Made by a program: the position numbers and the translations under genes. Source: Xylaria sp. FL1777 (Eukaryota; Ascomycota; Sordariomycetes; Xylariales; Xylariaceae). Taken from it: a stretch of 64,000 nt of DNA. This document shows, piece by piece, positions 1-64,000 of the stretch. The first letter of the stretch is position 1; each line of letters starts with the position of its first letter. Under the pieces are notes generated by a model, which worked only from the letters and a program-made list of their open reading frames with translations, did not search any database and was not told the DNA's origin. Location: contig MU400552.1 in assembly GCA_022578965.1 (NCBI GenBank), positions 279,119 through 343,118 on the forward strand, in the 5' to 3' direction.

Positions 1-2
1 GC

Positions 3-86
3 ACGTTCTCTGAGCTTGAGAAGATGCCATGTAAGCCCAACAAGCCGGGAAAACCGGACAACATGGTGACTTACTCGGACTGCTGA
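3..86 (+). CDS. possible 3' end of a gene cut by the window edge
   Basis: An open frame enters from the left edge and ends at TGA 84-86. It encodes a short hydrophilic tail with two cysteines, a Lys/Pro-rich stretch and a terminal Cys. It is only 27 codons long, so it could be chance. No family can be assigned. Confidence 0.2.
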   Translation, partial: TFSELEKMPCKPNKPGKPDNMVTYSDC

Positions 87-1526
87 CAAATCAATGAATA
101 GTGGACAAAATCCAAAAAATTCTCAAACAGTTGGGATATACTCTCGAAGAGGATCGTCCGTCGGCGCTCGAGCAGCTAATCTTTTTGGCTGGTTGTGGCA
201 ATATGGGGGACTGGGAACCATGCTCTCTCTCGCTGCCAGATCCTCAACCCGGGCACTGAGGATAGGTAGGAGGGATGGGCGGGACGTGGTGACTATGCAT
301 GTGTCTGGCCGGCTCCGACGTTGCAGAACTGGCATGATTGATGGCCATGGTGAAGTATCGGTACCGAAAGATGGAGAAGATGTTTCATGAAAATTCCACG
401 ACGATCGTTCAGGAATGAAAGAAAACAGATTAGATCAGCTTAGATCAATCTATAAACGTTGAGTTGAGAAACTTGCGACAAGAGCCTGTCGATCGTGGCT
501 TGAACCCGCCAAGGAGAAAGTCGGTATCAGCGAGTAACCTTAAGGGGATACATCCGAATGCTTTCGCGCGTAGGAGGTTAGCCTTTGATAATTATGAAGT
601 TGGCTTGAATCACCTTGTAGAAATCCCTGGCGGACACCTCAGCTTGGAAACATCAACGGTAGAAGGTGAATTCTTAGGTTATGATGTATTTGGTAACAGT
701 GGTTGGAGACGCTACCTGCCAGCTTTCAGCAGAACATCGTATCAAGACTGCTCACATCGATAGAAAGCGCCTGTTCAGCATTCGAACTTAGTTTATTCGT
801 AGCAGCTATCATGGCGTGCCGCGATTCATAACCCATGGCCGCTCGAGTTGCATTTGACCAGCGCATTCTCGATTTTCACGGCTCCCCTCCCTGATGAATG
901 AGAGAATCGCCAATATTTCAAGTTCAACAACAAAATAAGTCCGTCGGTTCCCTATTCTTGTATCAAATATTCCTGTAAATCGCAATTTTAGTCCCTCGTT
1001 TGACGTCGTTGCGTCTCTCTGGGTCAAAATCGCACATGATATACATATCCTCCGTATAGCTTGCCAATTCAATCTATCCAAGCGTTGAACGTTTCGGTAA
1101 CCCTGTCGTCAATAATTCTGCGGAGAATACTCGTATGGGCAGAAGTACCTGCTGGAATAGCCCTAATAAAAATATTATGCGTACCTTGTCCAGCGTAAGT
1201 TAATGTCCGACGGATACTATTATCTCCATGTCATGAATCGTCAGCGGAGCAGCTGATTTGCGGGGTATGCTTAGGTATATAATTAGAAATCAGGCGAGCA
1301 TACGTATATGAATGAGGGACACAAAAGGGGGAAGCACGAAACAGAGTAAGCCTTGATGACGACCTCTCTGTCACTCTTGTGCAGGGCCTCAAAGATATAC
1401 ATTTAACTAGTATACAGCTTCATCTTAACCCACGTCTGCAGTCAGTAGTTACTATTCATTGGCGACCCCCTAACTTCTGAAGTCTATACCTAATTGATAC
1501 CAAGACGACTTATCAAGTATACCAAA
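87..1526. other. intergenic, no gene seen
   Basis: Short open frames occur on both strands, but none shows a family motif, a splice pattern or codon bias like the real genes nearby. The last part should contain the promoter of the monooxygenase that starts at 1527. Confidence 0.5.
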
Positions 1527-2898
1527 ATGGCCACACCTAAGATTGCTATCATCGGAGCCGGGCCGGTAGGATGTACGCTTGCGCGCATCCTGACGCTCGC
1601 CAACATTCCAGTCACAGTATTCGAGGGCGACGCCAGCCCGGATTACCGCAGCCAAGGTGGCACTCTCGACTTACACCCCCAGACAGGGCTGCAAGCAATA
1701 AAAACAGCCCAACTATGGGACGAATACAACAAGCAAGCTCGATTTGACTCTCAATACATGCTGATGTGCGACAAAGACCTCAAGCCGTTCGTCGAGGTCG
1801 GCAAGTCCGGCAGCTCAGTGAGCCAACGACCCGAGATCGACCGCGCCGAGCTGCGTCGCATTCTCGCGCAGTCCCTGCCAAACGGGCTGATCAAATGGGG
1901 CCACAAGCTGCAGCGCGTCGAGGAAGGAAACCGCCTGGTCTTCCAGCACGCGACCGAGTCGGGCTTCGATCTCGTCGTCGGGTGCGACGGGGCGTTCTCC
2001 AAGGTCCGCAACTATGTGTCGACGGACCGACCGCTCAAGTACAGCCAAGTCGTCTACCATCAGTTCCTGATCCCGGACGCCGAGAGAACGGCGAACGATG
2101 TGTATCGGCTCGTGAACCGCGGCAACATATTTGCGCACTCGACGGGCCGCCAATTCTCGATACAGCAGCTTGGTGACGGTAGCATCCATGCGAGTCTAGG
2201 CGTGGTTCGCCCGGAGAATTGGATCGAGACTTGCGGTATCAGCGAGAATGATCTAGAGGGCGCTAAGAAATTATTACTTGAAGAGATGCACGATTGGTGC
2301 CCGCAGCTTCGCGGCGTGATTGAAAAGGTTCGGGGCACTTATACGGCCAGGAATCTCTATGACTTGCCGCCTGGCTGGCATTGGAATCACATGCGCGGTG
2401 CCACTCTCATTGGCGACGCTGCGCATGTGATGCTGCCATTTGCTGGCGAGGGCGTTAATCTAGGCATGGATGAGTGAGTAAACCCCGAAGTGACTCTCTT
2501 TAGATATCGGTTGCCTGGTGAGCTAGTCGCCGGCTTTTCAGATCAACGGCATTCGATACCTACATAGTCCCGCTTGACAGAATAGGGGCTAACCCGGCTG
2601 TTGTAGTGCTCAGAAGCTCGCAGCGGCGATCATCAAAGCCGTTCACAACGGCGCTAGTCTTGATGAGCTGGATAGCCGAGTCATGGCGTTTGAAAAAGAG
2701 ATGTTCACGCGCATGGAGCTGTTCCAGAGACAGACTGCCCAGGTCACGAAGCTCTGGCTGTTTACCGAAGGAGATTTGAGGAGTGTCGTGCCGAGCGTAT
2801 TATCGTCGCATGCCAAGCTCGTGGTGCCAAACATACTTCAGCCCCCTACGACTGCCCTGATACATACTTGGTGGTTTCTAAAGGAGAGATTTAGCTAA
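1527..2898 (+). CDS. FAD-dependent monooxygenase (TetX/PHBH-like)
   Basis: Predicted flavoprotein hydroxylase using FAD and NAD(P)H on an unknown small aromatic or polycyclic substrate, probably cytosolic. Model: exons 1527-2473 and 2607-2898, giving 412 residues, normal for the family. The 133-base intron has donor GTGAGTAAA, a GCTAAC branch site and a TAG acceptor. Seen: the N-terminal dinucleotide fold GAGPVG at residues 10-15, the mid-protein motif VGCDGAFSKVR near 151-161, and the FAD ribityl-binding motif GDAAHVMLPFAGEGVN just before the intron. The start ATG at 1527 is preferred over an upstream in-frame one because MATPKIAIIG begins the fold directly. No biosynthetic partner genes adjoin it. 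The substrate cannot be inferred. Confidence 0.85.
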
Positions 2899-3289
2899 TC
2901 GCCGGGAGAAGGGGTCACAGGGTGACTTTTGTCTCGCTAATGTTTCATGAGAATGATGTTGAAGACTTGGTATAGTGTCGGAGCTGGGATCCGAAATTGG
3001 AATCGCCTATACCACTTACAAGTTACGACCCACGACCCGGCGCTCTTGGCGGCGATTAGATAATGGATGGGGCGGATGTGACTACGATAATATGTCAGGC
3101 TGCAATAAGGAGATTTTAAATGAGGCCGGTAGTGATGAACGTGCTATAGGGTGGCCATGGGTAAATCGAATTTCCTTCGACCGAAATTGATGTTCTGTAA
3201 ATCTATTCATGTATGTGTTCTTACCCATTACGACCGAGTTCTTTGAGAATGCCAAGAATTGAAATTGAAATATCTCTATTTTAAATTCG
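2899..3289. other. tail-to-tail intergenic spacer
   Basis: This lies between the 3' ends of the monooxygenase and the membrane-protein gene. A short open frame at 2975-3190 has no recognisable features and is not called. Confidence 0.5.
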
Positions 3290-5806
3290 TCATCTGTTCT
3301 TCATCTCTCTTAACCCTGCTCGATATCCCTTTTCATCATCGTTAACTAGACACAGGCGCATGTACTTCTGATTTCCTCCCTGGTCTGCCAGCAGCCTATC
3401 CATCTCTTTATCTGACTTAAGGGAGGCCCCTTTGATCAAATCCTCTGTTTCTGGTCCAAGCACATGCGCTATACTCGACCACACATTCCCAAGCCTCGTC
3501 AACTTCGTCTGAGTGAGAAAGAGGCCGAGGATGACGAAGCAAACTACTATGTGAATAACTAGGAGCGTAGCTACGGCGATGAACCCGTGCCACGCCTGTG
3601 GGTACGAGGCTTGTGTCAACATTACGGTATCGGCCGTCCCAGATCTTGAAAATGCTGGCAGCTGATCGTAATACATCGATGAAGAGAGCAAAGTTAGCAG
3701 GGCAGAGAGACTCGATGCCGCAGAATTTCCCGTTGCATTCATGGCCTGGTTGAAGAAATGGGCGATAACTGAATCTGGTATGGTATAGTTGCCATCAGTG
3801 GGCAACTCACCGAAGATTGGTGTCGACGCAATATCTTGAAGCAAAGCGGTGTATCCGCCTTCAAAGGGCTTGGGAGCTACTAGTGGATCTCCTCCTATGA
3901 GGAATCCAAACATGAGCGACAGAATATTCGTTACGAAATGGCTGAGGTCAAGTCCATTGTTGGGTGTAGCTATACTCCCAAGCATGTTTATGATAGATGG
4001 CTGTTGCAATGGAACTTTGACCGAACTATTAAGGACAGGCTTCGCCATCGCCATCGCTCCAATGTCGGGCGCGCCCCCGATCCCGTACTGTGCGAGCATA
4101 GAGTCAAGCACATAAGTCCCTTCGCTCCCATAGTCTATCACAGGCTCCTTTAAATGAGACGAGGTGCTAAGCTCGACGTCAAGATTATTAGAACTCCAAG
4201 ACGTATAGCATACCGTCATAGCCAAACTCGCATAATTCGTAGGCTTGAAGCCAGGTACAATTGGTACGTCGACATAGGCGAAAGCTGAATGGTCCAAATC
4301 GGTCATTGTTGAATTATCCCCAATTATGAGATATGCTGGTGAATAGGCCGGAAATAGGCCGTTCTTAGGGCTATTAAAAAAACTGCTCAAGAGACTTCCG
4401 GCACCTGAGGTTGCGAAACTAATCGGAGTATCTTCATCCTCGGTATTGTTGAGCCACAATGTGGTGTTGAGAGTTTGAAGTTGGCAAATTTCAAATGTCC
4501 AAGGAAAACCCGTTGCATTTATAAGCGATCCATTACTGACCCCCCACTCGAACATGTGCTGACATTTGAAAGGGATAGAATTGTTTTTATTTGTGCTAGT
4601 ATAAGGATCAGGCCCCTGGTCTGACACATAAAGGTCGCTAGGATGGGGGAACCAAAGGTCGTCGACAGCAGTAGAGTTGGTCAAATTTCCGGTGAGCGAA
4701 CCCAAGTATTGTGCGGATCCAAGAGGTGTTGTAGCATCTAGTTTAAGGTCGGAGAGTACTGGTTTCTGACATGATACACGGGAGTCGACAACAAAAGCAG
4801 GCCCTTGGAAGCTTGCAAGATTACTTCTAAGCTCGGCCTCTTGGAACGGGAGGAACGCCCTGTATAGGTAGCCTGTGTCATCCACACCGCTTTTACTTTG
4901 AATAGGCTCGCGGTACTCCCCAAATATCGGGGAGACTTGGGGTCGAATGTTCCAAGGCGATCTAAAGAGTTGCGTGGAAATATTCTTGGTCCTTTCATAT
5001 ACCTTCAATGTATTCTCTCCGTCTGTGACTTCGTCGGTGTTGTTCCAGCCCCAGTCCAAGTCGTATTTGTAAGACATGACAGTGGCCGTTGCTGGCAATT
5101 GTCCCGGCTTGAAGTCCACCAAAAGTACAGTGGAGGAGAACTGAAGGAGTGCACTTGAAATAACAAGAATGAGCACTAGCAAAATCAAAACCGGCTGCCT
5201 CGTTCTGTTGCCCATGTCTTTTAAGCTGAACATTACATCCCAAGGAGATGGCGCCAGCGATCTGAAGATAGAGAGACTAGCTATGCCACGTAGCCGGACA
5301 TAACTAGTCTCAAGTAGGATCGATGCGAGCATAGAAGCGCAGGAACCTGTCAGAAGGCCGACTCCTATTCTGATAATGAGGGCCGAGATGGTAACAAGCC
5401 TCGTAAGCCATGTCGTTATCGCGATTGAGAGCCAAGCGGGCTGTTTTGTTGGAACCCATAAGAAAGCCAAGAAACCAAGCACCCCCAATAGTATTATGGG
5501 AACAAGGCTAAATATAACAATGTTGATCCATCCTAATTTGTCTGATAAGGTTGGTCTTCGGTTGGGGGCTTCCGCTGTTCCAGGGAGTAAATGTTCGGAT
5601 GGAGAAGGGGTATGTTGAGCATTCCTTGAACGAAAGGAACGCCTGAAGCCTGAACGTGGAAGTCCTCTAGCGTTGGATGAATGATCGTGTAGTACGCCGT
5701 CGATATTAGACTCGGCAACAAGGGGTGTCGTCTTCTGGTCTCGCTGTAAAAAACCTATATGCGTGTTTGGCCCTTGGAACAGCGTCGACTCATTTGGTTG
5801 ATCCAT
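3290..5806 (-). CDS. large polytopic membrane protein, fungal, unknown function
   Basis: A single uninterrupted 838-residue frame. A polar, Ser/Arg-rich N-terminus of about 90 residues is followed by hydrophobic segments near residues 95-117, 135-166 and 205-230. Then comes a long region of about 500 residues rich in N-x-S/T sequons, which suggests an extracellular or lumenal domain. One more hydrophobic segment near 742-765 precedes a charged tail. The architecture (TM cluster, big glycosylatable loop, TM, short cytosolic tail) is shared by several uncharacterised fungal membrane-protein groups. No catalytic motif is visible. ATG at 5806 is the first in frame. A plasma-membrane location is an inference only. 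Confidence 0.7.
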   Translation of the reverse strand: MDQPNESTLFQGPNTHIGFLQRDQKTTPLVAESNIDGVLHDHSSNARGLPRSGFRRSFRSRNAQHTPSPSEHLLPGTAEAPNRRPTLSDKLGWINIVIFSLVPIILLGVLGFLAFLWVPTKQPAWLSIAITTWLTRLVTISALIIRIGVGLLTGSCASMLASILLETSYVRLRGIASLSIFRSLAPSPWDVMFSLKDMGNRTRQPVLILLVLILVISSALLQFSSTVLLVDFKPGQLPATATVMSYKYDLDWGWNNTDEVTDGENTLKVYERTKNISTQLFRSPWNIRPQVSPIFGEYREPIQSKSGVDDTGYLYRAFLPFQEAELRSNLASFQGPAFVVDSRVSCQKPVLSDLKLDATTPLGSAQYLGSLTGNLTNSTAVDDLWFPHPSDLYVSDQGPDPYTSTNKNNSIPFKCQHMFEWGVSNGSLINATGFPWTFEICQLQTLNTTLWLNNTEDEDTPISFATSGAGSLLSSFFNSPKNGLFPAYSPAYLIIGDNSTMTDLDHSAFAYVDVPIVPGFKPTNYASLAMTVCYTSWSSNNLDVELSTSSHLKEPVIDYGSEGTYVLDSMLAQYGIGGAPDIGAMAMAKPVLNSSVKVPLQQPSIINMLGSIATPNNGLDLSHFVTNILSLMFGFLIGGDPLVAPKPFEGGYTALLQDIASTPIFGELPTDGNYTIPDSVIAHFFNQAMNATGNSAASSLSALLTLLSSSMYYDQLPAFSRSGTADTVMLTQASYPQAWHGFIAVATLLVIHIVVCFVILGLFLTQTKLTRLGNVWSSIAHVLGPETEDLIKGASLKSDKEMDRLLADQGGNQKYMRLCLVNDDEKGYRAGLREMKNR

Positions 5807-7559
5807 TGTAAAGAGGACCGGATGGTTTTTGAGATGTCCGACACAATATTTTGCCCTTAGACATCCGAGGAAACGGTTTATGTACTCTTGAATGTGGATG
5901 AGGCCGAATAGTTTTCTGAAGGTGGTGACAGCCCAGCATCAGCACTAAATGTTTTACGCCGCCGACTAGGTCATGCATGTTGGCAGATTGTGCATACAAA
6001 GTAGCCCTTAAATAGCATCAGCTATAGTGAAAATGATAGGGCTTAGAAACTGGACCATGGAATTTCCCGGTGTAGCCAACTGTTGGACTTATATCGTGCC
6101 ATGCGTGCAACTAGTCCACTTACATCTTCAAGGCCCTCGACTGAAGATAGCTTTAGTGTAGGACTTAGTGTAGATCTAACCTAAATCCAGTTAAGGCTAA
6201 GGCCGTATGGGCGGACTCGAAAGAACCGTGCGTTTTTACTGGCTGGGCGCTTATTTGGGCGCTTAAAGCTTGTTAGAGATTATGAAAGCGCTTTAAGGTC
6301 CCTGAAAGAATTTAATGAAAATTTTGGTTGAAATGGAGTTCGGCAATAGCGATACTGATCGTTACTTACAATTGTTTCCGTTATTAAGTCTCAGAGGTCT
6401 TTCTCTCTAGAGTAAAGCTGGGTCAATAGAAGGTAGCTTAGGTCGTAGTTATGAAAAAGGTACTAGACTAGCCCTACACCAGGGGCTTCTTCTACCCCCT
6501 GCGAGCCTAGTCCCTGACATCAATGAACCCCTGAGCCTGCAAAAGACACGTGAGTGATGTCCATTTTCTTACTGTATATTGTAATGCCAGATCTACCTTT
6601 AGAAGGTCTACTTTTCTGTATATAGGGAAGAGTTGGGTATCTAACATACATGGTTCTGAGTATACTTGTAGTTTTCGAGTTGTTTATAGCTTAATTTCAT
6701 ACTATTGCTGTGCATATTAACTTCTACTTGGTCAACCTCCCTTTCTTTCGGCTCTTGGTTGATATAGGATGTCAAACAGCCAAGACCATCTCGAGCCATA
6801 GTCATACAAGAAGCCAATAACGAAAGACCACGCCTTTCGACGCTAAAATACGGAGTACGCCTTGTGTAGACGACTAAGTACAAAGGATCACAAGGACAGG
6901 GACGCATATGCAATAGAACTAACTGGCAAGGAAGTCCTACATCGCATGAAGGCCCAAACGGGCATAAATAGGACTATTCCCATGTTCGAAGAAAAAATAA
7001 ATCCAAGGCCCTTGAGGCCCCTGGGGAATCATTAGTTGAATACGACTACGTTCCAAACCCTCTAGCCGACACAGTAGAGCCCTTGTCACGTAAGAGCTTC
7101 TCCTACATAAAGGGACTTGCCATCTGTTGGGTAAATAGTTCAACTAGAATTTCATGAGGTAATCCAATTTATCTCAACCGAATTTTCGTCGATAAAGTCA
7201 TCAGGTTGTTAATAGGGCTCTGTCAGTATTTAGTAGGCGGTGATCAATTCAAAGTTAATGTTAGCCACTTGATTCATCGGTCATTATCAGCTAGGTCTGA
7301 ATGAAATTGCTTTCTGGGGAAGAGACAAAACATTTTGATTTATTATTGGCAGAGTTCACCCAATGATGGAAGATGGATTACACGCAACAGCAGACTTTAT
7401 TACAAGCACTTCTCTTAACCTCTGTAGCGATAACCTGGTACTGGAGTTTCAAATTAGACAGATTTTTAATTAGATTGACTTCATGACAATATCTCTGCAG
7501 CAATGGTGCTTCCTTCTGCACAAATTCGACCAAATAACATATCCGATACATTGCTCTTC
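5807..7559. other. intergenic, no gene seen
   Basis: The right end is the 3' flank of the DUF1996 gene and the left end the promoter of the membrane-protein gene. Short frames on the minus strand at 6641-7143 lack any motif. Nothing else is recognised. Confidence 0.5.
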
Positions 7560-8868
7560 CTACTTCATTTCGGGCATACCTGGGATGTGATCTAACCCTG
7601 TATTGAATGCGTTAGAAAGTTTCACTACTCTAGGTAACTTAGGAGAGGGAAGCATACATCCATCGACATCCTCGACAGCGGTTTGGGCATTGGCGCAACG
7701 CATTGCTTCTTCCGAGGTCTGGGTCTTGAGCTCTTTGCAGACGGCATTATTGCAGCGCGCATTTAGCGCTCGTTGAAGGGAATCTCCCTTCCATCCGAAT
7801 ATGTAATCTCCGTGCTGGGAGAAGCCCGTACTGAAATCATAAGCGTTAATGCCGTTCATATAAATCTGCTATCTTCAAGTTCGGAGCGCCAACTTACCCA
7901 TCACCAGTGCTCCATACGAAAGGCTGAGATCCGTCTTCCGGCCAGAGATCTGGGTCGTTGAAGGGTCGAGTCTGGGAAGTTGTAGTTAACGGTAAAGTTC
8001 TGACTGGGTTCCTACTAGGGCTGTGCGATTTGGTGAAACTCGTAGGTGGTATATACGTCAACTATTGACGAGCCATGGAGGTACAAGGAAATGACTCTAG
8101 AAAATGGTCACTCACGTCCCACATAACTTCGTACATGAGCTGGGGCAGTCTGACCGGATGTGTCGATGGACATTGCCCCACGGATTCGAACGTGCCCGAT
8201 TTCGGATAAGACACATGGCTCTTGTGATCTGGGCTGTCTACATTCTTACCATCCCAACAAGTCGGGAAAGTAATCGTCGTCCGAATACCGCCAACACATG
8301 GTTCTGCGGGAAAGCTTTGCGTGTCAGATCCCGTGCAAGGGGCACCACCGGAAATCCCAGCAACGCCGGCGTTATCGGCAGTCGTATAGCACCGATGGCA
8401 GAGCTGGCGCTGCATGCCTTGGGGCGTCTGGAGCGCGGCGTCGCCAACAAGCATACGGAAACCCTCCTTGAAGGCCGTTACGTTCGTCTTCCCATCGTAT
8501 GGCGGGATGTAGTACACTGTAATACCGCCCACGGCCCGCAACCCTACGTTGGAAAACTGCGGTACTCGCTTGTATGTACCGTTCCTCGCTCGGAAGTACA
8601 TTACAGCGGTCCAATAGTTTGAGAAATCTTCTGAAAACGTGCATGATGTGCACGTTGAATTTGAGACAAGGTCGTGTGTTGAGGGGTTCATGGACGCCTG
8701 GAATGAGTTGCCTCCTACGACCTGATGGACATGAGGCGACATCACGACACCTGGGTTAACGAGGGGATCGAGACGTTCAATTGTGAGTTGAGAGCAGCTG
8801 AAGCGCATCATCCCCTGGGCTATCGCGCGTTGCGCGAGGAGTGTCGCGGTGAAGGTCTTCCACAGCAT
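7560..8868 (-). CDS. secreted DUF1996-domain protein
   Basis: Exons 8868-8116, 7971-7898 and 7830-7560 (introns 144 and 67 bases) give 365 residues. A short N-terminal signal peptide ([17 protein letters not shown]) leads into an almost complete DUF1996 domain. Landmarks are [33 protein letters not shown], a CTSCTF pair, the [17 protein letters not shown] block, [25 protein letters not shown], then across exon 2 [20 protein letters not shown] and in exon 3 [18 protein letters not shown]1996 proteins are secreted or wall-associated and their biochemical role is unknown. No WSC domain follows the DUF. Exon 2 is only 74 bases but restores the conserved block exactly, so splicing is well supported. 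It is divergent from the secreted-protein gene at 9639. Confidence 0.9.
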
Positions 8869-8967
8869 TTTGGACAGATTTCTGGCTGAGTTTTCGGCTT
8901 GGCCGATTCAAAGGACAAACGGAGCAGAAAACGAAGACTGAATTACTTCACAAGGTATCAATCATCC

Positions 8968-8975
8968 CTATATAC
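8968..8975 (-). promoter_or_regulatory. TATA-like element of the DUF1996 gene
   Basis: Read on the minus strand this is GTATATAG, about 100 bases upstream of the ATG at 8868. The distance and composition suit a core promoter, but the assignment rests on position only. Confidence 0.35.
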
Positions 8976-9569
8976 ATTGAGCTAATCATACAGCGTACTG
9001 CAGCGACTTAATCTTGATGAATTGGCCCTTAATTGAATCCATCTCGTAAACGTGCTGGTTTGGACTGCCGAAATAGCGTTTCTTTACTTTATAAGGTGAA
9101 CGCCGATCCATCTATCCGGTTATTATCAGTACCAATCACTTCATCGTTTGATCTCTTACGCGAGGTTGTAGATGCAGGCAATTTAGGCGGGAGCTGGACA
9201 CTCAAGTGCGTACTTTGCTGGCTGTACCCGCCGGGCACCTCAATGTCGCGAAAAGAATAATGAGAAAGTACTGATAACGAAAGCTTACGATAGGCAGAGA
9301 AAGATGGTGATGAAATGGTCTTTCGGGATGAGGCTAATCGAATGGCTCGCCGTACCGGAGGAGTTCAGTAGCCTTGGCGGGCGATACTCCTTCTCGTGGA
9401 AGTCCAAACAGCCCTCATACGTCGAGTTCGCTAACCCTCCCAAGTGAATGGTCAAATAGGGTAAAGAGCCGAATAGCCGAAAGCTACCGTTTCTTTATTG
9501 AATATCCAAGGACGCAACCCAAAGCTTGACAATTTTGACTATGACCCTCACCGGCCTAGTTTAGATTCC

Positions 9570-9577
9570 TATATAAT
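9570..9577 (+). promoter_or_regulatory. TATA-like element of the secreted-protein gene
   Basis: TATATAAT lies about 62 bases before the ATG at 9639 in otherwise mixed sequence, a normal spacing for a fungal TATA box. Confidence 0.45.
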
Positions 9578-9638
9578 AAGAATGGCTTGTCATCCTGAAC
9601 TTTGGGAAAGGCTTCAATAAATCATAGTACATTTCGCC

Positions 9639-10910
9639 ATGGGAAAACTATCGAAAACATCGGCGCTGATTGGAGGGGCTGCGCTCTTCTCTAACCTAGC
9701 GACAGCTGACCGAGCATGTAGCTCAAGCGGTTCCTACCTATGGCGCGTTAGTGACGCACGGTTTGATGGTGCTGATCCGAGCATCAGCGATGGGAAGGCC
9801 GTCGTAGCTGTTAGCAGTGAGTTGACCCAAACTCATTTCCCCCATTATGGTGACGAGCCAAAGTGTTCTCTGTTCCACCAGTATAGTTTCGCGAGCTTAT
9901 GCTGCCCTCGAAGCGATCAATTTCGCATAAGGAGATAGTCGCTGAATCAGAAAGCTTTAGTCATCCCTAATGGTACTAATACCTTCTTCGAATGTGTGGC
10001 CGAGTGGCCAGAGTCTTGGGCCGGATGGTCGGCGGCAGATGGTAACATAATCTGGAGTGACTGCATCTGGTCCGGTGCAGGTCCGACGCTCGACACGACC
10101 GTTTCCTTCGCACTCGATTGGAAAACCCACACCATGTATTTTTCTCATACATTTTCATGTTCGGACAAGAGCGGGTTAGTATTTGGAGCGCTTCCATGTC
10201 ATACCTAATACCTGTGACAGTCGACATTCATGAATAAAGGTCGCTAACAAAGCTTACGAAGTAGCTCGGATTCTATGGCGACAGGGTCTTTTAACCTTGA
10301 CTTGGCCTGTGAGAATGCCGATGATGAGAGCACCCATTGTGCCCTTAAGAGCAAGACAACCAGCCCTGGTCTACAGGTCAACACGGTACCAGGCGCACCC
10401 CGGCTAGGTACTAATGCGACGTGTGAAGAGAACTCAAAGGTGTATCAATCATGGCAGCTCCAGAATTGGCAGCGCCAATACATGCTTACACCGGGTGATC
10501 CAACCACACCCCCGCCGATGGACTCCGGGCCGTCGTTTACATTGCGCAATATGGCCAACGGCGGCGTGTTCGACTGTACGCCGGGAAATAAGACGGAGGA
10601 TAATATATTTGACGGAGCTTGCACTCAAGCTGCAGGTACGGCGACGAATACGAAAGCCTCGTTCAAGTTTGACCCGGTGCTGGACATGGTCTACATCACT
10701 CAAGGCTGGGAGTGTGGAGCAGAGTAAGTGCTATAAAGAAATGACTGCTGGCAATGTGTTATGGCTGTATCTGTTTGCTGATAATTTCTACTGAATAGGT
10801 CCTCTTTCGATGTGTCTGGGGATGGATTCGTGCAGGCGACGTGTAACCGGCAGGGCAACATGCTTATTTGTAGCTCACTGCCCCTCTGGATTGGCACTAA
10901 AACGGTGTAG
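9639..10910 (+). CDS. secreted cysteine-containing protein, family not recognised
   Basis: Exons 9639-9816, 9961-10174, 10265-10723 and 10799-10910 join in frame to 320 residues. All introns are GT-AG (144, 90 and 75 bases), and the second has a clear GCTAAC branch site. The N-terminus MGKLSKTSALIGGAALFSNLATA looks like a signal peptide cut before DRACSSSG. The mature protein has spaced cysteines (CSSSG, FECVAEW, SDCIW, FSCSDK, DLACEN, HCALK, ATCEEN, FDCTPG, GACTQ, WECGAE, ATCNRQ, LICSS), which suggests disulfides, and many Asn-x-Ser/Thr sites. I do not recognise the family. An extracellular role is inferred from the leader alone. It shares a divergent promoter with the DUF1996 gene. Confidence 0.7.
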
Positions 10911-11233
10911 AATGGGAAGTGCGTTGGCGAACCCCGAAGGGAAGAGTATTACCTAGTGCGGAGATAAACAGATAGCCAAGGTTTTCGGATCAATGTGAGA
11001 TCGATTGCCTATATTTCACCTATAGTACCCGTGTCGATGTTGGGCCGTCCGAAAATGGAAGCCCAGATCCGCCATTTCTAAAGCCCCAAAACGCCCCAGC
11101 AAGTACATTGTTAGCAGGTATATACTTCTCGAATCTACTGTACAGCAAGCTGATAATGGATCCGTAACAACTGCCTGACTGTCTAGCTTACGTTATTAGG
11201 CCGGAAATTTCTATGTGGCCTGGATTTTTATGT
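10911..11233. other. tail-to-tail intergenic spacer
   Basis: This lies between the 3' ends of the secreted-protein gene and the kinase gene. No coding signal is seen. Confidence 0.5.
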
Positions 11234-12747
11234 CTACTTTTGTAGCCAAGCATCTTGGAAAAGCTCTCCGGCAGTACTTCGTTGTTCTGGAGCCCATTGG
11301 AGCATCTTCCGCATAAACTCTAGAAATTGTCTCTTTTCATCCCCTGTAAGATGTGTCTCTATCTCCTCTAGCGACGTTGAGGTTGGTAAATCGATCCCAG
11401 CAGTAAATTTGCCTGGCAAGTTAATGGTGTCAGTTAAACATAAAACTAAGATTTACTGGAAATGAGAAGTATGGCGATACTATACCTTCATCCGAGAAGA
11501 ATTTACTAGCCAGGTCGCCACGCGCAAGGAGATCCTTTGGCGGAGGCCCGAGTAGTGCGATGATTTCGGCGAGATGAGCCCTCCTTCGATAAGCATGATG
11601 TTCTGGGTCAATGCCGCAGAACAGTTGGTTTCCCTCGTAAATATCCCAGGCCTTGTATCTCTTCATTAGCCTCGCTGTGCAGCAATCCTCTCATTCAAAG
11701 AGAAATGTGTTTTGCCAATAGAGCACCTACCATACAGCCGACATTCCAGATATCAATCTTGTAGTTCCAGGGGGCTCTTAATGTCACCTCGGGGGCCCGG
11801 TAGACATTGGGCTGTACGCACTCGAGGTTCTGGCAATCTCCAAACACGGCAGAGCCGAAGTCACATAAGACCGGCGGGCCAATTTGGCCTGAGGATTTAA
11901 TTGCTCGGGAAGTGTAGATAGTTCTACCTTCTACCTCCTTGCGTGGACAGGGATTGTGGATCTCTTCCTCCTCAAAGTCGGCGAAGACGGAAAAGTCCGT
12001 GATGCCAAACATGATGTTGTCCGCCTTGATGTCTACCAGGAGTGATCAGCTCACAGCTACCGCAGGGGGCCTGTAGGAATGGCTTAAACAATGGATCGGC
12101 TCTTACCGGTGTGAATGATTTGACATTCATCATGCAGGTACTCCAACGCCAGGAACAAGTCTTTGAGGACGAAGCGCAGGCCAGAGGCCGGGAGCCTCCG
12201 GGGCGAACTGCGACGGAGTGCTCCCTCGACACTCTGCCACAGTGGCGGGTGCGCGAGGACCAAATGGTCCCCTTCCGGCCCGTCGACTCGGAAAGAGTCT
12301 AGCAGGGTCCTGACAGCACTCCGACCTGGATGGCTAGACGCGCGCTGCTCCATGCGCCTGTACATGGCAATTTCATTCTCGACACGGTCTCCAAGCGCCT
12401 GGGAGCGGATAAAGACCTTGAGAGCGACATGGCATTTCTGGCTGTATTCTTGGGTAAGGACTGGCGTGACGGATTGTAGGAGCGCAGAATTTGAATTACC
12501 TCAGGTCGTGTGCCAGCCAAACTGTCGAACTGGCGCCGAAGCCAAGCTTCCCAACCACTTGATACCGATTGACAAACACTTCGCCGATGCGCACGGGGTA
12601 ATAACGCGCTGGGAGATAGTCTGGCAGTGTCTCCTCCTCGACTTTATCGTTGGGGGGGATTCGAATGAAGTTGGGGTTAGCAAATATACGCGGCCGCAGC
12701 GGTGCCCGACGACCTAATCGAGACCACACCCAGGAGAGAAATGACAT
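11234..12747 (-). CDS. SRPK-like serine/threonine protein kinase
   Basis: Five exons (12747-12500, 12441-12107, 12032-11731, 11651-11486, 11412-11234) join in frame to 409 residues. Introns are 58, 74, 79 and 73 bases. Kinase landmarks: glycine loop GFGASSTVW at about 69-77, VAIK-type lysine in HVALKVF at residue 90, catalytic loop HTDIKADN at about 193-200, DFG in VLCDFGSA at 252-254, APE in VYRAPEV at 274-276, and subdomain IX WNVGCMAWDIYEGNQLF. HTDIK instead of HRDLK is the SR-protein-kinase signature. In fungi this clade is expanded and often of unknown substrate. The insert between the lobes is short compared with true SRPKs. Each splice junction falls inside a conserved kinase motif and restores it, so the model is strong. 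The kinase looks catalytically intact. Confidence 0.9.
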
Positions 12748-13988
12748 GGTCGATGAGGGTTGGAATGAAATACATAGGAGAGTGGTAGTTAGTTGGTTTA
12801 GTACTTTCTTAGAGCATGAAAAACTCCTAGTGCATGCAGTATGTACAAATAGGGAAGTATACTAGGGAACTAAGGGACTACCCCGCGCTAACCCCGGCGT
12901 GGTTAGCGACGGTGGGCCATTACCACATAACACTGACAATCAAAAAAAGGTGGGGTAGAAACCAAAGGCAGAATAAAAAAACATTTTATTACGATTACAA
13001 CACACTTATTACCTTTTATTTTATTATAATGAAATAAAAGGTTAAGTTTAGCAATAAATCCCTATAATACTGCGTTTTTATTTTTCCTTTTTTAATGAAT
13101 CTGGAAATTTTGTTTGTTAAAAGTATTAATAGGCTAGCTATAAGAAGTTTAAATGTTGTTGTATCCTTTAACTCTAGGTCTTTAAAACAGCGTTTATTAA
13201 ACAACAACTATGTCACGATAGCCGGCGTAGCCATATGGCCACTCGGAGGCTATATATACGTACGGACCGCCCGAATACACCAGTTTGGTGTATTGCAGAC
13301 GTTTTGGCATTGGCGCAACGGCTACGGGCTACCGTTGTAACAAACTATACTACGCTATATAGCTAACCTGTCACGAGTGGTCCACCCGTTACTCACTGTA
13401 CAGCGACCCAAAAGTTCAGCAATACAAGCAATCTGGTATTCGTGTGGTCCATACGCTTATATACGGCTTCCGAGTGCGCCCCAGTGGCCACGCCAGCTGT
13501 ACCGTGACATAACTAGGCAAGCGTTTCCGAGAAAGCGTTTTAAAAACGGCTTCTTAGGGAAGACTTCCTAGAGAAAGCCTTCCAAGTATATATGTATAAA
13601 AATAGTAATTAGATTGTTTTTTTACACCGCTTTTTTGATTATTGGTGTGGCCCTTTATTAACGCCTCTTATGCGCGCGTGGTATCACAGGAATTTGCTAT
13701 TAATGCCTCAACTGTTATACGTAGTACACCGAACCAATTATCGTGTTTCATGTTTGGATCTAGGCGCTTATTTACATATTCTCTTAGGGCACGAGGATGC
13801 GCCATTGACGCCCATATCCAGGCCAGGGGCTCTGCCCAGAGCTGGGAATTTATAAATATCGGTCCTCTGCCTCATTGTAAGGATAGCAACGCTTAGCCTT
13901 TAACCTAACTATATTTCGAACCTGAGGCATTTCCTAATGTTTTTCTATTTTAAGCTTATCTAGCCGTTTCTATCACTGGTGATTTACA
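12748..13988. other. intergenic with an AT-rich patch
   Basis: Roughly 12,950-13,210 is sharply AT-rich compared with both flanks. It contains short frames on both strands without recognisable motifs, and may be a small mutated repeat relic. From 13,210 to 13,560 the sequence returns to balanced composition with a 9-bp hairpin at 13,274-13,294. No gene is supported. Confidence 0.4.
13274..13294. repeat. perfect 9-bp hairpin
   Basis: AATACACCA and its reverse complement are separated by GTT. It lies just downstream of the AT-rich patch. The function is unknown and it may be incidental. Confidence 0.5.
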
Positions 13989-14475
13989 ATGGCTCGTCGT
14001 TTCTTTTCCACCTCAGCTGCTGTGTCCGCTATAAAAAGACTCTTGGGATACCCAATTGAGAACCTCGACCCAAAATGGAAATCTGCTGTGGAAACTTACA
14101 AGGCCAATGGAGCTCCTAAGGTGCGTAAGAGTCAGGCGGCGTAACTGATCCAGTCGTGCTTTCAAAAATTCCGCTTCTAACCTTAAAGAATATAGAAGGT
14201 TGGACAGCCGGTAGCAGAGGTTCTCATATTGTAAACTTTTTCACCGCCAAGCACGTCCTATGAGCACTAGAGGATTTGATGCTGATGTATTGCTATTGCG
14301 CAGCTATCCAGAAGATGGCTCCAGTCCCGTCCATAATTCTGGGTATAACCCGGAAGACAAAAGAGATATACTCAGTGCCAAGATGAGGCTAGCAGACGGC
14401 AGTATTGCACCGGGCACCCATCACATATTTGACGATGGTAAGGGCACCCTCAAAAAGGGCGAGGAACCTGAGTAG
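13989..14475 (+). CDS. small gene, possibly mitochondrial-targeted, frame uncertain
   Basis: The first exon 13989-14120 (44 codons) starts MARRFFSTSAAVSAIKRLLG, an Arg/Ser-rich amphipathic leader that resembles a mitochondrial presequence. It ends at donor GTGCGT. Two continuations are possible. Acceptor 14188 gives a 68-residue protein ending at TGA 14261-14263. Acceptor 14214 opens the frame ending at TAG 14475 and gives 130 residues. The second frame has a coherent hydrophilic sequence (GFDADVLLLRSYPEDG, PGTHHIFDDGKGTL). The two frames also abut so that a single missing base near 14,260 would join them. I do not recognise the product. Confidence 0.4.
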
Positions 14476-15124
14476 TGATAGGAGACGGTGGAGAAAGACA
14501 TGGAGGTGCTGGTGTCTATGTTAGGATAGAGTGACTAAAGACTGTAGCTGTCGCTATGCGTAGCCACACATGTGGCTCGAACATTGGGCTATATGATTCA
14601 TGGGACGTTATACATGAATATGTAGTGGTGTTCTACTGGGTCCTGAATTGTAGCTCCTCAGGCATGTTCTTGTCATAATAGTTATCCTTAGTTAGATAAC
14701 AAATCAACCAGTGCACACAACCAAACCCACGACTCGATTAGCTCCGTTGGGTAGCCTGCTTTTGATTTAATGACAGCTACTATGTATATAGGTGAAATTC
14801 CCTAAATCCTAATCTTAATAGTAAACAAGTTATCTTAATATTAGATATGTAAGAGAGAGAAAAAACTTATACAACAAGGCATGTAGATCAAGGTTTAAAC
14901 TAAGAAGAGTCGATGCTGTACAAGTAGGCCTTGAAAGGAAGCTTCTGATTGGGGAGAAGCAGTGGGGCATGTGGGTTATAGGAGTCCAACTGGAATCGGC
15001 CCAACATCTACACGGATACCGGTATTACAGTAAAAGAACATCTAACTTAGCTAGGTTAGCTCTAGTGTAAGCACGCTGACAAGCCCCTTATTTGGAAAGA
15101 CTCACAAAATGACCATGGGATTTT
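14476..15124. other. intergenic, no gene seen
   Basis: AT-leaning sequence with a purine-rich run near 14,850. It is presumed to be the promoter side of the HET gene that follows. Nothing else is recognised. Confidence 0.5.
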
Positions 15125-17425
15125 ATGTCTGTCATCCTTTTTCATATGGTTGTTGTGCCTCTTCCTAAATCTAGATTGCCGGTGTCAAGGCAATTAAGGC
15201 TAAGCATGGCATTGTCGCCGTTCGCTCGAAAACTGGAAGAATTCGAATACCCAAGCCTGCGCTCCAAACCGCGGGTATTTCGCGTCATCAAGCTTCTACC
15301 ATCTACTAGATCATGGTTTTCTCCTTTTAGAGAGATATTGAACATCGAGATCCTTGAAGTCAATGTTGATGACGCAGCCGGCGAATTCGATACCCTCTCC
15401 TACTCCTGGGGTAATGGTGCAGTGGATAGAATAGTGATTGTCTCCCCCCTCAGGAGTAATGAAACCGGCCGAGGGTATTCAACGATACGCATATCGGCCT
15501 CTCTCGAATCAGCACTACTCAGCTTGGTCCGGAATGCCAATACCGAAGCCAGTCGTCCCATATTCGCTGACCAGATCTGCATCAACCAGGCTGATAATGC
15601 CGAGAAAGCCCAACAGGTTGCACTCATGGGCGACATCTATGCTAGAAGTGCGAAGACAATTGTATGGCTCGGGGAAGATACAAGGGAGACGCGTCGCTAC
15701 TTCGACTTCTCCTCTGAGGTAAACAGTGAAGGGATCTTGGGCAGGGTGATGGGACCGAATGTATCGCATTTCATGAACGTCTTTGACGCCGTCATGGACT
15801 CTAGTCTAGAGGTCGAAACAGAAGCCGAACGACAAGATCGTGACGATATCTTAGACCTTGTTACACGCTACGGCCCACGGTTTCCTCTGCGCGGTCTAGC
15901 TGAGATTCTTCGTCGCACTTGGGCCAAGCGCCTGTGGACGGTACAGGAAGGATGTCTACCAGCTGAACTAACTTTTAGATGTGGTGAGAAATCACTGTGT
16001 TATGATTGCTTCCGTGGGGGTTTGCTCTTCTATTCTATCTGGAATACCTACTGGCTGCGGATGCCAAATGGACCTGTGCCTAAGGAGGAAATCCGCGCTC
16101 GCAATGAGATATTTAATCTCAACAAGCCTTTTCTTCGCCTAGTCAAAGATCGAAAAGCGATACACGTTACTCGGTCGCCTCGAAGCACTCTCACTGATAT
16201 GGTGATCCAGTACAATGTTAATGACAATATGCCCAAAATAGGTGCAACGAAAGCTGAGGATCGTATATACGCACTACTAGGTCTTGCTAGGAGTGATGAG
16301 ATTACACGAGAAGTAGTGCAGGGGATGGAGATTGATAACGTGAAGAGCAGTTTCACGAAGTTCGCAGCCTCGGTCATCCCAAGGCACGTCGATGTGCTTC
16401 TTTTCTCGCAAATACCAAAGTCTCCGGAATATAGACATCTATTACCCTCTTGGGTCCCGGATTGGTCAACCGACCCTTTGCGAATGCCGTATGGGTATTC
16501 GGACTTGACAACGCCCGTATTTTCTGCTGGGGGGCACGAGAATAGCCATGATATAGTAGCTGAAGTGTTAACTGGGGCCCTGCGTGTTAGTGCCATTTCC
16601 GTTGGGCGCGTAATACGCGTGGGTTTACGCGGCATTCAGCGCGACGAGGATACGCTCGTCGAGAATATCGAGTACATATCGGTGAGACGTTTCTTCGAGG
16701 AGATTGATGAGTTTATGGAGCTTGCAACAAATATCAATCCTATCCATGCTCCGGATGTTTTAGACGAGCAGCGCCGACTCGGATCTAAAATCCGGCTATC
16801 TGATGGTGGTCTCTCAGTGCGACAATTCCCTGCCCAGTTCGACCCAGCTACTGCAAACACAATTCTACAACGTATTCACTTAGAGGTTTCTCACTGGGGG
16901 AAGAAACTAATGGACGTTGAAGCCCAAAACCAGTTAATGAGCAGTTTTACTGGTATGATCCGTAGCGCTGAAGTTGTGCCCTGGTACTGGACCCCTGCTA
17001 GTGAAGTTGGCATAATCCGCTTGTGTGCCAGAGATCCTATCGCTGCTGCTAGGATATTGATAACAGGGTTCTTCCTTGCTATGTCTGACGTGGGATGGGT
17101 GATTTGGTACATCACGAAACTGCGACTATACACAACTATTATAAATGTGCGCCGAACACGGGCCAAACATAATCTTCAAAGTCCGGATCGCCATGATGCC
17201 CTTCAAAAGGTCGGCCTGACAAGTGAACTTATCCATTCAAATGAATGGGAACTTTATACGAGTAATCTTTTCAAAAATATAGGACGAAAGCTATTCTTGA
17301 CGGATACAGGATACATGGGCCTTGGCCCTTGTCATATGGAGGTTGACGATAACATCGTTGTGATTCCTGGAAGCACTGTGCCTCATGTTTTGAGGCCTCA
17401 TGCTCTTTCAAGTTTCCTGGTTTGA
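15125..17425 (+). CDS. HET-domain (heterokaryon incompatibility) protein, C-terminus out of frame
   Basis: A 766-codon intronless frame. HET-domain blocks: EFDTLSYSWG at residues 87-96, IFADQICINQADNAEKAQQV near 147-166, the IVWLGED block near 179-185, and RRTWAKRLWTVQE. HET proteins act in the cytosol as allorecognition effectors that trigger cell death when mismatched strains fuse; this role is family knowledge. A hydrophobic stretch near residues 640-660 may be membrane-associated. The first ATG is 15125, but MALSPFARKLEEF at 15206 is an equally good start. The frame stops at TGA 17423-17425, just before sequence that reads as the missing HET C-terminus in another frame. The allele therefore looks frame-broken by one base, or the assembly lacks a base. 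Confidence 0.85.
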   Translation: MSVILFHMVVVPLPKSRLPVSRQLRLSMALSPFARKLEEFEYPSLRSKPRVFRVIKLLPSTRSWFSPFREILNIEILEVNVDDAAGEFDTLSYSWGNGAVDRIVIVSPLRSNETGRGYSTIRISASLESALLSLVRNANTEASRPIFADQICINQADNAEKAQQVALMGDIYARSAKTIVWLGEDTRETRRYFDFSSEVNSEGILGRVMGPNVSHFMNVFDAVMDSSLEVETEAERQDRDDILDLVTRYGPRFPLRGLAEILRRTWAKRLWTVQEGCLPAELTFRCGEKSLCYDCFRGGLLFYSIWNTYWLRMPNGPVPKEEIRARNEIFNLNKPFLRLVKDRKAIHVTRSPRSTLTDMVIQYNVNDNMPKIGATKAEDRIYALLGLARSDEITREVVQGMEIDNVKSSFTKFAASVIPRHVDVLLFSQIPKSPEYRHLLPSWVPDWSTDPLRMPYGYSDLTTPVFSAGGHENSHDIVAEVLTGALRVSAISVGRVIRVGLRGIQRDEDTLVENIEYISVRRFFEEIDEFMELATNINPIHAPDVLDEQRRLGSKIRLSDGGLSVRQFPAQFDPATANTILQRIHLEVSHWGKKLMDVEAQNQLMSSFTGMIRSAEVVPWYWTPASEVGIIRLCARDPIAAARILITGFFLAMSDVGWVIWYITKLRLYTTIINVRRTRAKHNLQSPDRHDALQKVGLTSELIHSNEWELYTSNLFKNIGRKLFLTDTGYMGLGPCHMEVDDNIVVIPGSTVPHVLRPHALSSFLV

Positions 17426-17550
17426 CTTCTAGCGATCAAAATGTGCCGTCATGGTCATATGTAGGCGAGGCGTATTGCGATGGGATCATGGACGGCGAGC
17501 TACTTGCTAGAGAAAAGAAAGCGACGAGACGGTTATTTGAGATAACCTGA
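17407..17550 (+). pseudogene. displaced C-terminal segment of the HET gene
   Basis: In the frame set by codon 17422 the sequence reads VPSWSYVGEAYCDGIMDGEL followed by a charged tail and TGA at 17548-17550. The YVGEAYxxGIMDGE block is the usual C-terminal motif of HET proteins. It lies -1 relative to the main frame, and no GT-AG intron of plausible size joins them. Confidence 0.7.
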
Positions 17551-18149
17551 AGTTACCTTAATGTGTTCGAAAATTATACATATGCATTGAAAATGACAGC
17601 TTATGAAAACAAATACCTACTACAACTCTACCGAGAAGATTGGTAGAGCAGTATTTTAGCAATAACAGTCGCTGCCGTATATACCTAGATACCTTGTTTG
17701 CTTCAGAAGTGTGACAGCGTTAGGCAGGCTAGCCAGTGTAACTTACATATCGCAGATGGTTGCGGTGCCATGGAAGGATTAGGATATTCCTCACCCACCC
17801 ACACCTCTATACTCAAGAAATTGAGAGATGTAAGATGAAGTCTTCTCCAATGCCTTAGAAAAGTGGATTTATTATAATTTTTGTGTATCAAAATGTTAAT
17901 ATCACTGTGACAGATAGTTCATCTATGTTGACGTAGAGAAATTCTCCGAGCTCGAAGTCCACCATTTCCATTGCCAAGGTCCGAAAAAAGCCCCCAGCGA
18001 CACAATGCAACAATCTTAGGGCGGTCAAAGCCACATATTGACGTCAGCTTCATGTAACATCGAGAAGGTTTTAGAATACATGGCCGGTTTCTCACGATCA
18101 TCAGCCTGGACTTGACAAGTCAACTGAACTCAATGACTCCTTCGGAACA
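17551..18149. other. intergenic, no gene seen
   Basis: No motif-bearing frame. It separates two plus-strand HET genes and should hold the promoter of the ankyrin-HET gene. Confidence 0.5.
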
Positions 18150-18788
18150 ATGGATAATACGTCTGACGTCATGAACTTGTTGACTGCCCCAGAGCATATA
18201 ACTCATTCACAGATTCCATTTCCCTCCGATTCGTACCGCCGATGGGACCCAGACAAATTCTCCATTTCGATCAAAGAAGCCGTTCGTGATGGGCTAAATC
18301 CAAATATTCTGTGGACTGAGGATGAGCTAGTTGCACCCCGGGTTCGTGGAGGCTGCATTATACCGTGGGCGGAGGATAAGGATAAAGCTTGGCTACATTG
18401 GAATACGCCTTTCCACCGCGCGCTGTGGATCAAAGACTTCGAGTCGGCCATGTTCCTGCTCCAAATCGGAGCGGACATCAATATTTATAATGAGTTTGGG
18501 CAGACGGCTCTTCACGAAGCTGTCTGGAGGGGCGACCGAGACTCGGCGACTTTCTTGCTACAACATGGTGCGGACATGTCCAAGCCAAGTATTGAGAGAA
18601 GGATACAGTGGGAAGGACGGCACATACATGGCCATGGTGATAATCTACCTCTACACCTCGCTATTTCAAACGCCGATATGACGATGGTAGAGCTACTTCT
18701 TGATCACGGAACCGACTTGCATTTTCTTTCTGCGGGGTGCTGGACTTTTCTCGATTTAGCTTTCCTGGCACGCATCGACGGGCGATAG
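18150..18788 (+). CDS. ankyrin-repeat N-terminal half of an ankyrin-HET gene
   Basis: 212 codons from ATG 18150. Ankyrin units are visible: WNTPFHRALWIKDFESAMFL followed by LQIGADINIY, then GQTALHEAVWRGDRDSATFL followed by LQHGADM, then DNLPLHLAISNADMTMVELL followed by LDHGTDL, and the start of a fourth unit, TFLDLAFLARID. The frame ends at TAG in the middle of this fourth unit. The missing second helix (RRAIGLFSSRGIRLSG) is found immediately downstream in the frame of the next entry, -1 relative to this one. The two halves therefore almost certainly formed one ankyrin-HET gene. No intron of plausible size explains the shift. Confidence 0.75.
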   Translation: MDNTSDVMNLLTAPEHITHSQIPFPSDSYRRWDPDKFSISIKEAVRDGLNPNILWTEDELVAPRVRGGCIIPWAEDKDKAWLHWNTPFHRALWIKDFESAMFLLQIGADINIYNEFGQTALHEAVWRGDRDSATFLLQHGADMSKPSIERRIQWEGRHIHGHGDNLPLHLAISNADMTMVELLLDHGTDLHFLSAGCWTFLDLAFLARIDGR

Positions 18789-21175
18789 GTCTCTTCTCGT
18801 CTCGAGGAATCAGGCTTTCAGGACAGCCGTTCGATGTAGCAACAGTTCCACCCAACTATAAGACGGATGCTCGAAACTTGCTTGTAGTTGCAACCAGCAA
18901 TCGTGTTATCCCTCCACCGGAGCTCCATCATGCTTATTACCACGTGATATCACGGCTCAAGTTGCCAACAAGCCTCGCACAGGATACTGCGACTATCAAC
19001 AAATTCATAGGGCTTTTATTCAACGCCTTGCATAGTGCAGCGGGTATTCAACGACCAGCTCCAGTTCTCGGTTCATGTGATCGTTGCATGGAATTCCAGA
19101 CTCATCTAGAATACTTTTGGGAAAGTAAAAACAACAAATGCAATCATTTCGATTTCCAGCTCTACGGAGACCGAAGTCAACTTGAAAACTCTGCCTCTGG
19201 AGGCTGCCCTTTGTGTAGCTTGGCAGCCGATGCGTTGGAAAGTTGTGAAGAGAAAAACGACACCATTAATCCATCTAGTAGACTATTGGGACAGAAGGTA
19301 GTCGTTGACGAGAGGACTCTTGGACCTCGTCCTATACGAAAGGATGATCCTCAAACTAAGGATCCATCTAGGGATCCGGTGATATATTTGGGGGTTCAGC
19401 GAATATTACTTACTCCATCTGGTGTTTTTTATCCTTCTAAATTCTCGGTAAAATTTGGCCGCGTGAAGATTCTACTAGAGTTGAGTCCCTTCGACGCAGA
19501 GAGTGCTATTCCCGTACCGCAAACTCATAATGATAGATACTTGGGAACAGGCTCACCACGGGCCTTTTGGACTGCTAGAAACTGGCTTCAGCGTTGCAAA
19601 CACACACCTGCTCATTCAGCCTGCCAGGAGGCGCATCGTCTGGCCAGAGGCACAAAATATCCAGGCCCGTCAAGGCTTCTCCACGTCGGAGACCATAAGA
19701 CTGAGCCATGTCTGGTCGATTGCTACGATCCCCAGGTTGATTACGTCGCGCTATCCTATTGCTGGGGAACATCAGGTGGAAATCTCAAGACGACCCACGG
19801 GAATATCGAGGAACACAGAAGGTCGATTCCAATTAGTCGCCTGCCAGCCATGCTTCGAGACGCTGTATTGGCAACAAGAGCTCTAGGTTTCTACTATGTC
19901 TGGATCGATGCTCTTTGTATTATTCAAGATGACGCGCAAGATTGGAGTCGTGAGGCTTCACGCATGGGTACGATTTACTCAAACGCTCAGGTAACAATAT
20001 CCAGTTTAGTAGCTGGAGAGGCTACTGAGGGACTTTTTTACCCCTTAACGGTGCGAAGCCCATACCCAGTGCCTCTCGCTATATGGCAGCGCAAACGAGA
20101 TCGCTTGGAGACTCGGGAACGGGATAACAGGGTACAGACTTATGCCGTATACCGGAAGTGGCTTCATGACGACATAGCCCATAAAGGACCGATACATACC
20201 CGGGGTTGGACGTTGCAAGAACAGCTTCTTAGCACCAGAGTACTCTACTTTGGCCGTGGTCTCCTTCACTGGGAGTGTTTACACTGCTACGTCACAGAAA
20301 TGGATCCTACCATGGAGCTCGTCACTGTCTCCAGTGCAAGAATCTCCAGGGGGAATATAGAAACTAGATGCATCATCAAGGGGCTCCCTATACAAGATTC
20401 AATTTCGCCTTCGCCCGGGGGGGCTTTGTGGCCACGAACAGCCTACCAAGTCTGGCAATCTCAACTCGAAGAAATCACACGGCGGAATTTCACCAAAATC
20501 TCAGACCGACTGCCCGCTTTCCAGGCCATCTCAGATACTATGGTAATGATTCAGGACGAGTTCGTTGGGGGCATCTGGAAAGGTGACAAGTTGCTAGAGA
20601 GTCTTTGCTGGAAGTTGGAGTCGCCTTCCAAGCAGCCTTTCATGCCTTCTTGGACGTGGGTAGTCGCACAAGGGCAAGTCTCGTTCCGCTACTTAGACAG
20701 AGAAGGCCGGGGACCTGATATCATACCTAAGGCAGCTGTAGTCTCCATCGACGTAAAGGTTGACCCAATATCGTTCGAGGTGTCCGGTTCACTAAGGCTC
20801 AAGGGCCGCCGATATAAGAAGGCCGCTTTAGACCGATTGAAATCACGGGAGCCAAATTTGTCAATATACGTCGACTACTCTTTCGATTACACTCCCGGAC
20901 CTGCTAGAGAATACTATCTCTTTGACATTCTCGAATTTCCCTGGGGGCCGCCTCACCAAGGCTATGGGTTACCGACGTGGCCTAAGGGTCGCCCACCTAG
21001 CGTAGTCTTTTTAATCCTTCAACCAGTAAAGAGGGACCTGAGCAAATTTCGGCGAGTTGGTATTGGAAGTTATGGTCATCACGATTGCGGATTCCAGAAT
21101 GCATATGAGAGGCTGCGGTCGTTTTTAATTAAAGAGACTGACTGTGAAGTTGACCAAGTGATCACCATTGTCTAG
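18737..21175 (+). CDS. HET-domain half of the ankyrin-HET gene
   Basis: 812 codons to TAG at 21173-21175. The nominal ATG at 18737 overlaps the ankyrin frame and is probably not a true start; the coding sense begins near 18,780. The order is the end of an ankyrin unit, a linker, a Cys/His region with CDRCMEF and GGCPLCSLAADALES (the usual region before a HET domain), then the HET domain: VDYVALSYCWG, YYVWIDALCIIQDD, the ASRMGTIYSNAQVTISS block and RGWTLQEQLLSTRVLYFG. Together with the ankyrin half this would be a protein of about 1,020 residues. Ankyrin repeats upstream of HET suggest a sensor-effector arrangement, which is an inference. The frame break near 18,780 makes the present allele doubtful as a functional gene. 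Confidence 0.8.
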   Translation: MLDFSRFSFPGTHRRAIGLFSSRGIRLSGQPFDVATVPPNYKTDARNLLVVATSNRVIPPPELHHAYYHVISRLKLPTSLAQDTATINKFIGLLFNALHSAAGIQRPAPVLGSCDRCMEFQTHLEYFWESKNNKCNHFDFQLYGDRSQLENSASGGCPLCSLAADALESCEEKNDTINPSSRLLGQKVVVDERTLGPRPIRKDDPQTKDPSRDPVIYLGVQRILLTPSGVFYPSKFSVKFGRVKILLELSPFDAESAIPVPQTHNDRYLGTGSPRAFWTARNWLQRCKHTPAHSACQEAHRLARGTKYPGPSRLLHVGDHKTEPCLVDCYDPQVDYVALSYCWGTSGGNLKTTHGNIEEHRRSIPISRLPAMLRDAVLATRALGFYYVWIDALCIIQDDAQDWSREASRMGTIYSNAQVTISSLVAGEATEGLFYPLTVRSPYPVPLAIWQRKRDRLETRERDNRVQTYAVYRKWLHDDIAHKGPIHTRGWTLQEQLLSTRVLYFGRGLLHWECLHCYVTEMDPTMELVTVSSARISRGNIETRCIIKGLPIQDSISPSPGGALWPRTAYQVWQSQLEEITRRNFTKISDRLPAFQAISDTMVMIQDEFVGGIWKGDKLLESLCWKLESPSKQPFMPSWTWVVAQGQVSFRYLDREGRGPDIIPKAAVVSIDVKVDPISFEVSGSLRLKGRRYKKAALDRLKSREPNLSIYVDYSFDYTPGPAREYYLFDILEFPWGPPHQGYGLPTWPKGRPPSVVFLILQPVKRDLSKFRRVGIGSYGHHDCGFQNAYERLRSFLIKETDCEVDQVITIV

Positions 21176-21858
21176 GCAGTAAGTGCATACAAATGTTGAA
21201 GTGTTGGTAATATGGAAGCCTCTAAGACTGGAGGTTCTGGCATCCGAAATTGGAGTCCTCGATACCGCGTTTTCCCCACAGGGCGGAGGATTAAGGCCAT
21301 CTCACAACGATAGGAATCATCGATCCAGGACTGGATCAAGCTATCCCTTAATCCCCAGAGATGAATGACATACGGGCGTGTTCGGCACGTGTGACATTTC
21401 GGTTGGTCTGGATGCGCTAATCTATTCATGACCAGCCACGTTGCACTTCAGTGAGCTGATAGACAATTCGAGATGCCAAGCTCGAAAACGATTACACCTC
21501 TGGCAGGGGTTTTCTAAGGAAGAAACGTTTCTTAAACCTAAATCTTCAGGCGGTGGCATGCCGTTGAGTTTACGTGAATCAGCCTGCCCAACCCCCCAAT
21601 TCATTAGGTAGTTATCTTCCTAAACTATAGAATGACGGATGTAAGTGCTGTAGAACAGTAAAAAAAACACCATAAGATTTCCGAAAGGTCCAATAAGATC
21701 TATAGTAATTATGGGTGCGTTGAGATCCAATGCTACGGAAGCATACTCCAATCAACACCAGCCTGTTTGATGTAGGCCTAGATAAATGATTGTTCCCCTC
21801 TCACTTGCTCATACAACTCTAACTCAATCCAAGAAATCAACGTTTCTAAAGGCTGAAA
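21176..21858. other. intergenic, no gene seen
   Basis: No coding signal was recognised on either strand. A short A-run lies near 21,660. Confidence 0.45.
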
Positions 21859-22125
21859 ATGACTATGACTCGTTCGGATACTTACTGTCCACTTAATGTG
21901 TGCAATGACTTCATTCAGACGATGCATGGTAAAGAGGGAGGGCCATATTCGTTTGTCACATTGAAGCAGTTCATGGAAGCAGTAGAAGCGGGATGCCCAA
22001 CCTGTCGTCTGTTCCTGGACGCGCTCCTTTGCGTTCACCCAGGAGGCAAGAGTGAACTTTTCAATCATATGAAGCGCCACCAGTTACGTGAAACGCATCC
22101 GCATAAGGCCGGTTATCGTCCCTGA
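21859..22125 (+). pseudogene. HET-like N-terminal fragment
   Basis: 88 codons with YCPLNVC followed by VTLKQFMEAVEAGCPTCRLF and LDAL. This Cys-x(n)-F...AGCxxCxLxLDAL pattern is the typical pre-domain region of HET proteins and matches the GGCPLCSLAADAL region of the ankyrin-HET protein at 19.2 kb. The frame then runs into the antisense of the truncated HET gene and stops. It is probably a rearranged fragment. A fortuitous antisense frame is the alternative. Confidence 0.35.
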
Positions 22126-22870
22126 GAAACGCGGCGACATCGTCCCAATCAAGTGTCTCAGTTCCTACGATCAGAAGTACACGGCCCGCACAGGAAATCT
22201 CCTGCATTACCCATATACGAGACCACAGCGGGGCCCAACGAAAAAGGGACTTCAATGCTGTCTCGTCGTCGTCCGATAGTATCCAGTGCTGAGCTTCATC
22301 TTGGTCGCCACGCGCTAGCGCTCGGGGATTTCTCCTCCTCCACCGGCGCTGCATATCATCAAGAGTTTCGGCGTCATGGTTATATATCTTCCGAAAAATC
22401 CTCAAACCGGGTTTTAAACGTTCCAGGTGCTCATTGGCGACTCTATTGCCATCCTCCCCAGAAGGCGTTCGACAACTCCCAGGGTTTGGTCCTAACCACG
22501 CCAGATCCTGTGTGCATCGTGAGTATATATTCTTCATGAGCGTGACTTGGTGGTTGCGCTCTGCGATGTCTGCCTGGTTTATGCAGAGCGCATCAACCCA
22601 AAGGATACGGTCTGCTGAGGCATGCCTAAGGTATCGTAGTGCACTCTCAAGATTTTCTGTTATATTGAATGGTTTCTCATCGACCAAAATATGCTGCGTG
22701 AACTTGAGAGGCCCCCATACGTATGACAGCGCCTCATACTCAGGTATGTCATTGAGGTAAGCATGGAAAAGCGAGCATTGGAGTACGTCATCAAAGGACT
22801 TCGAAGGATGTAGACGAAGCAGGCGGATTACTTCTCGTTCTAGGTTAAGAGGCCGGTAGATTGTAGACAT
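22061..22870 (-). CDS. truncated HET-domain protein
   Basis: 269 residues from ATG 22870. The HET domain is well preserved: YEALSYVWG, ILWVDALCINQADIAERNHQ, the LMKNIYSRCTQDLAWLGPNP block and WSRIWVMQEISCAG. The protein stops shortly after DDVAAFLRDDNRPYADAF. Family members usually continue for several hundred residues, and no continuation is seen on this strand. Instead an oppositely oriented HET-like fragment begins at the break. This is either a truncated pseudogene or a short HET-only protein. Short HET-only forms exist in the family, so function cannot be excluded. Confidence 0.7.
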   Translation of the reverse strand: MSTIYRPLNLEREVIRLLRLHPSKSFDDVLQCSLFHAYLNDIPEYEALSYVWGPLKFTQHILVDEKPFNITENLESALRYLRHASADRILWVDALCINQADIAERNHQVTLMKNIYSRCTQDLAWLGPNPGSCRTPSGEDGNRVANEHLERLKPGLRIFRKIYNHDAETLDDMQRRWRRRNPRALARGDQDEAQHWILSDDDETALKSLFRWAPLWSRIWVMQEISCAGRVLLIVGTETLDWDDVAAFLRDDNRPYADAFHVTGGASYD

Positions 22871-23022
22871 TATACGCACACAATATTTCTGCTTGTGAAC
22901 TTGTATTCACCTGATGGTTGGAAAGGAATGAATTGCTTGTTCCAGTTTACAGGCAGCTAGTATTGTGGCTGTGCCAGTCATCTCCCCGACTTGGTATTGT
23001 GGCTTGTTTTCTTGCATGTTTT

Positions 23023-24027
23023 TTACAAGCCATTAATTCCTATTTTTAGATATGCCGGATCCTCGTCGATTCGCCTCCTAATTTTACCACTTTGCAATTT
23101 CTCTACATCCCACGACGCCCACACGAATCGCCCGTGAAGAAATTTAGCCTCAGGGGACGCAGCCCATACAGCAAAGTGGCCTGGTAGATCAACTAGGTGA
23201 CCGATATTAATATCAAGTCGCTTTGAATAGGACCGTAGCATTCAATAGCACTTACCGTGATCCCAGGGGAGCGAATCCTTAGTGTATCCCTTGGCTTGAG
23301 CTTGCTCGGTGAATATAGCACCAGGGTTATAGCTGATAATCTGAATCTTTTCCGGTGAGCTGTCTTGAGCGATCAGTTGTAGTCCTAGTTGGACTGAGTG
23401 CTTTGTTAATCCATAAGCCGGATACTCGCTGCCGATATTAAAGTCATGAACGGAAACAGACGACACATAAACGAGATACTGCTCAGTGGTAAATTAGATA
23501 TATTCAATGTGCCCGCATGGGTGCACTCACCTTCGTCCCGGAAGCACCTTTCTCCCCTTGTCTGTCGAATCGTTCTGACATTTGTAGCTGTGCTCGGACA
23601 TTTATATCGAATGCTTTCCAAGTCTCTGCAATGCCGAGTTCACGCAGAGGTTTACTTGGAGGGAACGCGACAGCACTGAGGACAAGAACATCCACCACTA
23701 CACCGTCTAATTTGAGCTTGTCCCAAAGAGCCTCAACGGCCTCTTGATTTGAGACATCGCAGGGAATTCCAATGACTTCGGTTTTGTCGGCTTCTTGTTG
23801 CAAGTCTTTCGCGGCCTTAGCTACTACTTCTACTCGACGTCCAGTGATAATTACCCTTTTGGCTGAAGCCTTCACGAACCCACGAGCGATACCGTATCCG
23901 ATGCCGGTAGTGCCGCCAGAGACGAGAACGGTCCTACCAATTGTGAGAGCTCAGGTCGCAAGGGTGAAATGGCGTCGTAGGTGTCCTTATGGATAGGATC
24001 AGTAAAAGTCGCGTATTTGCCGTACAT
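23023..24027 (-). pseudogene. short-chain dehydrogenase/reductase (SDR), frame-broken
   Basis: Exons 24027-23531, 23478-23256 and 23192-23023 (introns 52 and 63 bases). The start is MYGKYATFTDPIHKDTYDAI. The Rossmann glycine motif reads TVLVSGGTTGIGYGIA, followed by RVIITGRR, the NVRAQL block, VYVSSVSVHD, the YPAYGLTKH catalytic Tyr/Lys block (Tyr-x3-Lys), YNPGAIFTEQA and a C-terminal LPGHFAVWAASPEAKFLHGR. Exon 1 is one base short: the frame of the first 28 or so codons (ending RPELS) and that of the glycine motif differ by -1 near 23,945. Everything else is intact. It would encode an NAD(P)-dependent oxidoreductase of unknown substrate, either recently inactivated or affected by an assembly error. 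Confidence 0.75.
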
Positions 24028-27000
24028 ATTTATGACTTGACAGCAGTAACCTAAAGTGAATAATTGAGCGTAAAGGTATGGAATGCGCGTTCGTGAATAA
24101 TGTGAATATCGGTTTTAGCGACGCTGCCGTTGTCGTATACCTCGTCCCCGGGAGCCTTAAAGAGGGATGCATCCTTCGGGGTTCCCATAAGCAGAGTTCC
24201 ACAATTGTTCATCATTATTTGAGAGGTATGCAGCTCATCTTTTCAATGCACGTCTCTCTCCACCATTCTCTGTGCATTCCTTACCCCTCTAAGTATACTA
24301 CGGCAAGTATTGCATGATTAGAGCCTCAAATGCTCTATGTAGCAGTATCATTTAGCCCTGCTGATTATAATAAAGGGTTATAAAAAAGGGATATAAAGAA
24401 GGACCGTAACGAAAGACTACATCAAAATATTGGCGCCACCTGTTGACAAGAAATGCAGTGTAGTAAGCGCGTGGCGTCCCGAAGTCCGGACAATACACTA
24501 TACTCAAGGTCAATAAAACATGGATGTTATTTTAGGCCATCTCTGACTGTCGAGACTTAATAAAAGCTGTGATAATGAGTGCTATCAAGTCAGGAGCGTA
24601 ATGCAATGATCTCTCAACAAACTATCTCGGAACTTTACAGAAATTGAAACTGTTAAAAGCTGTAACATATATTAGTCACACAATATTAAAATTGGTAGTA
24701 GCTAGTACCCATCCCCGTGATGGAGACGTATTCTAGTATTCGCATAGGGCGACACTCTTAACGTTGAGTGGAAGTACGCTGCGCGAAGACCCTTCAGATA
24801 TTTAGCCCAAAACTCAACGACTTTGTTCTGCATGAAGGTCATTAGAACTACAGGTCAAGGGGTTGGTCGTGCAAGTCACAATGTGATGGTTTTATCCGCT
24901 GCAGAAACGGGAAGCTGTCAGTCGTGTAAGACGATATGAAGAGATCTACGTGGTGACAGCTAATATATCTAGATCTGGTCTTGTTAGATAGAATAGAATA
25001 GAAAGCGCATCTTGGGACAGAAGGCATTCGGGAGATGACCCGACTATTGTGCAATACGACTTGCTATATATTCGGTGTTAAACCGTAACTATCTCCAATA
25101 TTCTTAATATTAGACATTAGGTACGATGTCATTAAGTCAGCTACCATTAGTGCTTCGTCCAGTCGCCCTCTCGGTATAATCGCTAGTGCGTCCCTCCATT
25201 AGGCCAGGAAAATGTCAAGAGCCTGGGATAATGCGTTGTATTACCCGAGACCTTTTCACACTGAATGAACTTATCATCAACTATTATACTAGCGCCTCTT
25301 ACATGACTAATCTACACATATTTCAACTGGATCTTGTGGCAGATGTCTTCTTTTCTCAGTTTCTGATCAAGGGGGCACGGAAAGCTGGCATTAATGTTTT
25401 TGAAGCTGTTGAGACAGAAGTAAACTTTACCCTCTTTCAATTAGCTTGACGACGATTACAATTTCATGGGAAACGTCAAAGGACTACGTATAAAGGTTAG
25501 GCTTCTAAGCCCGGGGCTGAAGTGACTCTAACGCACCCAGACGTCGACGTCCACATCGTATAACTATCTGAAGAAACTATCCTTCACTAACTGTATAGAT
25601 AGACATACGAGATATTAAATTTGAGCATCCGCCCGCCCTCAAGTTGAAGTTTATGAATGCATTCACGTGTGGTTTTCGCCATCTGCAATGGAGCTGTAAT
25701 ATGACTATAGATATGGCTAGGGAACGGACAGTCACCTTCTCAAGCTGAGTCACTTTGGTGAGAAATTCTACCTATACGCATAGCACCGAAAGGTTACACA
25801 AGAATAATAACTGTTAATTCCTCGAGATGTCGTTTTCGGTCGCCTGTCTCGGCTTCCTCAAAAATCCTCGTCGCTAGGCCCAGGACGATTCTGTCCCTAA
25901 GCAAGCTTCTCTTAACTGGATGACACCTCTCTGGCAGCGCAGTATTGAGCTTGCCACTAAAAGATAGCGTGTCTGTGTACAAAGTCGGAAGTAATTTTAG
26001 GGAAATGAACCTGTCTTACCGCCAAATGGCTGTTGGCTATAATTCGTGATTCACCCTAGGCCGCTACTTTATAAGAGGGGATGCTAGAGCTTGTCTTCCA
26101 GAAAACGAAAAACGAAATCCCCAAGAATAACATGGCAAAGAATTTCTATGCGCCATAAGCTCTATCTCGACCAGTCATAGCAACCAAGATGTGGCAACTT
26201 TCCAGATGGTATTATAGTTCCATATAGACCCCTAGGATCTGTATGATGGGCTTGGAGTATATATATTATGGGCTATCTCCCCAACTGGTATTTGGGAAGC
26301 CCTAGGGGCCAACTGACCAAACTACACACCCATGTATGGCTGATGACTCCTCTCCTACCTACTATGTGACTTCGTGTGGGCTATCTATTCACTCTGGGAC
26401 AACTCCCTCTGACACGACTGTATGCTGAGCTACAGGAGTTCCGCGAATGTCGCGTTCTGCTCACCGTTTTAATTATTAATAGGAATGAGGTTGTCGTTTC
26501 ATTTCGAAGTCCTCTTTAAAGCCAACCCAATGAGCGCTACCATGTGGAAAAATGCTACAGCGAGCATAATAGTCTCTCTCTTGCTTCTCCCCCCATTTCT
26601 GCTGCACAGATGTCATTCTTCATTGGTATAGAGTAGTTTTGAAGATACAATTTTAATAGAATATAGCTGTAATACCGATAGTTACTATCTATATACCAGT
26701 ACATTGCCATCACCCTCTTAGAAATCGCTTGCTTGATATTAGAACTTTGGCTAGCGATGAGGGCGAAGTTCAACATCACGATGCCCGATTCCACGCCAAT
26801 ATGACCAGACACTAACAATATAAATCATTTAAGAAATTGACAGCCTTGGTATGAACATACGATAAACAACACATGAATAAGCACGAATATAATGAAACAT
26901 CGTGGCGGCAGTCTCTTGTCTCCGTACTCTCAATAGGGACTAGTCGATGGCTTACTGGTTGTGAGGAGTATGGAAAGAGACCCTCCAATGTTAAATCGAA

Positions 27001-27804
27001 TTCAATCGCCACACTATTTCTCTTAAGTTGGCCCGATTACGCCCAAACTAAGAATGGTCACGAGCAACTTGGTCTACACTAAGTACATACTAACTCTAAT
27101 TGTAATTTATTTTTTACAACAATTAAGGCCAGAATTTTCGGTCTTACCAAGCACATAAGATTAGTATGCTTTAGTGTAGTTAAATAATTTGATAAATATA
27201 TATCAGAAGAGCTGCAGTAGCATAAAACTCGGAGAAGTCGAAACACGTGAAAGAAGCGAGTATGCAGTTATCTATGTGAGGGTCTGGCAACGTGAGGAAT
27301 TTTCATACCTAACGAAGTGTAGTTAGTACTTACTTTGGCACAAGTATATAAGAATCCTATTTATTAGGAAGCGAAATGGTGCGCCATAATTGTGGTGGTT
27401 CTAGATCAGGTGGAATTAGCAGATTCCAATGCGGACCCCTCATATCTCCACCATATCTATTCAGTCGGCAAATTGCGATACATATTATCTACAATTGAGT
27501 AGTGTAAGCAACTAAAGGAGTTAAAGTAAATTAATAACTCCTTAGAGAGGTATTTCTATGCATAGTGTGTGATTCTATCATACTAGTTACTACTAGCTAT
27601 CTATCTTCCTCATGCAAGCAGGAGTCGGTGTGTCGCCATGCATGATTCTTGTGGAATTCTCAGGCAAGTCATTTCAACCGGCGCTTCTAAAATCACCTAG
27701 ATTGGGTATAGGATGCTAAAGACACCACGCCATTCATTACAACTCTTTCACAGCCGCATATGTTTCCATACAGGGGCCAATAACCAACAACCTAAACTAT
27801 GACC
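24028..27804. other. long gene-free interval
   Basis: 3.8 kb without a frame carrying recognisable motifs or splice structure. Composition is moderately AT-rich with many short stops on all frames. It may include decayed repeats that cannot be assigned by eye. Confidence 0.45.
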
Positions 27805-29541
27805 CTACGCAATGGGACCGAAGAAGCTGAATAAGCCATTAGGGTCATACTTCTTTTTCAGACCCTTGAGACGGCTCTGACGCCAGCCGTCGTACCCGTA
27901 CCAGTTCACCGGCTTCTCGTTTCCATAGGCGTAGTTGACGTAGGAGTGGAGCTCTTTGCTGCCGCTACTCTGGTAGAGGATGTTGCGAAGCTTGTTTCCG
28001 ATGCTTTCGACTTGGTCGTCTAGTGTCTTGTTGGTGGGTGTGTAGGTTATTAGTGGCGAGACGAGGAGGTTGTCGTTGCGGAAGGCGAAGGCAGTCGAGC
28101 TGCTGTTGACAGCCCGCACACCCTGCTGGGGATACGCCTCAAACATGAAGATGGAGTTGGTAAAGGGCGAGTCTGCGCCCCCAACGTAAGCCGCGAAGGC
28201 ATCGTACGCTGTCTTCTGTGCCGTCACATTATACTGCCGCAGATAAAGTGGGAAACGCGGGTTCGCAAGCCCGGCTTTCTGGCATGGGGGAGAGTCGACG
28301 GCGATTCCAGTCCACCCTGCCAGGTCGCGGTACGTGCCCGACATGGCCTCGGACGAGAGGGGCCCAATGGCTTGGAAGGGGCTGGTGTAGGCCGAGTCGA
28401 CCGCCGTGACCCCTTCTTGAATAATATAGAATAAGATGATAGGCTGTGGCCTCGGTCAGAATGCATCAAAGTCTGGCGGCTCTTGACTTACCCTATCCGG
28501 GTCTAAGTCGGGGATGTTCAGCCAGTACGACCAGTTAATTATGTCGGCAGGTAAATTGGAGAAGTGCTTGTTAGCTGTGTCGTAAACTTCCTCGACCTTG
28601 TCACCGCTAAAAATAAGGGTCTCGATTGCCCAGTTGCTATGCACAATATCATAGACCTTCGTAGTAACGGAGGTAACGATACCGAAGTTCTGCCCGGCTC
28701 CTTTTACGGCCCACCAGAGGTCCGATGATGAATTGATAGTATGCCGGACGCCGTCAGCCAACACGATGTTCATCGAGGTAGATTGATCGGCAACAAGCCC
28801 GTGGTGTCCCTGAAGCCAGCCGTGGCCGCCCCCAAGAGCAGGTCCAAGATAGCTGACACATTCACATGTTCCGGTCACTGCGTATGCGGTCAGTCCCATC
28901 GGATTTTTCAAGTCTAATATGGTTGTGATGCACCTGTCTGTTTCCCCAACGCCCAAAGGGTATCGGTGACGGTCTTGGACAAGGTACCGCCCCCAATAGT
29001 AGCCGTCTTTCCATTTGAAGATAATACGACACTTGACAGTGAACTTAATGAAATGGCGACTCCTTGACCCATCCCACCGAGTGTAGTAATAGCTCCATGA
29101 ACACCATTAAAGGCTAAGACGGGCAAGCCGCACTTGTGCGCTTGTTGTACCTAAGCCGCAAACTACCATGAGCAACATATCATATTGGAGTCGAAGTCGT
29201 GGACGAGGGGAGATGGGGTGATGCACAAAACTGGTGCGCTGGCGAAGCACTGGTGTTACAAGAAGCATTCGGCAGGTAAAAAGACTCACCGTATGCGCAA
29301 CATCATTCTCGGTAGCTGGAACCACAACAAGGTTTACCGTGGGAGTGTCTAGCTGGGACCATCTTGTCGTTGCCGCCACAAACTCGTCGGATCCCGGAAG
29401 ATGAACCGCGGCGGCGGTCGAGAGCACGCTCCCTAGGATCTGAACAAGCTGATCGGGCGAATTGCACTTGGTGGGGGATGAGGTATTGCCAAGAGCGCCG
29501 TGCGCGTAAGCAAATAGGAGAGCGGCACAGAATCGACGCAT
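27805..29541 (-). CDS. FAD-linked oxidase, berberine-bridge-enzyme type
   Basis: Exons 29541-29290, 29150-28934, 28877-28492 and 28443-27805 (introns 139, 56 and 48 bases) give 497 residues, normal for the family. The start MRRFCAALLFAYAHGALG is a probable signal peptide, so the protein is likely secreted. The FAD-binding PCMH fold shows FNGVHGAITTLGGM with His102, and GTCECVSYLGPALGGGHG with Cys161. These positions correspond to the His and Cys that carry bicovalent FAD in BBE-like enzymes. Further landmarks are ADIINWSYWLNIPD, the NWYGYDGWRQSRL block and KKYDPNGLFSFFGPI, the C-terminal BBE signature. Expected reaction: O2-dependent oxidation of an alcohol, sugar or alkaloid-like substrate. 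The substrate cannot be told. The first coding ATG used is 29541; an upstream in-frame extension lacks a leader. Confidence 0.88.
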
Positions 29542-30814
29542 TTTGCAGGGGAGGTGCCGTTTCGCAATACTACTGTATGAAAGAGTAACTTTGCATTTAA
29601 CAGGCTGAATCGATCCTGCAAAAATCTGCAGCACTTGATCGACGTGGCTTTGAAAGGGTCAAGTAGTTTGGTGGAAGGGCTTCCCCAACGCCAACCTCGC
29701 TCTTTCGCCCATCACGCACGACAGTCCGCCCCTGGTCCACCTACCTATTCCATGACCCTGAATGTTAGCTCAGGGCAGATTCCAAGCGTTGACCGGGATG
29801 TAGCTAGGGTCATGACTAAGGTGTTACCGCAGTGTTACCGGTGCTACCATCTATATTTCTTCCATTTATGAAAGTACCGACCAATAGCTAGCAGTTAGTT
29901 CTTTTAGGAGGCTTTAGCACACGTGTGTGATTGGATTGTTAGTGGCCCCTTGCATAAAGCTTGTGCTTGGACTAATAGAATCCCGGAATAAGTCCCGCGT
30001 GCGGTGGGCGGGAAGATCGATTCATTTTTTTCGGTGGGCTTTCGAAGCTAAAGATCTGAGTAAGATCTTGAGATGAGTTGTATCTAGTCTATTAGGTATG
30101 TTCTTTGAGTTCCTACATGTATGTAGGTCCTAGCAGGACTAACCAGCGCCATCTAGTGTACGATTGACCAGAAATTACCGCTCTATAATATACTTAAACC
30201 CATTGATGCCCTCCTTTTAGTGACATCCTCGACTAACTCGTAAACATCTGTTATATGTAGTTCAAGGATCTAGGCATACGCATAAGCTGTTAGTTCTACC
30301 TGCAGCCATACTTGCCTATAAGCCCCACCGTCATTTTGTTGTTATCTCCAAGGTGTCCCAACTAACTTATCTGGTATGAGAAGTAGGAAAATTGCGTGGA
30401 CGCCTTATAGACGTCTTGTGGACACCTTCCAGGGTGGGTTTAAGTTTAAGTCCTGGCGTCCGATTCCGCATGTGTCGAACTCCGAGAAAGACTAATATGA
30501 TGCCGCAAGGATTCCCAGTAGAACTACCTCATTGGGCTTAATAGCCAAGACAATCACAAACCACTGGGGTATACGGCTAGCTACATAAAACACAACCAGT
30601 TTTAGTATAATATCGGTACCACCGGCGTTGTGCGTGGTCTTTTCGGTGACGAAATGTTAGGCCCTCGTCTGACTAGCAAGAGTCTTGACATTCAAGCCCT
30701 CTTCAACTCTTCCGACGATCGACAATTGGGACGCCTTTGTATCGCCCAAGATACGAAGCCAGAGTCCAATTCACCATGCTTTGCGACCAGTAAACACCCT
30801 TTGTCGAGTATCAA
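29542..30814. other. divergent intergenic region
   Basis: This lies between the start codons of the BBE-type oxidase (minus) and the rhodopsin-domain gene (plus), so both promoters lie here. No coding signal is seen. Confidence 0.5.
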
Positions 30815-32266
30815 ATGTCTGTCAACAACAACCCCGGCCCTGGTCTTGACCCCGTAGCTGCTGCCCAGGCGGCAGCGGAGGCGCGTTCGTTTAACATCCA
30901 GGTGTGGACTCTTTACGCAATTGGAGTGTTCGTAACTATTCTCCGGACATATGCTCGAATAGCGGCCGTCGGCATAAGAAACCAGAAAGCAGATGACCTC
31001 TTCATCTGGATTGCTATCGTATGTATACTCACTGACCCCGTTGCGTAGTATGAAGTTCTCGTTACTGACCCTCGTGTAGCTATTTTACACTGCCCAGACT
31101 GCCTTGGGCTATAACGTGGGAAATGTCGCCCACGGCCTCGCCAACAACGGGATGACGGACGCCGAACGACTTGCATTATCTCCCAATGACCCAGAATACC
31201 ACAATAGGTCGGTACTGCACTGAGAACCCCCCCGGAGACGTTGCTAAGTTTCTTCCATATTTAGAGTGATAGGCTCGAAGATCCAATTGGCAGGCTGGTC
31301 TGTCTATTCAGCATTGATGTGCTTTCTCAAGCTATCCATGCTGGTCTTCTATATCCGACTTACTGTATGTTTCCCCAACGAGCGTCAGATGTCAACAGCT
31401 AACGAGCTCGTAGCAAGGATTAGGCCGGCGCTATCAACTTCTAATATGGTCAGGATTTGCTCTAGTCATTGGAACCTTCATCGCGTCGCTGGGGGTCATC
31501 CTCCTTTCCTGCCTGCCATTCCATAATAATTGGCAGATTTACCCAAATCCAGGCAACCACTGCCAGCCTGCTATATCCAGAACAATTGTCTGGACCTGCT
31601 TTGCTGCAAGCGCCTCAACTGACGTATATCTAATACTAATACCACTTCCTATGCTATGGGGCTCTTCCTTAAAGCTCGTCAAGAAGATCGCGTCGAGCAT
31701 TGTACTAGGAGCGGGCATATTCGTTCTCGTGAGCGCTACGCTGAAGACTGTCTTCGTCATAGTTGTAAGTAATATCCCACTCATGATCTTCGATTTCACT
31801 TCAAAGCTCTAATGTAACGTCCCCGAAGGACCCTATCAATGGAGCCCAACTCGCTGGACAGTGGGGCACGCGCGAAGCCTTTGTCGCCGTTTTCACAACA
31901 AATCTCCCTATGATATTTCCTCTCATCAAGGGCTGGCTTAGCCCTATATTTGGCACTGAGCTTCGTTCGACCCAGAAGTCTTACATGCAACGTTATGGTA
32001 CCCAGACCATCGGTGGCGGGAGCAAAGGCGGCAGGCGTAAAGCACAGGCGTCTCCTGAATTTGTCACCAACTTCAGCGAAACCGATAGTCGAGAGCTTAT
32101 AATACACGAGATCCCGCTACAAAACGTGAATATCTCTGGCGAGCCTGGCACGCGTTCTTATTCATCAAATGCGGTATACGTCTCGACCGAGGTAGACGTG
32201 GTTCATGAAAACGTCATTGGGGACAGTCATATTGAGAAAAGGGACCATAGTCACGAGGGCTGGTAA
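30815..32266 (+). CDS. SAT4/rhodopsin-domain integral membrane protein
   Basis: Exons 30815-31018, 31080-31207, 31265-31364, 31414-31764 and 31829-32266 (introns 61, 57, 49 and 64 bases) give 406 residues. Seven hydrophobic helices fit the fungal rhodopsin domain: VWTLYAIGVFVTILRTYARI, the ADDLFIWIAI block at the first splice, FYTAQTALGY, GWSVYSALMCFLKLSMLVFY with its conserved FLKLS, LIWSGFALVIGTFIASLGVI, the DVYLILIPLPMLWGSSL block, and AFVAVFTTNLPMIFPLIKGW. The charged C-terminal tail of about 110 residues is presumably cytosolic. The family is plasma-membrane and largely uncharacterised, and some members are PTH11-like receptor candidates. It should not be read as a light sensor, because no retinal lysine is evident. 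Every exon junction restores a helix. Confidence 0.87.
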
Positions 32267-32743
32267 CCGCAGAATCTAGGTTAGCGAGCTATTGTTTTCG
32301 CAGTGAATGCTCCATAGTAGAACATTCACCTCAAAAATCGGAGTAACGGCCTTTAGAGCTTTGAATTATTATGCGTTACCTTGTGCATCAATGCACGTCT
32401 ACTTCACTTTGAGCTTTGACTATGTATGGTACAAAACCGTCTTCCCTAGAAGTTGGCCTACGAATAGGTGTACCTTATCGAATTTGGGAACCTTTTCCAG
32501 CTTAGCCCTACACAGCATGTTAGTAGGTTTCTCTACTTTATTTAGCCTCCCATGGAATTTCTCATTTTCACCAAGCGATATTTTGACCCTTACTGATACG
32601 CGAATTAAAAAGGATATAGCTGAAACTACTAAAGCTCGGAGGCCTTCGGTCATGCGACAGCTACTAGAGCAAGGAAAGTGGTTTGTATCTTATTTACAGG
32701 GGAGTACCAGACCGACCTCCATAATGCACTAAGCCGTGCAAGT
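32267..32743. other. tail-to-tail intergenic spacer
   Basis: This lies between the 3' ends of the rhodopsin-domain gene and the DUF1399 gene. A 141-codon plus-strand frame at 32,307-32,732 has no motif and is judged fortuitous. Confidence 0.4.
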
Positions 32744-34353
32744 TCAGTCATCATCAGCACTAAATTTCCGCCTATAAATAGGGAGAAGTTTTTCACCCTT
32801 TTGCCGAGCAATCTCAACAGCTCGGTAATAAGCAACTCTAGAGTGAGCCTCGCGAGCTACAGATGCAATGTCGGTCTTGCTATCTTCGGATGCAATAGCG
32901 GAACGCAAGCCCTCGCAATCCCAGCAAAGACAGTTTCGATACTCGTCAGCAAAACGGATACGATAAAGGGCTTTGGTGTTCTCAAAAGCAGGGTCAAGGG
33001 TTGCCGCCCCCAGCTTGTCATTATGGTCGATGAATCGGCCGGCTATTTCTGCCGTTGCTAATTCGTACTGGGCTGGCGAGCACTGATGCGTATGCCATAC
33101 AATATCAACGTCGAGAGTTGGTACGAGCATCGTCCGCGGATATAATTTGAATAGTTTGAGAAATCTTTCGTACCGGACTGAAGCTCGTGTCAATGTTCCC
33201 TCCACAGCTGGGCTTCGGATCCACAGCTGCCTGTCCATTTTATCGACAAAGACAGACTGCCTCTTGACTGCGTCAACAAGTTTTTCCACTGTATCATCTT
33301 TGCTTACAGCCACGCGGCATGAATCCAGGAATCCGCGCTCGAGAAGGTTTATGATATCTTGTTCGCTCGATACGTCTGGTATATCTTCCGGGACTAGTCC
33401 GCGACCTTGGCTCTCGTCATGGCTACGACCGTGATTTTCTAAACAATTACGTACGACCAATGACTTTTGCTCCTCTGTGAGGAAGCCAAGCAGATCTGGA
33501 TGCAGGCTACATTTATCCTGGAACCAGGCCTGATCACTTTCAGAGAGTTGAAATGCCCAATCACGGCTTTCCGAGTCTATAGTTGCATGCTGATACACGT
33601 TAACTTTCGCGCTCCGTCATCATCGTGGTGAAGACAGCAAATAAGATGACATACAATCTGGTTCCATGGGAAGGGGACCGTGGACAAGCGATTTAGCCCC
33701 CTTTTTTCGAAAGAGCGGAACCATTTTGGATTCAGAAGTAAGGCATGCCAAACCATTAAAACGTCTAGGACATATTAGTACGGGCAATGAAGGTATGGCT
33801 GATTGTCAGTACCAATCGGTGGAAGATGTAGCGACTGGGCTGGTTCCTCTGGCCAGCTGGAGCCTTCCTCAATAATCGCAATCCAAGACAAGAAGCGCGA
33901 GGCGGCAAGTCTCAAAAATAGGGGCCATTTTGCCTCTCTTCTCTTATCAAAAGTCTCATCTCGAAGTTTCACAGGCTCCCGCTCCCAGCGACTACTGTAC
34001 CCCTCGTATATCCTGCGTTTGCGAAATACTGTGCGGTTTTCCGGCTTAATCCCAAAGACCTCGTCTAACCTCCTTGACGACTGAACCTCAATTCGGAGGT
34101 GCCGAAACGCTTGCAATAGTTCTAGATGCGTGGCACATTCTGCGACACTAGGAAGCTTTCTAGACTCCTCTTGCAAGCCTCTGGAGTCGGTGCCGAAATC
34201 GAAAAGGCTCGGGTCGGGGATTTTTGGGTTACTTGACGACGAGGTAGCTTTCATAAATGTAGCTCGCAGGTCGTCTTGATGTAACTGGCGAGACAATGCT
34301 TGCTTGCTGCATTGATGAAGAGAATTCTGATTGTCGTCGAGGGATAGTGACAT
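32744..34353 (-). CDS. DUF1399 / glycine-rich-domain-containing-protein-like (GRDP)
   Basis: Exons 34353-33813, 33764-33655 and 33589-32744 (introns 48 and 65 bases) give 498 residues. Landmarks of the family: SVAECATHLELLQAFRHLRI, KWPLFLRLAASRFLSWI, LPPIDVLMVWHALLLNP (restored by the first splice), FPWNQIHATID (restored by the second), VPTLDVDIVWHTHQCSPAQY, and the Cys pair CLCWDC. The paired VWH boxes (VLMVWHA and DIVWHTH) define DUF1399. The biochemical role is unknown in fungi. Plant GRDPs are linked to stress and RNA binding, which need not apply here. This copy ends without the glycine-rich tail of many relatives. It is divergent from the gene at 34877. Confidence 0.85.
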
Positions 34354-34876
34354 CACGTCGCTGAGGCTTAGGAATGAATTTAATTGTAAGGAGTTTTAGA
34401 ATGGAGGTTGCCCTGGTTTGATGCCGGAGCTACAATACTTCGAGCGTATCGTAGACCTACGATAGTTAGCAAGGGTTCAAGTCTGACAGCCACATACATA
34501 GAGTGTCTCAAATGACCACACATATTTAAGTATGTAAGATTTGGAAGCTCTCGGTGATGCATTGGGGTATCGGTATAGTGGTAAATAAGCTATACCGATC
34601 CTGACAGCACGATTTAGATAGGCGCACTTCAGCTGTTGCCGCGGGCAAATAGCCAAAATCATAGTGCCTTACTCAGCCACTCTTGGCACATTGCGTGTTT
34701 CCATTGAATAGATATAGATAGATCGTATGATGGAGGCCTCTTGTAGATTATAGGTAGATTCAGCAGGCTCTTCTAAGCTATTAGCTGCGAGACGTGTCTT
34801 GAAGCTTAATTGAGTACGTTGTGTCCCTGTCCAACTATTAATTCCAAGTTGGAGATTGAATCCAACCCCCTAAAAG
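34354..34876. promoter_or_regulatory. shared divergent promoter region
   Basis: 523 bases between the start codons of the DUF1399 gene and the glycine-rich-tailed gene. No gene is seen within. The head-to-head layout allows co-regulation, but no specific site is identified. Confidence 0.4.
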
Positions 34877-37796
34877 ATGCGGAATGCTCGCTTTTCATTG
34901 GCTGCGAGGCTCCTGAGCAACAGCAAACATTCGGTTTCCGGTGACATTACCAAAGCTGAAAATTTACCTTGGGCCTTGATCGGCGATGCAAAAGACTGTT
35001 TATTCAATGAGCTCGAGAAGTTGTATTGGATTGGAATAAAACAAGAGCTTGAATCGGTTTTGTGCACGCTGAGGGCTTGGCAAGCACCTCAATACCAAAA
35101 CATTAGCCTTGAAGATGAATCCGACAGTTTTGTGCATGGTTTTGATACCTTTATCGACCAAGTTAGTGAGGCAAGCCGTGCCTTCGCTGACGAAGTGGCG
35201 AAATGGAAGAACCGGGATGGTGAATTTGCAACAGAGAGTTATCTCGAAGCACTCCAGCGGAGCGCGCAAGATATAGCGTCAGATCAGAAGAGCACACAAA
35301 TCAAGACTGCGATTCGGCAAGCCATAGAGAGTCGACCTAACGAAGAAATTTCCCGACGTCGCACTAGACTACTTCTTCAGGCAGTTGGCTTTCTGGATAT
35401 TGAGAAGCTGGTTGAGCACCGGCCGCCGTTGGACGAGTTATCATTCTGGAAGAGACCTGCAATTCCGCAACTCAGACTCGACACCGTTAGTAAAAGTGGC
35501 ATACCTATACTAGCGCCTTTGCGATGCTCTTCTTGTTCAAATATAATTCGAGGCAGTATGTATCGCCGAACTACCCTCAATGAAGACCCAAAAGAAAGGG
35601 AAGCGGAAGATGTTTGCGAAGACTGCTATCGCGAGAAGTTCCTCGGGACCCTCGGATTTGCGAAGACCTATAAACACAGCATTCTCCGCGAAGCTATTAG
35701 TCCTCGAATCAGTCGGCAAATATGTTTCTGCGACGAAGTGCCGCATCGCGATGCCTCAGGAAAACCTCTTAGTTTGTTTCCCGTCGATAAAGCTACTAAA
35801 CATCTCAGAGCTCCGGGACCAGGATTAGTCGAGTGTGGCTTACTAAAACTCCCAGAGATTGTAGCCGAGGCGAAATACGACGGCATGCAAACTCTCGCCT
35901 CAAAGAAGAAGCCAAAGCATAACAAGCTTCTAGCGGATGAGAAGAGAGAAGATAAAGAACGTGAGGTATTAAAGTCAAAGAAAAGCCAGAAGCAGCAGCA
36001 ACGAAAAATAGTCACACAGAAAAGCCAGAATGCCCCGGAGAGGACTACGGAGACCGGGACAGCCGTGGCAGTAGCAGAAGCCGAAGCTGACGAAGACGTC
36101 CCGTTCTTCTTGAAGCGCTATACTGAAAATTATCCATTTGGTAATGTCCATATGGCACTACGACTTGGGCCCTTAGTTTTGGAGAATGGTGTTGCTCAGT
36201 GAGGCCACTTATACTTTGGGAAATGAACACAACTAATAAGTAAATAGTACGAAACGTGGTGCTCTGATTAGTCTACGAGATAGCCTCGTGCTTCATTCAC
36301 CACCCTTCAACGAGGTAACTAAAAGCCTGGCTTTAAGTGAAGGCAACACTCGACAGTTGTGGTGGCAAAATCGACCTCCAGGACGCCCAAAGCGCTTTAA
36401 GTCTATTATGAAGCAAGTTATTGGTTCACCCTTTACTGGGCTCGAACCAGGAGATGCTCCTCTCGAGAACTGTATCATCGACAGTCTTATATCCGCTAGC
36501 CATATTGGTTTCGACGACCCTGGACTCAGTTACCGGGACCGCCAGAAATGGATAGACAAGCTAATAGCACCGATCATAGAGGACCTAAAGGCCTTGATTG
36601 GAGTCCGGGTGTCTATTTACATAGAGAGCATTGCTTCACGATTGCTAGATCCGCAAACGAGACTAACATGGAGCCCAACTAGCAACAACTGCCAGAATTT
36701 TTGCGATTCTACCATAGACCTTGATACTTTCGGATCTCTTATCGCCGAAAAGCACGAGCAGACCCAATCTCCTTTATACCTTATGAGCTTTGTTTGCCGC
36801 CCTGCAGGCTATAATAAGCCCAAAATAAAGTCTAAATTTGATGTTCCACGCGGTCTTACAGAAGAGTACCTCCTCCGGTTTCGGTACGGCCGCCACGACG
36901 ATGCTGATATCGTCGATACACTGCAAGAATATTGGTACGATTGGGCTGCCTTCGGGAGAAATCTGTACCGATACCAAGACCTTTTCCCCTGGGATTGCAC
37001 GGAGGCTTTTGGTCGATATCCTGTGACTTGTGGCGACTGCAACTTGGCGAAACACGTATGGGCATTCCCGTTTGATTCATGGTCGATCTTAGCTTTACAC
37101 TTGACTAGGGACCGATCCAATTATCCACCTAGTGGCGTGAACAGGGCGGCCATCATATCCGATGAGGATTGGGCGAGGAATAGGTTATTAGTTCTTACGG
37201 CACAAGAAAAACTCACAACGGCCGCCACTGAAATGGCAAAGAATGCTTTGTTTCGGAAAAGTACTGCCTGGCTACACCAACAACCTCAGCCAGCTCTAGA
37301 CAGACTCAAGCTAGGTGGCATCCATCGCGCACAACCGTTCAGCCACTACTACGACCAGGGCAAGTATCACCATTACTTCACCGCCTCCTGGGCACACTTA
37401 AAGCTTGAGGACCAGATCACGGAATATGAATTACTTCGAGACGGCAGAGTGAAGCTTCCAGACGTGGAATACGCGGCACAGCTATACTCAGGTCATCAGG
37501 TTGAACTTGACTGGCCAATGCTCGATAGCGGCATCGGCGACGGATTTGCGCCCTTTTCAGAGGCGACTGTCGCTGATTCTGGGCTCGGTATGGCGGCTCC
37601 AGCGGCTATGGATGCTGCTGATGCGAATTGCGGATCTGGCTGTGGAACCAGTGGGTGTTCGGCAGGGGCAGACGGCTCCGGCGGCGATGGTGGAGGAGAC
37701 GGAGGTGGAGGAGATGGCGGAGGAGATGGTGGAGGGGGAGATGGCGGAGGGGGGGATGGTGGAGGCTGTGGTGGTTGTGGAGGTTGCGGAGGTTAA
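34877..37796 (+). CDS. large fungal protein with Cys4-type motif and glycine/cysteine-rich tail
   Basis: Exons 34877-36198 and 36248-37796, one 49-base intron, 956 residues. The N-terminal 430 residues are mostly helical and charged, with a CSSCSNIIRG...CEDCYREKF cysteine pattern (possible zinc site) at about residues 218-252 and a Lys/Gln-rich coiled segment near 345-385. The central part (QLWWQNRPPGRPKRFKSIMK, then PLYLMSFVCRPAGYNKPK and RFRYGRHDDADI) is conserved-looking but unknown to me. The last 40 or so residues are almost pure Gly/Asp then Gly/Cys (GGDGGGDGGGG...CGGCGGCGG). This is the kind of tail usually carried by GRDP/DUF1399 proteins, one of which is its divergent neighbour. A functional link between the two is an inference from gene order and the tail. 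Confidence 0.75.
37680..37793 (+). repeat. GGN/GAY codon repeat encoding the Gly-rich tail
   Basis: Tandem GGA/GGC/GGT codons interrupted by GAT/GAC, then TGT/TGC. It is imperfect at the base level but regular at the protein level (GGGGD units, then CGG units). It is likely prone to length variation. Confidence 0.8.
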
Positions 37797-37922
37797 GTAG
37801 CTTGAGTGTCTTGATTTTCCATGTAATGATTATGTTTAGAGTGATGGATCATATTAAACTTTTTACATCTAATGAAGCCCCCCTGTGTCTTGAAGTAATT
37901 CAAAATGTGATCATAATTATAT

Positions 37923-39555
37923 CTAATAGCTAATTCTACGCTTCTCTGTTTTCTCGCTCCAGCCCAAGTGACAACTGCTTCTGCATTCCCTTTTACAGGT
38001 TGTGCAAACCCACCACCTTGGCCCCGTTCGTTGTAGTGACTCCGAACATATTGAGCATGACAACGGCTGCTGCATCAAGTTCAAGTACGTCGCTTGATCA
38101 CGACTCTCTTTAAGAGCCAAAACTTCATCCCTTGTCATAACATGGCAGTCTCTGCAGACAAGACGTTCAGCCGGGAAATTGGTCTGGCCCCCATAAGAAT
38201 AAATATAACCCTTCTTCCGACCATCATTGCAACCACAAGGGCGCCTCATATCATAGCCATTCGAGAGTGTCTTGTAGTAGCACCTCGAGCATGCGGTAGC
38301 GCAAAGAGATATGTGGAACGAAACTGTAGACTTCGGACATAGTTGCGATTTGCTACAGTCCTTTGCCATGACTCCTAGTTAGCTTTTAGATCACCAATTG
38401 AAGAATTGATAGTTTCTTACGGTGCAAATTTGAATTCCGCAAGCCCAACAATCGGACTTCTTATTTCCCCAACAGCTATAGTACCTCAGCTGCCTCTCTT
38501 CCAAGGTAGACCTCTTCTGCTGCGGAAATAAAGCTTCATGGATTCGTTTTGATGTCAAGCTTAAGTTAACAACATCCACATAATGCAACTGCTGTACGAT
38601 TCTCTCAACTAATTCATGAGACAACAAAGCAGGCAGTCCTTTCACTTGGGTCTCTGTGTTGCGGGGTAAGAGACTGTAACCATCTGGAAGCTTGTGCTGT
38701 GTTCCGAAGCCTTTGTGAGAAAACCAGCGTCCCGTATACCGCCGAGCAAAGAATAAACTGTTTTGCACGCTCGCCGGTATAATATATTTAATAGGTCGAA
38801 TGGGCGAGAGAAGACAATTCGCAGAGAACCCGTCTCTATCGTAGGAAGATCGGTAATCAAAACTCCGCCGCGAAGAAGACCCGATAAGAATATTCGCGGT
38901 TGCCGAAGTCGCATACAGAATACTATATCAATATAAATTGAGTCTATGCTGTCCGCCAAAGATTAAATGCTAAGTTCTGTATTTCGGAGTACTTACGCCA
39001 CTACGAGACCAACATACCACTTCGCATAATACTCTTGGCATGTCCATTCGCCGGTAGGGTCATCTTCAACCCCAATCTCGGCCACGCGTCGGAAAAACAC
39101 GAGGTTTGAACTAGGAGTAGCGTTTGGCCTAAGCTGTGCACATTGGGCATGAGTGAAGCCGATATAACTCGCTTCTATGGCAAGTGAGGTGACGAGGAAT
39201 CCTGTAATGACAGCATCCACAACGCCAAGAAGGACGAGTCCTGCACCTTCGGTTTTGATTGTGGGAATCCACAAGAAGAAATTCCAGAGGAAGCCGATGA
39301 TACCCTTTATACGATAACGACGAGTTAGCAATACGGGACACGATGTGTTTGTTCAGTTCACGGGGTACCTAATATACGCACAAGTGGTCCAGAAAACACT
39401 TCCCCAATAAGGACTTTTGAGCCCAAGGGAGGAGCTAGGAGAACTTCTTGGTGGTCTTTGATAAACGTAAAACTGCTGACTCCCTTGAAAGCATAGTAAC
39501 CAAATGGAAGATGGCAAAGGAAGCGGATAGTAGCAGAAATAGCTCCTTCGCCCAT
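37923..39555 (-). CDS. membrane-anchored F-box and cysteine-rich protein (model uncertain)
   Basis: Proposed exons 39555-39382, 39304-38997, 38922-38421 and 38360-37923 join in frame to 473 residues (introns 77, 74 and 60 bases). The N-terminal third has hydrophobic segments (GFLWNFFLWIPTI, LVLLGVVDAVITGFLVTSLA, KWYVGLVVAILYATSATANI). An F-box-like block follows (LPALLSHELVERIVQQLHYV, then NLSLTSKRIHEALF), then clustered cysteines (CWACGIQICTDC, SRCYY, RRPCGCND, LVCRDC, LSCSICSES, WVCTTCKREC) that look like zinc-binding ribbons. The F-box exon has no internal Met, so a separate F-box gene would need another start. It may still be two fused or mis-joined genes. An F-box suggests SCF ubiquitin-ligase recruitment, but the membrane part is unusual. 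Confidence 0.5.
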
Positions 39556-40125
39556 GGTGCGCCCAGCTATTAGCTGCTTTGCCTTAGACCGCGTCTGACT
39601 GTCACTAAGTTCGATAGATTGTGAATATTGTTGCAGTTCAATTGCAGTTCCCGACCTCAGAGGAAGGGCTCTCTATCAGTAAATCAAAATATTATATAAT
39701 GATATAAAAATAAATCAGATCACTTGTGATTCTCAGTTTAAGTCACAGAGCCAGCGAGGCAGACTCAGCCCACACAAGCTAACCAGCCAGCTGATCTAGC
39801 TAGCTTGGCAGCGCAGCTTGATCCAAATCGTAGACCGAGCAGCACAGCCGAGCTGACACTTATACATGCTACGGACCCCTGCTATCCCCGCCTTCAAACA
39901 TGTGAGTGGAATAATATCTAGACAGGGCGTGGCACCATAGTGTGGCGTACTCCGCCTTGGTACGAACACATCATTTCGTTCAAGGCTCATTGGTGCCTAG
40001 CTGTTGTTCGCCTTAACAGCTACTTCATTCCGATTCCTAATACACCAAACAACCGACGAAGACTTCCTTTTAACTGGTTTCTATATACTTAGAGTAAATT
40101 GCACTGCATCGTTACATCATTTCGC
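39556..40125. other. divergent intergenic region
   Basis: This lies between the start codons of the F-box model and the lipase gene. A run of GCTAGCTTGG-type short palindromes occurs near 39,780-39,830. Nothing else is seen. Confidence 0.45.
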
Positions 40126-41703
40126 ATGCCGCGTTTTTGGAGCATAGTTAGGCAAAAGCCGGTTCGAGCTAGTGCCGCTACCGGTTTACATACGTCTGCT
40201 GCTTTCCCAACGGCTGGTGCTACATCATTAGATAACTCGCAAGGCGCCTCTCAAGCCGTAGCGGAGCTTCTAGATAGCCTAGATGCTGCTTTAGCCCAAG
40301 TTTCTATCGAAGGTAGGAGCACACATGCTTCGATCTTGTCCCATTCCGCTAATGACCCATAGATGACCCTACAATCCAGCTTACAGCTCAGCTTGAGCAA
40401 CTTGACCGGAATGCTAGTAGTTACGCGAACTCTTCGTTAGATTTCTGTAGCTCAAAGAAATCTTGGGAATGGTAAGATGTCACCCGCTAGCTTTGCTGCT
40501 CGATCTAATGGGGTGTTTATAGTACAGCTGACATGGCAAATTTGATCAAGAAAGCTTGGGTATGCGCTGAAACAGTATACGAGCGGAATATTACAACTCC
40601 ATCAGAAGAATTGAAAGGTTCGGGTCTCAACATCGAGTGGTATTTGCCAAGTTCTCTGAATGGCAACATAAAAGCAACAACGTTGACGACTTTCATTGAG
40701 CCGCCATCGTATGGCCCTGGTAATAAGCCTACGACTTATCTAGTCATCGCAGTGCGCGGGTCTGCTAGTACTGTTGATCAATTAGTGAATCTGAACGGAG
40801 AGCCCAGAGATGCAAGCCTTCTCTTCGTAAGTCTTCAGTTCCCCGAAACAGTTCAACATCTCACTTCATCCTAGAAACACGTAGATCAATCTTCTAGCTC
40901 GCGAGATCAGATCCCAGTTTTTCAAGCTCATGCAGGGTTCCTGAATTCTGCCAGAGAGCTATTAGCCCCAGTGTCCGCACAAATTGAAAAGCAGCTCAGC
41001 AAGGATCAGAAATTCAATATCCTATTCACCGGCCATTCGGCAGGTGGTGCAGTGGCTGCGTTGCTGCATCTAGCCTTAAGGGTAAAGTTTGCGGATGTTC
41101 GTAAGTCAATAATCTCTGTCCATAAGCAGAAGCTTTCCCATTTATACGATCATCACGATTAATCATTGGTACTTGTCATGTGATATAGCGTCTTCTTGTA
41201 TAACATTCGGTAGCCCTCCAATTGCGAAACTCATAGCTGAAGAAGATAAAGTTGCACTTGATCGGATCATGATGCAAGCTCCAATCCTTAACATTGTCAA
41301 TGAGTACGACTTAGTGTCACGACTTGACGGGGGATATATTCGGTCCATCATACAGCTCTACAATTCATGCCCCCCGAATTACATTACAAGAAGCCTATAT
41401 ACCGCTGAAGAAACCGTACAGAAGCGGTGGCCCCTACCACCCCCTGATCTTCAGCATCTTGGCTCCATAGTTGTCTTGAAGACCGAGTTGCCCGATCTAC
41501 AACTACATATTACAAAGCCATCGGAAGCTAAGACTAGGGTTACAGCTTGGAGTATACCCCCAGAGAGCATATCAGAGCTGGTTTTCTGTCAATTACAGGT
41601 TCATAAAAGAACGTATTATCGGGAGAAGATAGAACAGCTGGCGGATAGTAACTGTGACGGCACCACTTCCACAACGCGGGCTTCAAATACGCCAGCCACG
41701 TGA
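40126..41703 (+). CDS. class-3 lipase-like alpha/beta hydrolase
   Basis: Exons 40126-40312, 40363-40471, 40523-40826, 40875-41100 and 41189-41703 (introns 50, 51, 48 and 88 bases) give 446 residues. Lipase_3 landmarks: TTYLVIAVRGSAS (oxyanion-hole region), FQAHAGFLNSARELL, the nucleophile elbow NILFTGHSAGGAVAALLHLA with Ser255, CITFGSPPIAKL after the fourth splice, and ILNIVNEYDLVSRL, which supplies the expected Asp. A catalytic His is not certain from reading alone. The N-terminus has no clear signal peptide (MPRFWSIVRQKPVRASAATG could be a presequence), so the enzyme may be intracellular. Expected role: hydrolysis of acyl esters. The natural lipid is unknown. The first ATG is 40126. Confidence 0.85.
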
Positions 41704-42905
41704 GTGCGACCGCATTCTCAGCATGATCCAAAACTGCCTGTGCTGAGAACAGAGGCTACTTCGATGTTTTTGGGCAAATGGTTTGTGTGCCTGCTCTCTC
41801 GTGTAGGGAAAGGTGCTGTGCATAGTCAGGGGTATCCAATCATACACTAGAAGAGAAGTTATCAATATCTATCAAGAACTCAAGTTCACATAATCTAAAA
41901 AATAGAATCACATGAATTCTTTTTGATAATCAAATTGAATCATAAGATACTACTCTGTTTATATGTATCAGCTCCCTCTATTAGGGGTACTAGTAAAGTA
42001 CCCATAAGCGCAATGTTGCAATATACTAAGCGCCTTCATCATAAGCCGAGAGAAATATCACTTACTACCCCGACAGCCGCCATCGTGCCGCATATATGCA
42101 GGATAGATGCATATGTTCGCAGCCCTTTCCTTTCTCACAATAAAGTTCGTGATGTTGACGCATAGCTTCGAGGGTAATTTTGTGTCTTAGTCGCTTTGCC
42201 AAGTAAACTAGGCATATCTGGTCGCCTGATCTTGTGACCATCCGCAGAACAATCTAATCTATAAACCGCTAGTGAATGCAACACCTGCGGAGCTATCTCA
42301 TTGGAATGCAAAGGTTTCTTTACTCATCCCTTTTCATATTTCTTCTCCATTTTATCAATAGCTTCCCTTCTTACACCGCTAACTCCCAACACTATAACGT
42401 TACTTTATTTTCGATTTTTATTCTATTGAAACCCACATGGGATCTAGAGCACCTAGAAATAAGCATAAACAAGAGCGTTTAGCAGATTGGATTGGGCGCT
42501 CGAAAAAAGCCAAAACTTCCCAATCGAGCAACATTATGGTGACCCGATATGTCGGGTATCGCCTATTGCGGACGGACTAGAGGTTGAAATGCCACACTAT
42601 CTAGGTGCCAGGCGACAGCTAGTCCAGGCAGCGACATAGGTTACACCTGAATAGTAACCACCAAATGAACACCCACAACGCTATCAAGAATCAAGCCCTA
42701 CTCAATATTCTAGATAGTTTATTCAAGACTATCGTCTCAGGCACTAATACTCGAGATCCTTATTCTCTAGACTTAAAGCCAACATACTATAAAAATCCTA
42801 CAAGAATAATAAGCATTCAGCCCTACGCCAAATAAGATCGCCAAGACACTCTCCCTAGTAACCTTGCTCTAGAAAGAGGGGTGACCCCCCAAAAAGCTTG
42901 AATTA

Positions 42906-42982
42906 GTGCTGCCAATAGGATCCGAACTTATACCCATTTCACCTTAAAACCTTAGTAATAGGCTACAACCTTAGGCCAAGCG
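42906..42982 (-). other. degenerate tRNA-like sequence
   Basis: On the minus strand a box-A-like TGGCCTAAGG is followed about 45 bases later by a box-B-like GTTCGGATCC, with GGC/GCC able to pair as a D stem. The acceptor stem does not close convincingly, and a G-to-A change spoils the T stem. It is a mutated tRNA or tRNA-derived SINE relic at best. Confidence 0.25.
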
Positions 42983-44169
42983 TTGTGTAATAGGCGCTAA
43001 ACTCTCACTATAAGGATTAACGAGGTCATTATTATGCATACTTAGCGTTATAACCAAAATGTCCTAACGAAGCATGCAGTCGAGCCATATTCATGCCTAC
43101 AAAATAGTTCCCGATATGTGTCTTAATAATATTATTAATGAAGTTAAATAAAAAAGTCTACTGATGACAAACTTCTCCGCGCCCTATTACTGCGTCAAAA
43201 GATGATTTCTCGTAATCTAAGCAGAGTATGACTTATCACATTTAACTAAGGTTGCAAAGTGGCAAGGTTTCTAGGAAATTGATTTGTTGGAAAGATAAAA
43301 GGTAGTCGACATGGGAACCACGTTAGTGGATAGTAGACACTATCACCCGTATCTTTCTATGAACCTTCAGTACATTGGTATAGGTTTAGGTAACAATAAA
43401 CCTAAACGTAATTATAGATCATTTTAAGCTTAAGAACCAATGCTATTGTGACAGCAGAGTTAAGTAATATACCGGGAACATAGGTGTAAGGTTGCTGAGA
43501 TTGTGTATATTATACCAAGAACAACTGCCTTCCCTAAGGCTATATTTAGTTTTATCTTTGACACGACTAGGCTATAGTGGGTTTGTTTTAACTACAAAGT
43601 AATAGGATTAGTTCTATGATGATATAGATTTAATTACGGCACTGATCCTCGAATGTGATAGTGGGCTATTACTTAAAGGCGGAAGAACTAAACTTTACGG
43701 ACGGCACCGCAATGAATAAGTTATTTATGTTCCGAAATAAGTAAATAGAACATCTCAAAGTATCATTATTATTAAAAAAACAAAAAAAATACCATAGGTA
43801 GTTAAATTAACTTATACCTAGTTTAAAACTAAAAAGATTTCCCCTTAGAAGGTTTTATCTGAATATTTATCTTAGTTCGAATTACTGCTATTTTCGTTTT
43901 TTTTTAACTGTCTTACTACGCAAATACAACTCACAAAATATTCTCACGATGCATTAGCATGTTGCTATCTTAATTCTTGCTGCTTCGGGCTACTTCACTA
44001 AAAGTTCTCCAGATATTACATCCATGCAAGGTAGTTGCCATTTTGTAAGACTATTAGGAATCAGGTGAGGTTACCTCAGACATCGTCTGATCCAAACTAG
44101 TCCTGGAATTGAAATAAGCTGACGATAGTTCTAACAACGTCGAAGAACAATTAATATGAGACCAAAGAA

Positions 44170-44177
44170 TATAAATA
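44170..44177 (+). promoter_or_regulatory. TATA-like element of the effector-like gene
   Basis: TATAAATA about 151 bases upstream of the ATG at 44328, followed by a pyrimidine-rich leader with CA-rich start-like motifs, as is typical of fungal core promoters. Confidence 0.4.
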
Positions 44178-44327
44178 CATGGCAAAGCCCTCATGTTCTT
44201 AAACTCAGTCTTATCTTAAACCATCAGCTACAATATCAGTCAATAACACCTTACTAGTCTTCAAGCATTTTCACCAACCCTACTTGCAACCAAGTTTTCT
44301 CTCAAATCTACCCGAGAATATTTCAAG

Positions 44328-44843
44328 ATGTTTTTCTCCAAGATCGCTCTTCTCCCTGTTGCCGCTACCAGCGGCGTTCTCGCAGCCCCTGAGTTGGACA
44401 AGCGTGGGCCCGAAACTCTGCACTTCGCGGACTGCCAGACATACGTCGCCGTGGACTACTACGCGGATGACGACAACAGCGTCAGATTCCCGGGCAATGA
44501 CAACACCTGCGTCCCAGGCAGCTTTGGAGAAGGCGCTGGGACTCGCAGCTGCGTGTTCCCGACCAACGTCCGACTTACATGGAACCTGATCGCCAACGCA
44601 AGAAATGCTGGCCGGGACGTTGTTGTTGGCACCGCCAACAACGGCTTCAAGACCTTCACCTGCAAGAGAGCCGGGGATCGTGTGCTGTACACTGATGGAA
44701 ACGGCCACCAGTGCAAGGATCTTTACTACTGTCGTCCTGTGAGTATTCTGATTCTCGGCCGCTTTTTTATTCTTTGTGTACAATATTTTATACCTTTTGG
44801 GTTAAGGCTATAGTTAAATTTTCCCTCAAATACAAGCTCTTAA
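44328..44843 (+). CDS. small secreted cysteine-rich protein (effector-like)
   Basis: Exon 1, 44328-44738, encodes 137 residues: a signal peptide MFFSKIALLPVAATSGVLAA, a short propeptide PELDKR with a Lys-Arg (Kex2-type) site, and a mature region of about 110 residues. Six cysteines fall in DCQTY, NTCVPG, RSCVF, FTCKR and HQCKDLYYCRP. The donor GTGAGT at 44739 is strong. A plausible second exon, 44814-44843, adds nine residues and a stop. Read-through would instead add a hydrophobic tail. Size, leader, processing site and cysteines match secreted effectors or antimicrobial proteins, but I recognise no named family. The gene ends about 150 bases from the target duplication of the retrotransposon. 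Confidence 0.65.
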
Positions 44844-44994
44844 CTAATTGTGATATAGTAATTTCTTTGTCGCAATGTCTTAGCACCTATCTTTCAGCAT
44901 TGTTTGTAGGGATAATAGGGGCTCCGTTGGGTTATGCAGTCTAGGTTATCACCGCTCGAGGTTTTTCTCCTAGGAACTGTTTCTCAGATGTTCT

Positions 44995-44999
44995 GTATC
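44995..44999. repeat. target-site duplication, left copy
   Basis: GTATC directly before the left LTR. The identical five bases follow the right LTR. Confidence 0.85.
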
Positions 45000-45208
45000 T
45001 GTTAGGTCACATGACCTAGCACCTAGCCCATAGCCCTACAATATGTGTACTATAGCCCACCATTTCGTAGGCCAGACCTTCGGCTAGCCACTTAGCTAGT
45101 CTTATCACACTTTCAGGTTTTAACCATTATAAAATATATAGTATATTAAGCTTTATTTAATGCTAGTACGCTTTTTGCTTTTTGTTAATGCTTTTGCTAT
45201 TTATAATA
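45000..45208 (+). repeat. left (5') LTR, 209 bp
   Basis: Aligns without gaps to 59,903-60,111. By hand count they differ at 38 positions, all transitions. In the first 100 positions the right copy carries the A/T state in 24 of 25 differences; in positions 131-209 the left copy does so in 8 of 10. The outer ends are therefore less mutated than the inner ends. Confidence 0.92.
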
Positions 45209-45226
45209 TAGTAGTTAGCAATTGTT
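45209..45226 (+). other. candidate primer-binding site
   Basis: The sequence starting directly after the LTR is TAGTAGTTAGCAATTG. If the first TAG is a mutated TGG, this is where the complement of a tRNA CCA end is expected. The mutations prevent naming the tRNA. Confidence 0.35.
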
Positions 45227-47281
45227 TTAGCGTTTTTGCTTGTTAAAACAGTTTAATATAACTTTAATTAGCTGTTTTTAAATCTAAAGATTTTTTTTGC
45301 TAAGTTTTAAAATTACTAATTAAAAACTTTTTAACTGTAGTTTTATTATTTATTAAAACTTAGATTTTATTTAAAATTAGCTAAATATAGCTTAAAAATA
45401 ACATTAATTTAAACTAAAAAACAGTAATATTACTACTAAATTAACAAGCTATAATTAATTAAAGGATTTTTTAACTTTTAGCAAAGTTACTTTAATGCTT
45501 GTTTTGCTATTTATAGCTTTTATTATTTAAAACTTTTAAAAGTAATACTTAAGCTTTTTAAAGTATAATTATATTTATTACTATTGCTAATAAAACTAAA
45601 AAAGTTTTTAAATTATTTTTAAAACTTTAAAGAACAATTTATATTTAAAGCTTAAGTTAAATTTTAATAAGCTTAATTAATTGCTTTATTTTTTTTTTTT
45701 GCTTTTTTACTTTAACTTATAGTTTTTATTATTAATAATTAAATGCTTGCTAATAATAAGCAAAGATCTTTTAATAATAATAATAAATTGCTGCAATTTT
45801 TTTTATTAGTTATTTATTTAATAAAGCAAGTAATAATTAACTTATTTAATTAAAAATTAAAAATTATTGCTAACGTATTTATTTTTTATTTAGCAACTAT
45901 AATAAAGCTTATAATAAACTAAAAAAACTATACTAACTTATTTACTAGTTTAGTTTATAGTACTAAAGCTTTTTTTATTGCTATAGTTTTTTTTGTTTTG
46001 CTTATAATATAACTAGTTATGCTTTTAAAACTTGCTATAGCTATTTTATAATTCTTGCGTTCTTTAATTAGCAACTTTATTTATTTGCTATTTATTAGCT
46101 TAATTAAACTTGCTAAGTTTATTATAGCTATGCTTGCTATAGTTATTTTTTTAGTGTTTATTTTATTACTAAAACTATTGCTATTTTTTTACTTTAGCGC
46201 TAAATAAGTTTAATAAAAAAAACTTGCTAAAAAATTTGCTATATTACTTATTATATTGTTGTTTTTTGTTTTTTGTACATTTATTATATTAAGCGGAAAA
46301 ATAGCATTTTTTAATAATAAAAAGTTTTTGCAGCTTAATTTTATTTAAAATATAAGCAGTAATATTTGCTAAGTTTTATTTATAAGCTATATGTTTAATT
46401 ATTTTATAAACCTATTTTAATATTTATTATAATATAAATTATTGCTTTTAAAACCTTTTTAACAATTTTAATTATAATATTAATATTAATATTTATAAAT
46501 AAATAAACTATAAAATATAGCTATTATATGCAAAATAATAAATAATATTTCTTTAAAATTATTTAAATATTTTAAACCTTTTGTTATTATAAAAGTTTAG
46601 TAGTAAGCTTACATAGTATTAAACTAATTAAATAAAATTAAATAAAAATTTTAGCTATTTTAAAGTTAAGCTTGTATTTTAGTAGTAATAAAAACCTTAG
46701 AAAAATTTTAGTAATTATTAATTTAGTTTATTGCTTTAGTTATAGCTTTATTTTTGCTATTATAATTTTTTAAGCATATTAGCTTTATAAATAATTTGCT
46801 TTTATAAATTTTAGTTTTATTACTTTTATTTTTATTTTTATTTGCTTTGCTATGTTTAGCAAATAATTTGTTTTAGTTAATAATATTAAGTAACTAAAAA
46901 CTACTAAATATATAAACTTATAATAGCTTTTAAAATGTTAAAGCTTTATAAAATTTATTTATATTACTTAAATAATAAAGTAAATATATATATTAAAACA
47001 TTTACGTTAACTTAAATATAATAAGTTATTTTAACGCATATTTTAATTTTATTGCTTAGCTTTTTATTTATGCTATTTTATTTTTAAGTAATTTTACTAA
47101 AAACTTAAAGCTACTACTAAGTTTTTTGCAAAACTAATATAATATAATTTATAATAATAATAGTTTTAGCAAAATTTTGCTTAAGCTAAAGCTATTTAAG
47201 TACTATAATAGTATATTAGTAATGCAATATATTAGCAAACTTAACTTATTAAGTTTTTATTACAAAAATGCTGCAGTTTTA
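45227..47281 (+). other. 5' part of the retrotransposon (leader and N-terminal Gag)
   Basis: Extremely AT-rich. It probably holds the untranslated leader and the start of gag. I could not place the start codon. No second feature is discernible. Confidence 0.4.
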
Positions 47282-50200
47282 AAAAAATTTAAAGTAAACA
47301 TACTATTTAACTTTATATTAATAAGTGCTATTTAGTTTAAAAGTTTAAAAAATATAACTAAATAAACTATTATTTATAACTTTAAAAAAGCTAAACGTTT
47401 GCTTTAATAACGTTTTTAAAAAAATAAACTTAAAGTTATAAAGCTTGCTAACTAAAAAAAGTATAATTTTGCTAAAAAATTATTTAAGTTTATAAAAGAA
47501 TATATTAATATAAAAGTTTATTATTATTATAAAATAAGCAATATTAATAAAGATTATATTACTTATTATATTTATAATAATTTAAATAAAAACTTTAAAT
47601 TATTTGTTAAATTATAACAAATAAGTAATATTATTTAAAACTTATATAAATAAGTTAGCATTAATAAGTTTTTAGTAATAAAGCAATAATATAAAGTAAA
47701 TAAAGCACGCTAAATATAAAATAAACGTTTTATTAAGCTTAAAGCTTTTATTAAAAAAAATAAATCTTTTTGTAACTATTGCAGTAGTAATAATATTTAG
47801 CTTTACTATAACTAAAATTATGCTTTTAATAGTTTTTTTCTGCTTTTTAACGCTATTATAGTGCTTTTAGACTTTTTTAAAAGCATAATTAACGTTTTTA
47901 AAAACTTTAAAAGCAATAAAAAAAAAATACTAAAAATACTGTTAATTTAACAAATAATAAAAGTAACTTATGCTATAATTAAAATAACTATAATTATTAA
48001 AACAATTAGAATTATTAAAACAATAATAATTATTAATTTTTTAAGGTTGTTTGTACTTTTATAATAAATAGCTATATTATATAGCAAAACGTAAACACTA
48101 AAAACCTTTATGTACTAAAGCAGGTTTTTAAATAAATGCATAATTTTTAGCTTATATATAACTTTAAATCTTTAATAAAAAAACTTAACAAAGTTAATAT
48201 GCTTAATAAACTTGCTAAGCTTTTTAAAAAAACAAAGCTAAAAAAAAACTAAAGCAAACGTCCAAAAAAAACGTATTATTAGCTAACTTATTAATATTTT
48301 TTAAAGTAGCTAATAATAGCAAAATATTAGTTAACATTAAGTATACTAGCTTTTTTAGCTTATTTAATAATATTTTTAACGCTTTATTAAACTTACTATT
48401 TAATTTTTTAACTACTATTAATTATACCTTAAAATTTTTTAAAGCTAATAATAATAAAGTACTAATTAGCTTTTATTTAAATATTTTTTTTTTTTATTTA
48501 TTAATAACTATTTTATTATTTTGCTTTAAAAAGAAACTTTAAATATTTTATATAATTTTATATGTTAACTTATTTTTAATAAAGCGTTAAAAGATTTTAA
48601 AGTTTTTAGCGCTACTATAAATATTAAGTTGCTTAATTATATCTGCAAAAAAAAAAAAACTGCGTATTTTTATATAGCTAAAAGCTAAATATACAAATAA
48701 AAAAGCTATACTTATTTTAAAGCTATTATATATAGCTTAAGTTAATTAATTAAAGCATATATTAATACTTGTTTTTTATTTAGTTTTATATTTACTAAAT
48801 ATTTTATAAAGTATTACTTTAGTTATATTATTATTAATATAAAGCTTTTTAGTTTTAAAAATATAAATAAAAGCTTTTATATTAAATAATGCGTTAATTT
48901 TAATATAACGCTACTTAATACAAACAAAAAGCTATAAATAACATAATAATGCTTTTATTTAATAAATAAATTTAATTATAATATATTACTAAATATATTT
49001 TTTTTGTTTAAAAACTGTTTTTATATTTGCTAAAGTAACAAAACATAAAATAATAAACTATATATAAAAAAGTTAAACAAACAAATTAAACTTTTTAGCA
49101 AATTATAAAACAAACTAAAGCTATACTAAAAATTAAGCAAATTACTGCTAATTTAATTTAAAATCAACATTAATATTATATTTAGTACTAGTATAGCTAT
49201 ATTTATAAAGCATTTTAATTTCTTAATTATAGCAAATAGTTATTTTATAGTTAATAAACTATATATTAATGCTAGCTTTAATACGCTTAGTTTTTTAATA
49301 GCTAATATTATAAATAAACAAAACAAATGTTATTATTTCGCAAATTTTAGCGAACTTTTAATATTTATTTATAAAAACAACATAATTAGCTATATTAAAA
49401 CTATGCAAATTTATAACTTAGTAATATTATACTTTATTTTTGCTTAATAAAACGCTAAAAAAGCTTATACTGTTTTGCTTTTTAAGATTATTAATATAAC
49501 TAAAGCTAATAATATTAATAATAATTAAAATAATTAATATAAATATAGCTATTTTTTTAATTTTTTTAATTTTTTCTTTAAATTATTGCTTAAGGAATTT
49601 AAGCTAAACAAATTAAAAATAAATATATTTTTTAACTAAAAACCGAAAATTATTTAGCAAATTAAAAATATTATTAAAAAATATGCTTGTTTGTTTTGCT
49701 TAAAATTAAATAAGTTTAATAATAGTATTTAAATGCTAATTAACTTTAAAAACAGAAAAACATATAATAATTTAAGCTAACGCTTATATTAATAATTTTG
49801 TTATAATATTAAAGCAATAAACAATATTTTAAAGCTTTTAATTAAAGCTAAAGTTATTAAGCTTATTTTATTTAGTTAACTTTGCTTTATAGTATTTTTA
49901 GCTTTTATTATATAGCAAAAAAATAAACTTTGCGTTATTATTAATTTGTGTAAAGTTAATATAAAGCTTGTTAATAATATATACTTGTTACTACAATAAA
50001 ACAAAATTCTTAAAGCTATATATAAATTTATAGTATTTATAATAATTAATATTATAAAAAGCTATTTTTAGCAAAAAATTCCTACTAAAAATAAGCATAA
50101 AACAGCTTTTGTTATATATTATTAAAAGTATAAACAGCTAATTATAACTACTATAAAACTTAAAACATTTTTAGGTTTTTTTTAATACTAAATAAAATAG

Positions 50201-53098
50201 CTTTTTTGCAAATATTTTTAGCAATTTGTGCTAATTTATATTAATAACATTATTGTTTATTTTTGCAACATTAATAATTATTTTAGCTATTTTAATATTA
50301 TTTTTAGCATACTTGCTGCTTTTAAATGCATTATATTTTTAAAGAAATGCTACTTTATATAATATAGCTTTAATGCATTTAGTTAGCATGTTTTTAAGCT
50401 TAAGCTATTTACTACAAAAAAAAAATATAAAGTAATTTAATAACTTAAAATGCTTAAAACTTTAAATAACTTTAAAAAAGGACTTAGTTTTATAAATTTT
50501 TTTTGCTGTTATATATATTAATTTGCTAAAATTGCTTAATTATTAAATAAACTTAAAACAATAAGTTTTAAAAATTGTTTAAAAAAAGCTAATTTAAAAA
50601 AAGCAAAATAAGCTTAAAGCTATGCATTACTTTTACTTATTTTACTTTTAAAGCTTAATAAAGTTACTAATAAAATATTTATTAAAGAATTTGTTATATT
50701 TTATAATATAAAAGCACGTTAAGATTTTATATAAACTAAAGCATAAAAAGCTTAAAAAACGCTAAAAAAACATATATATAAAGTTATTAATTTAGCATTT
50801 TTTAACTATAATAAGCTATTTATACTTTAAGTAAACTTAAGTAAGCTATATAATATTAGTGTAGCATTATACTAAATATAAAATAATAGCAATAAACTAA
50901 AACTTATATTGTTTTTTTTTTAATTATTTAGCTTTATAAAATAAAGATTTAGCATTTGTAAAATTAAAACATGCAAATTTATTTAAACTTTTAAAAAACT
51001 AACTTAATATTTTAACTATAGTTAAATTTATGTATATATAAATTATAACGCTATTATATAAGCTTTTTGCTTAATTTTATAAAAGCTAAAAAGTTTAAAT
51101 TAACTTATATTATAAAAGCTATTTTTAGCAAAATATGTAAACTGTTTGTTTATTTATTATACTTTTAAAAAAGCACTTATTAATATAAATGCTTTGTTTT
51201 AATTATTTTATAAAAACAACAAAAAAAAAAAATCTATACTTTTTTTAGTAATTGTTTTACTAATAATTATTTAAGCTAAAGCAAAAATAAATTAATTTAT
51301 AGCTATATTAACTTAAGCTAATTTTGTAGCTTTAGCTAATAATTAATTTACGCAAGCTAACTTAAAAGTTTTAAAAGTTGCAAATAATACATTAAAAGCT
51401 TTAGCAATTATAACTACTGCAATAAAAACGCCTGCACTATTTATTAACTTAATAAATAATATAATTAATTTGCTTTTTTATATATTAGCATTTAAAAAGT
51501 TTTTTTTATTACTTTAAGAACTATTAAATATACTTAAAGCGTAAATTTGCATTTTAAAAGTAAATAGCATTATTATAACTACAATTTATATTTTAAACGA
51601 ATTTTAGGATAAAATTGCAAGCAATTTGCTTAAAAACCGAACTTTTTACATAGTATATAAACGTTTTTAAAAACAATATAAAATAACCAAAAATAATAAT
51701 AAAAAACTTTTTATAATGCTTTATGCCTTTAAATATAATTTTAGTAGTTGCTTTATATACTTTACTTAAACAACAGAAAATTGCATTATTATTTTAGTAG
51801 CTATTTATATTAAAGTAATATAGTTAGCTTATAATAATAAAGCATATATAAAAATTAAACGTACATATAACTATTTGCAAACTATTATATATTGTTTTAA
51901 CTTAAAAAAACATATTATTAAATATATAAGCAGCTATTTTAACTATAAAATAGCTAAAAAAGCTATTTATAAGCTATATAGTAATTTTTAACTAATTTTT
52001 ATACTAGTTTTTTTTTTGTTTATTTTATGTTTTAATTTTATTATTAGTTTACTAAAATTTAAATATAGCTACAATATAATCTTTATAGTTATATATAAAA
52101 CGTTTAAAGCTATTAAGTATATTTTCAGTTATAATAATTAAAACGTTATAAATTAAGCTTAAGCTTATATTTAATAAGTTTACTTAAATTAAGAACTACT
52201 TAATAGGTTTATATTTAATGCTAACTTTAAACTTATAAGTGCATTATAAATAGCTTTATATAAAGTAAAAAAAGTTGCAATATAATTTATAGTAGCACAT
52301 TATTAAGTAGCTAATAAACAAATAAAACAAACTATTTAAACATTTTAAACTTATATAATTATATTTATAAAAGCTTAGCTTAACTTTTTTAATTAAAAAA
52401 ATTATATAAGTTATATTGCTTATTGTTTTAATACTTTTATATTATTAATAATAAGCAAAATGCCTTTTAAGCTTTTGTATAGCTATAAAGCTAAAACTTT
52501 TCTTTTTGTTAACTTTAAAATTAGAAATAATTTTGCAAAAAAACAACAATAGCTTAAATAAAAAGCATTTAATGCTATTTATTTAGCTTAAGCATAAATA
52601 AAGATCTATTATAATACATAACACATAAAGCTTTTAATAATACATAAAAAAGATTTTATATATATTAAGCTTTTTAAGCTTAGCTTGCTTAATTATTATT
52701 TGTAAAACTAAACAAAGTTAAGTTTTTGCAAAATTAGCTTTTTTAAAGTAAAAAAATACATTAGTTCTTTTTATTTCCGAATTAAACTTTTTAAATAGCT
52801 TTAATAGCATAACAAAATATCTATTAAATACTTAAAGCTAACTAAACTAAACAAGTTTAATTGCTTTAAACTAAAGCTTAAAAGTTTTAACAATAAAAAT
52901 AAACAAAAATAAATTATAAATAAAATATAAAATTACGCTTATACTAAGCTATTTTTGTTTTTTTTTTATAACAAAATTTAATTATGCTATAAAATTAAGT
53001 AGTATAGCTACAATATTAAAACATAAAAACTAGCAAAGCAAATTAAACAAAATGTCCTTAAGCTAATAAAAGCATATTATAAGCACACTAAAACATAG
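47282..53098 (+). pseudogene. mutated gag-pol of a Ty3/gypsy chromovirus
   Basis: One frame (codons in register with 50237) stays readable for about 5.8 kb. It shows a Cys-x2-Cys knuckle at 47,771 (TGT AAC TAT TGC), as at the end of Gag. Reverse transcriptase runs from about 49,900, with the catalytic box reading YINNIIVY at 50,237-50,260 where YIDD is the family motif; the two Asp codons became Asn. A residue pattern matching K-C-x-F follows. Then come the integrase Cys-x2-Cys end and KKARHKPYG-like block near 51,930, the DGQTER-like box near 52,310, and a chromodomain at about 52,920-53,070. The knuckle, RT, integrase and chromodomain share one register, so gag and pol formed one polyprotein and no net indel has occurred. 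Stops are mostly TAA/TAG, as expected from C-to-T and G-to-A changes. Confidence 0.85.
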
Positions 53099-53769
53099 AG
53101 TTTTATACTATACTATTTAACTGCAAAAATACTATTGTTTATTACTTTAAAAATGCATTATAATAATTAAGTGCACTTTTTTAATATTACTTAAGTTTTT
53201 TGCGTTTTAAGTAAAACATTAAAAAGTTTAGCATGCTTTTATAGTTATTATTAATTAGCTAAAAAGCTAAAGTAAAAAGTTTACATAAGCATTTTAACTA
53301 TATAAACATATAAGTTTATTTATAAAGTTTTAATAAATATTTTTAATTTTTTTAGCGTTTTAATAAAGTTATAAATATATAAGTACTTAAGTATATTAAT
53401 TAATTAGTATATACTTTTTTTAGCATGTTTTTTTTGCAAGCAAAGCATATTTACTTATTACTAAGTATTTTGCATGCTTTTTTTTTTGCAATTTTTTAGC
53501 AGCTTTAACTTTACATATAATTAGTTTTTAAATTATATATAATTATACTACTTTTGCTTTGTATACTTTTAGTTTTTAAACTGTTTTTTTGCTTTGTATT
53601 TATAACTTTTTTTGCTTTATAACTATATATTTTTTACTTTATAAAACACTTTTGTTTTACGTATATTAAACTGCATTTTTGTACTTAAGATTTAGTTTTA
53701 TATTTATTTTTTAATTATTTAACATTTTTTTATACTATAATTTTTTACTTTTATTAAAAAACAATTATA
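53099..53769 (+). other. AT-rich spacer between gag-pol and the second frame
   Basis: No motif, terminal repeat or LTR edge is recognised. This is where the boundary of a nested insertion would be expected if the second frame belonged to another element, and none is visible by eye. Confidence 0.35.
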
Positions 53770-56700
53770 ATGCTTTATTTATTTAAAATTAAAGACGTTT
53801 TTAAAGCTAAAACTACTTAAATTTAAATTAAATATAATACTAGCTATTATATTTAGCTTAGCAAAGTACTTAATAATACTACAAAAAATTATATATTTTT
53901 TATTATTATTAATAGCAAATTAGTTATTATTTTTAATAGTTTTTGCAAGTACTTTATAAGTTTTAAGCTTTTTGTTTACGTTATTTTAAGTATTATTTAA
54001 AATTTTAACTGTTTTAATACTATATTTGTTTTTTATAAAGCAATTGCTAATAACTTAATAATATTTAATACTAATTTGTTTAATAATACTGTTTTAAGTA
54101 AAATTTACGCATTTTTTTAAAAGTTAAAACTTATTAACATTAAGCATATATAACTTTTTTTGTAAAAATTTAATATTAATAATAATAAAAATTGCAAAAG
54201 CGCTATTAATTAAGCTTTTGCTTATTAGTAAACTAGCTTTGCTTTTTTAAATAACTTAAAGCGTAAATATATTTATAACAGATTTTATAAAAATTACACT
54301 AGCTTTTTTATTAGTAAAAACTATAAAGTTTAACTGTTTATTATTAATAATATAATTAGTTAAATATATTATACTATTGTTTATTTAGCTTATTTATGCA
54401 TTAAATGTTCTAGTATTACTTATAATTATTTTAACTGCAAATATTAAATTAATATTAATAATTATTACATTTATAAATATTTTAAACATTGTAAAGAAAA
54501 TTGCAAATTACTACGTATACTATTTTATAATATTTGCTAAGCTTATAATGCTTACTTTACTTTGCTTTGTTTAGCTTATATTATTTTTTCTTTTTTTATT
54601 ACTTTAAAAAAAAAGAAAAAAAACTATAAATTACCTTTAAAAGTTTACTTTTATATTAATAATGTTGCTTAACTTTTAAAATTTAATAACAAAACTTAAA
54701 AGCTAATTTAAGCAGTTTTTTAAATTAATAAGTATAGCAAATATAAAAGCGCTTATATTATACAAATAATAGCTGCTATTATAAATACATTTATGCAATA
54801 AAAACGCTTAAGTAATAAAAAGCTTAAGTAAAAAGAACTATTTTTAATTGTACTATATATACTTAAATATGTTTTAAGCGTTAGTATTATAAAAAGTTAA
54901 AAATATTAAACTATTATTAAGCTTAATAATACGCGCTTTAATATTTTTTAATTGCTTATTAAGCATGCTTATTAGCTAAAAAACCGTAGTAAATATAGAG
55001 TTTTTGTATTAATTATAATAAAATATAATATAATTATTTAAAATTTAAAAGTTATTAAAATTCTTATAAAATCTGTTTGTAATTAAGCTTTTTTTGTTAG
55101 CTTTATAAACATTAAGTTTAAGCTATATTATTTAGCTATAAAAATTAAGTTTATACTTAATGTTTTTATATATATTAATGCTATTTATTATATAATATTT
55201 TTTAACTACGTTAAGTTTTTTATTAATATGTTTAGCGTAGCATTTATTAAAATTTTTAAAGGCATTAAAAAAGTAATAATTAACGCAAAAAAACTATAAT
55301 TAATGCAAATTGTGCTTTTTGCTTATAACTGCAAAACTTAAATTGCTGCATTAATTTTTATAAACTGCTATTAATTTTGCAATTTAAATTATTATGCTTT
55401 ACTTAAGCGTTATGCTTAAAAAAGAGTTTTTAGCGCTATTAAAAAGCTTATTAATTACTTATAAGCTAATTTTATTTAGTAAAAAGCTTTTAAAGTTTTT
55501 TTAAACATAGTTAAAAAATTAGTTTAATTGTTATATATAGTAATTTATAAATATAATTATTAAAACAAAATTGCAAAATATATTAGCTGCTTTTTTATAT
55601 TAAAAGTAGTAATGCTAATAATTAGTTAAAACGTTTGCAATTTTATTACTGCATAAATAGTGTTTTTTAAAAAACTTTATAAGCTACTTTTTATTTTATG
55701 CTTTAGTAACAAATTATAACTAAAATTGCATAACATTTTATATATAGTTTTTTAACTTTTAAATGTAAGCATAAATAAAAATAAAGCTATTTAAATAATT
55801 ATAAAAAAAATTATTAAAGCAGTTTATAAAGCTTGCAATATTAGCTAAAGCAATAAAGCTTGCTTAATTATATATATTTTTAGTTATTTTAACAAAATAT
55901 TTATTGTAATACTAAATAAAATAATTAAAGCAAAGCAAACTATTTTTATAAACAAATAAGCATTAAAATGTTTTTTAAAGTATAGCAATAATAATAAAAT
56001 TAAGTTATAAAAAAACTACAAACAACGTTTTAAAACTTAAGTTATTATTTTATAAAAAAAAAACTAGTTTAAGCTTTTTATAAAAAACATTAAAAAGCTT
56101 TTATTATATATTATGCTTTGTATGCAGCTAAACAAAAACTAGTATTAAGCATTAAACTATGTTTTATATTTTAAAGCATTACATTATTTGCATTAAAAGT
56201 TATATTATAGCAAACGTAAGCTATTTTGCTTTAAAATTCCTAATGCTAGCTTTATTAAAAAAGTTAATACTGCTAGATTTTTTTATTGCTTAAATATATA
56301 AATAAGCAATCTTAACATAAAACTTTCTTTTTTTTAAACAGTTTAAAAGAAAACTTGCAAAAATAAATTAAAAGCTATAATTATTATAACTATAGTTTTT
56401 AAAAAAAACTTTGCTAAGCTTGATTTTTTTTAATAAACAAATAACTTTAATTCTAAATACTATAAATATATAGATTTTATAGTTTTTTTTGCTATTTGTT
56501 ATTTTTTTAACTAAATTATTAGTAAAACATTTTAGCAATTAGCAAACTTTATAGCACTTAAAGCTAAAATTAAGTTTAAAAAGTTTAAACTTAATAAAAC
56601 TTTTATTATAATAGCTTTAATAATTAATTTAACTATAAATAAAACAAAACAAATTAATTTTTATAATTTTATATTATTTTTAATTAATAAACTAAAAACA

Positions 56701-59700
56701 AAAAAAATTTTATTAGTAAGCATTATAAAGCAAAAATTTATTAAGCTATATAATAAATATTTTAGCTTAAATAAAAAACAATATAACTTTATTAATTTTA
56801 ATTTGCTTAAAGTTTTTTATAGCATAAAGTTTTTTATTAGCTGCTTTAATGCAAGCAAAACTGCAGTTATAACATTTTTTACTAAACTTTTTATATAAAG
56901 TTTAATTAACTTAAATAACTTTTATGCTACTAAACTTACTTTTAAACTAATTATAGCAAAGCTAAATATGCTTAAGTTTATTTTTAATAACTTTGTTAAG
57001 CTTACTGCTAATAAAAAGCCAAAAAAAAGCAAAAAAAAGCAAAAACAGAATTTTTTTGCTAAAGTTTGCTTTAATAATATTTTACTTTAAGTTAACAAAA
57101 AGTATAAAACTACGTTAAAAAACGTTATTTCTAAAAAAAATAATAAAAAACAAAAAAAATTTTCTAAAAAAAAACAGTTAAAAAATAATAAATAAAAAAC
57201 TATAAGTAATAAACAAAAAAAAAATAATTAAAGAAACTTAAGTTAAATAAATAACAATTAAACAAAATTAAATTAAATAAAAAAAAATAGTTAAAAAAAA
57301 TTAAATAATTTAAATTAAAGAACTTTAAATATTTAGCAGCTAATAATAAACTAAAACAATAAACCGTTTAAATTGCAACTTAATTTTAACTTTTTTTTAA
57401 AGTTTTAAAAAAACAAAGCTTATATTTAACTTTAAATGCTTATTATTAGTTAATAAAATATGCAGCTTAATAATTTTGCTAAAAAGCTTCCTTAATATAT
57501 TAGCTTTTGCAAAACTTATATTATTTATGCATTTATAATTATTATAGCTACTAAACGTATTACTGCAAATAATAAAAAACTAACAATTATTAAAAATTTT
57601 ACTAATTTATTGCTTATTAAGTTATTTATAACTTTTTTTTTAAACTAAGCATATATTTTGCTTAATAATAACGCTATAATTTAAAAATTACTAAAATTAG
57701 TTAAGTTAGCTATGCAAAAGTATTTAAGTTAAAATGCAAGCTTTAAACTTGCTTTTTGCATTATATTTAATTTTTGCTTTTAAAAATTAAACCTAAAGCA
57801 TTAGCGCAAAAAAAGTACTAAAGTTTAACATAAACTTTTTAAAAAAATAATTAAAATAGTTTATTAGTTAGCTAATTTTATTATATATATATTTTATATT
57901 ATAAAAAGCTTTGCTAACATTTTTAACGTTATAATTCTTTAAATTAATAAAAATTGCTACATAATTAAACTAAGCGCTTTTATTTTTTTAACTAAATATT
58001 TGTTCGTTATAATTAAACTGTTCTTAAATAATAATAAATAAATATAGCCTTTTTTTTTTTTTAAGAATATTTATAAAACTAAAATTAACGCCTTGTTATT
58101 TTTTAATTTTTTTATGTTATAAATATAAACATTACTATTAAATATACGTATTAAATATACTTAAGCTATATTTATATATTATTTATATATTAATTACTGC
58201 AATAAAAGTAGCATATTTAACTTTATATTTAAAACTTTTTATAACAATAAAATAATAAAACTTAAATAACCTTAAATTTATAAAGCTTTATGTATTAGCA
58301 AAAAATTTCTTAAGTTTATTTTTTATAACAGTTACTTTAGTTTTTTGCTAATAATTATTATTAAAAGCAATAATAAAAATATATTTAAAAATAGCATAAT
58401 TAACTATATTAATGCTAATTATATTATACATTTAGTTTTTATAATTTAACGATTTAACTTATGCTATATAAACAATAAACGTTTTTTTATAAGCGTTATT
58501 ACTTTATATAACGCTTAAGCAAATTTGTTAAAATTTTGCTACAATAAATATAATTTTACTAAAATTTACTTTAAGAAAATTAACATTTAAACTATTACTA
58601 TAGCGCAAAACTATAAATATAATTTTATTATTGCTAACTTTACTTGTACTTATAGCTTTAGCTTTATTAAAAATAGCAATTTTAATGTAGTTATTTTTAT
58701 TTATGCTAAATATATTATTATTTACTTTTGTAATAATAAAGCATAGTTAAACATAAAAACTTTATATTAACTTAAAAACTTTAATTAATATTATATTACT
58801 AAAAAAGCTATACTTATTTTTAAAAAAAATTCTTAAAAATAACTATATAGATTTTATTACGTAAACTATAAACATAATTAATACTACTATAATACTTTGC
58901 GCTGTTTTATTTATAGCAGTAATTACTATATTTATAACTGCAATAATAAGCTATAAAAGCTTAAATCTAAAGTTATATTAAAAAATCCGCATAGTTTTAT
59001 TACATAATATTTAAAATTTATATAAAATAACTAAGCTATTATTGCTTACGCTTTAAAAGCTTGCTATATAATTTAAAAAATAAAAAATTAAATTAAACTA
59101 ATAGTTAAAAAAGCAAGCAATAAATAAACTGCTATAAACACTAATTAACTTAATAAAGTTTAGCGTTATATTTAGCAAAACTTAAATAAATAACAAAAAA
59201 ACCTTAAGTGTTATAAAGCTAAAGCTAAAAAAGTAAAAATTAACTTTAACTTAATTAAGCTATTAACTTTTAAGTTTTTTTTTGTTAAACTATTAGCTTT
59301 AACTTTTTTATTAAAGTATACTATAAGCAACTTAACAATAAAAAACAGTTTTAATTATATTATAAATAATATAGCTATTTATGTTTATTATTGTTTTTAT
59401 AATATATAACGCATGTTTGCTATTTTGCTAGTTAATAAATAAATTATAACTGCTTACTTTAAATTTTAGCTAGTTGTTTTTTTTAATGCTAAACTTTTTT
59501 TAGTTTATTATTTAACACCTAAAAAAAAAAAATATAATAATTATAGCTTTTATAACTTTATTATAAAAGCTATGCTAAAAACTATGCTATAATATTTAAA
59601 GCAAAACATTTTAGTTTAAAATAATTTAAAAAAACTTAGTATAAAGATTTATGCTTAGCTTAATAATTTAACTAAAGAAATTCTAGTTTTTAATAGCAAG

Positions 59701-59841
59701 TTAACCAAAAAAAAAGCTATTAAAAAGATTTAAAAAGTTAAGATTTTAATTGCTAAAAACAATAAATCTAACAAAAAAAAGAAACTTAAGTACAAAAATA
59801 ATAAAAATATTATAAAGCAAATTAAAGTTAAAAAGTCTTAA
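53770..59841 (+). pseudogene. second giant frame (about 2,024 codons) of the retrotransposon, unidentified
   Basis: From ATG 53,770 to tandem TAA at 59,839 a single register can be followed on the same strand as pol. I checked the register at 55,381, 56,881, 57,121, 57,361, 58,861 and 59,821. It is interrupted by TAA/TAG codons of the kind made from CAA, CAG or TGG, but never needs an indel. Features: a Cys/His-containing region around 54,400-54,560 (CIKCSS, FNCKY, KHCKENCK), a long helical-looking middle, a basic KKPKKSKKKQKQN stretch near 57,030 (possible nuclear signal), a low-complexity stop-dense linker at 57,180-57,360 (probably formerly Gln/Glu-rich), then about 820 further codons with a Lys-rich end. 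It lies between the chromodomain and the polypurine tract, the position of env in retroviruses, but it shows no clear signal peptide or fusion/TM architecture. It may be a captured gene, a nested transposon product or a novel accessory protein. Confidence 0.6.
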
Positions 59842-59892
59842 TAATAATATAATAATAATAAAAGCATTGCAAAAACATAATTCTTTTTTTTT

Positions 59893-59901
59893 AAAGGGAG
59901 G
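59893..59901 (+). other. polypurine tract
   Basis: AAAGGGAGG, one base before the right LTR. It is a rare G-rich run within almost pure A+T, exactly where plus-strand priming occurs in LTR retroelements. Confidence 0.8.
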
Positions 59902-59902
59902 T

Positions 59903-60111
59903 TATTAAGTTATATAACTTAGCACTTAGCTTATAGCTTTATAATATATATATTATAGCTTACTACTTTATAAGCCAGACTTTCGGCTAGCTATTTAGCT
60001 AGTCTTATCACACTTTTAAGTTTTAACTATTATAAAATACATAATGTATTAAGCCTTATTTAATGCTAGTACACTTTTTGCCTCTTGTTAGTGCTTTTGC
60101 TATCCATAATA
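59903..60111 (+). repeat. right (3') LTR, 209 bp
   Basis: Same length as the left LTR. It begins TATTAAG (TGTTAGG in the left copy) and ends CCATAATA (TTATAATA in the left copy). The inner, left side is the more mutated one. Confidence 0.92.
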
Positions 60112-60116
60112 GTATC
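60112..60116. repeat. target-site duplication, right copy
   Basis: GTATC immediately after the right LTR, matching 44,995-44,999. Confidence 0.85.
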
Positions 60117-60490
60117 GTCCAGACAGTTTCTCATACCATATAAACTATACAGAATATAAATCTACAGAAATAACATAGAATTATAATAAGAGGTGAAAGC
60201 GAATTACTTATGCCATCCAATTCCTGACTACCAGAGGTTATAAAATAGTGTGCTTAACCAATCGAAAGACGATAAAAGCTAAGGGGGGGATAAAATCTTT
60301 TCAAAAAGAAATGGCAGGAAGGCAATTCGGGGGAATTTTGGTGCTAATATAATAGGGAGGTCGGAGATTCTACTCAAGACGTCACAGCTATCAATTATCT
60401 TCACGTTCAACTGGTTTCTTGAAATCTGTGATGAGCTACTATATCACAATGAATATTTAACATTACCGGCCGGGATATATGACTACTTAA
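60117..60490. other. intergenic between retrotransposon and GST gene
   Basis: 3' flank of the GST-like gene. Composition returns to normal within a few bases of the target duplication. No gene is seen. Confidence 0.5.
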
Positions 60491-61406
60491 TTAATAGTCA
60501 TCTCGCGCCGACCAAGGTTCAAGTGCCTTCAGCAACTTCAAATGTACGTCACCATCGCCCGTAGCCTCTAGGACAGATTGGAACACATCATCCCCAATTC
60601 TACGGCAGAAAAGGAGGAATCCGGCCCAGACGAAGTCTGTGTAGCTGAGAGTAGACCCCATGAAGAAAGGGCCACTAGCATCCTCTTTCAGAATAGCCGT
60701 GACAGCCTGAAAATGAGGCGCCGCCTCCTTATAGGATTTACCATCCTGTCCATACTCCTTTTCGAATTGTTCCAGAGGCATGCCGGCCGCTTTCGAGCGA
60801 GTCTCGTACCAGTATTCATGGTTCTGCTCCTTTAAGAGCCGGTTTATAATCTTCATGGAGGAGACGGGTCTCAAGGCTTCACGGCCAATAAACAAGTGGC
60901 CTTCCACCCTTTCCCGAAGGGGTGAATCCAAGTGCAGGCTTGGTGAGGGATAATCCTTCTCAATCGCCTGTACAATTTTCCACGAGTCCATTATGTAAGT
61001 ACCATCAGGCATTATCACTGTTGGAATTGTGTATTTCTCAATACCCTCTGGGAGGCTAGATTTCATATGTTAACCTGCTATCATCCTGCAAGGAATGACT
61101 CAAGAGAAACTTCAGAGATCAAACATACTGCTTCTGAAGTCGTGGTTTTATTTCTGGATATTCAAGCTGTGAATCATATTAGTTTCTTGTTATGTCTTTA
61201 GAACTTCTAAAAAGATAGAAATCATAATTACCCATTCTGTTTCGTAGTCTAGCCCTTTGTAGTTCAGCACGAGCCGGGCTACGTCTGTAAGTATCTATTC
61301 AAATCAGTATATAGGAATACGTACTCTTCCACGGGTTCAAGCTCCAAGTTTGATTTTTGGGGCCTTTACTTCCCAAATCGAAGAGAACAATCTTTGAAGT
61401 TGCCAT
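60491..61406 (-). CDS. glutathione S-transferase-like protein
   Basis: Exons 61406-61325, 61284-61232, 61166-61129 and 61055-60491 (introns 40, 65 and 73 bases) give 245 residues. N-terminal thioredoxin-fold features: KIVLFDLGSKGP, WSLNPWKN (restored by the first splice), VARLVLNYKGLDYETEW, LEYPEIKPRLQ, YTIPTVIMPDGTYIMDSWKI with the cis-Pro before Thr-Val, then IEKDYPSPSLHLDSP. A helical C-terminal domain follows, including SYTDFVWAGFLLFCRRI. This matches the fungal GST-like group with a SLNPWK motif, cytosolic. Glutathione conjugation or a related thiol reaction is expected; a catalytic Cys is absent and Ser is likely. The alternative start at 61066 loses the fold and is rejected. Confidence 0.87.
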
Positions 61407-63444
61407 CGTGGATTTGGGTTGAGGAGATACGAGTACAGGGCCAAGTGCTGGTAAGTGTTCTCCCACTTTATAGATTCTATAATTCCCCTAGCGGTCGTGA
61501 AGAAACTACAATGATGTCGAATGGGCTAGGAGCATTCTTCTTATGTAGTTTACATGTAGATAGCTTTCCGGTGGTCGGCATTATGAAACCTAATGTCATA
61601 TGGTGTAATTCTAAGCGCATCTCCACCTTTGTACTGACGACATCCCCCTCATTATTAATACATTATGTAGACTAATGTTATATAGGCTAGTGCCCATTGG
61701 TCTATACATATGGATCATGTAGCCCCAGTCTACCACGCGGCCCAAAGCATCAGACTCGTGTTGAATGCGGTAGTCGAAAGGATAACTTGATCGACATTGA
61801 TCTACCAGGAGTATCTATCCATAGAAACGAGCCACAACAGTTTGATAGTTTCTTCGTTCAAACCAAAGCATTTCGAGTCTCTAGTCCCAATTCCAGACTT
61901 GACATTGATCTTACCTAGTACGGCTATTTATTAGTTCGTGGGTCGCTGTATTAGACTCGTTATATCACAAGGGGTCCTTATTCAGGCATTAATGACTCAT
62001 ACGTGAAAAATATTGGCCGATGAATTCAGAAAGCAGTTCATAAGACACCATGGCCCCATAGCTAGAGACAAGATCACTCCAAGTGTTACATTCAAGACCC
62101 GTCGTCGGAAGTCCCAAACGTCAAATACACTAACTCTCGGGACACAGGAATGAGTTATTTCTTAGACGTATTCGCGTTGCGATGTCCAACTCTAGGTATC
62201 ATACAGATTTTGTTTGCAGTTTCTGCACAAAAGGTTCTCGCTAATTGTGTGGTCAACTGATAGATATGCTACTATTTGCTTTCGATAACTTTGTTATCGT
62301 GACATTTTGCTACACTCTTCTGCCCGAAGAAGATGGTATTACCCAGGAGGATACCCGCTGCGCCCGGACAGGCATTCCGCGCGTCGCTAGCTCTCTAACG
62401 GTTCCGGGCGCGCAAATAGACTGTGTGGCCTCTGGAGATCCGGTTATGAATATGCGCGCTGTTACACGCATCGGACCAGCTGAACACCTTGTGCTATCTC
62501 CGGATGCATAGTTCGGTGAGACACTGGGACCGTACCGCGCTGAATTGAGACTTATTGAAACTGTCTCGCATACCAGAAGTGAAGCTATTCAGCCCTCGCT
62601 AATCTGAGACATATGGGCGGACCACGGAGGTTAGGAAGCCCCGAACCAATTGTATATAGACTCAAGGACAGCCACCATGCTCGGCAACAGCCCTGATGGG
62701 AGGCATGGACTTTTGCAGCCATAACAGATTATTATATGCAGAATAGAGAGTCAAACACTCAGTTCCAAGCCCTGACATACAGCCCTTGTTATACGCGCCC
62801 ATCTATTGAGGTTTATTTAGAAGTGGGAGGCAAATTCGAAATGGCGGTGTCTCGAAGCCAATATGAAGAAGTCTAGTACGTTTTACGTTATAGTTTAAAT
62901 TTTCCTAATAGTAAAGAACCCGTTCAATTTTATATAAACGTTTAAGTTCGTTAAGTTTAATAAATTTAAACGTCGAACCGCGTTTTAAACTGTTAGTAAT
63001 CTCTAACTGTTGCTCACTTGATTATTTTCTTCAATAAGTTGAAGAATTTCAACTGTCAATTGACTATAAACCAAAGGCTTACTAGCCCCGGCAGCGACTG
63101 GTACGGTATGTAAGTAGGTATCGACACAATTCTACTTAATATTGACGCATTCTACATATTTAAATGCCATTTCTATTGGGGTAAATACATGTAGGTTAAG
63201 TTCCTACATACATAGGCACCATACATGTAAGACAACTCTCAACTGACCCCACACAAGCTAACTGCGGGGTTGTGCTTAGTGCGGGGTGGCGTCATAGCTT
63301 CAGGTACCTGACAGCTGTGCGATATGAGACTAATTTGCATCAAACAAGAGGGCATCACTTTCCTTCAACAGCATAGCTTTATCGACAGGACCGAGACCTT
63401 ACCTTCCCTCAAACATCAAAAACCACCCAAAAAACATAAAAAAG
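61407..63444. other. gene-poor interval
   Basis: No supported gene. A GC-richer frame at 62,245-62,511 has no motif. An AT-rich patch with short inverted TTTAAACG/CGTTTAAA-like repeats lies at about 62,880-63,000. The right end is the promoter of the hydrolase gene and carries a short A-rich leader before 63,445. Confidence 0.4.
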
Positions 63445-63864
63445 ATGTCCTCGACAACGAATCCAGACCCAAGCCCAGGCGCGCCAGCCTTCATCCCGCT
63501 GGAGGCGAACCCAGAGCTAATGACGTCGCTGCTACGGAAGCTGGGGCTGAGCAGCGCGCTGCAGGTGCACGACGTGTACAGCATCACGGAGCCAGAACTG
63601 CTCGCCTTCATCCCGCGGCCCGCACTGGCCCTGCTGCTTGTGTTCCCCGTGAGCGCGACGTACGAGTCGTCGCGGCTTTCCGAGGACGCCGGCGTGGAGG
63701 AGTACAAGGGCAAGGGCCCCGACGAGCCCGTGATGTGGTGGCGGCAGACGATCCGGAACGCGTGCGGGCTTATGGGTCTGCTGCATGCCGTTTCGAACGG
63801 TCCGGCGAAGGGGTTCATCGGTATGTCTGTCTATCCATCCCTCTATCTCACGAAACCCCAAAGA

Positions 63865-63909
<45 letters not shown>

Positions 63910-64000
63910 CCCGACCAAAACATAAGAAAAAAACAAACCCCACGACGCCGGCGACGAAGAAACGGTCCCCCGCGCGCCGCCCGACCGCGCGGCCCGCCAG
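63445..64000 (+). CDS. ubiquitin carboxyl-terminal hydrolase, peptidase C12 family (5' part)
   Basis: Exon 1 runs 63445-63820 (125 codons plus one base), then a GTATGT donor. The rest lies in the intron and beyond the window. Motifs: FIPLEANPELMTSLLRKLGL, VHDVYSITEPELLAFIPRPA, LALLLVFPVS, and the active-site block WWRQTIRNACGLMGLLHAVS with nucleophile Cys107 and oxyanion Gln101. The family cleaves small adducts from the ubiquitin C-terminus, in cytosol and nucleus. Codon use is much more GC-rich at third positions than in other genes here, as expected for a well-expressed housekeeping gene. The catalytic His and Asp must lie in later exons. The intron holds a 40-base A run. Confidence 0.9.
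63868..63907 (+). repeat. 40-base poly-A run within the hydrolase intron
   Basis: An uninterrupted A homopolymer of 40 bases between C-containing flanks. It starts about 48 bases after the splice donor. Such runs are hypervariable and error-prone. Confidence 0.9.

What the first reader, a model, noticed from the sequence alone, without database searches (positions are those of the whole stretch)
53770..59841. Indel-free 2,024-codon second ORF in the env position of a chromovirus
Between the chromodomain end of pol and the polypurine tract, a single register on the same strand can be followed for about 6.07 kb. Stops in it are of the type produced from CAA, CAG and TGG by C-to-T or G-to-A change. 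Ordinary Ty3/gypsy chromoviruses have nothing here. The predicted product has an N-terminal Cys/His cluster, a basic patch near 57,030 and no visible envelope features. I could not match it to a family. It could be a captured host gene, a nested transposon whose ends are lost, or a new accessory protein of giant fungal retroelements.
Basis: partly seen in the sequence, partly recalled or inferred. Interest (0 to 1): 0.9.

Follow-up and report, generated by a model that had tools for sequence, protein, structure and literature searches.

The report
Fungal retrotransposon with helicase-like second gene
In a Xylaria fungus, old mutated copies of a 15-kb virus-like jumping element carry, where an envelope gene would sit, the remains of a 2,000-codon gene, part of which looks like a relative of the cell's RNA-quality-control helicase UPF1.

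Summary
Window 53770-59841 is one reading register inside a complete LTR element (45000-60111; 209-bp LTRs; 5-bp target duplication GTATC). It has 116 stops; the other five frames have 144-362. Its start is found at 13 other places. All 11 copies that run unbroken through the end of pol carry it, and 7 of 8 testable insertions have their own 5-bp duplication. Among pol copies examined none lacks the block with a clean junction, so a recent nested insertion is unlikely. The assembly encodes a protein 100% identical to one from Xylaria sp. FL1777.

Part of the frame can be identified despite mutation. Pfam AAA_12 (UPF1-type superfamily-1 helicase) matches 10 of 10 copies scanned, and none of ten wrong-frame pieces. 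A mutation-aware alignment gives host UPF1 57-84 in 10 copies (null means 31-36). Motifs IV-VI carry the signal (64.6; 0 of 200 shuffles reach it); II-III are suggestive (5 of 200); motif I is by eye only. Two Cys/His clusters lie before and after.

Best reading: an accessory gene of a chromovirus coding for a UPF1-like SF1 helicase that acts on the element's own RNA (function inferred). It is not env. SF1 helicases in insect retrotransposons are the closest published precedent I found. Most of the N-terminal 1,000 residues remain unidentified.

The parts
44995..44999 (.). 5-bp target-site duplication GTATC, left
   Evidence: read directly; same 5 bp right of the 3' LTR
45000..45208 (+). 5' LTR, 209 bp, starts TG
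   Evidence: 82% match to the 3' LTR over 207 nt; start fixed by the TSD
49730..53107 (+). pol from RT to chromodomain, RIP-mutated, register of 45212
   Evidence: mutation-aware alignment to an open 1,789-aa Gypsy polyprotein on contig 234: 297.9 against null 42 (5 shuffles) in this frame, 41.2 and 40.1 in the other two forward frames; that polyprotein has RVT_1, RT_RNaseH, RT_RNaseH_2, Integrase_H2C2, SH3_Tf2-1 and Chromo
52934..53086 (+). chromodomain of pol, approximate, by transfer
   Evidence: Chromo of L076 mapped through the alignment
53108..53769 (+). T-rich spacer between pol and ORF2
   Evidence: stops in all three + frames; pol match ends at 53107
53770..59841 (+). ORF2, 2,024 codons, in the env position, RIP-broken
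54397..54570 (+). N-terminal Cys/His cluster, ORF2 residues about 210-267
   Evidence: columns where copies show only C/Y or H/Y
56836..56862 (+). candidate Walker A / motif I, residues 1023-1031 (by eye only)
   Evidence: residues shown by the copies; not supported by profile scans
57007..57309 (+). Lys-rich stretch, residues 1080-1180
   Evidence: 35 Lys-bearing columns, 25 of them Lys only
57943..58272 (+). suggestive match to UPF1 motifs II-III, residues 1392-1501
   Evidence: UPF1 430-572 scores 45.1 here, its best place; 5 of 200 shuffles reach it; collinear with the next part
58174..58650 (+). Pfam AAA_12 match, residues 1469-1627
   Evidence: E 5.2e-5 here; 10 of 10 copies scanned, best 1.2e-6
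58360..58773 (+). UPF1-like SF1 helicase core, motifs IV-VI, residues 1531-1668
   Evidence: UPF1 573-720 scores 64.6, 0 of 200 shuffles; core profile 74.9 at 1533-1667
58846..58941 (+). second Cys/His cluster just after the helicase, residues 1693-1724
59893..59901 (+). polypurine tract AAAGGGAGG
   Evidence: read directly
59903..60111 (+). 3' LTR, 209 bp
60112..60116 (.). target-site duplication GTATC, right

Best explanation
The 6-kb block is the second gene of a 15.1-kb Ty3/gypsy chromovirus that spread in the Xylaria genome and was then broken by RIP. The gene coded for a protein of about 2,000 residues: a Cys/His cluster near the N-terminus, a Lys-rich stretch, a superfamily-1 helicase core of the UPF1 type, and a second Cys/His cluster. 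(Shown: part of the element, a coding register, helicase motifs IV-VI. Suggestive: motifs II-III. By eye only: motif I. Inferred from spacing: that the clusters bind zinc.) Most likely it is an RNA-binding helicase that acts on the element's own 15-kb RNA. When gag-pol is translated, some 7 kb of RNA including ORF2 lies downstream of the stop codon, a layout that nonsense-mediated decay attacks (recalled). A UPF1-like protein of the element could occupy that RNA in place of host UPF1, or help to export, package or unwind it. (The mechanism is inference.) Confidence: gene of the element coding for an SF1 helicase 0.8 (lowered from 0.85 after one search showed that motifs II-III are only suggestive); acts on the element's own RNA 0.35.
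For: Element: LTRs, TSD, PPT; pol from RT to chromodomain in one frame. Block inherited with the element: 14 places; 11 of 11 copies unbroken over 50700-53760 also carry it; TSDs match in 7 of 8 insertions tested (by eye). Coding register: stop count below all 300 simulations.

Helicase: AAA_12 was the only Pfam family at E <= 1 in the 10 copies scanned over 57400-58899, and was found in 10 of 10. Ten wrong-frame pieces gave nothing but one LIM hit at E 0.25. The element's own pol, a sure case, scores no better: RT_RNaseH_2 at 9.9e-5. The mutation-aware SF1 core profile scores 74.9 in this frame (150 shuffles: mean 38.6, maximum 56.0) and 34.7-42.8 in the other five frames. Host UPF1 scores 77.2 (150 shuffles: mean 39.1, maximum 57.7), and 57-84 against null means of 31-36 in the 10 copies testable, out of 14. 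Its part with motifs IV-VI scores 64.6 (200 shuffles, maximum 44.4). 66 decoys (50 reversed helicases, a reversed pol, 15 window ORFs) peak at 46.9. hhalign puts motifs IV-VI in the same register, though weakly (E 0.089).

Cys/His clusters: 8 C-x2-C pairs against 2.07 expected (4 in the first cluster, 2 at 1247-1253, 2 in the second); the densest 60-residue stretch is reached by 2 of 2,000 shuffles.

Mechanism: yeast Upf1 is among host factors whose loss lowers Ty1 cDNA (PMC3522557, passages); HIV-1 recruits UPF1 to its genomic RNA (PMC4693258, abstract).
Against: No intact relative was found: protein searches with residues 1380-1660 and 740-1140 gave nothing, though exact-word searches with mutated letters are weak. 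Motif I was not detected by profile, so activity cannot be claimed. UPF1's part with motifs II-III is reached by 5 of 200 shuffles, SEN1's by 15 of 200, SEN1's motifs IV-VI by 2 of 200. Motif blocks scanned singly: VI ranked first of all positions in six frames, V second, IV fourth; blocks I, II and III did not pick the aligned places. Earlier, cruder mutation-aware scorings gave no significant match (in one search the right place came up at a null score); only the version with context rates and a corrected background did. Shuffles of other tests reached 50-63 (frame +2: 63.2; 57.9; 57.5), and one Cys/His-rich unrelated ORF scored 50.5, so scores near 50-60 are not safe alone; the lowest copy (57) and SEN1 (43-61) fall there. 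The shuffle maximum for C-x2-C pairs was also 8. A PDB profile search gave no helicase. The structure model was worthless (pLDDT 42.8). The AAA_12 hit of the window copy is below Pfam's curated cut-off (23.3 against 27 bits). Nothing here tests expression or function. The copies are close relatives, so they are not independent tests of the helicase, and long-term selection on ORF2 could not be tested.
Confidence: 0.67

Rival explanations
1. A host UPF1-type gene was captured by the element as passenger cargo and did nothing for it.
For: Among the host AAA_12 loci compared the core is nearest to UPF1; retroelements capture ORFs downstream of pol (PMC6431247, passages).
Against: UPF1's own zinc and 1B domains were not found (weak on mutated sequence). 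ORF2 has 2,024 codons against a 1,133-codon open frame at host UPF1. All 11 unbroken copies kept it.
Confidence: 0.2
2. The block is a separate transposon nested in the chromovirus, with lost ends.
For: Helicases are typical of Helitrons (recalled). One copy (contig 234) breaks at 53096 and another (contig 185) begins at 53091.
Against: 11 of 11 unbroken copies carry it; no inverted repeats of 60 nt or more in 40000-64000 (shorter ones not sought); the break at 53.09 kb is 0.67 kb upstream of ORF2 and concerns single copies.
Confidence: 0.05
3. ORF2 is an envelope-like gene, as in retroviruses and some plant Gypsy elements.
For: Position between pol and PPT.
Against: Helicase core within it; no envelope family hit.
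Confidence: 0.02
4. The helicase likeness is an artefact of AT-rich, RIP-mutated sequence; ORF2 codes for something else.
For: Cruder scorings were negative; an unrelated ORF reached 50.5 and single shuffles up to 63.2.
Against: Ten wrong-frame pieces had no AAA_12 hit, five other frames scored at null, 66 decoys at most 46.9; 0 of 150, 150 and 200 shuffles reach the core profile, UPF1 and UPF1 motifs IV-VI; Pfam and the mutation-aware method agree on the place.
Confidence: 0.1
5. The helicase serves DNA synthesis or integration (unwinding template or cDNA) rather than RNA protection.
For: The template is unusually long (15 kb); UPF1-like and SEN1-like helicases act on RNA and DNA (recalled).
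Against: No direct evidence either way; DNA2 scored near null.
Confidence: 0.2

Closest known systems
[quoted passage not shown] passages read)
   Same: A retrotransposon that codes for an SF1 RNA helicase; a UPF1-like layout with a zinc domain is discussed there for TRAS.
   Different: Those helicases are traced to positive-strand RNA viruses and are fused to element proteins. Here the helicase is in a separate 2,000-codon ORF in the env position of a fungal chromovirus and matches AAA_12 and UPF1; no Viral_helicase1 hit was seen.
Orchid Gypsy elements with an AlkB RNA demethylase ORF (PMC9289625; abstract and passages)
   Same: Giant Gypsy element with an extra ORF coding for an RNA-acting enzyme.
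   Different: Other enzyme, plant host, 25 kb, shown active in vitro.
Fungal Gypsy elements with an additional ORF of unknown function, or with dUTPase (PMC2864245; section 5 read)
   Same: Fungal survey including chromoviruses; elements to more than 13 kb; extra coding capacity.
   Different: The extra ORF has no assigned function there; the word helicase does not occur in the main text.
Host UPF1/NAM7 (locus L023; named by PDB matches)
   Same: Helicase motifs IV-VI, and suggestively II-III, align collinearly.
   Different: UPF1_Zn_bind and UPF1_1B domains of L023 not detected in ORF2; ORF2 is longer, with a Lys-rich stretch and about 360 residues between candidate motif I and motif II.
Helitron and Pif1-type transposon helicases (recalled)
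   Same: Transposon-encoded SF1 helicases.
   Different: Pfam matched AAA_12, not a PIF1 family; the element is an LTR element with a 5-bp TSD.

Membership tests
Ty3/gypsy chromovirus (Metaviridae) | LTRs flanked by a short target duplication | tested here: met
   209-bp LTRs; TSD in 7 of 8 insertions tested, contig 22 fails
Ty3/gypsy chromovirus (Metaviridae) | pol order RT, RNase H, integrase, then chromodomain | tested here: met
   collinear match to an open chromodomain-bearing pol; directly in the mutated frame only RT_RNaseH_2 was seen, so the chromodomain is by transfer
Ty3/gypsy chromovirus (Metaviridae) | gag | tested here: inconclusive
   no match of the upstream part to the first 760 residues of the open polyprotein; no Pfam hit in 46502-49501
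UPF1-like SF1 helicase (Pfam AAA_11 plus AAA_12) | motifs IV, V, VI (AAA_12) | tested here: met
   10 of 10 copies scanned, 23.3 bits against a cut-off of 27 in the window copy; 0 of 200 shuffles reach UPF1 motifs IV-VI
UPF1-like SF1 helicase (Pfam AAA_11 plus AAA_12) | motifs II and III | tested here: inconclusive
   collinear in the UPF1 and SEN1 alignments, but 5 and 15 of 200 shuffles reach those parts; not picked as single blocks
UPF1-like SF1 helicase (Pfam AAA_11 plus AAA_12) | motif I (Walker A) and AAA_11 | tested here: inconclusive
   no AAA_11 hit; profile scans negative; candidate by eye at residues 1023-1031
UPF1 orthologue | UPF1_Zn_bind and UPF1_1B domains | tested here: not met
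   present in host UPF1; not found in ORF2 by Pfam or mutation-aware alignment; sensitivity on mutated sequence is limited
Retroviral or Gypsy envelope | envelope family match | tested here: not met
   no such Pfam hit over the ORF; fold not testable
SF1 helicase | ATPase and unwinding activity | not testable with these tools
   broken gene; no intact copy found

The most novel reading that the evidence does not exclude
A fungal LTR retroelement carried its own large, zinc-cluster-bearing counterpart of UPF1 in the envelope position and used it to shield or manage its bicistronic 15-kb RNA against the host's RNA surveillance: a retroelement-encoded UPF1 mimic.
Probability: 0.25. Interest if true: 0.85.

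Novelty: new variant of a known kind. Interest (0 to 1): 0.6.

Why it matters
It adds a UPF1-type RNA helicase to the short list of enzymes taken up by LTR retrotransposons, in fungi, where extra ORFs of Gypsy elements had no named function in the survey that I read. If kept by selection, it gives a testable case of a retroelement countering or exploiting RNA surveillance. It also shows that coding content of heavily RIP-mutated elements can be identified without rebuilding them, by scoring known proteins through a model of the mutation.

Tried and rejected
Direct Pfam scans of ORF2 outside the helicase: only COX6C (E 3.6) and vRNAP_dom (E 6.3). NCBIfam on the helicase part: nothing. PDB sequence profiles of three pieces: two chains named C3HR3_4r and C3HR3_9r_shift4 at E 3.4 and 6.4, else nothing. 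Database searches with two stretches of ORF2: nothing. AlphaFold2 of residues 1011-1710: pLDDT 42.8, no fold search made. Mutation-aware scoring with one flat rate, or with a poor background: no signal; I replaced it by context-dependent rates and tested that on pol (297.9 against 42), on decoys and on more shuffles. The rates (0.8 for CpA and TpG, 0.4-0.55 otherwise) were set by me after seeing the copies' context counts, not fitted. UPF1 zinc domain, 1B domain and SEN1 N-terminus: not found. Of 40 forward Hrr1-family proteins scored (of 120 fetched), 17 had their best place in residues 1380-1740, against 11 of 66 decoys; the best scored 68.8. An unrelated Cys/His-rich ORF of contig 234 scored 50.5 at the Cys cluster: taken as composition. 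Copies without the block: stretches of contigs 87, 234, 334 and 397 were read. Contig 87 has an insertion in pol and then ends; 334 has an insertion and ends; 397 has an internal deletion from about 51.3 to 58.2 kb and keeps ORF2 pieces; 234 breaks at 53096. Contigs 583 and 416 were not examined. Nine papers were opened; two of them (PMC3538342, PMC4522978; passages) were not used. Novelty rests on ten searches, of which 55 and 96 were on side questions, in an open-licence library only.

Full report
WHAT IS THERE. The window is contig 47 of a 58.7-Mb assembly in 588 contigs. A host protein of that assembly is 100% identical to one named for Xylaria sp. FL1777, so I take that as the host. Within the window, 45000-60111 is a complete LTR element: 209-bp LTRs (82% alike over 207 nt), a polypurine tract at 59893-59901, and the 5-bp duplication GTATC on both sides. 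Its GC is mostly 15-18% against 34-55% in the flanks.

THE ELEMENT IS A CHROMOVIRUS. An open 1,789-codon Gypsy polyprotein lies on contig 234 with RVT_1, RNase H, Integrase_H2C2, SH3_Tf2-1 and Chromo domains. Scored through a model of the mutation, it matches the window at 49730-53107 in one frame only: 297.9 against a null of 42 (5 shuffles); the other two forward frames stay at null. The match is collinear to within 17 residues of its C-terminus. So pol ends near 53.1 kb, after a chromodomain (52934-53086, by transfer). gag was not identified.

THE BLOCK BELONGS TO THE ELEMENT. The ORF2 start is found at 14 places with 87-100% identity, and 57800-59100 at 14 places over nearly its whole length, plus fragments. 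All 11 copies that match 50700-53760 without a break are in the list. Of 8 insertions whose two flanks could be compared, 7 have a matching 5-bp duplication, each different (GTATC, TATTA, CAAGC, GTAGC, AATAG, TTAAC, CTAAC); contig 22 does not (read by eye). These are independent insertions of one unit. Nine further places have pol but not unbroken. Contigs 480, 390, 185 and 119 carry ORF2. Contig 87 has 13.5 kb inserted in pol, with a 4-bp overlap at the break, and then ends; contig 334 has an insertion and ends; contig 397 has an internal deletion from about 51.3 to 58.2 kb and keeps pieces of ORF2; contig 583 was not examined. Contig 234 breaks at 53096 and contig 185 starts at 53091, as the two sides of one insertion would; this was not proved. 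None of those examined shows pol joined cleanly to the 3' end without the block.

THE BLOCK IS A CODING REGISTER. Frame 53770-59841 has 116 stops; the other five frames have 144 to 362. In 300 simulations the best of six frames averaged 212 and never went under 183. ATG is kept at 53770 in 13 of 14 copies. Of 1,591 variable sites among 14 copies, 1,541 are pure C/T or A/G: RIP. Transversions between 12 near-complete copies average 0.19% (0.016-0.55%) against 9.0% transitions, so the copies are close relatives, mutated after they spread. Stop columns are mixed with sense in 54 of 144 cases, 44 of them showing Gln.

WHAT IT CODES FOR. Pfam AAA_12, the C-terminal half of UPF1-type SF1 helicases, matches residues 1469-1627 at E 5.2e-5 in the window copy (23.3 bits, cut-off 27) and is found in 10 of 10 copies scanned, best 1.2e-6. 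Ten pieces from the five wrong frames gave only one LIM hit at E 0.25. The sure pol domain of the same element scored only 9.9e-5, so this is the strength that a true domain can reach in such sequence. Then I aligned host proteins to the mutated codons, each residue scored by the chance that it gave the observed codon through C-to-T and G-to-A change. A profile of 11 SF1 helicase cores scores 74.9 in the ORF2 frame (150 shuffles: mean 38.6, maximum 56.0) and 34.7-42.8 in the other five frames, though one of 15 shuffles of frame +2 reached 63.2. Host UPF1 (named by PDB matches) scores 77.2 (150 shuffles, maximum 57.7) and aligns residues 1392-1668. Cut in two, its part with motifs IV-VI scores 64.6 (0 of 200 shuffles reach it) and its part with motifs II-III 45.1 (5 of 200) at the collinear place. 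Over single copies UPF1 scores 57-84 in the 10 that were in frame and complete (of 14), SEN1 43-61, Hrr1 42-50, DNA2 near null. 66 decoys reach at most 46.9. hhalign puts motifs IV-VI in the same register at a weak E of 0.089.

WHAT IS NOT CLEAR. Motif I was not found by profile. By eye, residues 1023-1031 fit a Walker A in which the glycine places show Ser/Asn in the copies, as a RIP-mutated Gly would; this is inference. Single motif blocks discriminate poorly: VI ranks first among all positions of six frames, V second, IV fourth; I, II and III did not pick the aligned places. The N-terminal 1,000 residues match no family, apart from a Cys/His cluster at about 210-267. A second cluster lies at 1693-1724. 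In all there are 8 C-x2-C pairs (4 in the first cluster, 2 at 1247-1253, 2 in the second) where 2.07 are expected; 8 was also the maximum of 2,000 shuffles. Neither UPF1's zinc domain nor its 1B domain was detected. Searches of the large protein database with two stretches gave no relative; mutated words make that weak evidence of absence.

HOW IT MAY WORK. Known: Ty1 retrotransposition and HIV-1 RNA export are linked to UPF1 (PMC3522557, passages; PMC4693258, abstract), and SF1 helicases in insect retrotransposons are discussed as RNA-silencing suppressors or UPF1-like quality controllers (PMC5563155, PMC6338049, passages). From the anatomy: ORF2 lies about 0.66 kb after pol, in another frame, so it needs its own, a reinitiated or a spliced message, and the gag-pol stop codon would be followed by some 7 kb of RNA. 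A UPF1-like protein made by the element could bind this RNA and keep host surveillance or silencing off it, or aid export and packaging. I give this 0.35. That the ORF is a helicase gene of the element I give 0.8, lowered from 0.85 when one search showed motifs II-III to be only suggestive.

NOVELTY. Helicase-bearing retrotransposons are known in insects, extra ORFs in fungal Gypsy elements too (PMC2864245, section 5), and an RNA-modifying enzyme in orchid Gypsy elements (PMC9289625, abstract and passages). I found no UPF1-type helicase in a fungal LTR element in ten searches of an open-licence library, two of them on side questions; most subscription papers are missing there. I call it a new variant of a known kind.

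Noticed in passing
L076 (contig 234: 29400-39300), 84-5420: An open Gypsy polyprotein of 1,778 codons with chromodomain, GC about 50%, sits in this heavily RIP-mutated genome next to AT-rich sequence.
   Followed up: partly
contig 234 near 13327 and contig 185 near 3535: Two copies break at window 53096 and 53091 respectively, a 6-nt overlap, as if they were the two sides of one nested insertion.
   Followed up: partly
contig 87: 184744-198214: A 13.5-kb insertion inside a copy of this element's pol, with a 4-bp overlap at the break; a related AT-rich stretch (92% over 1.3 kb) occurs on contig 334.
   Followed up: no
contig 22: 334646-349761: Both LTRs at the usual distance, but the 5-bp flanks do not match, so perhaps a recombinant copy.
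   Followed up: no
window 45000-45120: By eye, the first 120 bp or so of the 5' LTR kept near-normal GC while the rest of the element was heavily mutated; other copies look alike.
   Followed up: no
window 36288-37796: ORF ending in a long Gly/Cys/Asp repeat tail.
   Followed up: no
window 15125-17425, 18737-21175, 22061-22879: Three ORFs that look by eye like fungal heterokaryon-incompatibility (HET) type proteins (recalled); family not tested.
   Followed up: no
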